From Bacteroidota bacterium (GTDB lineage Bacteria; Bacteroidota; Ignavibacteria; UBA10030; UBA8401), in the NCBI GenBank assembly GCA_030679145.1, contig JAUXTU010000062.1, positions 1 through 63,556 of the forward strand: a stretch of DNA of 63,556 nucleotides, in the 5' to 3' direction. Both the position numbers and the translations under genes were made by a program. The notes under the pieces were generated by a model that was not told the DNA's origin, did no database searches, and saw only the letters and a program-made list of their open reading frames with translations. Below, in pieces: positions 1 to 63,556 of the stretch (positions are counted from its first letter, which is position 1; the number at the start of each line of letters is the position of its first letter).

Positions 1-200
1 TACATCTTGCACGAACTGTTTGCCGCCATGCTGAGCGAAATGTTGTTCGTCTTTCTCGGAATGAAGATATTGGTGATGAGGTTATTATTTACCTGAACCG
101 TCTGTCTGATCTTTTGTTTGTTATGGCGCGTTATGCAAATCATCTTGATGGTAGTGAAGAAGTAAAGTGGGTCAACGGTAAACGGTCGGTGAAAAAGTAG
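1..200 (+). CDS. Corrinoid (cob(I)alamin) adenosyltransferase, C-terminal fragment
   Basis: This is the 3' end of a gene cut by the window start; the reading frame begins at base 3 and stops at TAG 198-200. The last 65 residues include [12 protein letters not shown] and later [16 protein letters not shown], which are hallmarks of the PduO/MMAB-type ATP:cob(I)alamin adenosyltransferase C-terminal helix. That cytoplasmic enzyme transfers the adenosyl group from ATP to cob(I)alamin to make coenzyme B12. The ATP-binding N-terminal part lies outside the window, so the full length cannot be judged. It lies 46 bases upstream of secA on the same strand. The family call rests on the two motifs read directly. 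Confidence 0.85.
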
Positions 201-246
201 CAAAAAATTTGTATATTTGTATGAAATCAATCAGTAAAGGGAAACG

Positions 247-3200
247 ATGTTAAAGTTTTTAGGTAATTTATTCGGCAGTAAAAAAGATAAAGATGTTACT
301 TTGTTACAACCGCTCGTGGTAGAGATCAATGAACAGTTTGCTCTTTTACAATCATTGAGTGATGAAGAACTGCGTGCAAAGACTCAAGAATTTAAGAACA
401 GGATTGCTGAAGCAATTAAAGAGATAAAAGAACAGATCGCTGAAATTCAAGAGCAATTAAAAACGGAAAACGAAGACGTCAAACGTGAAGAATTATACTC
501 TTCATTAGAGCAATTAGATAAAGATGAACTCTCAACGATCAAGGATACACTTGATGAACTTCTTCCCGAAGCGTTCGCTGTTGTCAAAGAAACATGTCGT
601 CGACTCGTTGGTCAGGAATTTGATGTGGTTGGATATAAATTGAAGTGGGAAATGGTTCCGTATGATGTGCAATTGATGGGCGGAATCGTTCAGCATCAAG
701 GGAAAATCTCTGAGATGGCAACCGGTGAAGGAAAAACCTTGGTCGCTGTTGCCCCCATGTATCTGAATGCGCTGGCAGGTAAAGGCGTTCACTTGGTAAC
801 AGTCAATGATTACCTTGCCCGACGCGATAGCGAATGGATGGGAAGAGTATTTCAATTTCATGGAATGTCGGTAGGTTGTATCGTAACAAATCAAAACCCA
901 TTTGTTCGTCGTGAACAATACAATTGCGATATAACTTATGGAACAAATAATGAATTTGGATTCGATTATCTGCGCGATAATATGGTACACACAGCGGATG
1001 AAATGGTGCAACGGGGTCATTATTATGCTATCGTCGATGAAGTGGACTCGGTATTGATCGATGAGGCTCGAACTCCTCTTATCATTAGCGGTCCGGTAGA
1101 AGTGGATGATCACAAATTCAATGAAATGAAACCCCGACTAGAGCGATTGGTCAGCACACAAAAGAATTTGGTAGCCCGTATTACTGCTGAAGCGGAAAAA
1201 TTATTCAATGAAGGAAAAACAGAAGAAGCAGGGGTTCTTTTCTTCCGAGCTCATCGCGGAGATCCGAAGAATAATAAACTGACAAAATTATTCTCCGAAG
1301 GCGCTCAAAAAAAATTGATGCTGCAGACTGAGTCGGTTTACATTGCTGAACAGAATAAACGTCTCCACGAAATTGATGATGAACTGTATTATTCAATTGA
1401 TGAAAGAAATCACTCTATTGATCTTACGGATAAAGGACGTGAATTCCTTGCAAGCGGCGGAGATAAAGACATGTTCATCCTTCCTGATGTGGGAACGGAG
1501 ATGAGTATTGTTGAGAATGATTCGACATTATCGCACGAACAAAAACAATTGAAGAAAGATGAGATCAATAAGTTATATGCTGAACGAAGTGATCGCGTGC
1601 ATACAATTCGTCAGTTATTACGAGCATATTCGTTGTATGAAAAAGATGTTGAATATGTTGTTAGCGATGATGGTAAGATCCAAATTGTTGATGAATTTAC
1701 CGGACGTGTTCTTCATGGTCGCCGATATTCGGACGGATTGCATCAGGCGATTGAAGCAAAAGAAGGAGTTCATGTTGAACGTGATACACAGACGCTTGCA
1801 ACCGTAACGCTCCAAAATTATTTTCGGCTGTATAAAAAATTGGCAGGAATGACGGGAACAGCTGAAACTGAAGCCGCAGAATTTTTTGATATCTATAAAC
1901 TTGATGTTGTTGTCATTCCTACAAACAAAGAAGTCATTCGTCAGGATTTGAATGATCTTGTCTACAGAACCAAACGCGAAAAATATAATGCGCTTCTAGC
2001 GCATATCAAAGAACTTCGAGAGAAAAAACAACCGGTGCTTGTTGGAACGACGAGCGTTGAGGTTTCGGAAACACTCAGCAGAATGATGACGCGTGAGAAG
2101 ATTCCTCATAATGTATTGAATGCGAAACAACATCAACGCGAAGCTGAAATTGTTTCGAATGCCGGTCTTCCGGGCGCTGTAACGATTGCAACGAATATGG
2201 CGGGACGTGGAACCGACATTAAACTCGGTCCGGGAGTTCGTGAAGTAGGCGGATTATCTATTGTTGGAACAGAGCGACACGAAGCACGACGTATTGATCG
2301 TCAGCTCCGTGGTCGTTCCGGTCGTCAAGGCGATCCCGGTATGACGAAATTCTATCTTTCGTTGGAAGACGATCTCATGCGGTTGTTTGGCAGCGATCGA
2401 ATCGCTTCCATCATGACCAAAATGGGGGCTGAAGAAGGAGAAGTGATTGAGCATTCGATGATCACTCGAATGATAGAACGTGCTCAGAAAAAAGTTGAAG
2501 AGAACAACTTCGGTATTCGTAAACGATTGTTGGAATACGACAACGTTATGAATCAGCAGCGCGAAGTTGTTTATTCAAAACGTCGCCATGCGTTGCTCGG
2601 CGAATATCTTGATGATGATATTCATGAAATGCTGATCGATTATGTTGATGATGTTGTTGACCGGCATTACGAACCAGGCACATTGGATGAAATGCGCGAC
2701 GAATTTCGCTCCAATTTACTTATTGATCTTCAATTGTCTCCAAAAGATTTTCAAACGCTTGGTGCTACTGGTGTAAAAGAAAAAGTGATTGAAACTGCTC
2801 AGGAGTTTCTGAAACGAAAACGTGAATCTGTTGGAAATGAAGCAATGAACTTTATTCAAAAAGTTTCGTTGCTTCAAATAATAGATATTCGCTGGAAAGA
2901 ACATTTACGTGAAATGGATGACTTAAAAGAGGGAATCTATTTGCGTGCGTATGGTCAAAAAGACCCTGTGCTGGAGTACAAATCCGAAGCATATAAAATG
3001 TTCGTTGAGCTGCTCGGATTAATCAATCGTGAAGCATTGAATATGGTTTTCAAGCTTTTTCCGGAAAATCAGCAGCAGATTGAAGCACAACAGCAGCGTC
3101 GCGGACTCAATCGTGAACGATTGACATTGACTCATAGTGCTTCAACCGGAATGGGTCTTCAAGGTGGAATTGATACTGAAGCAGGAGGAACAAAACAACA

Positions 3201-3312
3201 AGAAGCACCCAAAGTTCAACAGATCATTTCCGGAGAAAAGGTCGGAAGGAATGATCCTTGTCCTTGCGGCAGTGGTAAAAAATATAAGAACTGTCATGGG
3301 AAGAATGCATAA
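247..3312 (+). CDS. secA: Preprotein translocase ATPase SecA
   Basis: SecA is the ATPase that drives unfolded preproteins through SecYEG. The 1021-residue protein has the Walker A core GEGKT at 160-164, the DEAD-like segment VDEVDSVLIDEARTP (about 264-278), the NMAGRGTDIKLG motif of the second nucleotide-binding fold, and a C-terminal zinc-binding SEC-C tail CPCGSGKKYKNCHG (Cys1005, Cys1007, Cys1016, His1017), which binds SecB or ribosomes in relatives. It is longer than E. coli SecA (901 residues); the extra length lies mainly in an acidic helical insert near residues 65-95 and in the region around 300-400, as is common in Bacteroidota/Chlorobi SecA. The ATG at 247 is preceded by AAAGGG at good spacing. 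The next genes encode exported proteins, consistent with but not proof of co-location by function. Confidence 0.98.
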   Translation: MLKFLGNLFGSKKDKDVTLLQPLVVEINEQFALLQSLSDEELRAKTQEFKNRIAEAIKEIKEQIAEIQEQLKTENEDVKREELYSSLEQLDKDELSTIKDTLDELLPEAFAVVKETCRRLVGQEFDVVGYKLKWEMVPYDVQLMGGIVQHQGKISEMATGEGKTLVAVAPMYLNALAGKGVHLVTVNDYLARRDSEWMGRVFQFHGMSVGCIVTNQNPFVRREQYNCDITYGTNNEFGFDYLRDNMVHTADEMVQRGHYYAIVDEVDSVLIDEARTPLIISGPVEVDDHKFNEMKPRLERLVSTQKNLVARITAEAEKLFNEGKTEEAGVLFFRAHRGDPKNNKLTKLFSEGAQKKLMLQTESVYIAEQNKRLHEIDDELYYSIDERNHSIDLTDKGREFLASGGDKDMFILPDVGTEMSIVENDSTLSHEQKQLKKDEINKLYAERSDRVHTIRQLLRAYSLYEKDVEYVVSDDGKIQIVDEFTGRVLHGRRYSDGLHQAIEAKEGVHVERDTQTLATVTLQNYFRLYKKLAGMTGTAETEAAEFFDIYKLDVVVIPTNKEVIRQDLNDLVYRTKREKYNALLAHIKELREKKQPVLVGTTSVEVSETLSRMMTREKIPHNVLNAKQHQREAEIVSNAGLPGAVTIATNMAGRGTDIKLGPGVREVGGLSIVGTERHEARRIDRQLRGRSGRQGDPGMTKFYLSLEDDLMRLFGSDRIASIMTKMGAEEGEVIEHSMITRMIERAQKKVEENNFGIRKRLLEYDNVMNQQREVVYSKRRHALLGEYLDDDIHEMLIDYVDDVVDRHYEPGTLDEMRDEFRSNLLIDLQLSPKDFQTLGATGVKEKVIETAQEFLKRKRESVGNEAMNFIQKVSLLQIIDIRWKEHLREMDDLKEGIYLRAYGQKDPVLEYKSEAYKMFVELLGLINREALNMVFKLFPENQQQIEAQQQRRGLNRERLTLTHSASTGMGLQGGIDTEAGGTKQQEAPKVQQIISGEKVGRNDPCPCGSGKKYKNCHGKNA

Positions 3313-3333
3313 TACAAATTTATCGTTACAATC

Positions 3334-3669
3334 TTGAAATTATTCGATAAAAAATTCTTTGTAATATTGTTTTTATTGCTATCAAGTTGTTCGGCACAAC
3401 GGGAAGTTAAAGAAGCGTGCAGAAATAAAGTTTCTGTCATGCTTTTTTCTTTGTTGGAGCAAGAACAATCCGATACACTACAGTTCGAGATCATTGTAAT
3501 GCTTACCGATACAATCGGGATTTATCCGCAATTCTCAACCTTACAGATGCCGAATACGTCTGTGGCATTAGGACATTTGAAAAAAGCAGAAATATTAGTA
3601 TTGTGTAACCTACTTGGCGTTCAGTATATAGATTTACCAAAAAAACGATTTTTTAATTCACTACACTAA
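3334..3669 (+). CDS. Small putative lipoprotein resembling a free protease propeptide
   Basis: A 111-residue protein with a type II signal peptide: basic start, hydrophobic stretch, then lipobox LSSC with Cys19 as the predicted lipidation site. The only usable start is TTG at 3334 because an in-frame stop lies at 3310-3312; no clear Shine-Dalgarno is visible. The body has the alternating pattern LQFEIIVMLTD ... LGHLKKAEILVLCNLLGV ... YIDLPKKR, which loosely resembles the inhibitor-I9/propeptide fold of subtilases, where a final strand ends near the cleavage site. It lies 14 bases upstream of a subtilase gene. I do not recognise a named family; the propeptide-like reading is inference from pattern and neighbourhood. 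Confidence 0.6.
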   Translation: MKLFDKKFFVILFLLLSSCSAQREVKEACRNKVSVMLFSLLEQEQSDTLQFEIIVMLTDTIGIYPQFSTLQMPNTSVALGHLKKAEILVLCNLLGVQYIDLPKKRFFNSLH

Positions 3670-3683
3670 TAAATGAGGGTACT

Positions 3684-5894
3684 ATGATGAAATATTTATA
3701 CCATTTCCACCTTATCATTTTTGTTGTTGCGATTGGATTATCGTCCGGGAAATTAAATAATGGCAAAGTAGATTTTAGAATTGTGCAGGCAGTGAATGCT
3801 CTTGAAAAACTTGAACTGAGCATTGCTGTACCGGGATTGCTTGTAAAACAAACGGGCACCATTGCATTGTTTGATGTTATCGTGCGTTCAAACATTACGA
3901 ATGAAGCGCTAGAGATCGGAATTCTTCCGATGTCATTCAACGGAAATTTCTACACGGCTCGTGTAACCATGGATCAACTTATTCAATTGAGCAATTCCAA
4001 TGCTGTCGCATTTATTGAAGCCCCAAAAATGCGATATCCGACCATGAATTTAAGTCTTCCAGAAATGAAAGTTGATAAAGTTCATGCGGGACTGGTAAAC
4101 AGTACCGTGTATAAAGGGAAAAATGTTATTGTTGGAGTTATTGACAGCGGTATAGATTGGAAGCATCAAGATTTCCGTTCTGATACCGATACGACAAAAT
4201 CGAGAATCTTATTTTTGTGGGATCAAACTGATGACCGTGCTGGCATTGGTCCGACAGGATTTAATTATGGTGCCGAGTACACACAAGCGCAGATCAATAA
4301 CGAATTGGATGGAACTCCGGCAAATGTTGTGTTGGAAGCGGATGTGAACGGACACGGAACGCACGTTGCCGGAACAGCTGCAGGTGATGGCTCTGCCTCC
4401 AACGGATTATACAAAGGTGTTGCACCGGAAGCCGATCTTATTATTGTGAAGGGCGGAGATGGTGGATTTTCAACAACAAATATTATCAACGGAATATCTT
4501 ACATCAGACAAAAAGCAGTTGCCGCAGGAAAACTATTCGTGATCAATATGAGCCTTGGTGGACACGATGGTTCGCATGATGGAATTCAAGCGGAAGAAGT
4601 AACGGTAAATACAGAATTGAACGGAAAGACCGGAAGACAGATTGCAATTGCCGCTGGAAATGAAGGTTCCGATCTCATCCATGCTGATGGAACTTTGGCG
4701 CAAGGCGGATCAAAGTCAATTGTGTTTACAATTCCTGCATACACACCAACAGCCGGAACTGAAAACGATGCAGTTAATTTTAGCATGTGGTATAAAGGCG
4801 GAGATAGTCTTACGGTTGCACTGAAAACTCCAAACAACACAACTGTAACTGCCACTTCGGGTCAATTGCAAACCGTTGTTACCGCGCAGGGATTTGTGCA
4901 GATTGCAAACGCAAACAACGGCGTAAATTCGAGCAACAATTCAAAAGAATGTGCGATCACGGTAGTTGATTTTAACGGATCTGTTGAACCCGTAAGCGGT
5001 GCGTGGACAATTACCGTAACCGGAACAACGGTAACGCAAGGCGGCACGTTTGATATTTGGCTTGCTGGTTCAACAATATCGGGAAACGGGGGTGAACCAG
5101 TAGAAATTACAACAGGAGCATCACAAACAAAATTAGTTGGAATGCCGGCTACTGCAGAGAAGGGAATTACCGTTGGTGCTTATGTAACCAAATGGAGTTG
5201 GGCAGCCGTTGGAGGGAACTTTTCTTACAATGGAACGAGCCGTGTTGGAGATTTTTCAACATTTAGCAGCATGGGACCGACACGTGATGGAAGACAAAAA
5301 CCAGATATTAGTGCACCTGGGCAAGGAATTGCATCTACTCTTTCTTCTGCATCTTCGCATGGAGATCAAGTAACGTTAAATGGAAAAAAATATTACATTA
5401 CACAAGGAACAAGCATGGCTACTCCGCATGTTGCTGGTTTAATTGCGTTGATATTGCAAGCGAAGCCAACAGTTACATCGGACGCAATTCGTACAGCATT
5501 AAAGTCAACGGCGAGAAAGGATGCGTTCACTGGTGGTTCTGCAAGTGTCCAATGGGGAAGCGGAAAAGTTGATGCACAGGCTGTTTTACAAAATCTGCTC
5601 TCAGTTCAATTGGAGTCTGAAAATATTCCGAAATCATTTTCGCTTCATCAAAACTATCCTAATCCATTCAATCCAAGCACAAAAATTTCATTTTCAATTC
5701 CAAAAGACGGTTTTGTAACGTTAAAGATTTATTCAATACTTGGAGAAGAAATTGCAATATTAGTGGATGAATATATTATTGCCGGAGAATATTCTACAAA
5801 TTTTAATGCATCAGCGTTGTCTAATGGAATGTATTTCTACACCGTAACATTTAACAATTCTTCAATAACAAAAAAAATGTTGTTGTTGAAATAG
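3684..5894 (+). CDS. Secreted subtilisin-like serine protease (S8) with T9SS sorting domain
   Basis: A 736-residue exported peptidase. The order is: signal peptide (1-22), a propeptide-like segment (about 30-120), then the S8 catalytic domain with Asp154 (GVIDSGID), His224 (NGHGTHVAG), the oxyanion Asn326 (AIAAGNEG) and Ser577 (GTSMATPHVAGL). A roughly 190-residue beta-rich insert sits between the Asn and Ser motifs, resembling the PA/CUB-like inserts of long subtilases. The last 85 residues are a QNYPNPFNPST ... MKLLLK-type sorting domain (here ending KKMLLLK) recognised by type IX secretion in FCB bacteria. GAGGG precedes the start, where two ATG codons are adjacent (3684 and 3687). It probably degrades extracellular protein; the substrate is unknown. 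Confidence 0.95.
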   Translation: MMKYLYHFHLIIFVVAIGLSSGKLNNGKVDFRIVQAVNALEKLELSIAVPGLLVKQTGTIALFDVIVRSNITNEALEIGILPMSFNGNFYTARVTMDQLIQLSNSNAVAFIEAPKMRYPTMNLSLPEMKVDKVHAGLVNSTVYKGKNVIVGVIDSGIDWKHQDFRSDTDTTKSRILFLWDQTDDRAGIGPTGFNYGAEYTQAQINNELDGTPANVVLEADVNGHGTHVAGTAAGDGSASNGLYKGVAPEADLIIVKGGDGGFSTTNIINGISYIRQKAVAAGKLFVINMSLGGHDGSHDGIQAEEVTVNTELNGKTGRQIAIAAGNEGSDLIHADGTLAQGGSKSIVFTIPAYTPTAGTENDAVNFSMWYKGGDSLTVALKTPNNTTVTATSGQLQTVVTAQGFVQIANANNGVNSSNNSKECAITVVDFNGSVEPVSGAWTITVTGTTVTQGGTFDIWLAGSTISGNGGEPVEITTGASQTKLVGMPATAEKGITVGAYVTKWSWAAVGGNFSYNGTSRVGDFSTFSSMGPTRDGRQKPDISAPGQGIASTLSSASSHGDQVTLNGKKYYITQGTSMATPHVAGLIALILQAKPTVTSDAIRTALKSTARKDAFTGGSASVQWGSGKVDAQAVLQNLLSVQLESENIPKSFSLHQNYPNPFNPSTKISFSIPKDGFVTLKIYSILGEEIAILVDEYIIAGEYSTNFNASALSNGMYFYTVTFNNSSITKKMLLLK

Positions 5895-5989
5895 TGCTTC
5901 ATAGCATTTGATTATTTCAAGAATTTGATTATACAAATACTGTTGACGGGCGCACAGAAAATAAAATTTTTATTAACAAAGGAGTGAAC

Positions 5990-6568
5990 ATGAAGAAACT
6001 CATTCTCATCATAGTGTTGGTGACGGCACTGGCGATCACAATGATGAATGCTCAAAAAACGATCCCGCTGAATTTAGAACGTATGGTTCGTGATGCGGGG
6101 ATTATTGTGAGCGCAACGGTTGTTAAGACTGAAACTGGAAGAGACTCTCAAACAGGTTTATTGGCGACATGGATCACATTAGATGTTCATGAGAATTTTT
6201 TTGGAGCAAATGAAAAACAGATAACCTTTAAACAATATGGCGGTGAAGCTGATGGTGAAGCATTCTATCCGATGGATTTACCTCAATATAAAAAGGATGA
6301 GCAAGTGATACTCTTTCTCACAAAACCCAGCTCCATTGGGATGCAAAGTCCGGTTGGAATGCAGCAGGGAAAGTTTGTTGCAGAGGGAGTATTTTCTGAT
6401 AACAGTACCCACGTAAAAAATATGAGAACGAATCCAGAATTGTTTGAACGTGTAGAATCGGGAAAGGGAGTAACGGATGGTCTCAAAAAAAGTTATAAAG
6501 AAAATGGGACGTTGAACTATGGTCAATTTGCACAATCCATTCGTTCACTTGTTCAACAGATTAAATAA
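5990..6568 (+). CDS. Small exported protein of unknown function, partner of the metalloprotease gene
   Basis: A 192-residue protein with a clear signal peptide ending near NAQK. A GTG at 5984 in frame would add two residues, but AAAGGAG at 5978-5984 covers that GTG, so the ATG at 5990 is preferred. The mature part has a beta-strand pattern with the recognisable layout V-A-T-V-V-K ... T-W-I-T-L-D-V ... F-K-Q-Y-G-G ... Y-K-K-D-E-Q-V-I-L-F-L. I have seen this layout in hypothetical proteins encoded next to matrixin-type proteases, but cannot give it a function. The stop codon overlaps the ATG at 6568 by one base, and the next gene's likely start is 11 bases further on, so the two are probably cotranscribed. 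Confidence 0.75.
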   Translation: MKKLILIIVLVTALAITMMNAQKTIPLNLERMVRDAGIIVSATVVKTETGRDSQTGLLATWITLDVHENFFGANEKQITFKQYGGEADGEAFYPMDLPQYKKDEQVILFLTKPSSIGMQSPVGMQQGKFVAEGVFSDNSTHVKNMRTNPELFERVESGKGVTDGLKKSYKENGTLNYGQFAQSIRSLVQQIK

Positions 6569-6579
6569 TGGAGAATTCT

Positions 6580-8544
6580 ATGAAAAATAAATTTTCAATT
6601 GTTGTTACATCGTTCTTCATTGTTTTATCGTTTTGTGATCTTGCTGTTGCCGGCGGTCCATTGGCAACAGTTAGTGGCGTTGGCGTTCGATACAATACTG
6701 CAAGTGCTATCTCATTTAAAACCGATCTCGGTACAATGGGAAATTTTACGAATGCCATTGGAACAAATCTTGCAATATCAAGTTTTCAAGTGTGGCAGAA
6801 TGTTGCAACTGCAAACATAACCTTTTCCAACGGTGGGCAACTGCCGGTTGATGTTAACTCGACTAATTATCTTACGTATTTAAGCAATTCAAGTGATGGA
6901 ATTAATCCAATTATTTTTGATAATGATGGATCAATTGTTGATGCGTTATTTGGTGAAGGTTCATCTTCAAAAGTGATCGGTTTTGCAGGGTCAAGTTATT
7001 TTACAGCGGGAGCGAATGCAGGATTTTTTTCTGAAGGAAGAGCGGTGATGAATGGATTATTTGCAGGGGGCACAAAATTTACAGAAGCGCAATATAAGGC
7101 AACCTTTATTCATGAATTTGGACATTTTATTGGTTTAGATCACTCACAGATAAACTATCAATTTGCAGGTGACGGGATTAAAGTAAACGATTCGAATATT
7201 CCCACAATGTTCCCAACCTCTACCGATGAGGATACATGTTTAAGTTCTCTTAACCCAGATGATATTTCTGCGGTGTCACAATTATATCCCAAAGCAGCAT
7301 TTGCATCAAATACCGGAAAAATTAGCGGCAGTGTTGTGCGCTTTGATAATTCGGTTGTTCGAGGAGCAAATGTTATTGCAATCAGTACCGGTGAGGATTC
7401 ATTGTTCAATCAAATATCAACAGTGACAGATTACTACAAGGCAAACAACGGAAATTATACCATTATCGGTTTGACACCGGGAAATTATTATGTAAAGATT
7501 GAACCAATACGAAATAATTTTACTGAGGGTTCAAGTGTCGGTCCGTATGCAGGTTTTGCAACGGATCTTTCATTTGTCAATCCTGTTACCAAAGAGTTTT
7601 ATAATGGTGTTTCGGAATCTTCCGATCCGGTCGCCGATCTTCCATCATTACGGACTGCCGTTCCTGTTTCTGCGGGAAATACCACATCGAATATTAATCT
7701 TATTGCAAACAAAGAACCGAATGTTCCAATCACAAGTATTCTAGAATACCATGGTGCTTTAGCGTATGTAGTTAAACTTCCGTCGCGCAATAATGAAAAA
7801 CGGTATGCTGTTCGTTTTACGCCGGGAGCCAATGCAACATTAGTCCGCACAGAATTTCGGTTGAATGGTGCGGCAACTGCCATTGTAGGAACGGGGTCAC
7901 TGAAAGTTTCAGTTCATCAGAATATGACAGGCAGTTTAGGTGGAATTCCGGGAACACAAATAGGATCAAGTGTTACCGTTCCTTTTACTCAATTAACAAT
8001 AGGTGTATACAATACGATAAGTTTTTCTCCGCAAAACATCGCATTGTTTGCGAATGTTAATTACCATTTAGCGTTTGAGGTTGTTGGTATTGCCGGAGAT
8101 ACAATTCAACTTGTTGTTGATGATGGCGTGACAAATGAAACAAACAGAAGTTCGTCCTATATTAATTCTGAATGGTTCAATTTTATTGATGCAAATACTT
8201 ATGGGACAGGATATAACCTTGCAATTCGCACTGTGATCAATATTCCAACTGATGTTGCTAACGGTGTTACAGTGCTGCCGGATCGATTTTCACTTGAACA
8301 GAATTATCCAAACCCATTTAATCCGACAACAGTTATCAGATATCAGATTCCCGCAGCAAATTATGTATCGCTGAAAATATTTGATGCAATTGGTAGGGAA
8401 ATGGCATTATTGGTAAATGAAGAAAAAGAACGCGGGAGCTACGAAGTTTCATTTGATGCATCGAATCTTTCCAGTGGAATGTATTTTGCACGACTGCAAA
8501 GTGGAAACCAAATCCAGATGAAAAAGATGCTGCTCCTTAAATAA
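6580..8544 (+). CDS. Secreted matrixin-like zinc metalloprotease with T9SS sorting domain
   Basis: A 654-residue exported protein. The start is taken as ATG 6580 because GGAG (6570-6573) sits six bases upstream and the product then begins directly with a signal peptide; an ATG at 6568 would add four residues. The zinc signature HEFGHFIGLDH is at residues 178-188 (His178, His182, His188, Glu179 catalytic), followed by IPTMFP, which can serve as the Met-turn. After the protease there is a carboxypeptidase-regulatory-like beta domain (about 245-310), a further beta domain (about 390-540), and a C-terminal QNYPNPFNPTT sorting domain like that of the subtilase at 3684. It is probably secreted and cell-surface or extracellular; the substrate is unknown. 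Confidence 0.93.
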   Translation: MKNKFSIVVTSFFIVLSFCDLAVAGGPLATVSGVGVRYNTASAISFKTDLGTMGNFTNAIGTNLAISSFQVWQNVATANITFSNGGQLPVDVNSTNYLTYLSNSSDGINPIIFDNDGSIVDALFGEGSSSKVIGFAGSSYFTAGANAGFFSEGRAVMNGLFAGGTKFTEAQYKATFIHEFGHFIGLDHSQINYQFAGDGIKVNDSNIPTMFPTSTDEDTCLSSLNPDDISAVSQLYPKAAFASNTGKISGSVVRFDNSVVRGANVIAISTGEDSLFNQISTVTDYYKANNGNYTIIGLTPGNYYVKIEPIRNNFTEGSSVGPYAGFATDLSFVNPVTKEFYNGVSESSDPVADLPSLRTAVPVSAGNTTSNINLIANKEPNVPITSILEYHGALAYVVKLPSRNNEKRYAVRFTPGANATLVRTEFRLNGAATAIVGTGSLKVSVHQNMTGSLGGIPGTQIGSSVTVPFTQLTIGVYNTISFSPQNIALFANVNYHLAFEVVGIAGDTIQLVVDDGVTNETNRSSSYINSEWFNFIDANTYGTGYNLAIRTVINIPTDVANGVTVLPDRFSLEQNYPNPFNPTTVIRYQIPAANYVSLKIFDAIGREMALLVNEEKERGSYEVSFDASNLSSGMYFARLQSGNQIQMKKMLLLK

Positions 8545-8585
8545 GACCATTACGATATAATAATGATCACTATAGAATAGTTGCA

Positions 8586-9812
8586 GTGAAGCAAAAAACT
8601 AAGATTATCATAGCTCATTGTATATTTTTAAGTGTAACGTTTTTTTCTTTCTATCCTACTTTTGAGAACGGCTGGACAGCCTGGGATGACGATGTGTATG
8701 TCATTGATAATCCAGCCGTTCAACATCTTTCCTGCCAGAATGTAAAAGAGGTTTTTTTTACCGCGTATAATGGTTCATATCTTCCATTGACGATGATCTC
8801 CTATATGATAGATTATCAGATTGATGGATTTAACCAAAAATTTTTTCACGCATCAAATCTTTTGTTTCATCTTTGCAACACCATTCTCGTGTTTTGGTTC
8901 ATTTATTTGTTGACGGATAACATTGTTGCGTCATTCATTACAGCACTGCTGTTTGGCATCCATCCAATGCGTGTTGAATCCGTTGCGTGGATCGCTGCGA
9001 GAAAAGATGTTCTATCGATGTTTTTTTTCATGTCTAGCATCATCAATTATGTAATCTACGTTAGAAAACAGCGTGATATATTTTTATTCTTTACATTTAT
9101 TTTCTTTGCCTGTGCGTTATTCTCAAAAGTGATTGTGATAACGATTCCCCTGATCCTATTTTTGATCGATTATTTTCTTGAACGAAAACACTCCAACAAT
9201 ATTGTTGTTGAAAAAATACCCTTCGTTATGATAGCGATTGCATTTTCCGTTATCGGATACTTAGGGCAAAAATTTGTGAATGCTGTTAGACCAACCGTCA
9301 GCATCATAGATTCGTTCATAATTTCATTGCACGGAATTGTGTTCTATATCCAAAAATTCTTACTGCCTATCAATTTATCCAGTCTCTATCCTTATCCGGA
9401 GAAAGAAAATAATTGGCTGCCAATCGAATTCTATCTTTATGCTGTTGTCTGTATTGTTTTGCTAGCCATCGTTGGAAGATATAGGAAAAACAAATCAGTT
9501 ATTTTTGGAGTATTATTCTTTATAATTTCTTTGTTGCCGGTATTACAATTTATTCGATTTAGTAAAATTTTTGCTGCAGATCGATTTACCTATTTTGCAT
9601 ACATCGGATTGTTCTATATCGTTGGCAATCAAATAGGTATATTGTGGGAAACAAAAAAACGCTACATAAAAATAGCTGTCGTGCTTTGTATGATTATTGT
9701 TATTGGAACATTATCCACATTAACGTGGCAGCGAACTACAGTTTGGAAGAATAGTAAGACATTATGGAAAAATGTCTTTGTTCAATATCCCAACGTCTTT
9801 AAAAGTTTATAA
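8586..9812 (+). CDS. Multi-spanning GT-C membrane protein of TMTC-like type, without its TPR tail
   Basis: A 408-residue integral membrane protein with about ten hydrophobic helices. The first loop carries WDDDVYVIDNPAVQ, matching the conserved acidic W-D-D-x-x-Y-I-x-x-N-P motif of bacterial TMTC-like proteins (GT-C superfamily, related to O-mannosyltransferases that use lipid-linked sugar), and HPMRVESVAWIAARKDVL, the second conserved loop motif. Relatives I know of continue into TPR repeats after the segment W-K-N-S-x-x-L-W; here the protein stops a few residues later at FKSL. The start is GTG at 8586; no good Shine-Dalgarno is seen. Its place just upstream of the pilin genes makes pilin or surface-protein glycosylation a possible role (inference). 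Confidence 0.8.
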   Translation: MKQKTKIIIAHCIFLSVTFFSFYPTFENGWTAWDDDVYVIDNPAVQHLSCQNVKEVFFTAYNGSYLPLTMISYMIDYQIDGFNQKFFHASNLLFHLCNTILVFWFIYLLTDNIVASFITALLFGIHPMRVESVAWIAARKDVLSMFFFMSSIINYVIYVRKQRDIFLFFTFIFFACALFSKVIVITIPLILFLIDYFLERKHSNNIVVEKIPFVMIAIAFSVIGYLGQKFVNAVRPTVSIIDSFIISLHGIVFYIQKFLLPINLSSLYPYPEKENNWLPIEFYLYAVVCIVLLAIVGRYRKNKSVIFGVLFFIISLLPVLQFIRFSKIFAADRFTYFAYIGLFYIVGNQIGILWETKKRYIKIAVVLCMIIVIGTLSTLTWQRTTVWKNSKTLWKNVFVQYPNVFKSL

Positions 9813-9861
9813 TACGAATATCAGTTTTTAGCTATTTCAACCTTTATTTTAGTTGCAATTT

Positions 9862-12360
9862 ATGTTTGACCCTTCAATCACTAAAAATCGAGTTGTGTTA
9901 AGTGCAATAATCGTTCTCTTCGTTCTTGCAATGGTATTTTCGTTGAATCAATTCTTTCTCTATACTCCGGATAGTGCCCGATATGTTGCATGGGCTAACT
10001 CGCTTTCGCAGTTCAACGGCTTTACCGACGCTACAGCGCCTGAAGCAAAACGGTATATGGTACACTCACCATTATATTCGTTACTGCTTGCGCCAATTGC
10101 CTTTGTGTTTCCGAACGATATCGTTATGCTCAAGATGTTGAATATTTTGCTCTCTGCGATAACGGTGATGTTCCTGTTTCGCTTGATGCAAAAACAGAAC
10201 GATACAGTTACTCCTTTTTTGGTCGTTGCAATGTTCGTTCTCCATCCAATGGTATATATTTTGTCAACGCAGATTTTGACGGAGATACTATTTGGATGTG
10301 GATTGATCGCACTGTTATATTTTCTTCAAAATGAATTGCAGGAAAATTCATCACGGGTGAACTTTATTCTTACAATGATCTCATTGATGGTATGTGTCTT
10401 TTCCCGTGAGGTTGGTGTTCTATGTGTGCCGGTCATTTTTTTCTTTTATCTCTTTAAGAAAAGCTATACCAAAACAATTCTTGTTTTTTTTATTCCATTG
10501 ATATTATATGGAGTATGGTTCATTCGAAACGAGATTTACTATGCCAATGTTGAACAGACAGAGTTCAAAAATTCATTGGTATTCTTCAGCAATACAATGA
10601 CATCGTCGGATACAAATTTTGGAATTGAGATGCTCTCACGGTTATCTCAGAATGTTCAATATTATCTTAAGGAAGTCACGATCATTGTGTTCACCCCGGT
10701 GTATGATGTGTTTCATAGATCAATGAACATTCCCTGGATGGCATTGGTCGATTCACAATTGCCGGTGATGAACGTATTTGTATCAATTGTTAATAACATC
10801 TATTGGATATTAAGCATCATTAGTATTTGCTTGGTTGTGGCTGGAATGATCATAGAATATCTCTATGAAAAAACGTACTACATCAAAATGGTTTTTTTTG
10901 CATTATATGTTGGTATTGTTTTAATGTATCCTGTGTTGGATTCACGATTTCTCTATCCTATTTATCTCCTTTTTTTATTATGGATTGGTTCAACATTATC
11001 ATTTGTGCGACAATTAAACAATCGTGTCGTTAATTTAGTAATGGTGGGATTTGTTATCGTCCTTATTATCCCAAATGCTGTGTGGACAATAAATTTTATT
11101 GACACACAGCATCGTCTTGTTGGCGATCCGCTTGGAACATTCCTTGAACAAAAGGATTCGACAGATAATGTCAAACATTTTCAGATTGCGTTACCGATGA
11201 CGGGGGAGTGGCTGAATAAACAAAATGATTCATCACTGGTTGTTCTTTCTCCATATAAAGAACTGGCGTTTTATCTTAAGAATAAAAAAGTATTTGTCCT
11301 TAATCGTATTGCACCAACCAGCACATTCAATCAAGTGGTCCAAGATTATAATGTTCATTATGTTGTTGTAACCAAGGATATTTTTGGATGGCGGGATTAC
11401 GAGATCCAGTTCGAATCCAATAAGCGATACGCTTTCCAGCTTGTATTCGATTCCGGATCAATAAATATTTACAAAGTGCTTTCAAAAACTTTGGACAATA
11501 AACATACCGGGAAATATTCACCTTTGATCTCAGAGATGAAGAATAAGAATTACGCTGTTGCCGACTCGTATTTCATAAAGAATAGAAATATTGTTATCTA
11601 TCATGCAGATTTGCTATATCTAAACATTCTTAATAAACATTACCAGGGCCAGTTGGATAGTGTGACAAATCTGTTAGAGCGATTATATGCAAAGCCGCAA
11701 GGACTCGCATATACAAAACTTGCTTCCATTCACCAGACACTAATTTCGCGTAGAGCATTATTGGATAAAACGCCGTTCTCTGATTATCGGTCGAGTATTC
11801 TTATGAATTTAGGTATTACGTATTGGCAGATTGATATGAGAGATATATCCTTAAAATACTATCAGCAATGTATAGAGGAGGACAGTACGGTTGCACTGGC
11901 GTATGTTTTTAGAATAATATTTTCCATTCAAGAAAACGATACTGCATCAGCAATAAAAGTATATCGACGAATGCAATCTGTCTTTCCGACTGCTGAGTTG
12001 ACAAGAAAAATTGACACACTGATGGGATACCAGACTAAGTATCGTAAGGCATCATCTTCAGCATTGAAAGCTGAAGCACTGGAAGGTGTCTTTGATATGT
12101 ATCATTTCCTTGGTTTTACAACAACAGCTATTGAGATCGCCCAAAAGGGTTTGGGGTTTGATCCGGATCGCATTTCCTTATATAAAAAATTAGGAATTTT
12201 GTATGAAAGAGAGTACGAATACTTTCCTGCATTAATGAACCTAAATCAATATGTAATCCGAAATAATAATGATTCGACAGTCAATGCAAGAATCATTGCA
12301 TTAAAGCAAAAACTATATATCAAGGACAATTCCGCTAATATGTCTTTGGATAGCAATTAA
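9862..12360 (+). CDS. GT-C-like membrane glycosyltransferase with TPR domain
   Basis: An 832-residue protein with two halves. Residues 1-400 contain about ten transmembrane helices, and the first periplasmic loop begins TPDSARYVAWA; an acidic residue in this loop is the catalytic feature of PMT/ArnT-type GT-C enzymes. Residues 400-530 form a soluble domain. Residues 560-832 are helical with TPR-like repeats (for example LGITYWQIDMRDISLKYYQQ and LGILYEREYEYFPALMNL). A TTG at 9853 could add three residues; the ATG at 9862 is preferred as the stronger start, but neither has a visible Shine-Dalgarno. It lies 49 bases downstream of another GT-C-like gene and 467 bases upstream of the first pilin gene. 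Donor and acceptor are unknown. Confidence 0.78.
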   Translation: MFDPSITKNRVVLSAIIVLFVLAMVFSLNQFFLYTPDSARYVAWANSLSQFNGFTDATAPEAKRYMVHSPLYSLLLAPIAFVFPNDIVMLKMLNILLSAITVMFLFRLMQKQNDTVTPFLVVAMFVLHPMVYILSTQILTEILFGCGLIALLYFLQNELQENSSRVNFILTMISLMVCVFSREVGVLCVPVIFFFYLFKKSYTKTILVFFIPLILYGVWFIRNEIYYANVEQTEFKNSLVFFSNTMTSSDTNFGIEMLSRLSQNVQYYLKEVTIIVFTPVYDVFHRSMNIPWMALVDSQLPVMNVFVSIVNNIYWILSIISICLVVAGMIIEYLYEKTYYIKMVFFALYVGIVLMYPVLDSRFLYPIYLLFLLWIGSTLSFVRQLNNRVVNLVMVGFVIVLIIPNAVWTINFIDTQHRLVGDPLGTFLEQKDSTDNVKHFQIALPMTGEWLNKQNDSSLVVLSPYKELAFYLKNKKVFVLNRIAPTSTFNQVVQDYNVHYVVVTKDIFGWRDYEIQFESNKRYAFQLVFDSGSINIYKVLSKTLDNKHTGKYSPLISEMKNKNYAVADSYFIKNRNIVIYHADLLYLNILNKHYQGQLDSVTNLLERLYAKPQGLAYTKLASIHQTLISRRALLDKTPFSDYRSSILMNLGITYWQIDMRDISLKYYQQCIEEDSTVALAYVFRIIFSIQENDTASAIKVYRRMQSVFPTAELTRKIDTLMGYQTKYRKASSSALKAEALEGVFDMYHFLGFTTTAIEIAQKGLGFDPDRISLYKKLGILYEREYEYFPALMNLNQYVIRNNNDSTVNARIIALKQKLYIKDNSANMSLDSN

Positions 12361-12827
12361 GTTTTTTACCACTTAACAGAAGATATTTTTGTATTTTTTG
12401 TCTATCCGAAGGATCACTTTATGAAGGTATCGAGTTGTGCAAAAACACCTCAAATGATATAATTCAGTAATTTTTAAGAAGTATTTCTATTAGTCACAGA
12501 GGTTGCCTTCAAAGATGTTAATCGATTTTTCCTAAAAAATACTTGTTTCTATTTAACCGAACTTGTATCTTTGCAAGAGTTGAGATACAATAAGTATTTG
12601 ATTTTCCTATTTATTTGGTCGAGTGGTTTATATTCTGGTAAAGTTAAAGGTAAAATCTTCCCAGAATCGGAAAAAAATACCGCACAAATGAAGAAGTGAT
12701 GATTTATCGTGAAAATAAGGCAGTTTATATTTGGCATAGAGTATGCCTTAAATGTAATACCAATATGTAGCGGTAGAGTGTAACTAATTAACAATCATCA
12801 CAAACAACAATATAAAGGGTAAACAAT
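12361..12827. other. Regulatory intergenic region upstream of the first pilin gene
   Basis: This 467-base gap carries no convincing gene; an 81-codon opposite-strand frame (12549-12794) has no recognisable features. It holds a possible sigma-54 promoter (12732-12747) and, about 80 bases upstream, an inverted repeat with ATTCTGG at 12632-12638 and CCAGAAT at 12661-12667. That spacing would suit a dimeric enhancer-binding protein, as in PilR-controlled pilA promoters. The rest is AT-rich with nothing else noted. Confidence 0.5.
12732..12747 (+). promoter_or_regulatory. Possible sigma-54 promoter of the major pilin gene
   Basis: The sequence TGGCATAGAGTATGCC has GG and GC dinucleotides separated by ten bases, the spacing required for the -24/-12 elements of sigma-54 promoters (consensus TGGCACG-N4-TTGC). 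Three positions differ from consensus. Transcription would start near 12758, leaving a 5' leader of about 70 bases before the ATG at 12828. No sigma-54 or activator gene lies in the window. Confidence 0.4.
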
Positions 12828-13247
12828 ATGGGACAACAACAATTGCTTCTCATCATTCTTGGTGTAATTATCGTTGGTATCGCGGTTGCCGTTGGTATCA
12901 CAATGTTCCAAGATAATGCTATCAGCGCAAACAAAGACGCTGTAGTTAATGATTTGGTTCAGTTAGCAGCAAAAGCACAGCAGCATTATCGCAAACCAGT
13001 TTCACTTGGTGGTGGTGGAAATAGTTACACCGGTATCGATTCTGCTGGAAGCCTTGTTTCATCCGCTTTCTGGAACAACGATAACGGAAAATATTTTGTC
13101 TCCACAACCGGTACAACATCAATAGTTTTGCGAGGAATCGGAAGAAGCCAAAACGCTGACGGTACCTATCCGGAAATTTTTATGACAGTTACCCCAACCG
13201 GGAATAACTTGGATGTTTGGCTCAATACTTTAACAGCCATTCCATAG
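12828..13247 (+). CDS. Major pilin-like protein 1 with Met-Gly start (no conventional leader)
   Basis: A 139-residue protein. The N-terminus is MGQQQLLLIILGVIIV followed by more hydrophobic residues to about 27, then a polar region with an amphipathic helix (AISANKDAVVNDLVQLAAKAQQHY) and a Gly-rich turn SLGGGGNSYTG before a beta-rich tail. This is the layout of a type IV pilin (N-terminal helix plus small globular head), but the leader before the helix is just Met-Gly, with no Lys/Arg and no Glu at mature position 5. AAAGGG precedes the ATG at good distance. A strong hairpin terminator follows the gene, and downstream genes encode the pilus motor, so this is probably the main pilin subunit. 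Confidence 0.8.
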   Translation: MGQQQLLLIILGVIIVGIAVAVGITMFQDNAISANKDAVVNDLVQLAAKAQQHYRKPVSLGGGGNSYTGIDSAGSLVSSAFWNNDNGKYFVSTTGTTSIVLRGIGRSQNADGTYPEIFMTVTPTGNNLDVWLNTLTAIP

Positions 13248-13264
13248 TTTTAGAGCTCTTTTAT

Positions 13265-13300
13265 GGGGCGTTTCATTTGATTGAAACGCCCCTTCTATCT
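13265..13300 (+). terminator. Rho-independent terminator after pilin 1
   Basis: Perfect 11-base inverted repeat: GGGGCGTTTCA at 13265-13275 and TGAAACGCCCC at 13282-13292, with a six-base loop, followed by a short T-rich stretch (TTCTATCT). It would separate the abundant first pilin transcript from the genes behind it. Confidence 0.85.
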
Positions 13301-13331
13301 AAATCATAAAAATTACAGATAAAAACAAATT

Positions 13332-13745
13332 ATGGGACAGCAACAGCTTTTACTAATTATACTCGGTGTGATAATAGTCGGTATAGCGATTGCTGTTAGT
13401 ATCACTATATTTAGAGATAGTGGAGTTAGTGCAAATCGCGATGCATTGCGTACCGATCTTTTGTTATTAGCTTCAAAAGCGAAACACTACTATAAAAGAC
13501 CGGTCTCTATGGGTGGGGGTGGATACTCTTTTACTGGTTTAACAGCCGATGGAGTAGGAATGTTAAAATTAGTGACTTCACAATTTTCAGATTCAAACGC
13601 TAACGGTAGCTATACGATATATTCGGTTGCACCTAAAGTAATTGTGTTCAGAGGAACAGGTAATATACAATTGGATGATGGTACGCGACCTATAATTGAA
13701 TGTACAGTTACAACAATTGGTCAAACAATGAACACAATCCAATAG
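13332..13745 (+). CDS. Major pilin-like protein 2, paralogue of pilin 1
   Basis: A 137-residue paralogue of the gene at 12828. The first 19 residues (MGQQQLLLIILGVIIVGIA) are identical in the two proteins, and the segment around SxGGGGxSxTG is also conserved, while the C-terminal half differs. At DNA level the identical N-terminus uses many different synonymous codons, so the duplication is old and the helix is under strong selection. As in pilin 1 there is only Met-Gly before the helix. No Shine-Dalgarno is visible (AAAAACAAATT precedes the ATG), unlike pilin 1, which suggests weaker or differently controlled translation. Confidence 0.78.
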   Translation: MGQQQLLLIILGVIIVGIAIAVSITIFRDSGVSANRDALRTDLLLLASKAKHYYKRPVSMGGGGYSFTGLTADGVGMLKLVTSQFSDSNANGSYTIYSVAPKVIVFRGTGNIQLDDGTRPIIECTVTTIGQTMNTIQ

Positions 13746-14054
13746 CACAAAAAGGTAGTTGTTCAGGCATACAAAAGCAGATATCAGGGAAACTGGTACC
13801 TGCTTTTGTGTTTATGTCCCTAATTTTCTCTAATCATACATTAGTTGATTTTGAGTTGATGCGATTGTATCTTTAAGCAGTCCTTACCATAAACCTTCGA
13901 AAGGTTTATGTAATAATGAATCTGACGTTTTACGCTTTTCCACTGCTAACTAAATAGTTGCGCCTGAGTATATCCTTGCAGAGGGTATAACTGATTTGTA
14001 AAATTTAGACTTTTTAAGGTTCGACTAGAAATGAACGAAAGGAAATGATTCACC
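13746..14054. other. Intergenic region between pilin 2 and pilC
   Basis: This 309-base gap has no gene. It contains the terminator hairpin at 13771-13809, a second perfect hairpin at 13888-13910 (CATAAACCTT / AAGGTTTATG with loop CGA), and a weaker stem-loop at 13969-13989 (nine pairs including two G-T). The latter two lie in the likely leader of the pilC-pilB transcript and could act as attenuator or RNA-stability elements. AAAGGA precedes the pilC start. Confidence 0.5.
13771..13812 (+). terminator. Hairpin terminator after pilin 2
   Basis: Perfect 10-base inverted repeat, ACAAAAGCAG at 13771-13780 and CTGCTTTTGT at 13800-13809, with a 19-base loop. The following GTTTATG is only moderately T-rich, so termination may be partial. 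Confidence 0.6.
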
Positions 14055-15425
14055 ATGCCAGAATTTCGAATTGATGGAGTTTCACTGACGGGTAAAGCCG
14101 TTCAAGGGGTGATCAGTGTTGAGAGTATGAAACATGCCAAAGAACGTGCAAAACAAATGGCGCGTGATCGTAAGTTCAAAATTTCAGGCATCCATGCTCG
14201 ATCAACATTTATTTACCGTGTAAAAAAAGGAACTGAAAAACCAGTTGATGGTGAGCAGAAAGCATTTACAAAACAGGAAGTTATAGATGCACTTAGCAAA
14301 ATGGGATACACGGTAGTGTATGTCCGAAAGCGTTTATTTGAAACCGGAGGTAAGGTTCCTGAAATTGAAGTTGTTTCATTTGTTAGAGTTAGTGCAGATT
14401 TGATCAGACAGAAATTGCCGTTCAATGATATGATGGCGATGCTTATCAATGACATTCAGAATAAAAACCTTCGAGAAGCAATCCGCGATATCAACCAGGA
14501 ATTAAAACAAGGTAAAGATAGCGAACGTGCATTTCAAAAACATGAAAAAGCACTTGGAAAATTTGCAGCGCATATGTTAGGCTTGGCTTCAAAGAGCGGA
14601 AATATGGGTGAGATATTTGAAAGCACAGCAAAATTCTTGGAGCGTAATGCTCAATTTAAGAAAGACCTGAAGAGCGCACTTATCATGCCGGTTGTTACCT
14701 TGGTTATTTTGTTTGGTGCGGTTGGGTATTATGTTGCGTATATCTTTCCTGCAACAGCAAAACTATTCCAAAAATTTAAAATGGAACTGCCGCCAATGAC
14801 AACGGCAACATTGAAGCTCAGCGATTTTATTACGACAAATATCGTTTGGATTATGTTGATCATCATTATTCCTGTCGTGGCTTTTGCACGATTTGCTACA
14901 ACGGTGCGAGGAAGATATCTTATCGATAAATATTTGTGGAAAGTTCCTGCAATCGGAGATCTGATGCATAAAATGAGCATTGAAATTTTTTGCAGAGTGT
15001 TCTATGCATTGTATTCAGGCTCCGGCGAAAATATTGAAGTAATTAAAATGGCAGCAGAAGCGTGTGGTAATAAATATATGGAAGCGCAAATAAAAACCAT
15101 CGCATTGCCGATGATGGTTGAAAAAGGATCTGGTATTACTGAAGCATTTGAAGCGACCGGAGTATTTACGAAAACAGCATTATCCCGATTTCATTCCGGT
15201 GCCGAAACAGGCACTGTAAAGAATACGGCATTACAACTTGCCGAGTACTATGAAAAAGAGACCGGTTACCGGATGCGCAATGCTATCGACATGATTCAAT
15301 TGGTTATTTCAATGATCATCATGGTTGTGTTGACAGGTTTGACGCTTGTTTCATCTGAGACTGCTACCATTAAACCCAAAGCACCAGGGAGTGGTTGGCT
15401 GCATTTCTTTAATTTTTATTTGTAA
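14055..15425 (+). CDS. pilC: Type IV pilus/T2SS inner-membrane platform protein, PilC/GspF family
   Basis: A 456-residue protein of the GspF/PilC family, the inner-membrane platform that couples the assembly ATPase to pilus growth. It contains two T2SF repeats: residues about 115-235 (with LGLASKSGNMGEIFESTAKFL and the helix LIMPVVTLVILFGAVGYYVAYIFP) and about 305-430 (with FCRVFYALYSGSGENIEVIKMA, SRFHSGAETGTVKNTALQLA and a final transmembrane helix). The family's first cytoplasmic motif appears at 1-50 and perhaps again at 52-95, giving a longer N-terminus than usual. It is followed after 22 bases by the assembly ATPase gene. Confidence 0.95.
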   Translation: MPEFRIDGVSLTGKAVQGVISVESMKHAKERAKQMARDRKFKISGIHARSTFIYRVKKGTEKPVDGEQKAFTKQEVIDALSKMGYTVVYVRKRLFETGGKVPEIEVVSFVRVSADLIRQKLPFNDMMAMLINDIQNKNLREAIRDINQELKQGKDSERAFQKHEKALGKFAAHMLGLASKSGNMGEIFESTAKFLERNAQFKKDLKSALIMPVVTLVILFGAVGYYVAYIFPATAKLFQKFKMELPPMTTATLKLSDFITTNIVWIMLIIIIPVVAFARFATTVRGRYLIDKYLWKVPAIGDLMHKMSIEIFCRVFYALYSGSGENIEVIKMAAEACGNKYMEAQIKTIALPMMVEKGSGITEAFEATGVFTKTALSRFHSGAETGTVKNTALQLAEYYEKETGYRMRNAIDMIQLVISMIIMVVLTGLTLVSSETATIKPKAPGSGWLHFFNFYL

Positions 15426-15447
15426 GTTCAAGACAAAGGAATAGCCT

Positions 15448-17235
15448 ATGGCAGATATCGATATTACTGATAAGATCGGTTATACCCTTCTCAAAAAAGG
15501 TATCATCGATTTTGAAACATTAGAAAAAGCCTTGCGCATCAAAGAAACTGAAACGGCAAAAAAAGAACGTCGGAATCTTGGGCAAATACTTGTTTCTGAA
15601 TTCAGTGCAGATCATGATGCAGTGTTTCGGGAAGTTGCAAATCTTTATGCATTCCGTGAGATATATATTGCCGATGAAAATATTGAAAAGGGGAGAATCG
15701 ATTTTATTAAAAAATTTGTCGATGCCCTTTCTGATGAGAATAAAAAAATAATGATCCAAACTAAAATGCTCCCGTTGAAGTTTGACGAGAAACAAGGGGA
15801 TAAGTTGATCATTATTTCTGCAGATCCTACTGATAGAAATATTCCTTTGATCTCCCGTAATTTCAACGTGAAGAAATACGAAGTTACGTATTGCCGTCTT
15901 AAAGATATTCAAAATTTAACTGAACAGGTGATTCCACCGCAGAACGAATTTTTAAAAATGCTTGAAGATAATCACATCAGTGTTGAGACAGGTGATGAAG
16001 AGGCCAATGTTGATGAAGATGCGTTAAATGCTGAGATCAATAAAAGTGCGCTTGCAAATTTATTTGAAGGATGTTTGGTAGAAGCTGTTCGTTCCGGAGT
16101 CAGCGACGTTCATATCGTGGCGTCAGAGGGTAGAAAGACATACTTTTTAATGCGTGTTGACGGAAATCTTCAGGTATGGCATTGTCAAGAAAATACGATG
16201 CCCGAAGCAGTGATGGCTGTTGTGAAAGATCGGACAAAGAATGTTGATCGGTTTGAACGTGAAATGTCACAAGATGGTTTCATTCAGCGTGTGGTGGATG
16301 GACACCAATTACGTTTCCGTGTTTCGATTATGCCGATTGTTACGACGGAATTCAAAAATAAATTTGAAAGTGTCGTTATTCGTGTTTTGGATGATCGTAA
16401 AGTCATCACGGATCTTAATAAACTTGGTCTTCAGGGTCCCGCAAAAGCACTATTCTATAAGGCGATTAACAAGCCTCAGGGTATAATCATTTTGACAGGT
16501 CCTACGGGTTCCGGTAAATCAACAACGCTTATCGCAGCCTTGTATCAAGTGATCGATCCGACAGTGAATGTTCTGACGATTGAAGAACCGGTAGAATATA
16601 TTATTAAGGGTGCACGTCAGCTCAAGATCGGTCCAAAGATGTCATTCGAACAATCAATTCGGGGTATTCTTCGTCATGATCCTGATATTGTTCTTGTTGG
16701 TGAAATGCGCGACAAGATCACTGCTGAAACTGCTATCAAACTTGCCAATACCGGTCACTTGGTATTTTCAACGCTCCATACGAACGATGCTCCAAGCGCT
16801 GTTGCCCGTTTATATAAGATGGGGATTGAACCATTCCTGATTGCGTATGCAATTAACATTATAGTCGCACAACGTTTAATTCGAACTCTCTGTAAAATTT
16901 GTAAAACTCCCATTGATGACAGCGAAAAAGCTGATCTGCTGAAATTCGGATTTAATGAAGAAGAATTGAAAACCCATACATTCTATAAAGCTGTCGGTTG
17001 TGATAAATGCAACGGCGGTTATAAAGGAAGAGCGGCGATTCACGAAGCATTATTCTTTACGAAAGCGATTAAAAATATTGTGTTGAATGCCGGCGATAAA
17101 GTTGATGAGAACTCAATTCGAGATCAAGCATCCAAGGACGGAATGTGGACGCTGCGTAGATCTGGTATGGAACGAATGATGGAGGGCGCTACATCATTAG
17201 AAGAGGTCATCTCATCCACAGTTGAGGATGATTAG
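15448..17235 (+). CDS. pilB: Type IV pilus assembly ATPase, PilB/GspE family
   Basis: A 595-residue hexameric-type secretion ATPase that should power pilin polymerisation at the inner membrane. It has an N-terminal MshEN-like domain (1-160, starting ITDKIGYTLLKKGIID), then the core with Walker A GPTGSGKST at 351-359, Asp-box and Walker B (IVLVGEMRD, about 412-420), His-box (STLHTNDAPSA), and the four-cysteine zinc site typical of GspE/PilB (Cys482, Cys485, Cys518, Cys521). The reading frame ends 161 bases before the first minor pilin gene. It is distinct from the PilT-type ATPase at 20364, which lacks the cysteines. Confidence 0.96.
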   Translation: MADIDITDKIGYTLLKKGIIDFETLEKALRIKETETAKKERRNLGQILVSEFSADHDAVFREVANLYAFREIYIADENIEKGRIDFIKKFVDALSDENKKIMIQTKMLPLKFDEKQGDKLIIISADPTDRNIPLISRNFNVKKYEVTYCRLKDIQNLTEQVIPPQNEFLKMLEDNHISVETGDEEANVDEDALNAEINKSALANLFEGCLVEAVRSGVSDVHIVASEGRKTYFLMRVDGNLQVWHCQENTMPEAVMAVVKDRTKNVDRFEREMSQDGFIQRVVDGHQLRFRVSIMPIVTTEFKNKFESVVIRVLDDRKVITDLNKLGLQGPAKALFYKAINKPQGIIILTGPTGSGKSTTLIAALYQVIDPTVNVLTIEEPVEYIIKGARQLKIGPKMSFEQSIRGILRHDPDIVLVGEMRDKITAETAIKLANTGHLVFSTLHTNDAPSAVARLYKMGIEPFLIAYAINIIVAQRLIRTLCKICKTPIDDSEKADLLKFGFNEEELKTHTFYKAVGCDKCNGGYKGRAAIHEALFFTKAIKNIVLNAGDKVDENSIRDQASKDGMWTLRRSGMERMMEGATSLEEVISSTVEDD

Positions 17236-17337
17236 GTCTTTGAAGAAAAGACAAATCTCAAATTGGGAATCACTGAAAATAGTTTACTGGCTTGTTGATT
17301 TTATTGTCCTGTTCGTCATATTTTGCAGTGTGTCTTC

Positions 17338-17385
17338 CGACACACATTGTCACTCATCTAAAATGTAATATTACAATGTAATCAT
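17338..17385. promoter_or_regulatory. Hairpin and 12-base palindrome ahead of the minor pilin genes
   Basis: Between pilB and the first minor pilin gene there is a perfect hairpin, GTGTGTC / GACACAC with loop TTCC (17338-17355), and then a perfect palindrome TGTAATATTACA (17374-17385) ending 11 bases before the ATG. The hairpin has no T-run, so it is not a clear terminator. The palindrome could be an operator or may simply reflect AT-richness. Confidence 0.3.
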
Positions 17386-17396
17386 CTGGGAAAAAA

Positions 17397-17987
17397 ATGG
17401 GACTAGGACAAACATTATTAACAATTATGGCTTTGATGCTGATGGGGAGATTGATTCTCAATTCGAACACTCTGACCCTTGATACCGGTATGATGAAAGA
17501 TCTTGCTGAATACAGAATTGCCGGGACATCGTTCGGAACTTCACGATTGGAAAAAATCGAAGGGAAAAGATTTGATGAAAGTTCTGTAGACTCTATCGAA
17601 GTTTATACAACGTCGGAGTTGTCCACTTATGCAAATTTTGGTCCCGGAAGAGATGCCGGAGAAAGTTCAACTAATGAAGCTACATGGGACGATGTGGATG
17701 ATTACCATACTGTTGCACATTATGATACCATTAATTGGATACCATACAAGGATTCTGTTATAGTTGAGTATGATACGTTATATTATAATGCTGGACCTCC
17801 CGTTGTAGCGGAAGTTCGTAAAACGACTAACAAATCATTTACTAAAAGGATAATTGTTCGAGTAACGGGTCCTTATTTAATAGATTATACCTCTTTGATT
17901 GATGCTGATGGTGATGGAGAAGTGGATGATCCTAAACCTGATACCTTACGATTTGAAAGAATTATCGGCTATTGGTATATGCGTTGA
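17397..17987 (+). CDS. Minor pilin, PilV/GspI-like, with Met-Gly start
   Basis: A 196-residue minor-pilin-like protein. It begins MGLGQTLLTIMALMLMG, a hydrophobic helix directly after Met-Gly. The next part, LAEYRIAGTSFGTSRLEKIEGKRFDE, fits the pattern of PilV/GspI-type proteins of FCB bacteria, where an alpha-helix is followed by a K/R-x-F-D-E motif, and the later WDDVDDYHT also matches the F-D-D-V-D-D-Y-H motif I associate with that group. The C-terminal half is beta-rich. Such proteins prime assembly or form the tip complex with PilW- and PilX-like partners, which follow here. No strong Shine-Dalgarno is visible. Confidence 0.72.
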   Translation: MGLGQTLLTIMALMLMGRLILNSNTLTLDTGMMKDLAEYRIAGTSFGTSRLEKIEGKRFDESSVDSIEVYTTSELSTYANFGPGRDAGESSTNEATWDDVDDYHTVAHYDTINWIPYKDSVIVEYDTLYYNAGPPVVAEVRKTTNKSFTKRIIVRVTGPYLIDYTSLIDADGDGEVDDPKPDTLRFERIIGYWYMR

Positions 17988-18041
17988 TCACAAACGGAAA
18001 TTCATCGCTATATGATTTTTTAATGATTACGGTAAGAACAA

Positions 18042-18776
18042 ATGGGCTCTCAAGTTGTATTAGATTTAATCAGTGCAACAATCATCTTTGGTTCGCTATT
18101 AGTAATTGGTTTACGCATGAATGCTTTTACCAGTGATAATATGCAGCGCATAAGAGGGGACGTTATTGTTCAACAAAACCTAGTAGCAGTGATTTCGCTC
18201 GTTGAATATGATTTCCGCAAAATTGGTTATGTGGCAAATTCAGATAGTACAATAGATTCGGAACATGGGGCTATTATTGAAGCCGATTCCAATCATATAA
18301 GATTTATTACAGACTATCCACCCTTTACTACTAGTGGTGGGCGAACAGATACTATTGAATATAAATTTGGTTTGACAAATGATGATTTAGTATCTTGGAC
18401 TCCAAACCCAAACGACCGGTATCTTTATAGAAATTTTGATAAGGCAGAAATGGATAATCCCGTAAAGATATCCTTAGGGGTTACTCGTTTTAAATTAACA
18501 TATTACGATTTTCAAGATAGTAATATTACTCCGAATGAAAGACCAACCCCATCTTCGCCTCCCAATCCAGTTTTTAATGGAAATTCGGTTTACGCCACAA
18601 ATCCGACAACTCAGATCAATACCATACAGATTGATATCGAAATTCAAAGCTGGGTAAAAGTTGAAGTAGATACTGCACTGTATGGATTAGATACACAGAG
18701 TGATACGCTTACTTCATATCAGACAGCGTACTGGAGACAAATACGACTTGCTGCAAAAAATTTGAGAAATAGATAG
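18042..18776 (+). CDS. Minor pilin, PilW/GspJ-like, with Met-Gly start
   Basis: A 244-residue protein starting MGSQVVLDLISATIIFGS, again Met-Gly then helix; Asp8 is the only acidic residue near the position of the usual Glu5. The features IRGDVIVQQNLVAVISLVEYDFRKIGY (long N-terminal helix ending in D-F-R-x-I-G-Y), DTIEYKFG...YLYRNFD and GVTRFKLTYYDFQD follow the order seen in PilW/GspJ proteins (D-T-I-x-Y ... L-x-R ... V-x-x-F-x-L-x-Y-x-D). It should be a tip or priming subunit. It starts 54 bases after the PilV-like gene and is followed after 18 bases by the PilX-like gene. Confidence 0.75.
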   Translation: MGSQVVLDLISATIIFGSLLVIGLRMNAFTSDNMQRIRGDVIVQQNLVAVISLVEYDFRKIGYVANSDSTIDSEHGAIIEADSNHIRFITDYPPFTTSGGRTDTIEYKFGLTNDDLVSWTPNPNDRYLYRNFDKAEMDNPVKISLGVTRFKLTYYDFQDSNITPNERPTPSSPPNPVFNGNSVYATNPTTQINTIQIDIEIQSWVKVEVDTALYGLDTQSDTLTSYQTAYWRQIRLAAKNLRNR

Positions 18777-18794
18777 AAGATACGAGGTGAAATT

Positions 18795-20174
18795 ATGGGA
18801 CGTACCGCAATTTTTATGGTTATTGGTTTTAGTATGATTTCATTATACTTTGGTTCTCAATCGTATGATGTAAAATTTGAAACAATGAACAATGCAATGA
18901 CATATTATGAGAATGTTCAACGAACCAGTATTGGTAGTGCAGGTGCTAATTTTGCGATGACAAAACTTACCTCGGACACAAGTTGGAAAGGTCCCGGAAT
19001 CAATGTTAAGTATCCGTTTGCTGGAGGAACGTTTGCAATTGAAGTAAGAGATTCAATTTATGCACTTACTCAATATAAGGTAGTTTATGTCGAAACCATC
19101 TATCAAGGTTCAAACCTTGACGGTTCTGGTACAAATATAACCGGGTATACCAAAATTGTTTTAAGTCCTAGCAGTTTTTCAAAGTTTGGTTATTTTTCTG
19201 CCAATGATCCATCTACAATAACTTGGCAGACAGGTGATACAGTATTTGGTCCATTTCACTCAAATACATATATCTATATAAGCGCGACTAATTCCATTGA
19301 TCAACCAGTTTTCATGGATAAAGCAACATCACGAAACGGTCTGAATCCATCAACAGGCTCTCGACCAGTTTTCAAAAAAGGTCATTATTTCCCTGTAAAT
19401 ATTACCATGCCTTCTTTTGCTTCTGCTTTTCAGGCAATAAAAAATGCTGCAAAAGACAATGGACATTATGATTCTGCAGGAAGAAGAAATAGTCCAAAAT
19501 GGTTTAATGGTACTCCCTGGTGGAAAAGTTCTCCGGGAGCGTCAGTGTTAGATGGAAATTATGATACTGTATTTTTGAACTTTCGGTCTAATGGTTATTT
19601 AAGAATCGGATTGTCTAGTACATATGCATCTCGATCTGACTCTTTAAAAGATACTTTATTATCCACTTTTGCTCCCAATGGTGTTATGTTTTTTGAACGA
19701 ATGATTGTAAAAGTACAAGGGCGGGTTAATGGAAAATATACTATAGCAGCTGCAAAGGTTGGTACTGTAGGCGGTACTATAATTATTGACAGCAGTATTG
19801 CATATGTTGATACAACTACATTAGGTGTAAGCACATCAGATGATATGCTTGGATTAGTTGCGTCTGATAGTATCACTATTGCATATAATGCAAATAACAA
19901 TCCATTGAGCGGTGTTCAAAGAGGAGTAGATGTTCATGCTGTTGTGTTTTCATTATACAATGGATTTGGAGCAGCAAATTATTCTATTCGTCCAAACAAT
20001 GGACAAATCAGACTTTTTGGGGGAATTTGCCAAGCTAAGAGGCAACCTGTTGGCACTACTGCTCCATCAGGGTTTCATAAAAGCTATCATCATGATCCTC
20101 GGTTATTGAGAAGAATAGTGCCACCGCTTTTCCCAAAAACCGGTGTTTTTGAGATTCTTTCATGGTTTGAATAA
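18795..20174 (+). CDS. Large minor pilin, PilX/GspK-like (DUF4900-type), with Met-Gly start
   Basis: A 459-residue protein beginning MGRTAIFMVIGFSMISLYFG. A helix with N-x-x-R-x-x-x-G-S-A-G-A-N-F-A-M-T follows, as in PilX/GspK. At residues 146-157 TGDTVFGPFHSN matches the W-x-T-G-D-x-V-x-G-P-x-H-x-N signature I associate with DUF4900-like pilus proteins in Chlorobi, Thermotogae and relatives, followed by a segment on furnishing marks (QPVFMDKATS). The rest is beta-rich. A gene of the same type begins at 63222. The start has GAGGTG upstream. It is the last of three minor pilins in tandem and ends 189 bases before pilT. Confidence 0.78.
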   Translation: MGRTAIFMVIGFSMISLYFGSQSYDVKFETMNNAMTYYENVQRTSIGSAGANFAMTKLTSDTSWKGPGINVKYPFAGGTFAIEVRDSIYALTQYKVVYVETIYQGSNLDGSGTNITGYTKIVLSPSSFSKFGYFSANDPSTITWQTGDTVFGPFHSNTYIYISATNSIDQPVFMDKATSRNGLNPSTGSRPVFKKGHYFPVNITMPSFASAFQAIKNAAKDNGHYDSAGRRNSPKWFNGTPWWKSSPGASVLDGNYDTVFLNFRSNGYLRIGLSSTYASRSDSLKDTLLSTFAPNGVMFFERMIVKVQGRVNGKYTIAAAKVGTVGGTIIIDSSIAYVDTTTLGVSTSDDMLGLVASDSITIAYNANNNPLSGVQRGVDVHAVVFSLYNGFGAANYSIRPNNGQIRLFGGICQAKRQPVGTTAPSGFHKSYHHDPRLLRRIVPPLFPKTGVFEILSWFE

Positions 20175-20244
20175 CATTTGTTACGTGATATTTTTTCATG
20201 TGTTGTTAGTGATAGTCACAAACTTGCAGAAATCAACATCGTGC

Positions 20245-20273
20245 TTGACATTCACTTTACCTTTCAATATATT
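20245..20273 (+). promoter_or_regulatory. Sigma-70-type promoter candidate for pilT and downstream genes
   Basis: TTGACA at 20245-20250 and TATATT at 20268-20273 are separated by exactly 17 bases, a near-consensus housekeeping promoter. It lies about 90 bases upstream of the pilT start. A hairpin CTTTAGA / TCTAAAG (20296-20315) falls in the predicted leader. This would let pilT and the pilMN-pilOP-secretin genes be expressed apart from the pilins. Confidence 0.5.
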
Positions 20274-20363
20274 CACTCAAACATTTAATGTAACACTTTA
20301 GAATTTTTTCTAAAGCCTATACATCAAATACTTTATAATATCATTCCACAATAACGTAATTCT

Positions 20364-21623
20364 ATGCAAGTTGTACCAACGGCGTCATTGATGATTGATG
20401 CGGAAATAGTCGAGAATGCGAAAACTATTCTCAGTCAGGTAATTACACAAATTCCACAATCTACACAGGGTTTAGAGCGTCAAATTTTTATCGGTGATTT
20501 TGTTGAGAAGCTTCCGCTTGAAAATCGCCAGATGTTGAAAAGTTTTGTGGAATGTTTATTATTGCGAATGTCTCTGATTAATGCCTCCGATATTGATTTT
20601 GGCGGTTTTGGTGGACATCAGAAAGTATGGTACAGAATTTTTGGCGCAAAGAAACCGGACCCAACGATGGATCCACTTTCTATTGATGAAACAAATATTC
20701 TTATACAATCATTGATATCTTCTCGTCAGCGTCAATATCTCTATGAAATGAAAAATCTTGATTTTTCATATATGATCATGGATGGTGACAAGATGCATCG
20801 TTTTCGCGCAGATGCATATATGGATCTCGATCAGTTAGCTTTGAATATGCGTGCGATTAATGCAACAGTGCGACCTTACAAAACTCTTGAACTTCATCCC
20901 AATGTGACAAAGATTGTAAGTTTAGCACATACGAAAGAGGGTTTGATTCTTATTACGGGAATCACCGGGTCTGGTAAAAGTACAACACTTGATGCAATGA
21001 TTGATTTAAATAATCACACTGTTGACGGTCATATTGTTGTGGTTGCATCACCGATTGAGTATGTTCACAAATCGGATCGATGTATTGTACGACATCGCGA
21101 AGTAGGAAGAGATGTATTATCATTTAAAGATGGTGCAATCCAAGCATTACGTCAAGATCCCGATATTATTATGATCGGTGAGATGCGGGATCCTGAAACA
21201 ATTATGACAGGTCTTGAAATTACAGACAGTGGACACAAAGTATTTTCCACATTGCACACTGCTTCTGCAGTTGAAAGTATTGATCGTATCATCGGAGAGG
21301 TACCACACGTTGAACAAGATCGTGTTAGAATGAGATTCGCAGATGTATGTAAGATAGTCTTATCGCAAAAACTTATACCATCGTTGGATGGAAAACGTGT
21401 TGCGGCTCGTGAAATTATGATCATGAATCCTTCGGTTCGTGCCGCAATAAAAAATGGAAACACCGGTGAAATTTATCAGATGATCCAGGAGTCCAGTGAA
21501 ATTGGAATGCAGACGATGGAGCAGGATTTAAAAAGATTGTATCAACAAAAAAAGATATCGCTTGAGAGTGCAATGAATTACGCGAACAATAAGAAACGAA
21601 TGCAACAAATCATTAATACATAA
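20364..21623 (+). CDS. pilT: Pilus retraction ATPase, PilT family
   Basis: A 419-residue secretion ATPase of the PilT/PilU branch. Walker A GITGSGKST is at residues 199-207, the Asp box lies around VVVASPIEYVH, Walker B is DIIMIGEMRDPET, and the His box is STLHTASA. Near the C-terminus AIKNGNTGEIYQMIQ followed by GMQTMEQDLKRLY corresponds to the AIRNLIRE and GMxTMDQxL motifs that distinguish PilT from PilB; the zinc cysteines are absent. The first 100 residues are longer than in typical PilT (about 345 residues in total) and do not match anything I know. It should depolymerise the pilus, implying that the system retracts. It ends six bases before the pilMN gene. Confidence 0.93.
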   Translation: MQVVPTASLMIDAEIVENAKTILSQVITQIPQSTQGLERQIFIGDFVEKLPLENRQMLKSFVECLLLRMSLINASDIDFGGFGGHQKVWYRIFGAKKPDPTMDPLSIDETNILIQSLISSRQRQYLYEMKNLDFSYMIMDGDKMHRFRADAYMDLDQLALNMRAINATVRPYKTLELHPNVTKIVSLAHTKEGLILITGITGSGKSTTLDAMIDLNNHTVDGHIVVVASPIEYVHKSDRCIVRHREVGRDVLSFKDGAIQALRQDPDIIMIGEMRDPETIMTGLEITDSGHKVFSTLHTASAVESIDRIIGEVPHVEQDRVRMRFADVCKIVLSQKLIPSLDGKRVAAREIMIMNPSVRAAIKNGNTGEIYQMIQESSEIGMQTMEQDLKRLYQQKKISLESAMNYANNKKRMQQIINT

Positions 21624-21629
21624 AAACTC

Positions 21630-23186
21630 ATGCCGTATAAAAAAGGTGAAGGTAAAACAGTTCTCAGTATGTTCATTGACGGACTTGATGTAAAGTTCGT
21701 TCATCTTTCCATGAAGAATAAGCGAATATATTTACATGATGTTTCCACTGTTAATCTTGTAAAACGATTGGAAGAGCGTGCTGGTGGAGAAAACAGCGGA
21801 GGTGCGGAAAATTTTGAGATACTTGATGAAACAGGTGCACCAAAAGATGAGTTTTCAGAAGGAACCGGGGGTGCTTCGAATGGTGAAGTAATGATCGGAT
21901 TACTTTCGGAATACCCAACAGCAGCATACGAATTTGTTTATTCTATTTCCGAACCAAGCGTATACTATCAACAATTTGAAAACAATTTTGGCCTTTCAGG
22001 CATGAAGTTGAAGCGAAAACTTGTTGATGAACTTTCCGCTACTCGTTCTGTAAAACCAACAATAGACTCAATCTCGTATATACCGGCGGCAGAAGGACAA
22101 ATTTTGGCGGTAATACGCGAAGGGGGTCTTGGGTTGCTAGATGTGATTTCAAGTGTCCAGGATTTTCTTGACAAAAGAGTCCCACGGGTTCAATTTATTG
22201 AAACGTCTGATATTTCTTTGATGAATTTGGTTCGAGCGAACTACGAGCTGGGAGAATCAGAGATATCAATCATTGTTTATGTCGGAAGTGAATTTAGCAG
22301 GCTCATCTTCATGAAGGGTCAGTATTTTTTCCACTTTGCACCTGTCATTAGTGAAGGACGGCTTACACCAAATATAGAGAATACAATTTATTCACGTATT
22401 CTTTTGGAGCAGGATAGTGCGGGAATAACACGAGTTGATAGAATATTTTTAGCAGGTGAAGCAAATAAGATTGACTTGAAACAATTTCTTGCACCTCAGT
22501 TTGCCGAAGCTCCAATAGAGTATGTTATCGCACAGACACTTGATACAACTGAGTTTGCAGACAATCCGGAAGCGATTGTTTCTGAATATGCAATTCCAAT
22601 CTCGTCTGCAATGAGAGCATTGGAACTGAAAAGTTCACTATACTACCATGTTGATCTTTTACCAGTTAGTTTTCGTGAAGGACAAAAGATATTCAAGCTT
22701 GCGTGGCATGGCTATCTGCTTCTGGTATTAATTTTTATTACAACATTGTTCTTTACTTCACGATACGCAGAATTAAATCAAGAAGTACTGCGATCTCGTT
22801 CTGATTTGATCAAGAAACAGGAACAGCTTGCAGAGAATCAACGCTTACAATCTATCCTGGATAGTTTAACGAGACAGAATTCGCAATTTGAATCCGCTTT
22901 AAAAGTATATGACCAAGTTATTCCAAATTACAACCGATGGAGTAAGGTATTCAATCATTTGACTAATAGTGTTGATGGTTTGAATTCTGTTTGGATCAAG
23001 ACAATTGCTGCACGAGGAGATTCATCAATAGAGTTAATGGGTTATACATTATATCGACAGCGGATCCCACGGATAGCAAATATGTTTGAGAACGCAACGC
23101 TTCAGACAGTTGATATGGATAAGATTAGAGAGAAAGAAGTATATAAATTTGTTGTACTAATTAATAGTTTCGATGCAAATAAATAG
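21630..23186 (+). CDS. PilM-PilN fusion protein of the pilus alignment complex
   Basis: A 518-residue protein. Residues about 10-340 have an actin-like PilM pattern: an early strand SMFIDGLDVKFVHL, then IIVYVGSEFSRLIFMKGQ, and RVDRIFLAGEANKIDL (adenosine-motif-like). A transmembrane helix lies near 354-381 and is preceded by VDLLPVSFREG, which resembles the N-L-L-P start of PilN. A periplasmic coiled coil (390-425) and a small ferredoxin-like domain follow, as in PilN. In most bacteria PilM and PilN are separate proteins; one chain resembles the architecture of GspL in T2SS. It should link the cytoplasmic motor to the periplasm. Confidence 0.8.
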   Translation: MPYKKGEGKTVLSMFIDGLDVKFVHLSMKNKRIYLHDVSTVNLVKRLEERAGGENSGGAENFEILDETGAPKDEFSEGTGGASNGEVMIGLLSEYPTAAYEFVYSISEPSVYYQQFENNFGLSGMKLKRKLVDELSATRSVKPTIDSISYIPAAEGQILAVIREGGLGLLDVISSVQDFLDKRVPRVQFIETSDISLMNLVRANYELGESEISIIVYVGSEFSRLIFMKGQYFFHFAPVISEGRLTPNIENTIYSRILLEQDSAGITRVDRIFLAGEANKIDLKQFLAPQFAEAPIEYVIAQTLDTTEFADNPEAIVSEYAIPISSAMRALELKSSLYYHVDLLPVSFREGQKIFKLAWHGYLLLVLIFITTLFFTSRYAELNQEVLRSRSDLIKKQEQLAENQRLQSILDSLTRQNSQFESALKVYDQVIPNYNRWSKVFNHLTNSVDGLNSVWIKTIAARGDSSIELMGYTLYRQRIPRIANMFENATLQTVDMDKIREKEVYKFVVLINSFDANK

Positions 23187-23193
23187 GTAGGCT

Positions 23194-24084
23194 GTGTCAT
23201 TTAAAATTAGAAATAGTATCGCGCTTGCTGTTATTGTGTTCATCGTATCGATTGTTGGATCGTACGTAACTTTTTTCTATCAACCCAAAAAAGTAGATCA
23301 AAATATCAAAGAGACAAAGAAGATTGAAGCGCAGCTGCAGGATAATGCGCAACAATTGAGTGCAATCGATCAGAATCAACTGAAGTTGAGAGAAACACTG
23401 CATCGATGGAATAACCGTATCAAAGAAATTTCAGAATCAGATGTTTCATCGCAAACATACGGTTATCTCAGTGAGATCATCGATGAAAGCGGAGCTCAGC
23501 AATTGAACATGAACTTAAGTTTAAGCGGAACGACGAACAGGGGTGTTGTCGGATACAATTCCTATAAAATTTCAGGCGAATCCGAGTTCCCGAATATTTT
23601 TCGGTTTTTGTGGCTTCTTGAAAACGGAAGAAAACTTTATAAAGTGTCAAAAATATCAATTCAAAGCGCCGAACTTGCCAATGATTCTTTGGAATACCCT
23701 AACATCCAATTACGATATGACATGGAAGTAGATGCATATTTTACAACAGAGAGTACATTGGGTATGCCTGTGATGAGACCGGATTCAACGCCACAACCGA
23801 TTACATCAAACCCATTCTTCCCAAACATCCTTGCGCAGACACCGGCGAATGTACGTAAGTTAATTAATGTTGATAAGATTTCCATTAAAGCTACCGCAAA
23901 CGGTAAAGCATTAATCATGAATGATGATGGAAAGATAATAACACTGCAAATTGGGGACGAAGTTTATCTTGGGAAAGTTTCTAACGTTTTTCCTAAGGAT
24001 GGTGTTGTTGAATTTACATTGAACGATGGCGGAATTGTAGTGGTAAAAAGAAAAAAAATCGAATTTGAGAATGATAACCAATAA
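23194..24084 (+). CDS. PilO-like protein with a PilP/GspC-like C-terminal domain
   Basis: A 296-residue protein starting at GTG 23194 after AGGTAGG. It has one transmembrane helix (about 8-29), a coiled coil (35-75) and a PilO-type periplasmic domain (about 85-180), then a linker rich in Pro/Ser/Thr. The last 70 residues (ISIKATANGKALIM ... LQIGDEVYLGKVSNVFP ... VVVKRKKIEF) are a small beta domain with the order seen in PilP or the GspC HR domain, the part that touches the secretin. So PilO and PilP functions are probably in one chain. It lies between the PilMN fusion and the secretin gene with gaps of 7 and 12 bases. Confidence 0.75.
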   Translation: MSFKIRNSIALAVIVFIVSIVGSYVTFFYQPKKVDQNIKETKKIEAQLQDNAQQLSAIDQNQLKLRETLHRWNNRIKEISESDVSSQTYGYLSEIIDESGAQQLNMNLSLSGTTNRGVVGYNSYKISGESEFPNIFRFLWLLENGRKLYKVSKISIQSAELANDSLEYPNIQLRYDMEVDAYFTTESTLGMPVMRPDSTPQPITSNPFFPNILAQTPANVRKLINVDKISIKATANGKALIMNDDGKIITLQIGDEVYLGKVSNVFPKDGVVEFTLNDGGIVVVKRKKIEFENDNQ

Positions 24085-24096
24085 GGATAGAACGCA

Positions 24097-25350
24097 ATGA
24101 AACGAATAATATTTCTTTTAATGATTGTCTTTTTATTAGGACATATTACTTCCGCCCAGAATAATCGTGAGAAACGATTGATGTTGAACGAATATGTTTC
24201 TCCTGAAGAATTGGTCTCAATGTCAAAATCATTACAATTTGACAAGGCGGTGTTGCTGTTCAGTGATTTCAGCAAGAAGTACATGAATAAAATTATTGTT
24301 GATGTCAGCAATAATAAAAAACCAATCGGTGTTGATATTGAGAATATGTATTGGTATCAAGCATTTGAAAATGTATTGCGTACCAATGGATTATGGTATG
24401 ATGAACGGGAAGAATTTTTTTATGTCTATTCAACTGCTGACTCGCAGAAAACAATAATCACAAGTTCAGGAGCGGTTATCAGCGCTGGATCGACTTCAAC
24501 TGCTAAAGTTGACACGACAGGGAGAATGTTATTACACCAGCGTGATATAAGAATTTCGACCGTGTTTTTTGATGTTAACGTTACAAAATCTTTGGAAACT
24601 GGAATAAATTGGAATTATTCCGGTTCTGATACAACAAAGAGTAACTTTGGTGCACAGTTCTCAAGTGGAATTAAAGCTCCAACTGCAACATCGACCACCC
24701 CAGGGTTCTTTGTAAATTTTGCTCCTAAATTATCATTCGCGAATCTATCCGCACTTGCTTCATTTTTTTCCCAATATAATCTTGGTGATATTCTTTCGGG
24801 ACCGTCGTTAGTGGTATCTTCAGGGAAACAAGGGAAAATTCAGGTAGGCAAGGATTTTTTTATTACGCAAAGAGACTTCGCAGGTAATTCTATCCTAACG
24901 CCTGTCTCATCGGGAATAATTATTGATGTAAAGCCAACGGTGTATGAGGAGAATGGGATCAAGTTTATTAATTTGGAAATAAAAGCTGAGAATAGTTCTG
25001 CAAATTCTGATCTTAGCATAAATAAATCTACAGCAGCAACTTTTTCTGTCCTTTATGATGGTGAAGAAACTGTTATTGGCGGTCTTTATAAAAACAATCA
25101 AACAACAGTAAGATCAGGAATACCTTTTCTTAAAGACTTGCCATGGTGGGTTTTTGGACTGCGTTATATATTTGGATTTGAGTCTGAAAACACTACTACC
25201 ACAGAGCTTATTATTCTTATAAAAGCTGATATTATCCCGACCATTGAAGAACGTGTTGCTACTGCCGCCCAGAAAAAAGGAATTAATCTAATTGAACAAG
25301 CTCGTCAGCATAATGCCAGTGAGATTGAACGATTAAATCCAAAGAAATAG
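24097..25350 (+). CDS. Outer-membrane secretin, PilQ/GspD family (short)
   Basis: A 417-residue exported protein: signal peptide (1-20), a short N-terminal domain with a STN-like strand pattern (about 60-125), a Ser/Thr-rich linker, and the secretin domain (about 150-400). Family marks are GPSLVVSSGKQGKIQVGKDFFI, SGIIIDVKPTVYEENGIKFINLEI, and EETVIGGLYKNNQ followed by GIPFLKDLPWW and TTTELIILIKADII. It is much shorter than typical PilQ (600-700 residues); most N-domains and the AMIN domains are missing. It should form the outer-membrane pore of the system. A strong terminator follows. Confidence 0.92.
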   Translation: MKRIIFLLMIVFLLGHITSAQNNREKRLMLNEYVSPEELVSMSKSLQFDKAVLLFSDFSKKYMNKIIVDVSNNKKPIGVDIENMYWYQAFENVLRTNGLWYDEREEFFYVYSTADSQKTIITSSGAVISAGSTSTAKVDTTGRMLLHQRDIRISTVFFDVNVTKSLETGINWNYSGSDTTKSNFGAQFSSGIKAPTATSTTPGFFVNFAPKLSFANLSALASFFSQYNLGDILSGPSLVVSSGKQGKIQVGKDFFITQRDFAGNSILTPVSSGIIIDVKPTVYEENGIKFINLEIKAENSSANSDLSINKSTAATFSVLYDGEETVIGGLYKNNQTTVRSGIPFLKDLPWWVFGLRYIFGFESENTTTTELIILIKADIIPTIEERVATAAQKKGINLIEQARQHNASEIERLNPKK

Positions 25351-25370
25351 TAATGATATGTGACATCAAT

Positions 25371-25417
25371 GTTTTCGTTTCATCCACTTGCAAAGTTGAG
25401 ACGAAAACTTTTTTTTT
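25371..25417 (+). terminator. Rho-independent terminator after the secretin gene
   Basis: Inverted repeat GTTTTCGTTTC (25371-25381) and GAGACGAAAAC (25398-25408), ten Watson-Crick pairs and one G-T, followed by an unbroken run of nine T (25409-25417). It ends the pilus operon. The next coding start (GTG 25438) comes only 21 bases after the T-run. Confidence 0.85.
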
Positions 25418-25437
25418 AGATTATAAAGACTGTATAA

Positions 25438-28400
25438 GTGGATATTAATAAAACAAATAAGATTTTTTTTACCATATTATTTTTAATAATAGCCGGAATC
25501 TTTTCATGTCAAGATCCGAGTTCACCAGTTACAAGTTTTACAGTTACTGTTTCCGGGCAAGTGCTTAATTTAAATGGTACGCCACAGGATAGTGTCCAAC
25601 TTATTCTTTTCAATCCATTTAGAAATACTGATACAACCAAAGGGGACGGAACTTTTCATTATACGTTCACATCAGAAGAGAATAATGAAATAGCGACGAC
25701 ACTACGGTTTCACCACATTAACAAATCTTTCTTGGATACGACTGTTTCCGTTACTTATAGTATTAATAAAAAAAGTATCGCTATTGGCGAAATGAAAATG
25801 ACTAATGTAATAGATACTACTACACCGTCAAAACCACCTGTAAGAGCCAAAGCAATTAAGTTTATTAGTTCTTCCTTAAAAACCATCTCGATTCGCGGTG
25901 CTGGTGAGGATGTTACTAATCTAATTTTTGAGGTGAGGGATTCATTGGGGATACCAGTGGATATAAAGAATAGTGTCTCCGTTTCATTTGTAATTGTTAC
26001 GAAACCTGATTCCCTCGTTGAACTTAATCATTCTTCAGCAACAACAAACTCAAATGGTCAAGTGATTGTACAATTATTTTCTGGAGTGAAAGCTGGACAA
26101 GCCCAAGTGCAGGCAATCGCTTTGGTGAAGAATGCTGTTGATACTTCAAAAATTGATTCAATCAAGTCAGAGATTGTAACAATTGTTGTTGCTGGCGGTT
26201 TACCAGTTGGAAGCCGTTTTACTATTGGCTCGGATAAAGTGAATGTTCCAGGTTTGTTTAAATTTGGAATGCGAAACATTATCACTGCAATTGTTGGTGA
26301 TACATTTGGAAATCCAGTTCGACAGGGAACTATCGTTTCATTCACTACAACTGGTGGTGTCATCCAATCATCTGCTTCGACATCAGTGGATGGAGTTGTT
26401 TCTGTTGATTTAATCACTGGAAACCCATTCCCAACCAATGGACTTGCGGTAATAACAGCACAAGTTGGCTCTTCTGGATCAGGATTAAGCAAAATCATAG
26501 CAAATGATAATACTACTTTTGACGAAGCAGTTATCATTAAAGGTTTGCGTGGTCAGCAAAAATCAAAACTATCACCGCGAACGAAGTATACAAAAACCAC
26601 TTTATCAGCTTCAACATTTTTTAAAACCATAAATGTATTATTCTCTGGTGAGCCACGAATTTCTTCGAATGATTCTGTATTTGTTGTATCGCCGCTAGGA
26701 GTAAAACAGATTCAATTTACGGTAGACGATATTAATGGAAACCCATTATCACAAGGGACCACGATCAAAGTAGCTGGCGTTGGGTTAGATACTTCAGGAG
26801 CTGAATTAGCAGGCGATATTAATAATACCCTACCTGATACATATGATAAATCTTATACAAAGTTCAATATCAGTATTACAGACAAACGGATAAAAAATCT
26901 TGAAAAATCGATTCCAATTATTTTGAATATTGAAGTTACTGGACCGAACGGAAATATTAAGAGGACCTTGAATGGTTTGTTGGCATCATCAACAATCGAC
27001 AGTGGAAAGATTGGAAGTATTACAATGGTAAACTCGTTTGTTGATACTATAGCTGTCAACGGAGCCGGTACACCAACATCAAGCCTGGTACAAGTGAAAG
27101 TACTTGATATTAGTAATAAACCAGTTGTAAATATCCCGGTAACATTTGCTTTTACAAAGACTGTTGGTGGAGGTGAGTATCTATCGGCATTGTCTGGGAC
27201 GACGGATGCAAGTGGTATTGCAACAGTAACATTCAACAGCGGTATCCGCTCGGGTCTCGTGCAATTACGTGCAACGGTAAAGAATAACGAAACATCGATC
27301 AACTCTGATATTAAGTCTATTTATGTTAAAACAGGTGCAATTGTTTCATTGAATTTAGTTTCTGCATCGAGCACATCACTTTCTGTGAAGGGTGGAGGTG
27401 GTGTTGAAGGTTCAGTATTGATATTTGAAGCGAAAGACTCATTGGGTAATACAATTGATGCATTGAACCAAGCGAGTATTACTATGTCATTACAAGGAGA
27501 CACAGCTGGAGCGCGTGTTAATCCATCCATAGTTAAAACAGACCCGAATACCGGTCGTGTTGCAGTATATGTTACCGCTGGGACACAATCCGGTGTTATT
27601 ATAGTCACTGCAAAATCAGGTTCTGTTTCTTCTTCTGCCATTCAAATTGCAGTTTCGGGTGGCTTACCAGCTCAATCACAATTCACATTATCGTTACCTA
27701 AGAAAAACTTTTCTACTATAACTGATAAATTAACAACTGTTTCTGTCACTGCAGGTGATGCCTTAGGAAATCCTGCGATATCAGGCACACTGATCAATTT
27801 TAAATCGAATGGTGGTTTGATAGATGCTTCATCAACAACAAATAGTTCTGGAGTTGCATCTGCAAGTTTACAAATAGTAAATCCGCAGCCCCCTTCCGGA
27901 ATTGCTACGATTGAAGCGAAGACTTTTAGTATTAATGGAATTGTAGTAAGAGATACACAGACCGTTGTGTTTTCGCGTGAAGCAATTATTACTGAAATTG
28001 GTGGACCGTACACAAACTTCGAAATTGAAGATGGACTTTCAAAAACATTTCAATATAGTATTGCTGATATCAATGGTAATCCGTTAGCACAAGGTAATTC
28101 AATCACCGTTCAGGCTTTGGGGAGCGGATCAACAAATATAGCCTTGACGGGTGATATTAATGTAACAACTACTGATGCAAAAGTTCAGGGAATAGGTACA
28201 ACACAATTTTCGTTCAATGCTATAGATCTGGTAAAAGGTGAGGGGCAAGGTTTAAAACCACTTTCCTTTAAAATATCTGTTGTAGGTCCAAATACTTCTG
28301 GAATTGTTTCTTGGACTATGAGTGGAACATTGAAAGGAGGGGCAAGTGCAGATCAAAATCATTTTACAATGTCGACACCATCGTATAATTTCCCCGGATT

Positions 28401-29061
28401 GGATTTAGCCTTTACTACACGGAATGTCACTATTCAAGTAGGTGATGAATTTGGTCACCCTGTTGTTGATGGAACTATCGTTTATTTTAATTCTGCCCAT
28501 GGAACAATGGCAAAAGATTCTCTTACAAGTGTAGCTGGATTTGTCTCTAATACTTTGTATTCTGCAAATCCATTTCCACAAGGTCAAGATACCCTTAATC
28601 CTGATGCAGAAATTTTGAATTATTATCCTTCAACAAAAGGTTTTTCTCGGGTTTACGCAAAGACGTTTGGTAAAAATGGACAATGGGTAACGGATTCCCT
28701 TTTGTTTTTATGGACGGGTAAACCAGTAATCACTAATACCGGGGTTGATACTTTTACGGTAACAAACGGCGGGGTTTCTAGCCCTTTAACATTTAAAATT
28801 GTAGATCGATTCGGTCACCCGATGTCTGCAGGTACGACTATTACAGTTACAGCGTCAACGGGAAATATTTTTGGAGATGCTTCACGAATAATACCGGATA
28901 CATTTATTGGCGGAGCTGGGTTTACGACTTTTTCAGTATTTCTTGCTGATGCAGCACCGACAGACACGGCTCCTCCGCAATGGAGTGATATAATTGTAAC
29001 TGTAAATCACCCGGTTTATGGGGTAATTCAATTTCCGTTAGCAAGAGGAACTATTGATTAA
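25438..29061 (+). CDS. Very large lipoprotein with repeated Ig-like (Big-1/invasin-type) domains
   Basis: A 1207-residue predicted outer-membrane lipoprotein: type II signal peptide with lipobox IFSC (Cys24), then a carboxypeptidase-regulatory-like beta domain (about 35-115, SGQVLNLNGTPQDSVQLIL). After that come alternating Ig-like modules recognisable by FEVRDSLGIPVD, VGDTFGNPVRQGTIVSFTT and similar phrases, as in Big-1/invasin domains; at least three rounds are visible. The last 240 residues begin ADQNHFTMSTPSYNFPGLD and are highly similar to the end of the next gene's product. The only available start is GTG 25438. No enzyme motif is seen. The place behind the pilus genes suggests a surface adhesin or pilus-associated protein (inference). 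Confidence 0.82.
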   Translation: MDINKTNKIFFTILFLIIAGIFSCQDPSSPVTSFTVTVSGQVLNLNGTPQDSVQLILFNPFRNTDTTKGDGTFHYTFTSEENNEIATTLRFHHINKSFLDTTVSVTYSINKKSIAIGEMKMTNVIDTTTPSKPPVRAKAIKFISSSLKTISIRGAGEDVTNLIFEVRDSLGIPVDIKNSVSVSFVIVTKPDSLVELNHSSATTNSNGQVIVQLFSGVKAGQAQVQAIALVKNAVDTSKIDSIKSEIVTIVVAGGLPVGSRFTIGSDKVNVPGLFKFGMRNIITAIVGDTFGNPVRQGTIVSFTTTGGVIQSSASTSVDGVVSVDLITGNPFPTNGLAVITAQVGSSGSGLSKIIANDNTTFDEAVIIKGLRGQQKSKLSPRTKYTKTTLSASTFFKTINVLFSGEPRISSNDSVFVVSPLGVKQIQFTVDDINGNPLSQGTTIKVAGVGLDTSGAELAGDINNTLPDTYDKSYTKFNISITDKRIKNLEKSIPIILNIEVTGPNGNIKRTLNGLLASSTIDSGKIGSITMVNSFVDTIAVNGAGTPTSSLVQVKVLDISNKPVVNIPVTFAFTKTVGGGEYLSALSGTTDASGIATVTFNSGIRSGLVQLRATVKNNETSINSDIKSIYVKTGAIVSLNLVSASSTSLSVKGGGGVEGSVLIFEAKDSLGNTIDALNQASITMSLQGDTAGARVNPSIVKTDPNTGRVAVYVTAGTQSGVIIVTAKSGSVSSSAIQIAVSGGLPAQSQFTLSLPKKNFSTITDKLTTVSVTAGDALGNPAISGTLINFKSNGGLIDASSTTNSSGVASASLQIVNPQPPSGIATIEAKTFSINGIVVRDTQTVVFSREAIITEIGGPYTNFEIEDGLSKTFQYSIADINGNPLAQGNSITVQALGSGSTNIALTGDINVTTTDAKVQGIGTTQFSFNAIDLVKGEGQGLKPLSFKISVVGPNTSGIVSWTMSGTLKGGASADQNHFTMSTPSYNFPGLDLAFTTRNVTIQVGDEFGHPVVDGTIVYFNSAHGTMAKDSLTSVAGFVSNTLYSANPFPQGQDTLNPDAEILNYYPSTKGFSRVYAKTFGKNGQWVTDSLLFLWTGKPVITNTGVDTFTVTNGGVSSPLTFKIVDRFGHPMSAGTTITVTASTGNIFGDASRIIPDTFIGGAGFTTFSVFLADAAPTDTAPPQWSDIIVTVNHPVYGVIQFPLARGTID

Positions 29062-29164
29062 TAAATGGTGAATTGGAATATGGAATGCTATATTAGTTTG
29101 ATCACTTTTAAATAAATAATAGAAAGAAAATTATTTTAGAATTTTACAAAGGCTTAGGTATACA

Positions 29165-31771
29165 ATGAAAACATTCAATAAAATTTATTTTGTCGTGATA
29201 GTTGTTCTCTTAGCAGGTTTATATTCCTGTGAAAATACAAGCACAACAGATAGTTATACGGTTACTGTTTCGGGGCAAGTATTGAATGCCAATGGAGTTG
29301 AGCCGCAGGACAGTGTTCAGCTTATTCTTACTAACCCTTTCAGGAATACTGATACAACCAAAACGGATGGGTCATTCAATTATTCATTCACATCTGAAGA
29401 TAAAAATGAAGTAACGACGAATCTCAGATTTCACCATCTTAATAATACTTTCTTTGATACTACTGTTTCTGTTTCTTACAGTTCTACCAAAAAAAGTATT
29501 TCGATAGAGATGAGAATGAAGGGCATATCCAGTGCAATCGATAGCATTACTCCATCAAAACCATCTGCACGAGCCGGTGCCATTTACTTTTTGTCATCCG
29601 GGAATGCTTCTATTGCGATAGCTGGTACCGGTGGTATTGAAGTTTCAAATTTGACTTTTGAAGTACGTGATTCTGTCGGCATTCCTGTCGATTCGAAAAA
29701 TACTGCTACTATTCTCTTTAAATTAAAAAGTAATTCGAATCTTGGGGAATCGTTGAATGTTGACTCTGCCAAAACATCTAGTGTTGGATTGGTTTCTGTA
29801 CAATTACGATCTGGATCTAAAGCAGGTTTAGCTCAAGTACAAGCATATCTGAAATCTGATACAACAATAAAATCACCGATTATTTCCATCCCTATCCATG
29901 GCGGTCCGCCTGATAGTGCTCATTTTTCAATTGGAATTGGGAAAATAAATTTACCCGGTGGAGTTAAAACCGGAATAAGCACACTCATTGATGTTATGGT
30001 TGCAGATAAATTTGGAAACCCGGTACAGCAAGGGACACCTGTTCAATTTACTACAACAGGTGGTGTTGTAGAGCCTTTTGGATTAACAACATCGAATGGT
30101 CGAGTAAGCGTTCAATTAACGACAGGAAATCCGGTGCCAAGTAATGGCATCGCAAGGGTTACAGCAGAAATTCCTTCCGGATCAAATCGTACTATTGCTG
30201 CTCCTATTAACAATAATAATACAATTGCGATATTGGATAAATATATTAGTAGGCCCAATCAACAGACAAAAACGATGGGATCATTCTCTCGTTCGGTTGA
30301 TGTTTTATTTTCCGGAGCTTCAACTATAACATTTGCTGATAATAATTTTGTTGTTCCACTTCAATCAGAACGGACACTTAATTTTACTGTGAGTGATCCA
30401 TTAGGTCATCCGCTCTCCGAAGGATCGACCATCAGAGTGATAGGATTTGGTTTTGATTCTTCTGGAGTTGTATTAAGTGGTGATATTGAGCGGACTTTGC
30501 CTGATACAAAAGATCCATCCTATACGCAATTTTCGTTTGTAGTAGCCGATAAAAGAACTGTGAATGTATCACAATCCAAAACATTGTCACTTTCAATAGA
30601 AGTTAGCAGCCCTAATGGAAATATTAAAAAGAGTATAACCGGATTTCTTGGCTCAGCTCCAATCGATACAACCGGGAAACCAGTATCATCAAGGCAACCT
30701 GCCCAAATCGCATTTGTTAATGCAACAACAAGTGATATTTTTGTTTCAGGTGTTGGCGGGACAGAAACTTCAACGTTAACATATGAAGTAAGAGATTCAC
30801 TTGGTTTCCCGATTGATTTAGGTCGTCGTGTTGGTGCTAATTTTTCTATCCAATTTTTCCCAAACTCGTTTACTGGCGGTGGAACTGCACCAACTATCAT
30901 TCCCAGTATCGATAGTTCAGACAATCAGGGAAGAGTCAGGGTTACAATTGTAAGTGGAACTCAAGCTGGTGTTGTTCAGGTTGTGACAAATGTTAAAGTT
31001 AGTGTGTCTAAGACAATTACTTCACAACCGGTTAAAGTGACTGTACATGCCGGTTTTGCAGATCAAAATCATTTTACGATGGCTGCACCTGCTTACAATT
31101 TTCCGGGATTGGATTTAGCCTTTATTACACGGACTATTACCGTTCAAGTGGGTGATAAATATAGTAATCCTGTTATAGCAGGAACAGCAGTGTATTTTAA
31201 CTCAGCGCATGGAACAATGACAACTGGTGGTCTTACCAGTGTAACAGGATTTGTATCCAACACATTAAATTCTGCAAACCCGTGGCCACAAGGGAAAGAT
31301 ACTCTTATCCCTGACGCAGAAATTTTAAGTTATTATCCATCTACAAAAGGTTTCTCTAGAGTATATGCTCAAACCATAGGTAAAGATGGTCAAACTGTTA
31401 TTGATTCTATCTTGTTGTTATGGACAGGTTCACCTAGATTTACTAATACAGGAGCAAATTCCTTTGCAGTTGCAAACGGTGGATCGTCTGGTCCATTTAC
31501 ATTTACAATTGCTGATCGATTTGGCCATCCAATGTCTGCAGGAACTATTGTTACAGTTGCAGTTTCAACCGGGAAAATATCAGGTGATATTTCAAGAACA
31601 ATACCAGATGCGTTTGTAGGTGGTTCCGGGATAACAGCATTTTCAGTATTTCTTGCTGATGCTGCAACGACCGATATTGATCCTCCGGAAAATAGCACTA
31701 TACTTGTTACAGTAATTCATCCAATGTATGGACAATATCAATTTACGCTTGCAAATGGTACTGTAGATTAA
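29165..31771 (+). CDS. Large Ig-domain lipoprotein, shorter paralogue of the preceding gene
   Basis: An 868-residue paralogue of the protein at 25438. Lipobox LYSC (Cys22) follows a type II signal peptide; the regulatory-like beta domain (SGQVLNANGVEPQDSVQLIL) and the C-terminal 240-residue region (ADQNHFTMAAPAYNFPGLD onwards) are strongly conserved. The middle contains fewer Big-1-like modules; the difference of 339 residues is about one module set. The start is ATG 29165 with AGG upstream. It ends 19 bases before a strong bidirectional terminator. Function unknown; adhesion or surface-layer binding is plausible. Confidence 0.82.
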   Translation: MKTFNKIYFVVIVVLLAGLYSCENTSTTDSYTVTVSGQVLNANGVEPQDSVQLILTNPFRNTDTTKTDGSFNYSFTSEDKNEVTTNLRFHHLNNTFFDTTVSVSYSSTKKSISIEMRMKGISSAIDSITPSKPSARAGAIYFLSSGNASIAIAGTGGIEVSNLTFEVRDSVGIPVDSKNTATILFKLKSNSNLGESLNVDSAKTSSVGLVSVQLRSGSKAGLAQVQAYLKSDTTIKSPIISIPIHGGPPDSAHFSIGIGKINLPGGVKTGISTLIDVMVADKFGNPVQQGTPVQFTTTGGVVEPFGLTTSNGRVSVQLTTGNPVPSNGIARVTAEIPSGSNRTIAAPINNNNTIAILDKYISRPNQQTKTMGSFSRSVDVLFSGASTITFADNNFVVPLQSERTLNFTVSDPLGHPLSEGSTIRVIGFGFDSSGVVLSGDIERTLPDTKDPSYTQFSFVVADKRTVNVSQSKTLSLSIEVSSPNGNIKKSITGFLGSAPIDTTGKPVSSRQPAQIAFVNATTSDIFVSGVGGTETSTLTYEVRDSLGFPIDLGRRVGANFSIQFFPNSFTGGGTAPTIIPSIDSSDNQGRVRVTIVSGTQAGVVQVVTNVKVSVSKTITSQPVKVTVHAGFADQNHFTMAAPAYNFPGLDLAFITRTITVQVGDKYSNPVIAGTAVYFNSAHGTMTTGGLTSVTGFVSNTLNSANPWPQGKDTLIPDAEILSYYPSTKGFSRVYAQTIGKDGQTVIDSILLLWTGSPRFTNTGANSFAVANGGSSGPFTFTIADRFGHPMSAGTIVTVAVSTGKISGDISRTIPDAFVGGSGITAFSVFLADAATTDIDPPENSTILVTVIHPMYGQYQFTLANGTVD

Positions 31772-31790
31772 TAGAAATTGAGAGGTGTAA

Positions 31791-31823
31791 CAAAAAGTCA
31801 CGTCATATTGACGTGGCTTTTTG
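31791..31823. terminator. Bidirectional terminator between converging genes
   Basis: A 15-base inverted repeat (31791-31805 and 31809-31823; core AGTCACGTCA / TGACGTGGCT) with loop TAT. It has an A-run on one side and a T-run on the other, so it can stop both the plus-strand lipoprotein gene and the minus-strand glycosylase gene. It overlaps the last codons of the glycosylase gene. Confidence 0.9.
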
Positions 31824-32501
31824 TTTTAAATGAGTCTTTACCAATTTAAAGATCGAATCAAACATCGGCTCAGTAAGTTTACCGGTGAATGTATTTTGCT
31901 GGCTTGGGTGATAACTTCCGATAAGAATGAGATTAGTATTGAGATAAACGATGGCACTGTGAGAAAATTTAGGTCGACTTTTTAATTCTGTCAATTCACA
32001 TTGTTTGATGCAATCAAACGCTGCATCAAAACCGATCTTTCCCAATCCAATAATAACACGCAACTTCTTTAATAAACGAAGCTCCTTGAGAATAAAAGGG
32101 CGGCAGTTTTGTATTTCTTCCTTTGATGGTTTATTTTGAGGCGGTGCACATCGACATGTTGCAGTGATGTATACATTTTTTAATACAAGTCCATCGTTTC
32201 GATTTAATGATGAATCCTTATTTGAGAATCCTGCTTTATGTAAAGCACGGTATAACCAGTTGCCGCTTTCGTCTCCGGTAAACATTCTACCGGTACGATT
32301 TGCACCATGAGCAGCAGGAGCCAAACCAATTAATAATATTTCTGCATTCGTATCGCCAAAACCCGGAACAGGTTTTCCCCAGTAATATTCCTCTGAAAAT
32401 CGACGGGTCTTTACAACTGCTATTTCTTCCCGCCAATTAACCAACCGAGGACATTTTTTGCAAGAAATGATATTCTTATGCAAAGAATGGAAGGTTGTCA
32501 T
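31803..32501 (-). CDS. Uracil-DNA glycosylase, family 5 (UdgB-like)
   Basis: A 232-residue DNA-repair enzyme that should remove uracil from DNA. The family 5 signature GLAPAAHGANRTGRMFTGD is present, as is the second motif SYHPSQQNTFTGKLT, and four cysteines fit the 4Fe-4S cluster of families 4 and 5 (CKKC near the N-terminus, CRCAPP and one further Cys). The motif 1 sequence distinguishes it from family 4. Its last codons lie inside the terminator hairpin at 31791-31823. Neighbours are unrelated in function; it may be a single-gene unit. Confidence 0.93.
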   Translation of the reverse strand: MTTFHSLHKNIISCKKCPRLVNWREEIAVVKTRRFSEEYYWGKPVPGFGDTNAEILLIGLAPAAHGANRTGRMFTGDESGNWLYRALHKAGFSNKDSSLNRNDGLVLKNVYITATCRCAPPQNKPSKEEIQNCRPFILKELRLLKKLRVIIGLGKIGFDAAFDCIKQCELTELKSRPKFSHSAIVYLNTNLILIGSYHPSQQNTFTGKLTEPMFDSIFKLVKTHLKQKATSI

Positions 32502-32573
32502 ATACTGACATAATTTTTATAAATTTATGGGACAGATGGGACTACACTTTATCAATGGAGTCCCATCTATGGG

Positions 32574-33398
32574 CTAAACGGTAACGATTTCTTGTTTGAA
32601 CTGAGAAACGAATTCCACAAGATACTTATTAAATTCACTGGGGTTTTCCATGTTGCTGATATGTCCTGCATTTGGAATGATAACTATTGTTGACCCTGGA
32701 ATAACTTTGTTCATAGCTTGTGAGGCGTTGATTGGGGTAAGGTTATCCTTTTCACCAACGAGAATAAGAGTTGGGCATGTAATATTAGGAAGACTCGATG
32801 TTGTATCCGTGCGCGCAGCGAGTGCTAACAATGTTCCGAAGATGGATGTCGATGCAGTTCGTTCCACGACACTTTGAATCAGTTTTATTGATTCTGGATG
32901 CGACTCGAACGAGGAGGGAGCAAAAACGATTTTGACATAATCCTGTGCATAAAATTTCATTCCATTTGTTTGAATGAACTTGATCCCGTTAGCGCGTCGG
33001 ATTTTTGCTTCGTTTCCATCCGCTTCACTGCGTGTATCACACAACACTAGTCCAAGAATTCGTTCGGGATTTCTCTCTACCGCTCGGAGTGCGATATATC
33101 CCCCCATTGATAAGCCGCAAATAATTGCTTTTGGAATGTGTAAATGATCCATCAACGCAAAGAGATCATCAACAAATAATTCTATGGAATAGTGACCTGT
33201 TCCAACTTCACTTTCTCCATGTCCTCGTATGTCATAAGCGATCACGCGGTTAGTGGATGATAATACATCGATCTGACCTCCCGGAAAGTTCCACATTTTG
33301 TGACTGAACGGAAATCCATGGATAAAAATTATCGGGATTGCATTCGGCGACCCGACATCAATATACCGTGTTAAACAATTATTGATTGTTGCTTTCAT
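32574..33398 (-). CDS. Alpha/beta-hydrolase fold enzyme
   Basis: A 274-residue cytoplasmic hydrolase. The oxyanion region HGFPFSHKMW, nucleophile elbow GLSMGG with Ser97, acid Asp218 (LVGEKDNLTP) and His246 (NAGHISNMENP) form a complete catalytic triad. The overall pattern, including YDIRGHGESE, resembles 3-oxoadipate enol-lactonase and other esterases of the subfamily, but no aromatic-degradation genes are nearby, so the substrate cannot be named. It lies just downstream of citrate synthase, from which it is separated by a terminator, so it probably has its own promoter. Confidence 0.88.
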   Translation of the reverse strand: MKATINNCLTRYIDVGSPNAIPIIFIHGFPFSHKMWNFPGGQIDVLSSTNRVIAYDIRGHGESEVGTGHYSIELFVDDLFALMDHLHIPKAIICGLSMGGYIALRAVERNPERILGLVLCDTRSEADGNEAKIRRANGIKFIQTNGMKFYAQDYVKIVFAPSSFESHPESIKLIQSVVERTASTSIFGTLLALAARTDTTSSLPNITCPTLILVGEKDNLTPINASQAMNKVIPGSTIVIIPNAGHISNMENPSEFNKYLVEFVSQFKQEIVTV

Positions 33399-33409
33399 AA
33401 TGTTCTTTC

Positions 33410-33449
33410 AAAAAATAAAAATAGCGTACCATTTTTTATGGAACGCTAT
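33410..33449 (-). terminator. Terminator of the citrate synthase gene
   Basis: On the minus strand a 12-base stem (33438-33449 with 33421-33432, one A-A mismatch; arms ATAGCGTACCAT and ATGGAACGCTAT) is followed by a T-rich run (plus-strand A-run 33410-33420). This is a standard Rho-independent terminator. Confidence 0.85.
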
Positions 33450-33464
33450 CTAAAAGGGAAAATA

Positions 33465-34754
33465 TTATTTACGTTTTTCAATTGGGACATAATCACGCGA
33501 ATCATGTCCTAAATAGATCTGACGCGGACGAGCAATTTTTTGATCTTCATCAAGCAACATTTCCTGCCAATGCGTGATCCAGCCGGATGTTCTTGGAATT
33601 GCGAACAAGACAGGGAAGAATTCCACTGGAAACCTCATCGCTTTATAGATTAAGCCTGAATAGAAATCAACATTGGGATATAATTTTCGCTTTATAAAAT
33701 ATTCGTCATGCAATGCAATTCGTTCAAGTTCGAGTGCAATCTCTAATTTTGGGTCAACGCCAGTCACTTTGAATACTTCATTTGCTAGGTTTTTAATGAC
33801 CGTTGCTCGCGGATCAAAGTTTTTATATACGCGGTGACCAAACCCCATTAAACGACCTTCTCCATTTTTTACTTTTTCTATAAATGCTGGAACTTCTTTA
33901 ATATTTCCGATATGATCCAACATTCGCAAAACAGCTTCGTTTGCACCGCCATGCAATGGACCATACAAAGCTGCAGCTGCAGCTGCGGTGGCTGAATACG
34001 GATCCACGTGGGAGCTTCCAACACTTCGCATAGCACTTGTTGAACAATTTTGTTCGTGATCTGCGTGAAGAATGAAAAGAATATTTAATGCTTTTTCAAA
34101 AATCGGCGGAATTTCTGAATGTGGTGTGCCGATACTGTACATCATGTTCAAAAAATTTTGAATAAAACTGTCGCTATTATTCGGATACACATAGGGCATT
34201 CCTTTAATGTGTCTGTAGGAAAATGCCGCAATTGTCGGTACCTTTCCAATTAAGCGCAGAATTTGTTTTTGTCGGATCTCCGGATCGAATATTTTATTTG
34301 CTTCGGGGTAGAATGTTGAAAGTGCAGCTACGGTGCTGATGAACATTCCCATAGGATGGGCATCGTAACGGAATCCTTCCATCAATTTTTTTACATTCTC
34401 ATGAATGTACGTGTGAAGTTTAATACTGTCTTCCCAAGCCGTCAGTTGTTCTTTTGTAGGAAGATTACCGTAGAGCAACAAATATGTGACTTCAAGGTAA
34501 TTACTTTTTTCTGCAAGCTGTTCGATAGGGTATCCACGATACCGTAAAATTCCTTTATCACCGTCGATAAACGTTACAGTACTTTTACATGAAGCAGTGT
34601 TCATAAATGCAGGATCGTACGTCATCATGCCGAAATCATCATCGTTCATTTTTATCTTACGAAGGTCGGTCGCATGGATCGTTCCGTATGTAATGGGCAA
34701 ATCGTATGATTTACCCGTCCGATTATCCGTAATAGTGAGTGATTCGTTTGCCAT
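33465..34754 (-). CDS. gltA: Citrate synthase
   Basis: A 429-residue type I (hexameric, Gram-negative-type) citrate synthase that condenses acetyl-CoA with oxaloacetate. Signature stretches are GILRYRGYPIEQLAE, HADHEQNCSTS (His ligand), GPLHGGANEAVLRML and GFGHRVYKNFDPRA (catalytic His) with IPRTSGWITHWQEML at the end. The length is that of the family. It is followed on the minus strand by a terminator, and preceded by the fumarase gene after 21 bases, so fumarase and citrate synthase are probably an operon of TCA-cycle enzymes. Confidence 0.98.
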   Translation of the reverse strand: MANESLTITDNRTGKSYDLPITYGTIHATDLRKIKMNDDDFGMMTYDPAFMNTASCKSTVTFIDGDKGILRYRGYPIEQLAEKSNYLEVTYLLLYGNLPTKEQLTAWEDSIKLHTYIHENVKKLMEGFRYDAHPMGMFISTVAALSTFYPEANKIFDPEIRQKQILRLIGKVPTIAAFSYRHIKGMPYVYPNNSDSFIQNFLNMMYSIGTPHSEIPPIFEKALNILFILHADHEQNCSTSAMRSVGSSHVDPYSATAAAAAALYGPLHGGANEAVLRMLDHIGNIKEVPAFIEKVKNGEGRLMGFGHRVYKNFDPRATVIKNLANEVFKVTGVDPKLEIALELERIALHDEYFIKRKLYPNVDFYSGLIYKAMRFPVEFFPVLFAIPRTSGWITHWQEMLLDEDQKIARPRQIYLGHDSRDYVPIEKRK

Positions 34755-34775
34755 AATTCTCCCAAAAAGAAGGTT

Positions 34776-36299
34776 CTAAAATACTGGTTGTGCGAATGTT
34801 GTAAGTTCTTGTCCTGAAATCTTTTCTATATCTGCGTGCAAACTGTTTCCGTGTGCGTCCATTGTAACAATTGCGGGGAAATTCTTTACGCTTAGATGCC
34901 ACATTGCTTCCGGCAGACCAAACTCCTCAAGATCTACTCCATCAACCGAAGTGATGCATTGAGCGTAATATTGCGCAGCGCCCCCGATTGCGTTGAGATA
35001 AACTGCCCCATGTTCTTTAAGCGCAGCAAGGGTTTTCTTTCCCATTCCACCTTTGCCTATTACTGCCCGAACGCCAAATTTTTTGATGATATCTGCCTGA
35101 TAAGGTTCTTCTCGGCTGCTTGTTGTTGGTCCGGCTGCCGTGATCTTCCATTGATTATTTTGTTTGATAGTGACAGGGCCGCAGTGATATAATATCTGTC
35201 CATTGAGATCTACCGGAGGTTCATGTGTCATAAGATGTGCGTGAATAGCATCTCTGCCGGTGAACATCTTTCCATTGATCAACACAACATCGCCAACTTT
35301 TAAAGAACGAATTTTTTCTTCGGTGATTGGTGTATTGAGAACAATTTCATTTCCCGTAAGAGCAATTCCGTCTTTCTTTCCCATCGTGATGACTGGAGCG
35401 TCTTCTTTATAGAGCCAGCGTTTAATTTTACCGGTTTTTGCATCTAAAATAACTCCTTGTCGACGAAATGCCCAACAATCATAAGCAACAGAAACGAAGA
35501 AACTTGCCGGTAAACGATTTTGAACGCCAACTTTACAACCTATTAGCGTAGAATTTCCACCAAAACCCATTGTTCCAATCTTCAACTTGTTGGCATTCTC
35601 CAAAATATAATTTTCTAATTCTGCCAATTCTGAAATGGGATTTATATCATCGATAGTTCTGAACAATTGCATCTTCGCATGTTCATAACCAGATGTTCTA
35701 TCGCCTCCGACGCAAACTCCAACTGCGCCGATAGCACAACCATGTCCTTGCGCTTGCCACACTGCATGTAAAATACATTTACGGATTCCATCAAGATTTC
35801 TTCCGGCTTTCCCTACATGGTCAAGTTCCATCGGAAGGGAATATTGAATATTCTTGTTCTCACATCCGCCCCCTTTTAAGATCAACTTCACTTCAATCTC
35901 GTCATTGTTCTCCCACTGTTCCCAATGCATGATTGGTGTTCCAATTCCAAGATTATTACCGCTATTTTTTCCCGTTAAAGAATCGACGGAATTTTCGCGA
36001 AGCTTACCGGATTTTGTCGATTCGGAAATGGCTTCACGGATCCATTTCTTCATTTCAATTTGATTGGCTCCGACCGGTGTGTGTATAAAGAATGTGGGCA
36101 TTCCTGTATCTTGACAAATCGGTCCAGAAATATCGCATGCCATATCAATATTTGTTGCTATCGTTTCAAGAGCTAATGAGGCGCGGGTTCCATCTGTTTC
36201 TTGTTTCTGGGCAGCCTTTATTGCTTTGCGAACATCGGGGGGAAGATTACTTGATGTGTCAGTAATTAGATCAATAATGCTTTGCTTAAAATCAATCAT
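34776..36299 (-). CDS. fumA: Fumarate hydratase, class I (iron-sulfur)
   Basis: A 507-residue class I fumarase with both the alpha-type (about 1-290) and beta-type (about 330-507) regions in one chain, as in E. coli FumA; it interconverts fumarate and malate using a 4Fe-4S cluster. Seen motifs are ISGPICQDTGMPTFF, GGGCENKN, QAQGHGCAIGAVGVCVGGDR, TGRDAIHAHL and GPTTSSREEPYQ. The start is taken as ATG 36299, preceded by GAGGG; an upstream ATG at 36320 would add seven residues and reach into the preceding gene. It should be cotranscribed with citrate synthase. Confidence 0.96.
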   Translation of the reverse strand: MIDFKQSIIDLITDTSSNLPPDVRKAIKAAQKQETDGTRASLALETIATNIDMACDISGPICQDTGMPTFFIHTPVGANQIEMKKWIREAISESTKSGKLRENSVDSLTGKNSGNNLGIGTPIMHWEQWENNDEIEVKLILKGGGCENKNIQYSLPMELDHVGKAGRNLDGIRKCILHAVWQAQGHGCAIGAVGVCVGGDRTSGYEHAKMQLFRTIDDINPISELAELENYILENANKLKIGTMGFGGNSTLIGCKVGVQNRLPASFFVSVAYDCWAFRRQGVILDAKTGKIKRWLYKEDAPVITMGKKDGIALTGNEIVLNTPITEEKIRSLKVGDVVLINGKMFTGRDAIHAHLMTHEPPVDLNGQILYHCGPVTIKQNNQWKITAAGPTTSSREEPYQADIIKKFGVRAVIGKGGMGKKTLAALKEHGAVYLNAIGGAAQYYAQCITSVDGVDLEEFGLPEAMWHLSVKNFPAIVTMDAHGNSLHADIEKISGQELTTFAQPVF

Positions 36300-36306
36300 A
36301 CAACCC

Positions 36307-37005
36307 TCAGTGAATATCATCGCTCCAATAGGTAAATTTTTCGTTTTGGTCCATTAAAGAGATTTTCGTCGGTTTAATTTGCAATTGTATTTGGTTTGCC
36401 GCTTCGTTATATGAGATATCAAATGCAAATGATAATTTAAAAAATATAGCACCCTCTTTGTTTTTTGCTTCCATTGCAGTTTGTTTGTTCACATACCATG
36501 TAAAATTAGGCTCTGTTGCCAGATGTATATATGCGCGACGATAACCGCCGGAATTTTTTTCCGTAACCAGGGCATATTTATTCGAAACGCATACCACTGC
36601 AATCTCTTTTTTCGTTGGCTGTACTAAAACTTGAGTAGGGGATTGGATACTATAGGTTTGATTATCTGCATCGTATTTAAGAAGGTCAGCTTTCATCCAT
36701 ACAGAATAGACACGATTGTTTAACTTATGATCGTTGTAGAATTTGGCAATAGCCGAGATATAATCATCTTTGTTTTTTCTCTTCCGTTCATTAAATTCTT
36801 GAGTGGATTCGAATTCTCCTTTTTCCGAAGTGGTGCTGCCATATTCTTCGGAAAGTTTCTTCAAACCGTCCCAGACAATTTTGATGACATCAAAACACTC
36901 ATTACTTGTGAGTGTTTTACTTGAGTCGTACGTATCTAGATTTTTTTGTGAGAACAGTGTTGGTGAAACCAGCACAAACAAAAGAAATAATGATGATATT
37001 TTCAT
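36307..37005 (-). CDS. Exported protein of unknown function
   Basis: A 232-residue protein with a clear signal peptide (hydrophobic stretch, then FSQ-KN cleavage region at about 19). The middle contains an amphipathic helix with GEFESTQEFNERKRKNKDDY, a charged stretch I have seen in several uncharacterised exported FCB proteins; the second half is beta-rich (YRRAYIHLATEPNFTWYV). I do not recognise a named family. It lies eight bases upstream of fumarase on the same strand, with AAAGGGA ahead of the ATG. It probably belongs to the same transcription unit, though this may be accidental. Confidence 0.7.
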   Translation of the reverse strand: MKISSLFLLFVLVSPTLFSQKNLDTYDSSKTLTSNECFDVIKIVWDGLKKLSEEYGSTTSEKGEFESTQEFNERKRKNKDDYISAIAKFYNDHKLNNRVYSVWMKADLLKYDADNQTYSIQSPTQVLVQPTKKEIAVVCVSNKYALVTEKNSGGYRRAYIHLATEPNFTWYVNKQTAMEAKNKEGAIFFKLSFAFDISYNEAANQIQLQIKPTKISLMDQNEKFTYWSDDIH

Positions 37006-37178
37006 AGAAGGATCCCTTTATTTTCTTTGAGAATATACAAATAATTTCGTGATTTTGTAGTAAAATCTATACAAATATATTGAAGAAATCGTTCGGTTGC
37101 ACAGATATTTCATAGCAAAATTATTATATCTTTAGATACACTTTTGTTATCTACCATTGATGTTCTTTTGAGGTTCCA

Positions 37179-38948
37179 TTGAATATACTACAAGTCCTAT
37201 CTCAATTTGAAGTGACCGGAGCTGAAACGTTTGCCGCCACGCTTGCGGATACTCAAATTGCAAACGGACATAAAGTTTTTATAATTTCGGACAATTTTTA
37301 TACAAAAACCAATGCCATTGTCATTGCTCATCCTATCGGTAAACGCGATCTGAAACAGCGTCGGGACAATATTACTTTTTTAATGAATTTCATTAAAGAA
37401 AACAATATTGACATTGTTCATGCTCACTCCCGCGCAGCAAGCTGGGTTTCCTATTTTGCCACACGATTCGGTGATGTGCCGCTTGTTTCTTCGATTCACG
37501 GAAGGCAGCACCTTCATTTTTCCTCTAAAATTTACTCCATTTATGGAGAAAAACGGGTTGCAGTATGTAAGTCAATCTATACGCATTTGAATCATGAATT
37601 GAATTATCCTCTTGATACGCTGTCATTGGTACACAACGGGATTGATCTTACAAAATGGGAATTTCAGAAACATAATCCACCTAAACGTGAGAAAAAGATA
37701 GTTTCTTTTGTGGGGAGGCTTTCCGGTTTTAAGGGAGACACATTGCTGATCATCGTTGAAAAAATCTTTCCTGAAATTTTCAAACGGTACAAGAATGTTG
37801 AGTTTCACATCATCGGTGGTATGAATGAGAAGAGCAAGATCATTCCGGCAATTGAGAACACGAATAAACTGGTTGGAACGGAATTCATCATTGCCAAAGG
37901 ATTCAGCAGCGATGTTGAAACGATCTATCGTGGTTCTGATTTGATCGTCGGTTCGGGAAGAGTTGCCATGGAAGCTCTCGCATGCGGATCGCCAGTGGTA
38001 TCGATCGGCGAATCAAATTATGTCGGAATCATTTCCGAATCCACAAAGGATGTTGCATTGGTGACAAATTTTGGCGATCTGGATGCGCGTCATCCAATCG
38101 ACGTTGAGCAGTCGGTACGATCAATCGTCAATGCGCTTGAGCATCCCGAAAATATGTCCGGTGAATGGGGAAGACGATTTATTGAAGAGAATTTTGAGAT
38201 CAATGCCGTCTCTGCACAATTGGATGCAGTCTATACTGAAGCCATTGCTAAGAAGAAAGGGATCAATGAGATTCCTGTTCTCTCATATCAACGGATTACA
38301 ACTGAAACAGGTGGTGAACGAGTACTGAATACAAATGAGTTTGAATTACAACTTCAATATCTAAATGCAAAACAGTTCACTACCCTTAATTTTTTTGATC
38401 TTCAAGAGATTACAACGTTCAAGAAACATCTTCCTGCAAAACCGATCATCCTGACTTTTGAAGGATATGAGGATAATTTCAAGAATGCTGTTCCGTTGTT
38501 GAAAAAACATGGCTTTACCGGTATATTCTTTATGCAAACAAATGGAATATCATCAGATGGTTTTCCATTCATGTCGTTTGATCAGGTTCGCTCATTGTCC
38601 GCAGACGGATTTGAGATCGGTTCTGCGTCGCACAGCAGACCAAAGATGAATTTGATTTCTGAAGTTGAACAACGAAAAGAAATAGTTGAATCAAAGACAA
38701 TTCTTGAACAAGAGCTAAAAACCAACATTATTTCATTTGCGTATCCTTACGGCTATGTTTCTGAGAAAATAAAACAGATTGTCCACGAAACCGGATATCG
38801 TTTCGGTGCTGCAATTGATGAAGGACGAAGGAATATTTGGCTTGATCTTTTGAAGATAAAACGGATCCAGATCTTTCACGGTTCACCTAAATTCTCTTTT
38901 TGGAAAAAAACATCAGGAAGGTACCACTGGTATAAAAATGTTTATTGA
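37179..38948 (+). CDS. Fusion of family 4 glycosyltransferase and polysaccharide-deacetylase-like domain
   Basis: A 589-residue protein in two parts. Residues about 1-355 form a GT-B fold of the GT4 group: NILQVLSQFEVTGAETFA, then HAHSRAASW, VHNGIDLTKWE, VSFVGRLSGFKGD and the donor-site region VGSGRVAMEALACGSPVVS. Residues about 365-589 resemble a NodB-type polysaccharide deacetylase, ending FAYPYGYVSEKIKQIV. The deacetylase catalytic motif is altered: where T-F-D-D-G-Y is expected the protein has TFEGYED (426-432), and where H-T-x-x-H is expected it has ASHSRP (483-488). The deacetylase part may therefore be inactive. TTG 37179 is supported by GAGG six bases upstream. It probably works on surface polysaccharide. 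Confidence 0.85.
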   Translation: MNILQVLSQFEVTGAETFAATLADTQIANGHKVFIISDNFYTKTNAIVIAHPIGKRDLKQRRDNITFLMNFIKENNIDIVHAHSRAASWVSYFATRFGDVPLVSSIHGRQHLHFSSKIYSIYGEKRVAVCKSIYTHLNHELNYPLDTLSLVHNGIDLTKWEFQKHNPPKREKKIVSFVGRLSGFKGDTLLIIVEKIFPEIFKRYKNVEFHIIGGMNEKSKIIPAIENTNKLVGTEFIIAKGFSSDVETIYRGSDLIVGSGRVAMEALACGSPVVSIGESNYVGIISESTKDVALVTNFGDLDARHPIDVEQSVRSIVNALEHPENMSGEWGRRFIEENFEINAVSAQLDAVYTEAIAKKKGINEIPVLSYQRITTETGGERVLNTNEFELQLQYLNAKQFTTLNFFDLQEITTFKKHLPAKPIILTFEGYEDNFKNAVPLLKKHGFTGIFFMQTNGISSDGFPFMSFDQVRSLSADGFEIGSASHSRPKMNLISEVEQRKEIVESKTILEQELKTNIISFAYPYGYVSEKIKQIVHETGYRFGAAIDEGRRNIWLDLLKIKRIQIFHGSPKFSFWKKTSGRYHWYKNVY

Positions 38949-39726
38949 CTCCCATTGTCACCTTTTTTACGACGATTTTAAAAATGACATTGCAGATGTG
39001 ATTTCTCGAGCAAATAATGCGGGAGTGCAATATTTTATTGTTCCGGCAACTAATCACGAAACGGCATTACAGGCGATCGCATTAGCTGAAAAATACCCTT
39101 CAATTTTTGTTTCTGTTGGATTCCATCCGCTTGATCTGAAAGACTTCTCAACTGAACGTTTGGCATTGATCGAAGAAATGGTTTCACACCCTAAAGTTGT
39201 TGCTATTGGTGAAATTGGGATAGATTATTTTTATGATACCTCACCGCGGGAATATCAAAAAGAGATTTTTTCTCTCCAGATAGAACTTGCGATTCGGAAG
39301 AATCTGCCGATTATCGTCCATACAAGGGATTCTGTTCAAGATGCTGTGGATATTGCTCTTCGCCACGCAAAGAGCCATCCTGAGTGGAGAAATCAAGGAA
39401 AACGGGGTGTCTTTCACTGTTTTACAGGAGATACAGTTCAAGCAAAAGCATTATTTGACAATAATTTTCTCATTTCGTTTCCAGGACCAATTACTTTTAA
39501 GAAATCGATAATGCCCGATCTGATAAAAGAAATTGGAATTGAACATGTGATGGTAGAAACCGATTCGCCATACTTAACGCCTGTTCCATACCGTGGAAAA
39601 CGAAATGAACCGAGCTATATTCCATTGATCGCACAAAAGATCGCGGATACGTTGAATATTTCAATCGAAGAGGTCGGACGGGTTACGACATTGAATGCAA
39701 AAAAACTTTTCAATCTTCCAATTTAA
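38938..39726 (+). CDS. tatD: TatD-family metal-dependent hydrolase (deoxyribonuclease)
   Basis: A 262-residue TIM-barrel enzyme of the TatD/YcfH family, which in known members acts as a 3'-5' exonuclease or in related DNA repair. The metal-binding residues are in place: DSHCH (5-9), GEIGIDY, VHTRD, FHCFTG and VETDSPYLTPVPYRGKRNEP. It starts 11 bases before the end of the preceding glycosyltransferase gene, in another frame, so translation is probably coupled. The length is that of the family. Confidence 0.95.
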   Translation: MFIDSHCHLFYDDFKNDIADVISRANNAGVQYFIVPATNHETALQAIALAEKYPSIFVSVGFHPLDLKDFSTERLALIEEMVSHPKVVAIGEIGIDYFYDTSPREYQKEIFSLQIELAIRKNLPIIVHTRDSVQDAVDIALRHAKSHPEWRNQGKRGVFHCFTGDTVQAKALFDNNFLISFPGPITFKKSIMPDLIKEIGIEHVMVETDSPYLTPVPYRGKRNEPSYIPLIAQKIADTLNISIEEVGRVTTLNAKKLFNLPI

Positions 39727-39733
39727 AGCGTAG

Positions 39734-39805
39734 CACTAAAGCACAAAAACACAAAATCTCACAAAAATATTTTTTAAAATTGATTATATTTTTTGTGTTT
39801 TAGTG
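39734..39805. repeat. Large imperfect inverted repeat, dispersed-repeat type
   Basis: Arms CACTAAAGCACAAAAA (39734-39749) and TTTTTGTGTTTTAGTG (39790-39805) form 16 pairs with one G-T, around a 40-base AT-rich loop, followed by TTTCGTGGCAAA. Sequences reading 'cactaaagcacaaa ... gtgttttagtg ... cgtggcaaa' are a common intergenic repeat type in related genomes as I recall. It may act as a terminator of tatD. Only one copy is in the window. Confidence 0.5.
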
Positions 39806-39849
39806 TTTTCGTGGCAAATTCTTTTTCTTAATAATATCATTCGATTAAT

Positions 39850-41838
39850 ATGATTAAAAAATTATTCTTCATTATTTCGTTCATAACATTTATCCGAGCA
39901 CAGGATTCAAGTTTATCCATTAGAATTCTTCAGGATAAAAGAGCCGAACAATCCGAACAGCTCTATTCGTTTCTTACTTCGGGAAATGAACAAGAACTGG
40001 AATTATCGTTGCTGGCGATTGCGAATATCCAAGATACTGGTGCGGTTGATGTTGTTGCTCCGCTGTTGAACGATGAATCTTCAAAAGTGAGATCTATGGC
40101 GGCATTTGCACTTGGAATGATCGGAAAACCGCGCGGAGCAATAATGCTATTCAAGCGATTGGCGGTGGAACGTGAAGAGAAGTGTGTTGGGGAATTATTC
40201 AATGCAATTGGAATGTGCGGCACCTCTGATGATCTGAAAAAGATCATTCTCCAAAGTGAAGACTATCAATCCAAATGGCAGCCGTATGTTGCACAGGCAA
40301 TCTTTCGTTTTGCAAATCGAAAGATAAAAGATGCCGGAGCAACAAAATATGCAGCCGCACTGTTGGATGATAAATCCAGCATCATCAATGCAACGTATGC
40401 GCTTATGCGTATCAATGATACCACGGTGATTGAAAATAACCGAGAGCGTTTGATAGAGAATACATCCAATAGTTCATCGTTGATTAGAATGTGGACAGCG
40501 ACAATGCTAAGTGCATTGAACGACGAAGAATCGATCTCAAAATTATTGACAATTGCTTCGAACGATAAAGATTGGCGTGTACGCGTAAATGCAATCAGAT
40601 CGCTAAGAACAAAACCCAAGTATAAAAATGAGATGTTAACATTGACCGCAGACAAAAACGAACATGTTGCTCTTGCGGCAGTTGCATCGTTTGGCGAAAT
40701 GATTGGGAATGAGGGTTCGTTTGTTGACAGCGCTGCTGTGATTGCAATCCTGCAATCGAACAAACATTCAAGTTCCGTTAAAGAAGAGGTGCGAAAACTC
40801 ATCGCAAAAAAAATGGGAGAGCGTGCTGTTCCGATCATTGGAAGTTGGAAATCCGATCAGCCGTATATTTCAGCACAACGAATTCGTGCGTATGGAGAAA
40901 CCCGTTCCGAAAAGGCTATCCCGATGATCAAGGAAGCAATTCAGCAGTCCAAACATTCGCTTGTGATTATTGCCGGACTCGAATCGTATCAAACGATTGC
41001 CCAACAAGCAAATGAAGTGGTGAAAAAGGATTTTCTAAAAACGGCGACATTGATGTTGGGGAAGAATGACCCCGGAATTTCATATTCATCGGCAGTTGCA
41101 TTTCAGGATACATTGTTCAGTAAAGAGATACGAAAGATTTATCTCTCAGCATTGTATTCCGCATATAAAAAAATGAATGCTTCTACTGATCTTGAACCGA
41201 TGGTAGAATTACTGAACGTCTTTGCAGAGATCGGCGATTCCGCAGCGCTTCCGGTCATTGAATCGGGATTGGCGGAACAGGATAAAGTAATTCGCACATC
41301 AGCAGAGAAAGCATACAAAGCAATTACCGGAGAAGACTCGCCGATTCGATTCATTAAAAATCCGGATGAATATAAACCGTTTTACAAACAAGAAGATTTG
41401 GTCTTGCTAAACAAATACAAAGGGGCAGAGATTTTTACATCCAAAGGAAAGATTAAGATTACATTTGAGAAAGAAGCCGCACCATTCACGGTGTTGAACT
41501 TTATTCTTCTTGCGCAAAAGAAATTCTATGACGGACTCTCATTCCATCGAGTTGTAAGTAACTTTGTTATTCAAGGGGGAGATCCGTTGGGGAATGGAAG
41601 CGGCGGACCGAATTACGCAATCCGTTCTGAAGTTCATCCTAACACAAAGTATCGAACAGGTGCAGTGGGAATGGCATCAGCCGGAAAAGATACAGAAGGT
41701 TCGCAATGGTTCATTACGCATTGTCCCACGCCTCATTTGGATTTCCGCTATTCGATCTTTGGATATACAAAGGATGCAGCGATTGTGGATAAGATTATGG
41801 TGGGGGATACGATTGAGAAGGTAGTGTTGGTAAATTAA
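39850..41838 (+). CDS. Exported HEAT-repeat protein with C-terminal cyclophilin peptidyl-prolyl isomerase
   Basis: A 662-residue protein with a signal peptide (1-17). Residues about 40-500 contain HEAT-like helical repeats (for example DVVAPLLNDESSKVRSMAA, LTIASNDKDWRVRVNAIRSL, MLTLTADKNEHVALAA). The last 150 residues are a cyclophilin: SKGKIKITFEKEAAPFTVLNF, FYDGLSFHRVVSNFVIQGG (catalytic Arg in H-R-V), GNGSGGPNYAIRSE and GSQWFITHCPTPHLD. It should act as a periplasmic folding factor, using the HEAT part to bind clients or partners. Cyclophilins joined to long HEAT arrays are seen in FCB bacteria but are not well studied. Confidence 0.92.
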   Translation: MIKKLFFIISFITFIRAQDSSLSIRILQDKRAEQSEQLYSFLTSGNEQELELSLLAIANIQDTGAVDVVAPLLNDESSKVRSMAAFALGMIGKPRGAIMLFKRLAVEREEKCVGELFNAIGMCGTSDDLKKIILQSEDYQSKWQPYVAQAIFRFANRKIKDAGATKYAAALLDDKSSIINATYALMRINDTTVIENNRERLIENTSNSSSLIRMWTATMLSALNDEESISKLLTIASNDKDWRVRVNAIRSLRTKPKYKNEMLTLTADKNEHVALAAVASFGEMIGNEGSFVDSAAVIAILQSNKHSSSVKEEVRKLIAKKMGERAVPIIGSWKSDQPYISAQRIRAYGETRSEKAIPMIKEAIQQSKHSLVIIAGLESYQTIAQQANEVVKKDFLKTATLMLGKNDPGISYSSAVAFQDTLFSKEIRKIYLSALYSAYKKMNASTDLEPMVELLNVFAEIGDSAALPVIESGLAEQDKVIRTSAEKAYKAITGEDSPIRFIKNPDEYKPFYKQEDLVLLNKYKGAEIFTSKGKIKITFEKEAAPFTVLNFILLAQKKFYDGLSFHRVVSNFVIQGGDPLGNGSGGPNYAIRSEVHPNTKYRTGAVGMASAGKDTEGSQWFITHCPTPHLDFRYSIFGYTKDAAIVDKIMVGDTIEKVVLVN

Positions 41839-42130
41839 CAAGGTTGTTTATAAAAAAGAACAACGTCATTCCCGAATGATCCTATCGGGAATCCATAGAA
41901 TCCCACCACCCCTGACGCTGCGCCTGCCTTCGCCGAAACGAAGCATCGGCTTCGTGCAGGCAGGCGTCGTCCCCTCCTCGTTTGAGGAGGGGATATAGAT
42001 ACTCTAGATCGTCCGAAAATTTTTACCGGGGGTGGTCAAAGAAATTGCGTTTGTGGTTTTTATGTCAGAGATAAGTTCGAAGGATTCCCTCAGATAGTGC
42101 GTTGCATGTGAAACGGAGTTCTAAACAAAA
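41839..42130. repeat. Intergenic block made of palindromic repeats
   Basis: No gene is seen in this 334-base gap (to 42172). In order it contains: a REP-like palindrome with arms ATTCCCGA (41868-41875) / TCGGGAAT (41885-41892); a GC-rich imperfect hairpin closed by GCCTGC (41922-41927) / GCAGGC (41956-41961); and a perfect hairpin CCCCTCCTC (41971-41979) / GAGGAGGGG (41984-41992) with loop GTTT. The block is richer in GC than its surroundings and separates the HEAT-cyclophilin gene from the cassette cluster. The first palindrome recurs three times near 47 kb. Confidence 0.75.
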
Positions 42131-42156
42131 CGCTCCCAAACAGGAGTTTGGGAGCG
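42131..42156 (-). terminator. Terminator at the end of the cassette-type gene cluster
   Basis: Perfect 11-base stem CGCTCCCAAAC (42131-42141) / GTTTGGGAGCG (42146-42156) with loop AGGA. On the minus strand it is followed by TTTTGTTT, so it ends minus-strand transcription of the gene at 42173-42553. Confidence 0.85.
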
Positions 42157-42172
42157 AGGTGATATTCAAATA

Positions 42173-42553
42173 TTATTTTCTCTTATTTATTGCAAATATC
42201 AATGCTGAAGAAATAATACACATTACTAAAGCAGCAATGATAAGTGAATTGTTTTTTTGTGAAATTCCAATAAAGAAATCGCCAACAAACATTACTAAAA
42301 AGAAAATATATGCAATTGTCAGCATAGGAATTGATTTTTTAAATGTCGCAAAACCAAAGATAAAACCAAGGGCAAATTGTCGGGCTGCCCACATATAAAT
42401 TAAGTAATCAACTCCTTTTGCGTTAAGGTCAACTGTCTCCAAAACCGATTGCGGTGAAAAGCATAATTGTAAACTTACCATAAGTTCCATTAATGCAAAA
42501 AGTCCCGATACGATAAGTATCCATTTTGGTAATGATTTTTGTTCCTCTGTCAT
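42173..42553 (-). CDS. Small integral membrane protein of unknown function (cassette-type gene)
   Basis: A 126-residue protein with four predicted transmembrane helices (WILIVSGLFALMELMV, ARQFALGFIFGF, LTIAYIFFLVMFVG, LIIAALVMCIISSALIFA). The reading frame is open 42 codons further upstream, but ATG 42553 is preferred because AAGAAGGG precedes it and the upstream part falls in the attC-like region. It resembles small DUF4345/DUF4267-like membrane proteins only in general layout, so I do not assign a family. It is followed by a terminator and preceded by a half attC-like site (42696-42732), as expected for a gene cassette. Confidence 0.7.
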   Translation of the reverse strand: MTEEQKSLPKWILIVSGLFALMELMVSLQLCFSPQSVLETVDLNAKGVDYLIYMWAARQFALGFIFGFATFKKSIPMLTIAYIFFLVMFVGDFFIGISQKNNSLIIAALVMCIISSALIFAINKRK

Positions 42554-42695
42554 AATTTTTGCCCTTCTTCCATAATTTAAGTTTGTTTTTTTTCTTGTTT
42601 TTTTTTGCGTCTGTTTGATGTTTGCACTGACGGTCGATACAATAGCCGCTAAGTTGTATTTAGAAAACTCAACACTCAAAACTTTGAAGCGCGAG

Positions 42696-42732
42696 CGATT
42701 GCAACGTCAGTTTGAGTGACTGGTTAGGGCGC
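42696..42732 (-). repeat. attC-like half site A
   Basis: Plus-strand sequence runs GATTGCAACGTCAGTTTGAG TGACTG and ends in GTTAGGGCGC (box at 42723-42730). In cassette orientation (minus strand) it reads GCGCCCTAAC CAGTCACTCAAAC, the form of an attC start: core box followed by a stem half. It is closely similar to the same half of site C. The matching far half (expected near 42620-42660) is not convincing, so the site is degenerate or hybrid. Confidence 0.6.
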
Positions 42733-42749
42733 AATAATTAAAATTGCTG

Positions 42750-43529
42750 TTAATATTCTACCTGCTGTTCAATATTTTTTAAGTTAAGAAGTTCCGTCAT
42801 CCCTTGTTTTTCGTAAACTTCTCCGTTCCAAAATATATTACCATCATTTAATATTAATACGTATATGGAACTACCGACTGTCTCATTAAGTGGATCTTCA
42901 GTATTACGCAAACTGTTTGTCCATTTACTTTTTTCAACTACAAAAGAAAATTTTCTGTTTGCCAAGTTTGTAATTCTCCATCTTCCAGACATATTTCCAG
43001 ATCCTATATCAAGAGTTCCATACCTATTTTCTGAATAAATTAGACCTCGATGTTGGAAGCGACCACTAGGTGCAATAATTACTAATAGATTCATTTTAGC
43101 ATTCTCAACAGGAAATCCTTCTTCTAGCATCACTCGACCATATTGTTTATTTTTTCTATAATATCCGCAAAACTCTGATAATAATTTTAAAGTATCTGTT
43201 ACTTGAACAATACTATCTACTTTTAATAAGGAATAATATCTTCTATTTACTTTTGACAACCACAAAGTTGCTTCATCCCATTTTTTATTATTGAAACTAG
43301 TTTTTACGTTTTCAAAACAAATAATCGATGCTAAACTATCAGCTTTTGTATAATCTTTACTACTAGAACGAATTTTGTTTAAATAGTCTAAAGCAACAGA
43401 AAAATCGTTTTCTTTAAATGCCATTTCAGCTTTTTCATAAGAGCTAGGTCCAATGATATTATAAACTATAATTGATATTACTAATAGCACACAACCAATT
43501 AATAATATATTAAGCGATTTTATTTTCAT
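42750..43529 (-). CDS. Membrane-anchored protein of unknown function (cassette-type gene)
   Basis: A 259-residue protein with an N-terminal membrane anchor (about 7-27), a helical TPR-like part (SYEKAEMAFKENDFSVALDYLN, about 30-110), and a beta-rich C-terminal half with RFQHRGLIYSENRYGTLDIG. No known family is recognised. GGGAGG stands ahead of the ATG at proper distance. attC-like sites lie on both sides (42696-42732 downstream, 43568-43634 upstream). Confidence 0.75.
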   Translation of the reverse strand: MKIKSLNILLIGCVLLVISIIVYNIIGPSSYEKAEMAFKENDFSVALDYLNKIRSSSKDYTKADSLASIICFENVKTSFNNKKWDEATLWLSKVNRRYYSLLKVDSIVQVTDTLKLLSEFCGYYRKNKQYGRVMLEEGFPVENAKMNLLVIIAPSGRFQHRGLIYSENRYGTLDIGSGNMSGRWRITNLANRKFSFVVEKSKWTNSLRNTEDPLNETVGSSIYVLILNDGNIFWNGEVYEKQGMTELLNLKNIEQQVEY

Positions 43530-43567
43530 CTTTTTACCTCCCAGTGTGATGCTAAATCATAAATTAG

Positions 43568-43634
43568 GCGAATGGTAACTGGAGCTAAACTGCGGTGTAA
43601 TATTTTATTTTTTTCTTGAGCGACTCGTTAGAGC
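43568..43634 (-). repeat. attC-like site B
   Basis: On the plus strand this begins GGTAACTGGAGCTAAACTGC (left part from 43574) and ends TTGAGCGACTCGTTAGAGC (right box GTTAGAGC at 43627-43634). Both parts match site C in order: GGAGCTAA on the left and TTGAG-GACT-GTTAG on the right. The TAA stop codon of the gene at 43628-44092 lies inside the right box, an arrangement typical of integron cassettes. The centre is AT-rich and the stem imperfect. Confidence 0.65.
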
Positions 43635-44092
43635 GCACAAAGATTAATAAAATTAACAATATCATTATTTGTTAAAACATTATTATATATGTCTAGCCAT
43701 AATTCGTTTGGTAATTTCTGGTGAATATTTTTGATTGAAAATCCAACAGGAAAATTGATTGTTGAAACGCCTATTTCATATCCACCACCAGAATGACCAA
43801 TCTGGACATTATTACCAGTGAATAGGTTTTGCAATTGTTCAGGTAAATGCTCTCGTTGCCCCTTTTCACATTTGGCGGCACAATGGAATATTCTATTTTG
43901 AGGATAATAGTTTGTAACAAAGAAATGATATGCCGGATAATTATGATTATCCAGAATTGGAACATTAACAGGATAAAAGTAGATTACTCTGTTTTTAATG
44001 CCGACAGTTGATGTCCAACTTTGATTATGAACAGTTCTAATGTGATTTATAATTTTTGCATCAAGTTGTCTTACCCACTCTGGATGAATCAT
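43628..44092 (-). CDS. Protein of unknown function (cassette-type gene)
   Basis: A 154-residue soluble protein without signal peptide or membrane helix, rich in aromatic residues (IYFYPVNVPILDNHNYPAYH, NYYPQNRIFHCAAKCE). Cys and His residues are clustered at about 70-80 but do not form a known metal motif. It is not recognised. Its stop codon is embedded in the attC-like box of site B, and site C lies just upstream, so the gene fills one cassette almost exactly, as expected for integron cassettes, whose products are often unknown. Confidence 0.72.
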   Translation of the reverse strand: MIHPEWVRQLDAKIINHIRTVHNQSWTSTVGIKNRVIYFYPVNVPILDNHNYPAYHFFVTNYYPQNRIFHCAAKCEKGQREHLPEQLQNLFTGNNVQIGHSGGGYEIGVSTINFPVGFSIKNIHQKLPNELWLDIYNNVLTNNDIVNFINLCAL

Positions 44093-44124
44093 AAATGTCC
44101 AATAAGTTGTGTGGAATAATTAGT

Positions 44125-44211
44125 GCACCCTAACGGACTGGAGCTAAGCCGCGTTGTAACGTTCCAGCGCGTCGCGGCTACAACGTCGGCTTGAGTGACT
44201 GGTAAGCGGGC
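44125..44211 (-). repeat. attC-like site C (best preserved)
   Basis: An 87-base imperfect palindrome. The left box is CACCCTAACG (about 44126-44135), the right box GGTAAGCGGGC (44201-44211). Inner arms AAGCCGCGTTGTA (44146-44158) and TACAACGTCGGCTT (44179-44192) pair over 13 bases with one unpaired base. Read on the minus strand the second half is CGGCTTAGCTCCAGT followed by CCGTTAGGGTGC, i.e. GTTAGGG as the recombination box. Boxes, stem with an extrahelical base, and variable loop are the defining parts of attC. Confidence 0.8.
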
Positions 44212-44230
44212 ACAACTGTATTTGCATTTT

Positions 44231-45169
44231 TTAATTTTCAACTATAATTTCCAACGATTGTCTTTCGGAGGACACTTCCTCAGATTTAACACGATATAAA
44301 ATGTAATATTTTCCATTAATTTTTGGTGCATTACAAATCAATAAGCCAGGTGTTGCTGTACCTTTTGTTACAGTATTATGTTGAATTCTAATGGTTCTTA
44401 TGTTGGGAACTACAAAATCATCTGCTTGCCTAAAATGTTCTGTTGGTAGAATCAGGTCAAATCCGTCAGGAATAAAAAACCAAGCTTCGCAATTATGAAC
44501 GGATTTACCAGATAATACACTTACACGATAATTAAATTTAAGTTCAGTACCAGGAGATATCTTTAATGGAAAGGTTTGTTTATTGAAAATCATATTAACA
44601 CTTTCTTGATTTTCTAGGTCGTGTGCTTTAAGGGCTTCCAAAAAAGCCATTTTCATCCTAGTTTTTGGATTCTCAGAAACTAGGCTTATTTCTTGCACTA
44701 CGCTTAGGCAAAGCAACACTCGATATGTTCCATATACCAATAGAAGAAGAGAAACAATCCAAAAGACTATTCCGATAACAAATGTTAACTGGTTAGATTT
44801 ATATACTTCAGAACAAATATATGATACAATAAAAGCTGAACCTGGGATAAGAATGCTCTGATTGAATTGAAGAGAATTATATTTGTCACGAATTCGTTTA
44901 ATTTCCTTTTCTTGTTTCTTTTTTTCTTTGTTAATTTCTTTCAATATTGTTTCCACGCCTTCACTGTTTCCTGAACCTTTAAACTCATTGATTTTATTCT
45001 GTAGATCGTTTACCTTTAGTTCAAAATCTGCTGCCTTTTTCTTCTCAGCATCATTTTGTTTTCTTCGAGATTCTTCGATTGCATCACTTAAAAATGTCAC
45101 CGTAAAAGTGAATACAGCAATACCAATACCTGCGAGTGTAATCGACCATACGCTTAAATCAGGTAACAT
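44231..45169 (-). CDS. Membrane protein with coiled coil, unknown function (possible cassette gene)
   Basis: A 312-residue protein: transmembrane helix 1 (about 9-27), a long charged coiled coil (30-95, rich in Lys/Glu), two more transmembrane helices (about 108-150), and a soluble C-terminal beta domain (190-312). GGAG precedes the start. No known family is recognised. Site C lies just downstream, but no attC-like site is seen upstream (45170-45290), so this may be the first cassette or a chromosomal gene beside the array. Confidence 0.7.
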   Translation of the reverse strand: MLPDLSVWSITLAGIGIAVFTFTVTFLSDAIEESRRKQNDAEKKKAADFELKVNDLQNKINEFKGSGNSEGVETILKEINKEKKKQEKEIKRIRDKYNSLQFNQSILIPGSAFIVSYICSEVYKSNQLTFVIGIVFWIVSLLLLVYGTYRVLLCLSVVQEISLVSENPKTRMKMAFLEALKAHDLENQESVNMIFNKQTFPLKISPGTELKFNYRVSVLSGKSVHNCEAWFFIPDGFDLILPTEHFRQADDFVVPNIRTIRIQHNTVTKGTATPGLLICNAPKINGKYYILYRVKSEEVSSERQSLEIIVEN

Positions 45170-45289
45170 ATCGTTTTCTCCTAAATTGATAATTTGCCTA
45201 CTAACTAGTGATTAGGTCTACTCAATAGGCTTAGTACTCATTAATCAGCCTAATTGTCCACAGATTTACAGTTAATTTGCTGGATAGAA

Positions 45290-45320
45290 GGTATTATATT
45301 TTTATGCTCTGCACAATACC
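45290..45320. promoter_or_regulatory. 31-base element with GGTAT / ATACC ends, copy 1
   Basis: This 31-base segment begins GGTAT and ends ATACC, with TGCACAATACC at one end. It agrees with the segment at 46979-47009 in 25 of 31 positions, and similarity continues into the flank (TTAA-ATA-TTTT). It lies 121 bases upstream of the minus-strand gene at 44231-45169. The inverted ends suggest a protein-binding site or a small repeat. Confidence 0.45.
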
Positions 45321-45383
45321 CGAGTTTAAATATTTTTGTGATCTTTTATCTTTTGTAAAACCTTGACAAGGCTTTTATGAGAT

Positions 45384-45755
45384 TTAAATCGTTACACCGC
45401 TCGGCGCAGTGAATGTGTCGTCGGAAATATTACCGGTGTTACGTGTCTCTGCCGGTTCGAAAATAAGCACTTCAACTTCTTCTTCGGCAACGGTGCGATG
45501 CTCAACTCCCCGAGGGACAACAAATAATTCTCCTTGATGCAATTCCACTACACGATCACGAAACTCGACTCGAAATTGTCCTTTCCAAACAAGAAATAAC
45601 TCATCCTGATCATCGTGATGATGCCACACGAATTCTCCTTTGAATTTAACCACCTTAACTTCCTGTCCGTTCAGTTCCGCGATCACTTTTGGACGCCAAT
45701 GTTCAGTAAAAAGAGAGAACTTTTGATTGAGATTAACGGATGTCATTGAGTGCAT
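45384..45755 (-). CDS. Cupin-domain protein
   Basis: A small single-domain cupin of 123 residues if ATG 45755 is used (GTG 45767 and ATG 45746 are alternatives). The two cupin motifs are visible: FVWHHHDDQDELFLVWKG with a His triplet and Glu, and LFVVPRGVEHRTV with the third His. It belongs to the group of small cupins with L-N-G-Q-x-V-K-V-V-K-F-K-G-E-F, common in bacteria, whose reaction is usually unknown. It lies 32 bases downstream of nhaA and may be cotranscribed with it. Confidence 0.88.
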   Translation of the reverse strand: MHSMTSVNLNQKFSLFTEHWRPKVIAELNGQEVKVVKFKGEFVWHHHDDQDELFLVWKGQFRVEFRDRVVELHQGELFVVPRGVEHRTVAEEEVEVLIFEPAETRNTGNISDDTFTAPSGVTI

Positions 45756-45787
45756 TGTTGATTCCACTTTAGTGTAAACTTAAAAGG

Positions 45788-46939
45788 TTATTCGTTATTA
45801 CTGCTTTGAGGTTTTAGCGTTGCCTTGAGCAACAGAAATCCAATTGTTCCGGCAATAACCGAAGCGATAAGAATTGCAATTTTAGAATTATTGATAATCT
45901 CTCCATCATTAAACGCAAGAAGGGTAATGAAGATGGACATTGTAAATCCAATTCCCCCTAAAAATCCTGCGCCGATGATGTTCTTCCATTGTAAGTTTTC
46001 CGGCAGCGTGCAAAGTCCGACAGTGACTCCAATAAAAGTAAAGAGCCAAATGCCGAGCGGTTTACCAATGATCAGTCCGGCAAAAATTCCCAAGCTATTT
46101 GTTTCCCCTAATCCGTTCTGCCAGCCGGAGCCGATTGCAATGCAGGTATTAGCGATTGCAAACAATGGGAGAATAAAAAATGCAACAGGCTTATGTAAAA
46201 AATGCTGAAGAATGAATGAAGGAGATTTCTCCCCGCCATCACCAAAGGGAATTGCAAACGCCAATAACACTCCTGTGAGCGTAGCATGAACACCGGAATT
46301 GAGCATAAAATACCACATTGCGGCACCACAAATCAAATAGGGGATGAGGGTGAGAACTTTTAATCTGTTGAGAATAAGGAGGAAACCAAAAATACCCATT
46401 GCGATAAAAAAATTTGTGAGAGCTAACGATGTTGTGTAAAAAATTGCAATGACAATGATTGCCCCGAGATCGTCGATAACAGCCAATGCCGTCAGGAAAA
46501 TTTTGAGCGAGACGGGGACGCGACTTCCCAACAGCGACAAAATCCCGATGGCAAACGCAATATCCGTTGCCATTGGAATTCCTGCACCGGATTGCGTTTC
46601 AGTTCCGAAATTAAGGAGTAAAAATAATCCCGCCGGGACAAGCATTCCTCCTAATGCACCGATCAAAGGTAATGCAGCACTTTTCAGATCCGAAATTTCT
46701 CCAATGTAGATTTCCCGTTCCAATTCCAAGCCAATCAGCAGGAAGAAGATGGTCATCAGTCCGTCATTGATCCAATGAACGATAGAATGACTGCCAACGG
46801 AAAAATTCCAAAAACCGATGTAAGAAGTTTGCCATTGAGAATTCGCAAGCGCCAACGAAAGAATCGTCACGAAGACCAAGATCAGTCCCCCTGTTTTTTC
46901 GCTTTCAAAAAAGTCGTTAAAGAGTTTTGTTAATTTCAT
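45788..46939 (-). CDS. nhaA: Na+/H+ antiporter NhaA
   Basis: A 383-residue secondary transporter that exports Na+ in exchange for H+. The paired aspartates of the transport site are in ALAVIDDLGAIIVIA; other NhaA marks are GLELEREIYIGE (with the pH-sensor Glu), IPMATDIAFAIGI (with Asp and the unwound helix), and GIGFTMSIFITLLAF. Twelve hydrophobic segments can be counted. The 31-base element copy 2 lies 40 bases upstream of its start. Confidence 0.97.
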   Translation of the reverse strand: MKLTKLFNDFFESEKTGGLILVFVTILSLALANSQWQTSYIGFWNFSVGSHSIVHWINDGLMTIFFLLIGLELEREIYIGEISDLKSAALPLIGALGGMLVPAGLFLLLNFGTETQSGAGIPMATDIAFAIGILSLLGSRVPVSLKIFLTALAVIDDLGAIIVIAIFYTTSLALTNFFIAMGIFGFLLILNRLKVLTLIPYLICGAAMWYFMLNSGVHATLTGVLLAFAIPFGDGGEKSPSFILQHFLHKPVAFFILPLFAIANTCIAIGSGWQNGLGETNSLGIFAGLIIGKPLGIWLFTFIGVTVGLCTLPENLQWKNIIGAGFLGGIGFTMSIFITLLAFNDGEIINNSKIAILIASVIAGTIGFLLLKATLKPQSSNNE

Positions 46940-46978
46940 TTTGTATAGAGGTGATTGGTTGCCTATTGTTAGACTAAA

Positions 46979-47009
46979 GGTATATTTTTTTCATTCTTTG
47001 CACAATACC
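46979..47009. promoter_or_regulatory. 31-base element with GGTAT / ATACC ends, copy 2
   Basis: Second copy of the element at 45290-45320 (same length, 25 of 31 positions equal, same inverted ends). It lies 40 bases upstream of the nhaA start, where a regulator or promoter element would be expected. Confidence 0.45.
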
Positions 47010-47052
47010 AGCATTAAGATACTTTTAGAGCTAATGATTAGTACATAAAACA

Positions 47053-47077
47053 AAAAGGCGACCATTGGTCGCCTTTT
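47053..47077 (-). terminator. Terminator of the STAS-protein gene
   Basis: Perfect hairpin AAAAGGCGACC (47053-47063) / GGTCGCCTTTT (47067-47077), loop ATT, with A-rich and T-rich ends. On the minus strand it follows the gene at 47118. Confidence 0.88.
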
Positions 47078-47079
47078 AG

Positions 47080-47104
47080 ATTCCCGATAAAAACATTCGG
47101 GAAT
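47080..47104. repeat. REP-like palindrome, copy 2
   Basis: Arms ATTCCCGA (47080-47087) and TCGGGAAT (47097-47104), followed by GAC. On the minus strand it reads GTCATTCCCGAATG-TTTT-TATCGGGAATC, nearly the same as copy 1 at 41864-41894. It lies directly behind the terminator of the STAS gene. Confidence 0.75.
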
Positions 47105-47117
47105 GACATTGATTTTT

Positions 47118-47456
47118 TTACTTAAAACTTTCAACTGCACTTTTTACAGTGTCGTGAAGTTCGATAACATTGCTCACTTTGGTCATCTTAAAAACCTGTG
47201 CAACTTTTTCAGTTGCTGCGGCGATCTTTAAATTGCCTCCGGCATTGCGCATTGTTGTAACGGCACCGATGATCATGCCGAGTCCGGAACTGTTCATCAA
47301 AGAGACACCGCCAAGATCGACGACAATGTTCTTTTTCTTGGCGTCGAGCAGTTTGTGAAGCGCGCTGTTGAGTTCTGATGCTTCAGGACCGCCGAGCATG
47401 CTGCCTTCCATCTTTACGACGGTAACGTTATTTAATTCTTTTGTCGAGAATTTCAT
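47118..47456 (-). CDS. STAS-domain anti-sigma factor antagonist
   Basis: A 112-residue single STAS domain. The motif VSLMNSSGLGMI (Ser56/Ser57) holds the Ser that RsbW-type kinases phosphorylate in SpoIIAA/RsbV relatives. In its unphosphorylated form such a protein binds the anti-sigma kinase and frees its partner. A second STAS protein, a kinase and two phosphatases are encoded at 50632-55299, so the two loci may be in the same network. It has its own terminator. Confidence 0.92.
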   Translation of the reverse strand: MKFSTKELNNVTVVKMEGSMLGGPEASELNSALHKLLDAKKKNIVVDLGGVSLMNSSGLGMIIGAVTTMRNAGGNLKIAAATEKVAQVFKMTKVSNVIELHDTVKSAVESFK

Positions 47457-47498
47457 ACGATTCTCACTATAAATTTTTAAGTATTAACTTTATTCTCT

Positions 47499-47566
47499 CG
47501 TCATTCCCGCGTGCTTCTGGCGGGAATCTATTTTTGGATGCCCGATAGGAGCGTTCGGGCATGACG
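47499..47566. repeat. Pair of REP-like palindromes in inverted orientation (copies 3 and 4)
   Basis: Two hairpins back to back between the STAS gene and secF. The first has arms ATTCCCGC (47503-47510) / GCGGGAAT (47520-47527); the second ATGCCCGA (47538-47545) / TCGGGCAT (47555-47562). The outer ends are CGTCAT and ATGACG, so the pair is itself an inverted repeat. The sequence agrees with copies 1 and 2 in layout (GTCAT-K-CCCG ... CGGG-M-ATC). Confidence 0.78.
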
Positions 47567-47577
47567 AATAGACTTAA

Positions 47578-48504
47578 TTATTTGGTGGCTATCATCTTCT
47601 TTGTTTGACGCTGTGTAAAATCAAGAACCAACGCACTTGCTACATAGATGGACGAATAAGTTCCAAGGATCGTTCCGATGAAGAATGTGAATGCGAATCC
47701 GCGATTCACTTCTCCGCCGAAGATCACCAGCACCAGAAGAACAAGGAATACTGTTCCGTTGGTGATGATCGTTCTGCTCAATGTTTCATTCACCGAACGG
47801 TTCATGATCGTTGCAAGGTCCTCTGATTTATGGATCTTCAGATTTTCACGGATACGATCGAACACTACTACCGTGTCATTGATCGAAAAGCCGACCAATG
47901 TTAAGAATGCTGCCATAATATTTTGATCGATCTCTAAATTCAAATACGGCGAGAGACCATTGATAAGAACGATGACACCGAATGTTGCGATAACGTCATG
48001 AAACAACGCAATAACGCCTGCCAATCCATAAATGAATTGGAAACGAAATCCGATATAGATCATGATGATGAGCATAGCGGAGAAGATTGCATAGATTGCA
48101 TTCGTCTTCAATTCTGAACCGATCTTCGCGCTGATTTTATAACTCTTAAGAACTGTGAATGAGTTATTTGGGAATGACTTTGTTAAACTTGCCGTGATAA
48201 CATCCAAAGTCTTTGTACCTTCACCTAGATCAAGTGTGCGGATCAAAATATCACTCGCCGCACCAAAGGTCTTAATTTCGCTGCTTGTGAATCCGGCATT
48301 CTGAACAGCGTTACGGATTTCCGAGATGGCGGGTGGATTGTCAAAACGGACGAGTACCTCGGTTCCGCCGAGGAAATCGATTCCAAACGAAACACCGCGA
48401 ATGAATGCCCCTATAATTCCGATGATAATGACGGCACCGGAAACCGAATACCAGATTTTTCTGGTACCCATAAAATTAATTTTTGTAGCTTGTAAAATTC
48501 TCAT
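47578..48504 (-). CDS. secF: Protein-export membrane protein SecF
   Basis: A 308-residue protein with six transmembrane helices and the periplasmic domain between helices 1 and 2. SecF with SecD uses the proton gradient to help complete preprotein translocation. Marks: FGIDFLGGTEVLVRF near the start and FHDVIATFGVIV, VGFSINDTVVVFDRIREN in the membrane part (the latter with the conserved Asp-Arg motif). It begins 20 bases after secD on the same strand. Confidence 0.97.
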   Translation of the reverse strand: MRILQATKINFMGTRKIWYSVSGAVIIIGIIGAFIRGVSFGIDFLGGTEVLVRFDNPPAISEIRNAVQNAGFTSSEIKTFGAASDILIRTLDLGEGTKTLDVITASLTKSFPNNSFTVLKSYKISAKIGSELKTNAIYAIFSAMLIIMIYIGFRFQFIYGLAGVIALFHDVIATFGVIVLINGLSPYLNLEIDQNIMAAFLTLVGFSINDTVVVFDRIRENLKIHKSEDLATIMNRSVNETLSRTIITNGTVFLVLLVLVIFGGEVNRGFAFTFFIGTILGTYSSIYVASALVLDFTQRQTKKMIATK

Positions 48505-48524
48505 GCTGCTATAACTCCTAGTTC

Positions 48525-50414
48525 TTATCCAAAGTTGATTTCAGTGGTTCCGCGATCGGTCATAACATCGAATACGACGCGTGTAATTATAATTGCCGTG
48601 AACAGATTTGCCGTAACACCCATCATCAGTGTCAGTGCAAAACCTTGAACCGGTCCGCTGCCGAATTGATAGAGAACAATACCGGTGAATAGCGTGGTAA
48701 TGTTCGAATCGAAAATAGCACTGAAAGCTTTATCATACCCTGCGTCAATTGCGGCGCGCAATGTTTTATGTGTTGCAAGTTCTTCACGGATACGCTCAAA
48801 GATAAGAACGTTCGCATCAACCGCCATACCAATCGTTAGAACGATACCGGCGATACCGGGAAGCGTTAATGTTCCTCCAAATGCAGCGAGGATTGAAAAG
48901 ACAAAGAGTGTATTGATAAACAATGCAACGTTCGCAACAATTCCGCCGCTTCGATAATAGAAAATCATGAATGCAATGATCAGTCCAAAAGCGATCAAGA
49001 AAGAATTTGATCCTGCGGCGATTGAATCTGATCCAAGAGAAGGTCCAACACCTTGATGTTCAATAATTTCAACAGGAGCAGGGAGTGCGCCGGCTTTCAG
49101 AATAATTTCAAGCAGACGGGCTTCTTCAATATTTTCCATCCCTTCGATCTGTGAACGGCCTCCGGTGATTTTTCCGCGGATGTTCGGGGCGGAGAACACG
49201 GCATCATCAAGAACGATTGCCATTCGTTTATTCACATTTGCGCCGGTGATTCGTGCCCATTCGCGCGAACCTTCGCTGTTCATCTCCATTGTTACAATGG
49301 GTTGATTGTAGTTCTGATCGATCGTTGCCTGCGCATTTACAACTACTCCGCCGGTCAATTCCGGTGTTTTTTTCAAACCGAACAGAGCATAATATTTAAC
49401 ACCTTCGCTAATGAACAAGTGCTTAGAAGAAAAATAGAATGCCATATCAGAAGGCATCAATTTCTGAACATCCTGTCGAGCAAGAATACGCTGAACTTTG
49501 ATTTTATCATTCTCCGAAACATATGCTTCGCCGCTTCCTTGCTGATTCGGACGGGCAAGAAATAAGAACGGATGTTCTTTTGCAACTTGTTCGGGTGTCT
49601 TTTGTGCATCGGAAATAGCAGTTGATCCGGTATCGGATTTATTTGTCAACGCTGATAACGTGTTGCCGGTGGTTGTTGCTTTTTTCGTTGAATCTTTTGT
49701 ACCGGTTGAATCAGCGTATCCTTTACCGGCAAGAAATTTATCGATCGCTTCCATCGTTTTGTAAATGATGTCGGGATCTTTCATCAATTTGAATTCGAGC
49801 AGAGCTGTTGTTCCTACTAATCCGCGAACTTCATTCTCATTCGATACGCCGGGAAGTTCAACGATGATTCTTCGTCCGCCTTGTTTTTGAATTGTCGGTT
49901 CCGAAACACCGTATTGGTCAACACGATTACGGATAATTTCCATTGCACGATCAACGGCTTTATCTGACTCATCCTGCAGACGATTCAAAATTGTTTCATT
50001 CTCTTCTCGAAGTGAACCGTAGTATCGGTTCAACCGAACTTGTTTTGCCTCGAATGCACGCTGAAACAACGTTATGATACTTTCGTTGTTTGTTTGTGCT
50101 TCGCGAGCAATATCTGCCATAATAAGAGTGAATTGATCATCTTTATTTTTCGCCATCTGTTTAAGCATTTCTAAGACGTTCACTTCCATCACCACGCGCA
50201 TACCGCCTTGCAGATCTAATCCAATCTTGATCCGTTTTGCTTTTGCATCACGCATAGAAACTTCGTTTTCGGTGACATACTTCAAACTGTCTTCACCGAC
50301 AAGTTGGGATATATTTTTGCTAAAATTGTAAGACTGGTATGTAGGATAAAGGAAATAGAGCGCTAAACCAAAGGTCGCCACAATTGCAAACAACTTACCG
50401 CGATTTTTTTTCAC
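48525..50414 (-). CDS. secD: Protein-export membrane protein SecD
   Basis: A 629-residue protein if translation starts at GTG 50414, which GGAGG precedes at six bases; the frame stays open 33 codons upstream (to 50513) but that part is AT-rich and lacks a Shine-Dalgarno. Marks: IGLDLQGGMRVVMEV, the periplasmic P1 domain with IRNRVDQYGVSEPTIQKQGGRRIIVELPG, and in the membrane part TLPGIAGIVLTIGMAVDANVLIFERI and FTGIVLYQFGSGPVQGFALTLMMGV. The long P1 includes a Ser/Thr-rich insert near 230-300. It forms an operon with secF and is divergent from the gene at 50632. Confidence 0.96.
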   Translation of the reverse strand: MKKNRGKLFAIVATFGLALYFLYPTYQSYNFSKNISQLVGEDSLKYVTENEVSMRDAKAKRIKIGLDLQGGMRVVMEVNVLEMLKQMAKNKDDQFTLIMADIAREAQTNNESIITLFQRAFEAKQVRLNRYYGSLREENETILNRLQDESDKAVDRAMEIIRNRVDQYGVSEPTIQKQGGRRIIVELPGVSNENEVRGLVGTTALLEFKLMKDPDIIYKTMEAIDKFLAGKGYADSTGTKDSTKKATTTGNTLSALTNKSDTGSTAISDAQKTPEQVAKEHPFLFLARPNQQGSGEAYVSENDKIKVQRILARQDVQKLMPSDMAFYFSSKHLFISEGVKYYALFGLKKTPELTGGVVVNAQATIDQNYNQPIVTMEMNSEGSREWARITGANVNKRMAIVLDDAVFSAPNIRGKITGGRSQIEGMENIEEARLLEIILKAGALPAPVEIIEHQGVGPSLGSDSIAAGSNSFLIAFGLIIAFMIFYYRSGGIVANVALFINTLFVFSILAAFGGTLTLPGIAGIVLTIGMAVDANVLIFERIREELATHKTLRAAIDAGYDKAFSAIFDSNITTLFTGIVLYQFGSGPVQGFALTLMMGVTANLFTAIIITRVVFDVMTDRGTTEINFG

Positions 50415-50631
50415 AAATAAACCTCCACTAAAATTCAAGTGCTTTTGATATATTATTAATACAAGGATAAAAATATAACGCAAAACGACTGTAAAATCAA
50501 TGAAAATCTGCACTTATTACTAAAGATCGTTCATTGTAAATGAAGTGTTATTTTTCTACTTTGAAATGCCTTTTGCAACTTTTCACTGTAATTTCCGAAA
50601 CATTGAACGGCAATTCACTTAATACTATTCA

Positions 50632-52704
50632 ATGCGACTTCGAAAAATTCTGCTCCTTCTAGGAGCATTTATATTATCTGCTGTTGTCTTCTTTATCAAC
50701 GCGGCAACAAAAAGTGTCGATCTTGAATCATCGTTTCTTCAACAGGTACGTACTGTTTGTATACTGCTTTCTTACCTTGCCATCTATCTTTTTATCATCA
50801 TTATAAAAAAAGAAAAACAGCGCGGGATTGTTCAAAGCATTGGTGCAGTTGCATTATTTACCGGGATCTTTCTTGCGTCTTATCTTATCATCAGTTTACT
50901 TCCGTTGAATGGTTTTAAGACGAGAGATCTAACGCTGTTTCCGCAAGATTATCAAACGATCTTTTTTTCTTCCATCATCAGCCTTATTTCGGGAGTCTTT
51001 GCGATTGTCGTACTGCTCTTTATTAAGGATCTGATCCTCTACAAAAGAAAGAAAACCACACTCCGGAATTTCCTTATTCTTGTTGGAAGTTTGCTCGCTG
51101 CTTCGCTCTCACAGTTGATGAACAAACCGCTTGAAGAGACAGTGATCAGTAAAATTTTTACTGTTATCGCAATTCTGATGATCATCGTCAATTCATTTCG
51201 TTTAGCATGGATCGCATATCTTCCGAGAAGAGAAAAGATTTATTCACTCCTCTATTCTCTGCTTGCATTTTTCGGTTTCCTCGTCATCCTTATCATCATC
51301 TCAAGTGAAGAGGGTGGATGGACAGAAAAGGGGATACACTATTATAGTTCAGCACTGTTCACATTTTTACAATTAACTTCAACGCTAGGGGCGGTTTATT
51401 TTGGCATGTCGTTCAGCAGCACGTTGTTCCATCTTCCAACGGCCGAAGCGTTCGACAGAAAACAAACCGAGATCAGTTCTCTCCACAATTTGAGCCGACT
51501 CATCAATCAAGTATTCGATCTAAAAGATCTTGCTGAAACAGCTACCAAGATGACGACAGAAGTTATTCAAGCAGCGAGTGTCTGGCTGGAGATCATTCCT
51601 ACGGAAGGATCGTTCCACAAAAGCGGATTGATGTCGTACAGAAATATTAGCGTTGAGGAGATTGAAACAATTCTTTCCGGTGATGAAAAATCGATCCGTA
51701 AAATAATCTGCCAGACAAAAAAAGTTCTGATGATCGATGATGTCGGGGCAGATAAGCGCACAAAGCACCTCCCTAAAATGAAAAAAGTGGGATCGATGCT
51801 CGTTGTTCCACTGCTGTCACACCAGAATGTAATCGGAATTTTGTATGCGACAAAAGAAATTGAATACGGTTTCGATCAGGATGATGTTGATATCCTTTCC
51901 GGATTTGCAGATCAGGTTGCCATTGCAATTGAGAATGCCCGATTGATCGAAAAATCATTTGAGAAAGAACGGCTGCAGCGTGAGTTGATGCTTGCTCAGG
52001 AAATGCAAAAACGGTTGCTGCCGCAGCAGCTTCCGCAGTTTCCGACGGCCGATTTGAAAGCAGTCTCTTCACCCGCTCTTGAAGTTGGGGGTGATTATTA
52101 TGATTACGTTCAGATCAGCGATGATCTTGTAGGAATAGTGATCGGTGATGTTTCCGGAAAGGGTGTTGGTGCAGCATTTTATATGGCAGAAGTGAAGGGA
52201 ATTTTTCAATCGCTTGCTAAAATTTTCCGTTCACCGCGTGAATTTATGATCAAAGCAAATGAATCTCTTGTTACCAGTATTGACAAGGGATCATTTATTA
52301 GTTTAATTTATTCAACACTCAATGTTCAAACAGGAGAGTTGATCATTGCTCGTGCCGGTCATTGCCCGATCCTGTATATCTCGGATTCAAAACAGGAATA
52401 TTTAAAGCCCGATGGATTAGGGCTTGGATTAAAGACCGGAAAGATATTTGAAGAAAATATCCAAGAAAAAAAAATCATGATGAAAAGTGGCGATGTCTGC
52501 GTATTTTATACGGACGGTGTCACGGAATCCCGTTCGCCGTCAGGCGAAGAATTCGGCTACGAGCGGTTGATGGATGTTGTAAGTACGAATAAAAAGAAAA
52601 CTTCCGAAGAGATCAAAGAAGCAATCATCCAAACCGTGTGGAATTATACTGACGCCAAAGGATATCATGATGATCTCACGATCTTTGTGGTGAAGTGGCT
52701 GTAG
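50632..52704 (+). CDS. Membrane-bound GAF and SpoIIE-type phosphatase (RsbU-like)
   Basis: A 690-residue regulator. Residues 1-260 contain about eight transmembrane helices (a sensor part without known family), 270-440 a GAF domain (VGSMLVVPLLSHQNVIGILYATKEIEYGFDQDDV), and 445-690 a PP2C-like SpoIIE domain with the metal sites LEVGGDYYDY, IGDVSGKGV, YTDGVTE and HDDLTIFVV. It should dephosphorylate the STAS protein, the activating step in partner switching. It is divergent from secD and is followed by the STAS and kinase genes. Confidence 0.94.
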   Translation: MRLRKILLLLGAFILSAVVFFINAATKSVDLESSFLQQVRTVCILLSYLAIYLFIIIIKKEKQRGIVQSIGAVALFTGIFLASYLIISLLPLNGFKTRDLTLFPQDYQTIFFSSIISLISGVFAIVVLLFIKDLILYKRKKTTLRNFLILVGSLLAASLSQLMNKPLEETVISKIFTVIAILMIIVNSFRLAWIAYLPRREKIYSLLYSLLAFFGFLVILIIISSEEGGWTEKGIHYYSSALFTFLQLTSTLGAVYFGMSFSSTLFHLPTAEAFDRKQTEISSLHNLSRLINQVFDLKDLAETATKMTTEVIQAASVWLEIIPTEGSFHKSGLMSYRNISVEEIETILSGDEKSIRKIICQTKKVLMIDDVGADKRTKHLPKMKKVGSMLVVPLLSHQNVIGILYATKEIEYGFDQDDVDILSGFADQVAIAIENARLIEKSFEKERLQRELMLAQEMQKRLLPQQLPQFPTADLKAVSSPALEVGGDYYDYVQISDDLVGIVIGDVSGKGVGAAFYMAEVKGIFQSLAKIFRSPREFMIKANESLVTSIDKGSFISLIYSTLNVQTGELIIARAGHCPILYISDSKQEYLKPDGLGLGLKTGKIFEENIQEKKIMMKSGDVCVFYTDGVTESRSPSGEEFGYERLMDVVSTNKKKTSEEIKEAIIQTVWNYTDAKGYHDDLTIFVVKWL

Positions 52705-52790
52705 GGATTGATTCTGTGATGAACATATTAAAATATTCAAAGAGTTGAAACTACGTTGATTATAAACCGTTTATCCTTTTAGGAGCACGT

Positions 52791-53144
52791 ATGAGTGATT
52801 TTAAAGTACATATTCGAGAACGAGCCAACAATATATATGTGTTGGAGTTGAAGGGATATCTAGATGCCCACACAACACCGACCCTCGAAGAAGCATTCCA
52901 AAAAATGTTGAACGAAAAGAAATTTCGAATCATCGTCAATTGTAAAGAGATGTCGTACATCTCCAGTGCGGGACTCGGCGTGTTTATGGCGTTCATTGAG
53001 GATGTTCGGGCAGGGAACGGTGATATTAAACTTTCTGATATGTCCCCAAAGGTATTCAACATCTTTGATCTGCTTGGATTTCCGATGTTATATGATATTG
53101 TAAAATTAGAAGAAGAAGCGGCAAAAAAATTTGATGCACAATAA
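52791..53144 (+). CDS. STAS-domain anti-sigma factor antagonist (RsbV-like)
   Basis: A 117-residue STAS domain. The motif MSYISSAGLGVF has the Ser-Ser pair (58-59) that would be phosphorylated. AGGAG stands ahead of the ATG. The protein is the natural substrate of the kinase at 53169 and of the phosphatases at 50632 and 53602; all four genes follow each other with short gaps. Confidence 0.94.
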   Translation: MSDFKVHIRERANNIYVLELKGYLDAHTTPTLEEAFQKMLNEKKFRIIVNCKEMSYISSAGLGVFMAFIEDVRAGNGDIKLSDMSPKVFNIFDLLGFPMLYDIVKLEEEAAKKFDAQ

Positions 53145-53168
53145 ATCGATTGAACGATACCAACTTCA

Positions 53169-53597
53169 ATGGCTAATCAACAAACATATAAATCTACACT
53201 GACGATTCCGAGCCAAACGGAACGGCTGAATGATGTGCGGGAATTCGTAGCCGAATTAGCCCGTACGCATGGGTTTGTTGAAGATGATATCAATAAGATC
53301 GCAATTGCCGTTGATGAAGCGTGCACGAACATCATTAAGCACGGATACGCGTATGCACCGGACAAAAGCATCGTCATTGATATCGTCCGAAAAGGAAATG
53401 ATTTCGAGATCATCATTTCGGATAACGGAAAACAATTTGATGCAAATGCGATCCATTCTCCCGATATGAAAGATTATTTTGCACATTATCGCCGCGGGGG
53501 ACTCGGTGTATATTTGATGAAACGAATTATGGACAAAGTTGAATTCAATCTTCACAGTGATAAAAATGTGCTGCGTATGATCAAAACACTTCACTAA
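53169..53597 (+). CDS. Anti-sigma factor serine kinase (RsbW/SpoIIAB-like, HATPase fold)
   Basis: A 142-residue GHKL ATPase. N-box AVDEACTNIIKHGY, G1 box IIISDNGKQFD and the G2 region RRGGLGVYLMKRIMD are all visible. In known systems such a kinase phosphorylates the STAS antagonist and holds the sigma factor (or another partner) inactive. No sigma factor gene is found in the window. Confidence 0.94.
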   Translation: MANQQTYKSTLTIPSQTERLNDVREFVAELARTHGFVEDDINKIAIAVDEACTNIIKHGYAYAPDKSIVIDIVRKGNDFEIIISDNGKQFDANAIHSPDMKDYFAHYRRGGLGVYLMKRIMDKVEFNLHSDKNVLRMIKTLH

Positions 53598-53601
53598 GAT
53601 T

Positions 53602-55299
53602 GTGACGACCCCATCTCACACATCCCGTTCTGAAAGTGAACTAGTTGCACTCTTTGAGTTCAGCCAGGTTGTCAATTCCTCTCTCGATCTCTCATTCATC
53701 CTTGATACAATGCTCCTAACATTAATGGGTAAACTGTTGACCACAAAAGGAGTTGTGTTGCTGCGGAAAGAACACAAAACATTCTTTACAGCCAATGGGA
53801 AGGGAATTCCTAAAAGTTTATTGGACAAAGAAATTGAACTGGTAAGAGTCGGTAAAAAAACTATTCATGTTGATAAAGAATTCTCAGAAATATTATCCTC
53901 TCACGGAATCAATATCTTGTTTCCGATTATTTCTCAAGATCAAGTGATCGGATATTTCGGAGCAGCAGAACACCCGCAACGTAAGATCTCAAAAGAGCAG
54001 AATATATTCGCCGAAACGTTGATAAGTCTTTCCGCGACGGCAATTGAAAAAGGATTGTCATTCAGCGAAGTAAAGAAGGTCAACCGGTCACTTGATGAAA
54101 AGATTCAGCAGCTCAAAACACTGTTCGAACTTGCGAAAGAGTTCGGCGGTATTCTGAATCCTGAAATTGTCGTAAAACTATTCTCCCTTACGTTGATGGG
54201 GCAAGTCGGGACAAGCAGATATGCGATTTGTTTGAAAGAGGGAAAGAGTCACTATTCAAAAATTTCAGGGGAATATCTTGAATCGGATAAACAAACCATG
54301 TTCCGACTGGTTTCAATACCGATGCTTGTTTCCGAAATTTCCGAGAAGAAAAAGTATAAAACTCTTTACGAGCATCTTGTAAAAGAAAAAATTGCTGCAT
54401 TAATTCCGTTACAAATGCAAAACGAAGTGAAAGGTGTTCTTTGTCTTGGCGATAAGCTTCGGGGTGGCGGATATACGGAAAGCGATCTGGAGTTCATCTT
54501 TTCACTTTCAAATCTTGCTTTTGTTTCACTTGAGAATGCAAGGTTATTCAATGAAGAACTTGAAAAGAAAAAAATGGAAAGTGAATTGATGATAGCTCGG
54601 GAAATTCAGCAAGGATTATTGCCTCAAATATTACCAATAATTAACGGATTTGAAATAGCGGCAGAAAATATTTCCTCCAAACAGGTCGGCGGCGATTATT
54701 ACGATGTAATTCCCTCTGACAATGGTAAATTCATTATTACAATTGCAGATGTTTCAGGAAAAGGAACGCCCGCATCGTTATTAATGGCAAATGTTCAAGC
54801 GACGGTTCATGCATTGGTCCCATTTCAATTAGCTCTCTCTGTTGCAACTGCTCGGATCAATGATCTGATCTTTCGAAATACTAGTTCCGATAAATTCATT
54901 ACATTCTTTTGGGGATCATTAGATCCACAGACGAAAAACTTTCAGTATGTCAACGCAGGACATAATCCACCGTTTGTGCTGAGACGTGACGGCACAATTG
55001 AGAGGTTGAGTGACGGTGGCTTAATCCTTGGTGTCATGAAAACGATAATGCCGTATCAAGAGGGAAGTGTTCAATTGAATTCGGGTGATAGTGTAGTTCT
55101 TTTCACTGATGGAGTCAGTGAAGCGATGGATACAAACGGTGTTGATTATACCGAAGAACGCCTTGAAACATTTGTGAAGGGATTGAACGGTACACCGGCA
55201 TCTACGATGTTGTCAGAAATTAAAAATGAAATTCAACGATATAGCTCCGGTGCTGCGCAGTCTGATGATATTACATTGATCGTGTTCAAGGCGATATAA
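53602..55299 (+). CDS. Cytoplasmic GAF and SpoIIE-type phosphatase (RsbU-like)
   Basis: A 565-residue regulator starting at GTG 53602, four bases after the kinase gene. It carries two GAF-like regions (about 15-165 and 170-315), a helical linker, and the SpoIIE phosphatase domain (320-565) with QVGGDYYDVI, IADVSGKGTPA, LFTDGVSEA and QSDDITLIVF. Without membrane helices it should sense a cytoplasmic signal, in contrast to the gene at 50632, so two inputs may reach the same STAS protein. Confidence 0.94.
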   Translation: MTTPSHTSRSESELVALFEFSQVVNSSLDLSFILDTMLLTLMGKLLTTKGVVLLRKEHKTFFTANGKGIPKSLLDKEIELVRVGKKTIHVDKEFSEILSSHGINILFPIISQDQVIGYFGAAEHPQRKISKEQNIFAETLISLSATAIEKGLSFSEVKKVNRSLDEKIQQLKTLFELAKEFGGILNPEIVVKLFSLTLMGQVGTSRYAICLKEGKSHYSKISGEYLESDKQTMFRLVSIPMLVSEISEKKKYKTLYEHLVKEKIAALIPLQMQNEVKGVLCLGDKLRGGGYTESDLEFIFSLSNLAFVSLENARLFNEELEKKKMESELMIAREIQQGLLPQILPIINGFEIAAENISSKQVGGDYYDVIPSDNGKFIITIADVSGKGTPASLLMANVQATVHALVPFQLALSVATARINDLIFRNTSSDKFITFFWGSLDPQTKNFQYVNAGHNPPFVLRRDGTIERLSDGGLILGVMKTIMPYQEGSVQLNSGDSVVLFTDGVSEAMDTNGVDYTEERLETFVKGLNGTPASTMLSEIKNEIQRYSSGAAQSDDITLIVFKAI

Positions 55300-55358
55300 C
55301 TCATTTCTATCCTTATAGCGTTTTTGATTTCTGCCGTCTCTTTTTGTATTTTCTACCC

Positions 55359-56270
55359 ATGCAAAATCACATCGAATATTTTTTCTTTCGTACCCTTTAT
55401 CAGTTCGTTCGATTATTCAGTTTCCGAAATGTGCAGCGGATCGGCAGCAATTTTGGCACATTTATATATTCTGTGATTGGTCTGCGGAAAAAATTAGTAT
55501 TGGATAATCTACGTCATGCGTTTCCTGGCAAGAGTGAGAAGGAAATCACTGAAATTGCAATTGGCTCCTACCGAAATCTGTTTACAGCATTTTTTGAGAT
55601 CCTGTATTTAGATAAACTAACGGCAGATCAAATACTTCGTTCTATATCTTTCCCGGATATAGAAAAATTCAAAGCATATCTAAAGGATGGAAAAGGATTG
55701 ATCATATTGACCGGGCATTATGGAAATTGGGAGTTATGTGCTCTTGCAGTTTCCGTGCTTGTTCCGGAGAAATATACGGTTGTTGTACAAAAGCAGCGCA
55801 ATCCGTTCATCAATGATTTTATGGCATCAACGCGTTCACGATTTGGAAGTAAGTTGGTCGTTATGGAACGAGCATTACGAGAATCATTGAGAGCAATTTC
55901 CAATAATGAAACAGTAGCCTTGATCGCCGATCAAAGTGGACCGGAAGGGGGAATTTACGCTGATTTTTTTGGACGTCCAGCATCCACACATCAAGGCCCG
56001 GCAATCTTTCAATTACGAAGCAGTGCACCAATGATTATGTTGATTCTAATTCGTGAAGGCTTTGAAAAATTCAGGATCGAATTGGAAGAAATTGATACAA
56101 CGAATCTTACAGGGACTGAAGAAGAAAAAATGAAAGAACTGACCCAGCGGCATGTAAGCACTCTTGAAAGATATATTCGTCTGTACCCGGAACAATGGTT
56201 GTGGATGCATAAACGATGGAAACATACAGAAACGTATCTGAAAAGGAAACAAGAAGGTACCGTTTCATGA
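55359..56270 (+). CDS. Lipid A biosynthesis acyltransferase (LpxL/HtrB family)
   Basis: A 303-residue membrane-bound acyltransferase that adds a secondary acyl chain to lipid A or a similar lipid. The catalytic motif is GHYGNWE (H-x4-E); ADQSGPEGG and FFGRPASTHQGPA follow the family. TTG 55344 could add five residues, but ATG 55359 is a more normal start. It overlaps the next gene by four bases (ATGA). Confidence 0.93.
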   Translation: MQNHIEYFFFRTLYQFVRLFSFRNVQRIGSNFGTFIYSVIGLRKKLVLDNLRHAFPGKSEKEITEIAIGSYRNLFTAFFEILYLDKLTADQILRSISFPDIEKFKAYLKDGKGLIILTGHYGNWELCALAVSVLVPEKYTVVVQKQRNPFINDFMASTRSRFGSKLVVMERALRESLRAISNNETVALIADQSGPEGGIYADFFGRPASTHQGPAIFQLRSSAPMIMLILIREGFEKFRIELEEIDTTNLTGTEEEKMKELTQRHVSTLERYIRLYPEQWLWMHKRWKHTETYLKRKQEGTVS

Positions 56271-57304
56271 AAACTCCCAAGCGTATTCTTGTCTTTCAAA
56301 CAGCATTTCTCGGTGATGTTATTCTCACATTACCAATGATTCAAATGCTTTATAAAAAATTTCCGGATGCTTCGATCGATGTTGTCACAACTCCAATTGC
56401 ATCAGAACTGCTTGCTAATCATCCCGCTATTTCAACAGTCATTCCATATGATAAACGTAAAAGTCAAAAAGGAATCGCAGGGATACTTTCATTATTACAT
56501 CAACTTCGGAAAAATCAATACGACCTTGCTATTGTTCCTCACCGTTCGTTACGTAGTGCAATTGTAATAGGATTGAGCGGTATTAAAAATAGAATTTCTT
56601 TTTCAACTTCTTCAGGTTCTTTGTTCTATAATCATATAGTTCATTATGAAAAATCGAAACATGAAATAGAACGCAATCTTTCGTTGATCACTCCTTTAGA
56701 TATTACCGTTCAGCAAAAAGAATTTCCTTCATTATATCCTTCGACTGCGGACAACATAGTAATTGATAAATTTCTATTTGACATGGAAATTCTTGAACAC
56801 CATTCAATGATTGCAATTGCTCCCGGTTCAGTGTGGAAAACAAAACGATGGCTGCTTGAGCGATTTTCCGAACTTTCACTGATGCTTGCAAGTGCAGGAT
56901 ATGAGATTGTGATTATTGGCGGAAAAGAGGATAGTGAACTTGGTCGTGCAATAATAGAAACGGCCAAACATAAAAGTATTCACGACGCAACAGGAAAGTT
57001 TTCACTTCTGCAGTCAGCGGAATTGATTCGCCGATGCAAAACATTGGTGACCAATGACAGCGCACCTCTTCATATCGGTGTTGCAATGAGAACACCCATT
57101 GTTGCGATTTTTGGTGCCACCGTTCCTGAATTCGGATTTGGTCCGTATGGAAAGAATGACATTGTTGTAGAGACCAAGAATTTACCATGTCGTCCGTGCG
57201 CAATTCATGGTGGAAATGAATGCCCAATCGGTACGTTTGTTTGTATGAAAAATATTGAAGCAGGTGTTGTTGCGGAGAAAGTGAAAAGCCTCATCACTAT
57301 ATAG
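56267..57304 (+). CDS. waaF: Lipopolysaccharide heptosyltransferase (family 9 glycosyltransferase)
   Basis: A 345-residue GT9 enzyme. ATG 56267 overlaps the preceding stop (ATGA) and has AGAAGG upstream; the frame is open 17 codons further, which I regard as shadow. Marks: RILVFQTAFLGDVILTLPM, the acceptor region with KHEIERNLSLI, and the sugar-nucleotide site VTNDSAPLHIGVAMRTPIVAIFG with CRPCAIHGGNECPIG near the end, as in WaaF. It should transfer heptose to the LPS inner core. A single enzyme of the family may handle a non-heptose sugar here. Confidence 0.92.
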   Translation: MKTPKRILVFQTAFLGDVILTLPMIQMLYKKFPDASIDVVTTPIASELLANHPAISTVIPYDKRKSQKGIAGILSLLHQLRKNQYDLAIVPHRSLRSAIVIGLSGIKNRISFSTSSGSLFYNHIVHYEKSKHEIERNLSLITPLDITVQQKEFPSLYPSTADNIVIDKFLFDMEILEHHSMIAIAPGSVWKTKRWLLERFSELSLMLASAGYEIVIIGGKEDSELGRAIIETAKHKSIHDATGKFSLLQSAELIRRCKTLVTNDSAPLHIGVAMRTPIVAIFGATVPEFGFGPYGKNDIVVETKNLPCRPCAIHGGNECPIGTFVCMKNIEAGVVAEKVKSLITI

Positions 57305-57313
57305 AAGAGGCTT
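57286..57313 (-). terminator. Terminator behind the PBP1A gene
   Basis: Arms AAGCCTC (57286-57292) and GAGGCTT (57307-57313). On the minus strand the stem is followed by TTCACTTTC, so it serves mainly the minus-strand gene; it overlaps the last codons and stop of the plus-strand heptosyltransferase gene. Confidence 0.5.
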
Positions 57314-57320
57314 CCTGAAA

Positions 57321-59615
57321 TTAAAATTCCGATGAATTTCCTGTGTCCAGCGAATCCGAACTGATGTGAATATCGCAGCGAGCGGGAAGATATTTTGAGT
57401 TGAAGATCTCAGTTATTTTTACGGGACAAAATTCCGTTGCAAGTTTTTTGGTTTCTGCGCAGATCGTGTCCCGTTCAACACCGTTCGGCACCTTAAAATA
57501 TGCTTGTGTCACCGGTATAGTTTTGTCCTCATACACATATTTCATGAACCGGCCGAATAACGGTGCCGCAGCTCTTCCACCTTGTCCATCAGCAGAATTA
57601 AAATTTATACCCTGATCATCAAAACCGACCCACATTCCAGCGGCAAGCTGTGGAGTGAATCCGACAAACCATGCATCAGCATAATCCTGTGTTGTGCCTG
57701 TCTTTCCTGCCGCAGGATAATGGAAGAAATTTCTTATTCTCATTCCCGACCCTAAATTAACAACATCTTGCAGCATATCGGTCATAATATAAGCGGTCTC
57801 TTTGCTCAACACTTCTTTCTTTTCGGGGATATTATCTTCGATCAGATTTCCATCTTTATCTTCGATCCGTAAAATTGAAATTGGATCAACGTGGACGCCT
57901 TCATTCGCAAACACTCCAAATGCCGACGTCATCTCAAGCGGTGTTACTTGTGCGGTTCCGAGAGCAATTGAATAGTAGGGAGGAATGGGAGATTTTATTC
58001 CCATCCGTTTTGCATACTCAACTACTTGTTCTCTTGTGACAACATCCATAATAACACGAATGGTGACTAAATTAAGAGACTGTGTCAATGCATTTCGCAG
58101 CGTAGATTTTCCGCCGACATCTCCCTCAAAATTTCCCGGACGCCATTCTGTTCCATCTTCCATCATTACGGTGATGGGTTGATTGAACAATTCGAATGAT
58201 GGTGGATAACCATTATCGATCGCAACGGTATAGACAAACGGTTTGAATGATGATCCCGGTTGTCTTCGGATCTGCGTTACATGATTCAAGCCATACCGAA
58301 AAGAGCGAAAGTTTCTTCCGCCGACCATTGCGCGGACACCGCCGGTCTTTGGGTCGATCGCTACAAAACCGACTTCGATAGATTGAAATACTCTTTTTAT
58401 GGAATCGATGAACGCAGGATCATGTTTTAAATAATCTGCAACACTGTCTTTATTTTCACTTTTACGATATTGTGGTGTTTGTTTGGCTGTGCGGTCCAGA
58501 ATTTTCTCCAACAACACCGGTTTCTTTTTCCAGTCCCAGATAAGATCGAACTGTTGTTGTTTTTCCGCAAGATGTTCTTCAACGGCACGATTGGCATATT
58601 TTTGCATTCTGCTGTCGAGCGTTGTATACACGGATAATCCGTCCTTATAAATATTGAATCCGTACTTATCTGCTTTTTCACGCATCTGCTGGCGAATATA
58701 TTCCACAAAGTGGGAGGCAATTCCAAGCGGTCCTTCAACTTCGGTGGTTGAAAATGTCATGGATTCCGATTTCACTTTTTCTTCTTGTTCCTTCGACAGC
58801 CGTCCTTCTTGAACCATCAATGCCAGCACAAGATCCCGGCGGGAATATGCGCGGTTTGGATGGCGAATCGGATCGAAATATGCCGGACCATTCAGAATGG
58901 CGACGAGCATTGCGCTTTCAGCAAGGGTCAATTCTTCAACGTTCTTATTAAAAAAAACACCCGATGCAGCCGAGATTCCGTATGCTCCGCGTCCGAAATA
59001 GATGGTATTCAAATACATTTCAAGAATTTCCTTTTTCGTGAAATTCTTTTCGATCTCAACAGCGGTCAAGAATTCTCGGATTTTTCTAGTCATCTTATCG
59101 AACGGATTTTCATTGACGCTCTGAAGGCTGTACAGGTTCTTGGCAAGTTGCTGGGTGATGGTGCTGGCTCCTTCTTTCAATCGCAGTGCCAAGACATTCT
59201 TGAACAACGCCCGGATGAACCTCCAGGGTGTAACACCCCAATGTTCGTAAAAGTTTTTATCCTCAGTGGAAATGAGTGCATCGATCACGCTTTGCGGAAT
59301 TTGATTGTATTGAACGTAAGAACGATTCTTTGTGAGAAAGAATGTTCCAAGCACTTCTCCGTCAATGGAATAGACTTTTGTTGCAAGTTCCGGACGGGGA
59401 TTTTCCAACTCTTCGAGAGAAGGGAGTCCCGATACTATATAGTTACCATATACGACCATCAGCAGAAGGAACAGAACAAGAGCTCCTAATAAATAAAAAC
59501 GGATCCTATGGAAAAACCCTTTTCCTTTTTTTAATAATTCTGAACGATACGAAGGATCGTTGAAGTATTTTTTCATCTGTTCCGAACTATATTTTGGTTT
59601 TTTCTTTTCTGCCAT
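57321..59615 (-). CDS. mrcA: Penicillin-binding protein 1A (bifunctional)
   Basis: A 764-residue class A PBP that polymerises and cross-links peptidoglycan. One transmembrane helix (about 38-60), the GT51 domain (65-240) with catalytic Glu118 (STEDKNFYEHWG) and GASTITQQLAKNL, and the transpeptidase domain (about 415-720) with SSFK (Ser455, Lys458), SLN and KTGTTQDYADAW. The region after KTG (GMWVGFDD) is also typical. The extra C-terminal 40 residues contain cysteines but no known domain. It is followed by lpxH upstream on the same strand. Confidence 0.97.
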   Translation of the reverse strand: MAEKKKPKYSSEQMKKYFNDPSYRSELLKKGKGFFHRIRFYLLGALVLFLLLMVVYGNYIVSGLPSLEELENPRPELATKVYSIDGEVLGTFFLTKNRSYVQYNQIPQSVIDALISTEDKNFYEHWGVTPWRFIRALFKNVLALRLKEGASTITQQLAKNLYSLQSVNENPFDKMTRKIREFLTAVEIEKNFTKKEILEMYLNTIYFGRGAYGISAASGVFFNKNVEELTLAESAMLVAILNGPAYFDPIRHPNRAYSRRDLVLALMVQEGRLSKEQEEKVKSESMTFSTTEVEGPLGIASHFVEYIRQQMREKADKYGFNIYKDGLSVYTTLDSRMQKYANRAVEEHLAEKQQQFDLIWDWKKKPVLLEKILDRTAKQTPQYRKSENKDSVADYLKHDPAFIDSIKRVFQSIEVGFVAIDPKTGGVRAMVGGRNFRSFRYGLNHVTQIRRQPGSSFKPFVYTVAIDNGYPPSFELFNQPITVMMEDGTEWRPGNFEGDVGGKSTLRNALTQSLNLVTIRVIMDVVTREQVVEYAKRMGIKSPIPPYYSIALGTAQVTPLEMTSAFGVFANEGVHVDPISILRIEDKDGNLIEDNIPEKKEVLSKETAYIMTDMLQDVVNLGSGMRIRNFFHYPAAGKTGTTQDYADAWFVGFTPQLAAGMWVGFDDQGINFNSADGQGGRAAAPLFGRFMKYVYEDKTIPVTQAYFKVPNGVERDTICAETKKLATEFCPVKITEIFNSKYLPARCDIHISSDSLDTGNSSEF

Positions 59616-59667
59616 ATCGTTAGTGAGAGAAGATTCTTAGTTTAATTTCTATATAATTATTGACGCT

Positions 59668-60390
59668 TTACTTCCAGGTTTTAAGTTCAAGTTTTGTGCC
59701 GTCAAATTCTGCATATGTATTGTACGTTATCCAATCGCCCAGATTAAGATAGAGGGCATTGCCGACCCGATGTTCAAATGGTTTGTGGCGGTGTCCCATC
59801 ACAACAAAATCGATTCCTTCACGAAATTTATCTTCAGCAAATTTTATCATTCCGTCGGTCTCTCCGAAATCTTTGTTCCCTGTGTAGGCTCGGCTGGTTT
59901 TAGAAGAGCCGCGTGCTATCGGCGCCGTCCAATCCGGATGGAGAATTGAATAGAGAAAAACACTGATCGGGCTGCGAAGAATTTTTTTAAGGATGAGATA
60001 TCCGGTATCATTCAAAGCAAGTCCGTCACCATGGTGAAGGAAAAATTTCTTTCCGCGAAGCTCTATTTGAATGGGGTCTTTATATACGGGAATTCCAAGA
60101 TCTTTTGGAAAAAAATCCTTCAGCCAAAAATCATGATTACCGGCGATGTAATGAACGTTAATTCCCTGTTCAACAAGGGATGATAATTTTGCAAGAATAT
60201 TGTGATATCCACGAGGAATGACATATTTGTATTCAAACCAATAGTCGAACAGGTCGCCCATAATGAAAAGCTGTTCGCCATGTTCCTGTACATGCGTAAG
60301 AAAGGAAAGAACGCGTCGTTCCTTTTCTTTTTCACGCTGAGCATCGTGTAATCCGAAATGTACGTCTGAAAAGAAGAAAATGTTTTTCAT
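59668..60390 (-). CDS. lpxH: UDP-2,3-diacylglucosamine pyrophosphatase LpxH
   Basis: A 240-residue calcineurin-like phosphoesterase. The metal motifs are complete: SDVHFG (Asp9, His11), GDLFDYWFEY, GNHDFWL, HHGDGL and GHRHKP. In this family the W-F-E-Y segment after G-D-L-F-D is characteristic of LpxH, which makes lipid X for lipid A. It overlaps the upstream gene by four bases. Confidence 0.93.
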   Translation of the reverse strand: MKNIFFFSDVHFGLHDAQREKEKERRVLSFLTHVQEHGEQLFIMGDLFDYWFEYKYVIPRGYHNILAKLSSLVEQGINVHYIAGNHDFWLKDFFPKDLGIPVYKDPIQIELRGKKFFLHHGDGLALNDTGYLILKKILRSPISVFLYSILHPDWTAPIARGSSKTSRAYTGNKDFGETDGMIKFAEDKFREGIDFVVMGHRHKPFEHRVGNALYLNLGDWITYNTYAEFDGTKLELKTWK

Positions 60391-60821
60391 GGAATAACTT
60401 CAATGGTGACATCGATTTTCTGAGAGAAGCGATTGCACCAGCCGTCCTTATCGGAGCAGTAAAAATAATTCAACTTTCCTTTTAGATTCTGTTTTCCCGT
60501 TTTTGTTCCATTCTTTGCTTTGATGGAGAACTCAAGAGGTTTTTTGATGTCGAGATATTCTTTTTCGTTCTTCTGAAACCGAGCTTTCCCAACAATTTCG
60601 AATGGTGAATTCTTTTCTAATTTCAACTCAAACTGAGGATTGGTGTTAACGTGGATTCCTTCTATTGGTTCAAAGAAAAAAGCGATATCGCCTGATTTTG
60701 CTATTGAAATTTTTCTCGGCTGCTGTAATTCCAGTTTAATATGTTCGTTATCATTCAGTAGTTGTTTTTCACTGAATGGAAAGAAGGTGATTGTAAAAAT
60801 GAATGCTAATATTGTTTTCAT
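60387..60821 (-). CDS. Exported DsbD-alpha-like domain protein
   Basis: A 144-residue protein with a hydrophobic N-terminal segment (signal peptide or anchor). The body is a beta-sandwich pattern and ends GKLNYFYCSDKDGWCNRFSQ, with two cysteines seven apart, like the N-terminal DsbD domain (PF11412-type), which passes electrons from DsbD to periplasmic thioredoxin-like proteins. It has no membrane part and no thioredoxin domain, so it is only the alpha domain. It overlaps lpxH by four bases (ATGA), so translation should be coupled. Confidence 0.72.
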   Translation of the reverse strand: MKTILAFIFTITFFPFSEKQLLNDNEHIKLELQQPRKISIAKSGDIAFFFEPIEGIHVNTNPQFELKLEKNSPFEIVGKARFQKNEKEYLDIKKPLEFSIKAKNGTKTGKQNLKGKLNYFYCSDKDGWCNRFSQKIDVTIEVIP

Positions 60822-60836
60822 TGAGTTACCTGATTG

Positions 60837-62093
60837 TTATCGCGCTGATTCTCTGTCGTTTACACGTTCTAATAAAATAAAACCAACAATAAAAAAGATT
60901 CCAATTGTCAAAACAGAAATACGTTGGTTACCAGTAATATACGAAATCAGTCCGAACAAAAAAGTGCCTACAACAGCAGAAGCTTTTCCGCACAAGCCAT
61001 CAAAAAATCCGAAGAATTCTGCTTCTCGTTCTACCGGTGTTAATTGTGCCATAAGACTTCTGCTTGCAGCCTGTGATGCACCCATAGAACTGCCAGCGAT
61101 TGCACCGATAAAATAGAACATTTCTTTTGTCTCAACAAAGTAAGCGCCGGCAACTATTGCAATCCAAAGAACAAGGTTGATTGCGATTGTCCGCTTCGCA
61201 CCGATCTTGTCCGTGATGACACCAAAAAATAATGAGCCGACAATGCCTGATGCTTGAACGACGGCAAAAAGAACAATTACTTCCTGCAATGAAAAATGAA
61301 GTGTTTGTGTTGCAAAGATCGAGGCAAATGAAATAACGGTCAGAATCCCGTCATTATAAATAAAAAAAGCGAGAAGAAATCGCGATACATTCCGGTAGTT
61401 TTTCAAATGACCAATTGTATCCCGCACACGCTGGATTCCCGCTTTTACGTATGATACTTTATATTCAAATTTTGTTTTATGATCCCGAAGGAAAATAAAC
61501 AGCGGAGCGGAGAACAATAGAAAAATTCCTGCGGCAATTAAAAAACTTAATTTTACATTTGAAAGATTTTCCGCTACAAATCCATCCGCATATAATGGCA
61601 TTGCAATAAACAAGGTAACAAGTGATCCGACATATCCCATTGCAAAACCGTATCCGGAAACTCTTCCGTAACTTCGTTCAGTCGTCAACCCGGGAAGAAA
61701 TGCATCGTAAAAAACGAGACCTCCTTCAAATCCGATATTAGCGAGAATAAACAAGAGCATTCCAACCACAATCATTCCGGAATCAACAAAATAGAGAAGG
61801 GTGGTAGAGATGATGCTGACAAGCGTAAATCCAAAGAGAAATCGTTTTCTGCGAGATGAAAAATCTGCGGCAGCACCAAGCACCGGTGCAATAATTGCCG
61901 TAAGAAACATGGAAATACTGACGGCTAGTCCCCATAAAAAATCTCCGCGCCCGCTTCCGCCAGCCACAATTTCTTTAAAGTAGAGCGAATATCCAACCGC
62001 AACGATCATCACGGAAAAGGATGTGTTAGCAAAATCAAACAGAGTCCAAACAAAAATTTGAGATCGGTTTGAACGGGGTGGATTTGGTGTCAT
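60837..62093 (-). CDS. MFS transporter, UMF1-like
   Basis: A 418-residue transporter with 12 membrane helices. The first helix region WTLFDFANTSFSVMIVAVGY has the F-D-x-A-N-T-x-F motif of the UMF1/Atg22-like group; SRRKRFLFGF and GVITDKIGAKRTIAINLVLW are the MFS inter-helix loops, and MGASQAASRSLMAQL follows the family. The substrate is unknown. It starts seven bases after the nusB gene on the same strand. Confidence 0.88.
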   Translation of the reverse strand: MTPNPPRSNRSQIFVWTLFDFANTSFSVMIVAVGYSLYFKEIVAGGSGRGDFLWGLAVSISMFLTAIIAPVLGAAADFSSRRKRFLFGFTLVSIISTTLLYFVDSGMIVVGMLLFILANIGFEGGLVFYDAFLPGLTTERSYGRVSGYGFAMGYVGSLVTLFIAMPLYADGFVAENLSNVKLSFLIAAGIFLLFSAPLFIFLRDHKTKFEYKVSYVKAGIQRVRDTIGHLKNYRNVSRFLLAFFIYNDGILTVISFASIFATQTLHFSLQEVIVLFAVVQASGIVGSLFFGVITDKIGAKRTIAINLVLWIAIVAGAYFVETKEMFYFIGAIAGSSMGASQAASRSLMAQLTPVEREAEFFGFFDGLCGKASAVVGTFLFGLISYITGNQRISVLTIGIFFIVGFILLERVNDRESAR

Positions 62094-62100
62094 TACTAAT

Positions 62101-62595
62101 TTACGAGTGAGATTTTTTGTTTTGTGTGTCGATCAATCCGCGGCCGGTTTTTTTCATGATACCTTCTTTTTTAAGATCACCCAGAATGGCATCCATAATT
62201 CCGTTGACAAACGTTCCGCTGTTTTCCGTGCTGTAGTCTTTTGCTATTTCAATTGCTTCATTGATGGTCACTTTTGGTGGAATATCAGGAAAGAAGAGAA
62301 GTTCACATAAACACATTCGAAGAATGATCTTGTCGATCAATGCAATTCGATGAAATTCCCAATGTTCGGTCTTCGATTTTAATCGTTTATCAATTTCTGC
62401 CTGATGTGTTATTGCTTTAATGAAGAGTGACTGCGCAAAATCAAAATCAGCAGAATCTGTCTTTAACTCGCTTAATACAGTATCAACGACATGCTGGGGT
62501 GGATCTTTTGAAATTTCAATTGCATACAACGCCTGCATCACACATTCACGAATATGTCTGCGTTTTGGAATGGTATGTTCTTTTTCTTCTGTCAT
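62101..62595 (-). CDS. nusB: Transcription antitermination protein NusB
   Basis: A 164-residue helical protein. RRHIRECVMQALYAIE at the start and the C-terminal part ALIDKIILRMCLCELLFFPDIPPKVTINEAIEIAKDYSTENSGTFVNGIMDAIL (read here in parts: TINEAIEIAKDYS, FVNGIMDAIL) are NusB signatures. It acts with NusE in antitermination of rRNA operons. It has about 20 extra residues at the C-terminus. Confidence 0.96.
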   Translation of the reverse strand: MTEEKEHTIPKRRHIRECVMQALYAIEISKDPPQHVVDTVLSELKTDSADFDFAQSLFIKAITHQAEIDKRLKSKTEHWEFHRIALIDKIILRMCLCELLFFPDIPPKVTINEAIEIAKDYSTENSGTFVNGIMDAILGDLKKEGIMKKTGRGLIDTQNKKSHS

Positions 62596-62903
62596 AGATT
62601 AAAGATACGAAAAAAGAGAACGTCTTGCCACAGATTATATAATTATCGAGTGCTGAAATGAGACGAAGGTTGGGATTTTTTAGGGTTTTGTATTTTAGAA
62701 AACATCTTATCAAAATTTCTTCAAGCGTTGAGAGATTATCCAAAAAAGTAAGCATCTTCTTTTCGCCAGAATCTTTGGTTTCATTTATCCTGTTAGAATA
62801 ATTTTCGATTACCAATCCTGATATTGAATTATGTACGTAAAATTATTATATTGCATACGCAATTGCAGAAAACTAAGTCAAGAAGATTAACAAATTTCAT
62901 AAG
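62596..62903. other. Intergenic region between nusB and tRNA-Ser
   Basis: This 308-base gap has no supported gene. A minus-strand frame of 89 codons (62546-62815) overlaps nusB and has no features of a real gene. The AT-rich part from about 62835 should contain the tRNA promoter, but no clear -35/-10 pair is visible. Promoters of nusB must lie near 62600-62650. Confidence 0.5.
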
Positions 62904-62986
62904 GTGAGTTGGCAGAACGGCTATTGCACCAGTCTTGAAAACTGGCATCCGTAAGGATTTCTGGGTTCGAATCCCAGGCTCACCGC
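62904..62986 (+). tRNA. tRNA-Ser (anticodon UGA)
   Basis: The cloverleaf can be drawn: acceptor GGTGAGT pairs with GCTCACC (one G-T), D-arm GCAG...TTGC, anticodon stem CCAGT / ACTGG with loop CTTGAAA (anticodon TGA), a long variable arm ATCC-GTAA-GGAT, and T-arm CTGGG TTCGAAT CCCAG. The discriminator is G, normal for serine. CCA is not encoded. The long variable arm together with UGA anticodon fixes the identity as Ser. Confidence 0.96.
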
Positions 62987-63221
62987 AAAATTGAAGTAAA
63001 CTCGTTGTAGATAGATAGAGAGATCTGAAAAACCTAACATCAATGTAATTCTCCACAACTCCGCTATAATACCTTTTATAAAACCGTTTATATACATGAC
63101 TAGCAGGGCAAAACAACAATAGTGATGAATATCAAAGTTAGAGAATTCTAACCCATTTTCACTTGCACAGAGAACACTTGTTTTATAGATTGTATGTAGA
63201 AATTAAACAAGAGAATAACTT

Positions 63222-63556
63222 ATGGGCACGTCAAAAATAGCAATGCTTTCCGGAGTTTACCTGATTTTAGGTATGTATACGGTTAGTTTTACCACCACCG
63301 ATAGAGAGAATAACTCTATTGCGGAATCCGTAGCAAACTCAATTCAGGCCGAACAGATCGCCCGCACAGGCATTTCACTTGCTATGACAAAGATGGGTGG
63401 AACATACTCATCGTCAACCCGTGAATATTCAAATCAGAATGCTTCAGTAATGAATGGTTCAGTAGTCTTTTCAGCGTCGCAATCAGGTTTACCTGCTTCA
63501 CAATCTCAGGTTACTTCAACTGCTACATTCGCAGGAAAAACAGTCACGATTAAAGC
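63222..63556 (+). CDS. Minor pilin (PilX-like) with Met-Gly start, N-terminal part
   Basis: An open frame runs from ATG 63222 to the window end (111 codons seen). The product begins MGTSKIAMLSGVYLILGMY, i.e. Met-Gly then a hydrophobic helix, and continues ANSIQAEQIARTGISLAMTKM, which matches the same region of the PilX-like protein at 18795 (NVQRTSIGSAGANFAMTKL). It is thus probably the first gene of a second pilus-type locus. No strong Shine-Dalgarno is seen. Confidence 0.72.
   Translation, partial: MGTSKIAMLSGVYLILGMYTVSFTTTDRENNSIAESVANSIQAEQIARTGISLAMTKMGGTYSSSTREYSNQNASVMNGSVVFSASQSGLPASQSQVTSTATFAGKTVTIK

Follow-up and report, generated by a model that had tools for sequence, protein, structure and literature searches.

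Gene content of the locus

The window analysed here, a stretch of 63,556 nucleotides from a draft Bacteroidota genome, contained pilin-like genes clustered with the genes of a pilus machinery (Table 1). Five pilin-like proteins had been reported in a preliminary description to begin Met-Gly and to pass straight into a hydrophobic helix, and this was confirmed; all five ORFs opened with ATG-GGN, the hydrophobic stretch followed immediately, and an in-frame stop lay a few codons upstream. None of the 39 remaining genes in the window had a Met-Gly start (Fisher p = 9e-7, counted by hand), a value that is somewhat optimistic because two of the five pilins are paralogues (55% identity). The supposed lack of positive charge before the helix held for four of the proteins and failed for m3, which has Arg at residue 3. 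The sixth ORF, at the end of the window, was found to be homologous to m3 by jackhmmer (E = 2e-16).

Table 1. Positions of the pilin-like and pilus machinery genes within the window
Feature	Position	Strand	Evidence
Major leaderless pilin 1, 139 aa, MGQQQLLLIILG...	12828..13247	+	ORF; AF2 model; type IV pilin structure matches
Major leaderless pilin 2, 137 aa, paralogue of pilin 1	13332..13745	+	ORF
PilC/GspF inner-membrane platform	14055..15425	+	Pfam T2SSF 1.7e-29; NCBIfam GspF/PilC 1e-41, below equivalog cut-off
PilB assembly ATPase	15448..17235	+	Pfam T2SSE 4.7e-95; TIGR02538 PilB 2.7e-121, below equivalog cut-off
Minor pilin-like protein m1, MGLGQTLL...	17397..17987	+	ORF; 26 homologues in neighbouring clusters
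Minor pilin m2, GspJ/PilW type, MGSQVVLD...	18042..18776	+	AF2 model; structure matches; invariant Asp8
Minor pilin-like protein m3, MGRTAIFM...	18795..20174	+	ORF; homologues begin MG[RK] or MFG[RK]
PilT retraction ATPase	20364..21623	+	TIGR01420 pilT_fam 1.2e-97, above cut-off
PilM(N)-like assembly protein	21630..23186	+	NCBIfam Amuc_1101 PilM-like 3.6e-6, weak; conserved in 39 clusters
Putative PilO/PilP-like assembly protein	23194..24084	+	Position; weak GspM match 0.014; conserved in 35 clusters
PilQ/GspD secretin	24097..25350	+	Pfam Secretin 1.2e-26; GspD 1.7e-22, PilQ 1.1e-20
Sixth MG pilin-like ORF, MGTSKIAMLSGVYLILGMYTV..., runs past window end	63222..63556	+	Homologous to m3

The cluster contained PilB with PilC, PilT and an outer-membrane secretin, components by which a type IVa pilus is recognised. 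The pilins themselves had no Pfam match, a PDB sequence search with a single pilin sequence returned nothing, and a search with the pilin profile gave weak matches only (geopilin and PilA5, E 0.07-1.5). Structural comparison was more informative. The AF2 model of pilin 1 (pLDDT 92.7) consisted of a 54-residue helix (residues 2-55) and a small beta sheet, and the best 13 VIA-align rows were all type IV pilins (Z 4.0-9.8), among them PilV (5v23, 9.8), PilA4 (6xxd, 9.6), PilE (4noa, 8.8), PAK pilin (1oqw, 7.7) and gonococcal pilin (1ay2, 7.5). PilV and PAK pilin also led the Foldseek list, where the best E was 0.4; the assignment became clear with VIA rather than with Foldseek alone. For m2 (pLDDT 79), the best nine VIA rows comprised GspJ-type pseudopilins and TTHA1219 exclusively (Z 10.3-11.5), the next row scoring 3.3; TTHA1219 was also its best profile match, which was weak (E 0.33), and the Asp of m2 aligned with the Glu in the LLELLL motif of TTHA1219. 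Both modelled proteins thus combined a long N-terminal helix with an antiparallel sheet.

When pilin 1 was superposed on classical pilins, its residue 2 fell on mature residue 1 of 6xxd, 1ay2 and 5vxx, and its residue 4 on mature residue 1 of 1oqw. The register is therefore offset by one according to three structures, and by three according to the fourth and to weak profile alignments. As modelled, the major pilin has the fold of type IV pilins and starts within 1-3 residues of the classical mature end.

Start sites and N-terminal residues

Major-pilin homologues were collected from two sources, a genome scan (79 loci) and HMM matches in whole genomes. Since the scan patterns included MGQQQLLL, the first source was biased, and N-terminal conservation was therefore re-tested on 50 HMM matches, found by a search that was not keyed on MG. 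All 50 began Met-Gly, at identities down to about 32%, and all four Gly codons were in use, showing that it is the protein that is conserved and not the DNA. In the wider set, 161 of 163 sequences began Met-Gly and two Met-Ala.

Among 162 distinct major-pilin loci, 152 offered no other in-frame start in the 45 codons before the called one, and in the other 10 no SD (ribosome-binding) motif preceded the upstream start. An upstream in-frame stop lay at most 10 codons away in 137 loci, while an SD-like motif stood ahead of the called start in 132, compared with 21% at random positions. A conventional leader is therefore excluded; these pilins do not have the class III signal peptide, whose hydrophilic leader runs for 6-26 residues up to a final Gly. 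The start of the major pilin is secure, and Met-Gly is nearly invariant among the relatives.

It had been proposed that the Gly at position 2 is a remnant of the processing site, a view that the minor pilins did not support. Besides Gly, the homologues of m2 had Ser, Thr, Asn, Gln or His at residue 2; those of m1 began MG, MN, MT, MS, MA or MV, followed by GQ or E; some homologues of m3 opened Met-Phe-Gly; and two major-pilin paralogues began Met-Ala, with MANKE in place of MGQQQ. Gly2 is thus hard to read as a conserved -1 site. A simpler reading of these sequences would be that the entire leader has gone, Gly(-1) included, and residue 2 fits a small residue that would permit methionine aminopeptidase action, though not everywhere.

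The absence of Glu from mature position 5 was another expectation that held in part, for the major pilins and m1. With Met counted as residue 1, the major pilin had Gln at residue 5 in 160 of 163 sequences and Glu in three; m1 mostly had Gln there, with Glu in five homologues. By contrast, m2 retained Asp: an acidic residue, placed at position 6 or, in most Ignavibacteria, at position 8, was the sole invariant column among 25 homologues. A polar residue has therefore been retained by the start of the helix, near the classical place of Glu5, and Glu5 is probably replaced in function by the Gln or acidic residue found at positions 5-6. No match to the GF[ST]L.E N-methylation motif (Pfam N_methyl, PF07963) was found in the genome.

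Distribution of the prepilin peptidase

The genome to which the window belongs is a draft of 123 contigs and is 100% complete. A profile search that identified A24 prepilin peptidase in 12 of 14 controls found none here, and a query with an A24 protein from a family member, which had no positive control, found nothing at E <= 10. The archaeal peptidase domains Arc_PepC (PF06847) and Arc_PepC_II (PF06819) were not found either, the PF06819 search being a weak negative because few control genomes match. A methionine aminopeptidase gene was present.

The same pattern was seen more widely. Homologues of pilin 1 were found in 52 of 60 relatives and A24 in five; across 296 genomes of the phylum, the pilin occurred in 102, A24 in 38 and both in 11 (an overlap counted by hand from two lists). 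A24 was thus absent from 91 of the 102 pilin-bearing genomes, about ten of them single-contig (including G205, G213, G268, G314, G368, G158, G194, G271 and G116), and these closed genomes rule out a peptidase on a missing contig. The earlier suggestion of a variant pilus class in FCB bacteria that does not need PilD was borne out to this extent.

Where A24 did occur in relatives, it usually went with a second, classical pilin system with a normal leader. A classical N-methyl pilin was found in four of the five A24-bearing relatives and in two of the 55 others (p = 1.5e-4). In G016, G025, G028 and G045 about 1 kb separated it from A24, and these A24-adjacent pilins had their own leader, an FS[LM]TEL start and their own PilB; in G016, the MGQQQ cluster (L150) was on a different contig. 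N-methyl-like orphan pilins without A24 were seen in G031 and G052. The two Kryptonia genomes had no A24. Among more distant lineages (KSB1, Calditrichota and others) it was found in 17 of 29 genomes, in several of them beside classical pilins.

All ORFs around the pilins (L037-L115) were clustered, and no dedicated peptidase family was identified in the pilin clusters. The conserved sense families comprised pilus genes and a response-regulator family; other large clusters looked like antisense ORFs of pilus genes. Any replacement peptidase would therefore have to be encoded elsewhere.

One of the single-contig genomes, G268, is the chromosome of Melioribacter roseus (3,300,414 bp), for which pilA and pilD were given as 'not found' (PMC3534657). 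Its two MGQQQ pilin genes lie ahead of pilC, pilB, pilT and PilM-, PilO- and PilQ-like genes, and the profile search detected no A24. The 'missing' pilA is present there, and leaderless.

Pilin maturation and known systems

The locus probably encodes a type IVa-like pilus that is built from subunits made without a class III leader and that needs no prepilin peptidase. It is likewise probable that this class of pilus spans the Ignavibacteria, Kryptonia, KSB1, Calditrichota and other lineages of the phylum, its pilins being translated in mature form and both the peptidase and N-methylation dispensed with. The start sites, the fold, the gene cluster, the absence of A24 and the presence of an aminopeptidase gene are established. 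Translation would begin at, or at most three residues from, the N-terminus that PilD creates in classical pilins, and the hydrophobic helix may serve as a signal anchor that inserts into the inner membrane. Neither a cut by a prepilin peptidase nor N-methylation by PilD would follow; at most, if residue 2 is Gly, Ala, Ser or Thr, methionine aminopeptidase would take off the initiator Met. This enzyme accepts Met before Gly, and the proposal that it could act on these pilins gained support from its gene in the genome. Trimming would not be uniform, since minor pilins starting MNTG, MFG, MH or MQ are expected to keep their Met. PilC and PilB may then extract the subunits into the filament, which PilT would retract and the secretin would let pass. 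Further points against this reading are that a neutral N-terminus offers few topological cues for N-in insertion, that the register to classical pilins is uncertain by 1-3 residues, and that the A24 often carried by genomes of the KSB1 and Calditrichota type could act there.

The main rival, although unlikely, is that a non-A24 peptidase trims a very short leader before the conserved Gln (MG/QQQ, MGLG/QTLL and MANTG/QMLL, the stroke marking the cut), perhaps leading to pyroglutamate. Gly-Gln near the start is conserved in two families, the major pilin and m1, and archaeal EppA cuts between Gly and Gln. A pilin of Methanococcus is reported to have a lactam-modified N-terminus (PMC4471445). However, the Arc_PepC and Arc_PepC_II searches of this genome were negative, the pilin clusters contain no conserved gene of uncharacterised kind, the Gly-Gln motif is missing from m2 and m3, and MANKE replaces MGQQQ in two major paralogues. 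Less probable again is that the proteins build only a short pseudopilus or scaffold, in the inner membrane or the periplasm, and no extracellular pilus; the leader would then be dispensable as full assembly is not needed. This could account for the likeness of m2 to GspJ of type II secretion and for the genome paper on Melioribacter roseus, which mentions no pilus (PMC3534657), but the major pilin resembles pilus-forming pilins, PilT scored above its model cut-off, and genomes commonly carry several major-pilin paralogues.

It is very improbable that a conventional prepilin peptidase, overlooked through an assembly gap or extreme divergence, accepts a two-residue leader. The genome is a draft in many contigs and the A24 search was profile-based, yet that search detected A24 in most controls and also in relatives that have classical pilins, the family protein query (itself lacking a positive control) was empty, and the absence recurs in most pilin-bearing genomes, single-contig ones included. 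That the start calls are wrong and a normal leader sits upstream is scarcely conceivable, the few loci with an upstream in-frame start having no SD motif there and the stops, starts and SD data from the 162 loci ruling it out.

Prepilin peptidase cleavage is regarded as a step common to type IV pili, type II secretion and archaella. If the pilins are indeed made mature, then the peptidase and N-methylation, which are considered universal across the type IV filament superfamily, are dispensable, and a pilus that lacks the peptidase would reveal through the absence of the leader what its role is, in insertion and as a lock against early assembly. This would also account for a genome survey that reported the machinery without pilA or pilD, and would mean that class III signal predictors and the Pfam N_methyl model overlook the pilins of these lineages. 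The idea is testable in cultured Melioribacter roseus, whose membrane proteome is public (PXD003662; PMC5492636). No paper on leaderless type IV pilins or on MGQQQ was found in the literature searched, most subscription papers being outside its coverage. A leader of 6-26 residues is given as defining for type IV pilins, and the Nanoarchaeota are the only group named as lacking the peptidase (PMC4471445). Suppressors of pilD in Synechocystis (PMC8546353) were considered as a precedent and rejected, as they concern prepilin toxicity and not leaderless pilins.

Each of the known systems was matched in part. The pseudopilus of type II secretion (GspG-K) is similar in that m2 matches GspJ/XcpW/EpsJ and that the platform and secretin are related, but the present cluster has a PilT family ATPase, and there is neither a leader nor GspO. 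In class III archaeal pilins, Gly-Gln occurs near the start, as in the major pilins and m1. Archaeal type IV pilins, including those processed by EppA, also often lack Glu5 (PMC4471445); here, however, the fold matches bacterial type IVa pilins, there is no leader and the archaeal peptidase domains were not found. MSHA-type pili likewise have their peptidase gene outside the locus, but MSH genomes carry it elsewhere and their prepilins have leaders (PMC6668835), whereas the present genome has neither. The type IVa pilus differs in having pilins with a class III leader, Gly(-1) and Glu5, the last mostly absent here, and A24 in the genome; yet it shares with the present system the pilin fold and the presence of PilB, PilT, PilC, a secretin and a PilM-like protein in one cluster.

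Genes flanking the pilus cluster

Two large proteins of secreted appearance, encoded in tandem, start right behind the secretin gene (PilQ/GspD), and it is possible that these are pilus-linked adhesins. Two polytopic membrane proteins lie on the other side of the cluster; since one of them, at 9853, matches the PMT_2 mannosyltransferase model (1e-5), the pilins may be glycosylated. At the end of the contig, a tRNA-Ser gene (62903-62986) immediately precedes a sixth pilin-like ORF.

Features of the window and additional pilins of the same genome
Feature	Location	Remarks
Two polytopic membrane proteins	window 8586-12360	immediately upstream of pilins
Two large tandem proteins	window 25438-29061 and 29165-31771	Big_1/Invasin_D3 Ig-like repeats
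Sixth MG pilin-like ORF	window 63222-63556	homologue of 18795; truncated by contig end
Additional MGQQQ pilin, C61	L147:7684-8439	outside pilus cluster
Additional MGQQQ pilin, C18	L146:6420-6872	outside pilus cluster

Leaderless and classical pilins at other loci

One of the two additional leaderless (MGQQQ) pilins is extended, at 252 aa. Pilins of this type were also observed in metagenome-assembled genomes of unrelated phyla, at L070 and L113 (labelled Patescibacteria/Kerfeldbacteria) and L110 (Actinomycetota); these loci are probably misbinned contigs. The start codon position was occupied by ATA in two MGQQQ-type pilin sequences, L082:10001 and L110:2025. Classical N_methyl pilin-like genes were present in two genomes where the A24 prepilin peptidase was not detected, G031 (L148, around 7518-7955) and G052 (L149).

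Minor pilins of M. roseus

In contrast to the window, the interval between pilB and pilT in M. roseus (L174) contained no homologues of the minor pilins m1-m3; the minor pilins of this organism must be located elsewhere, very divergent or absent.
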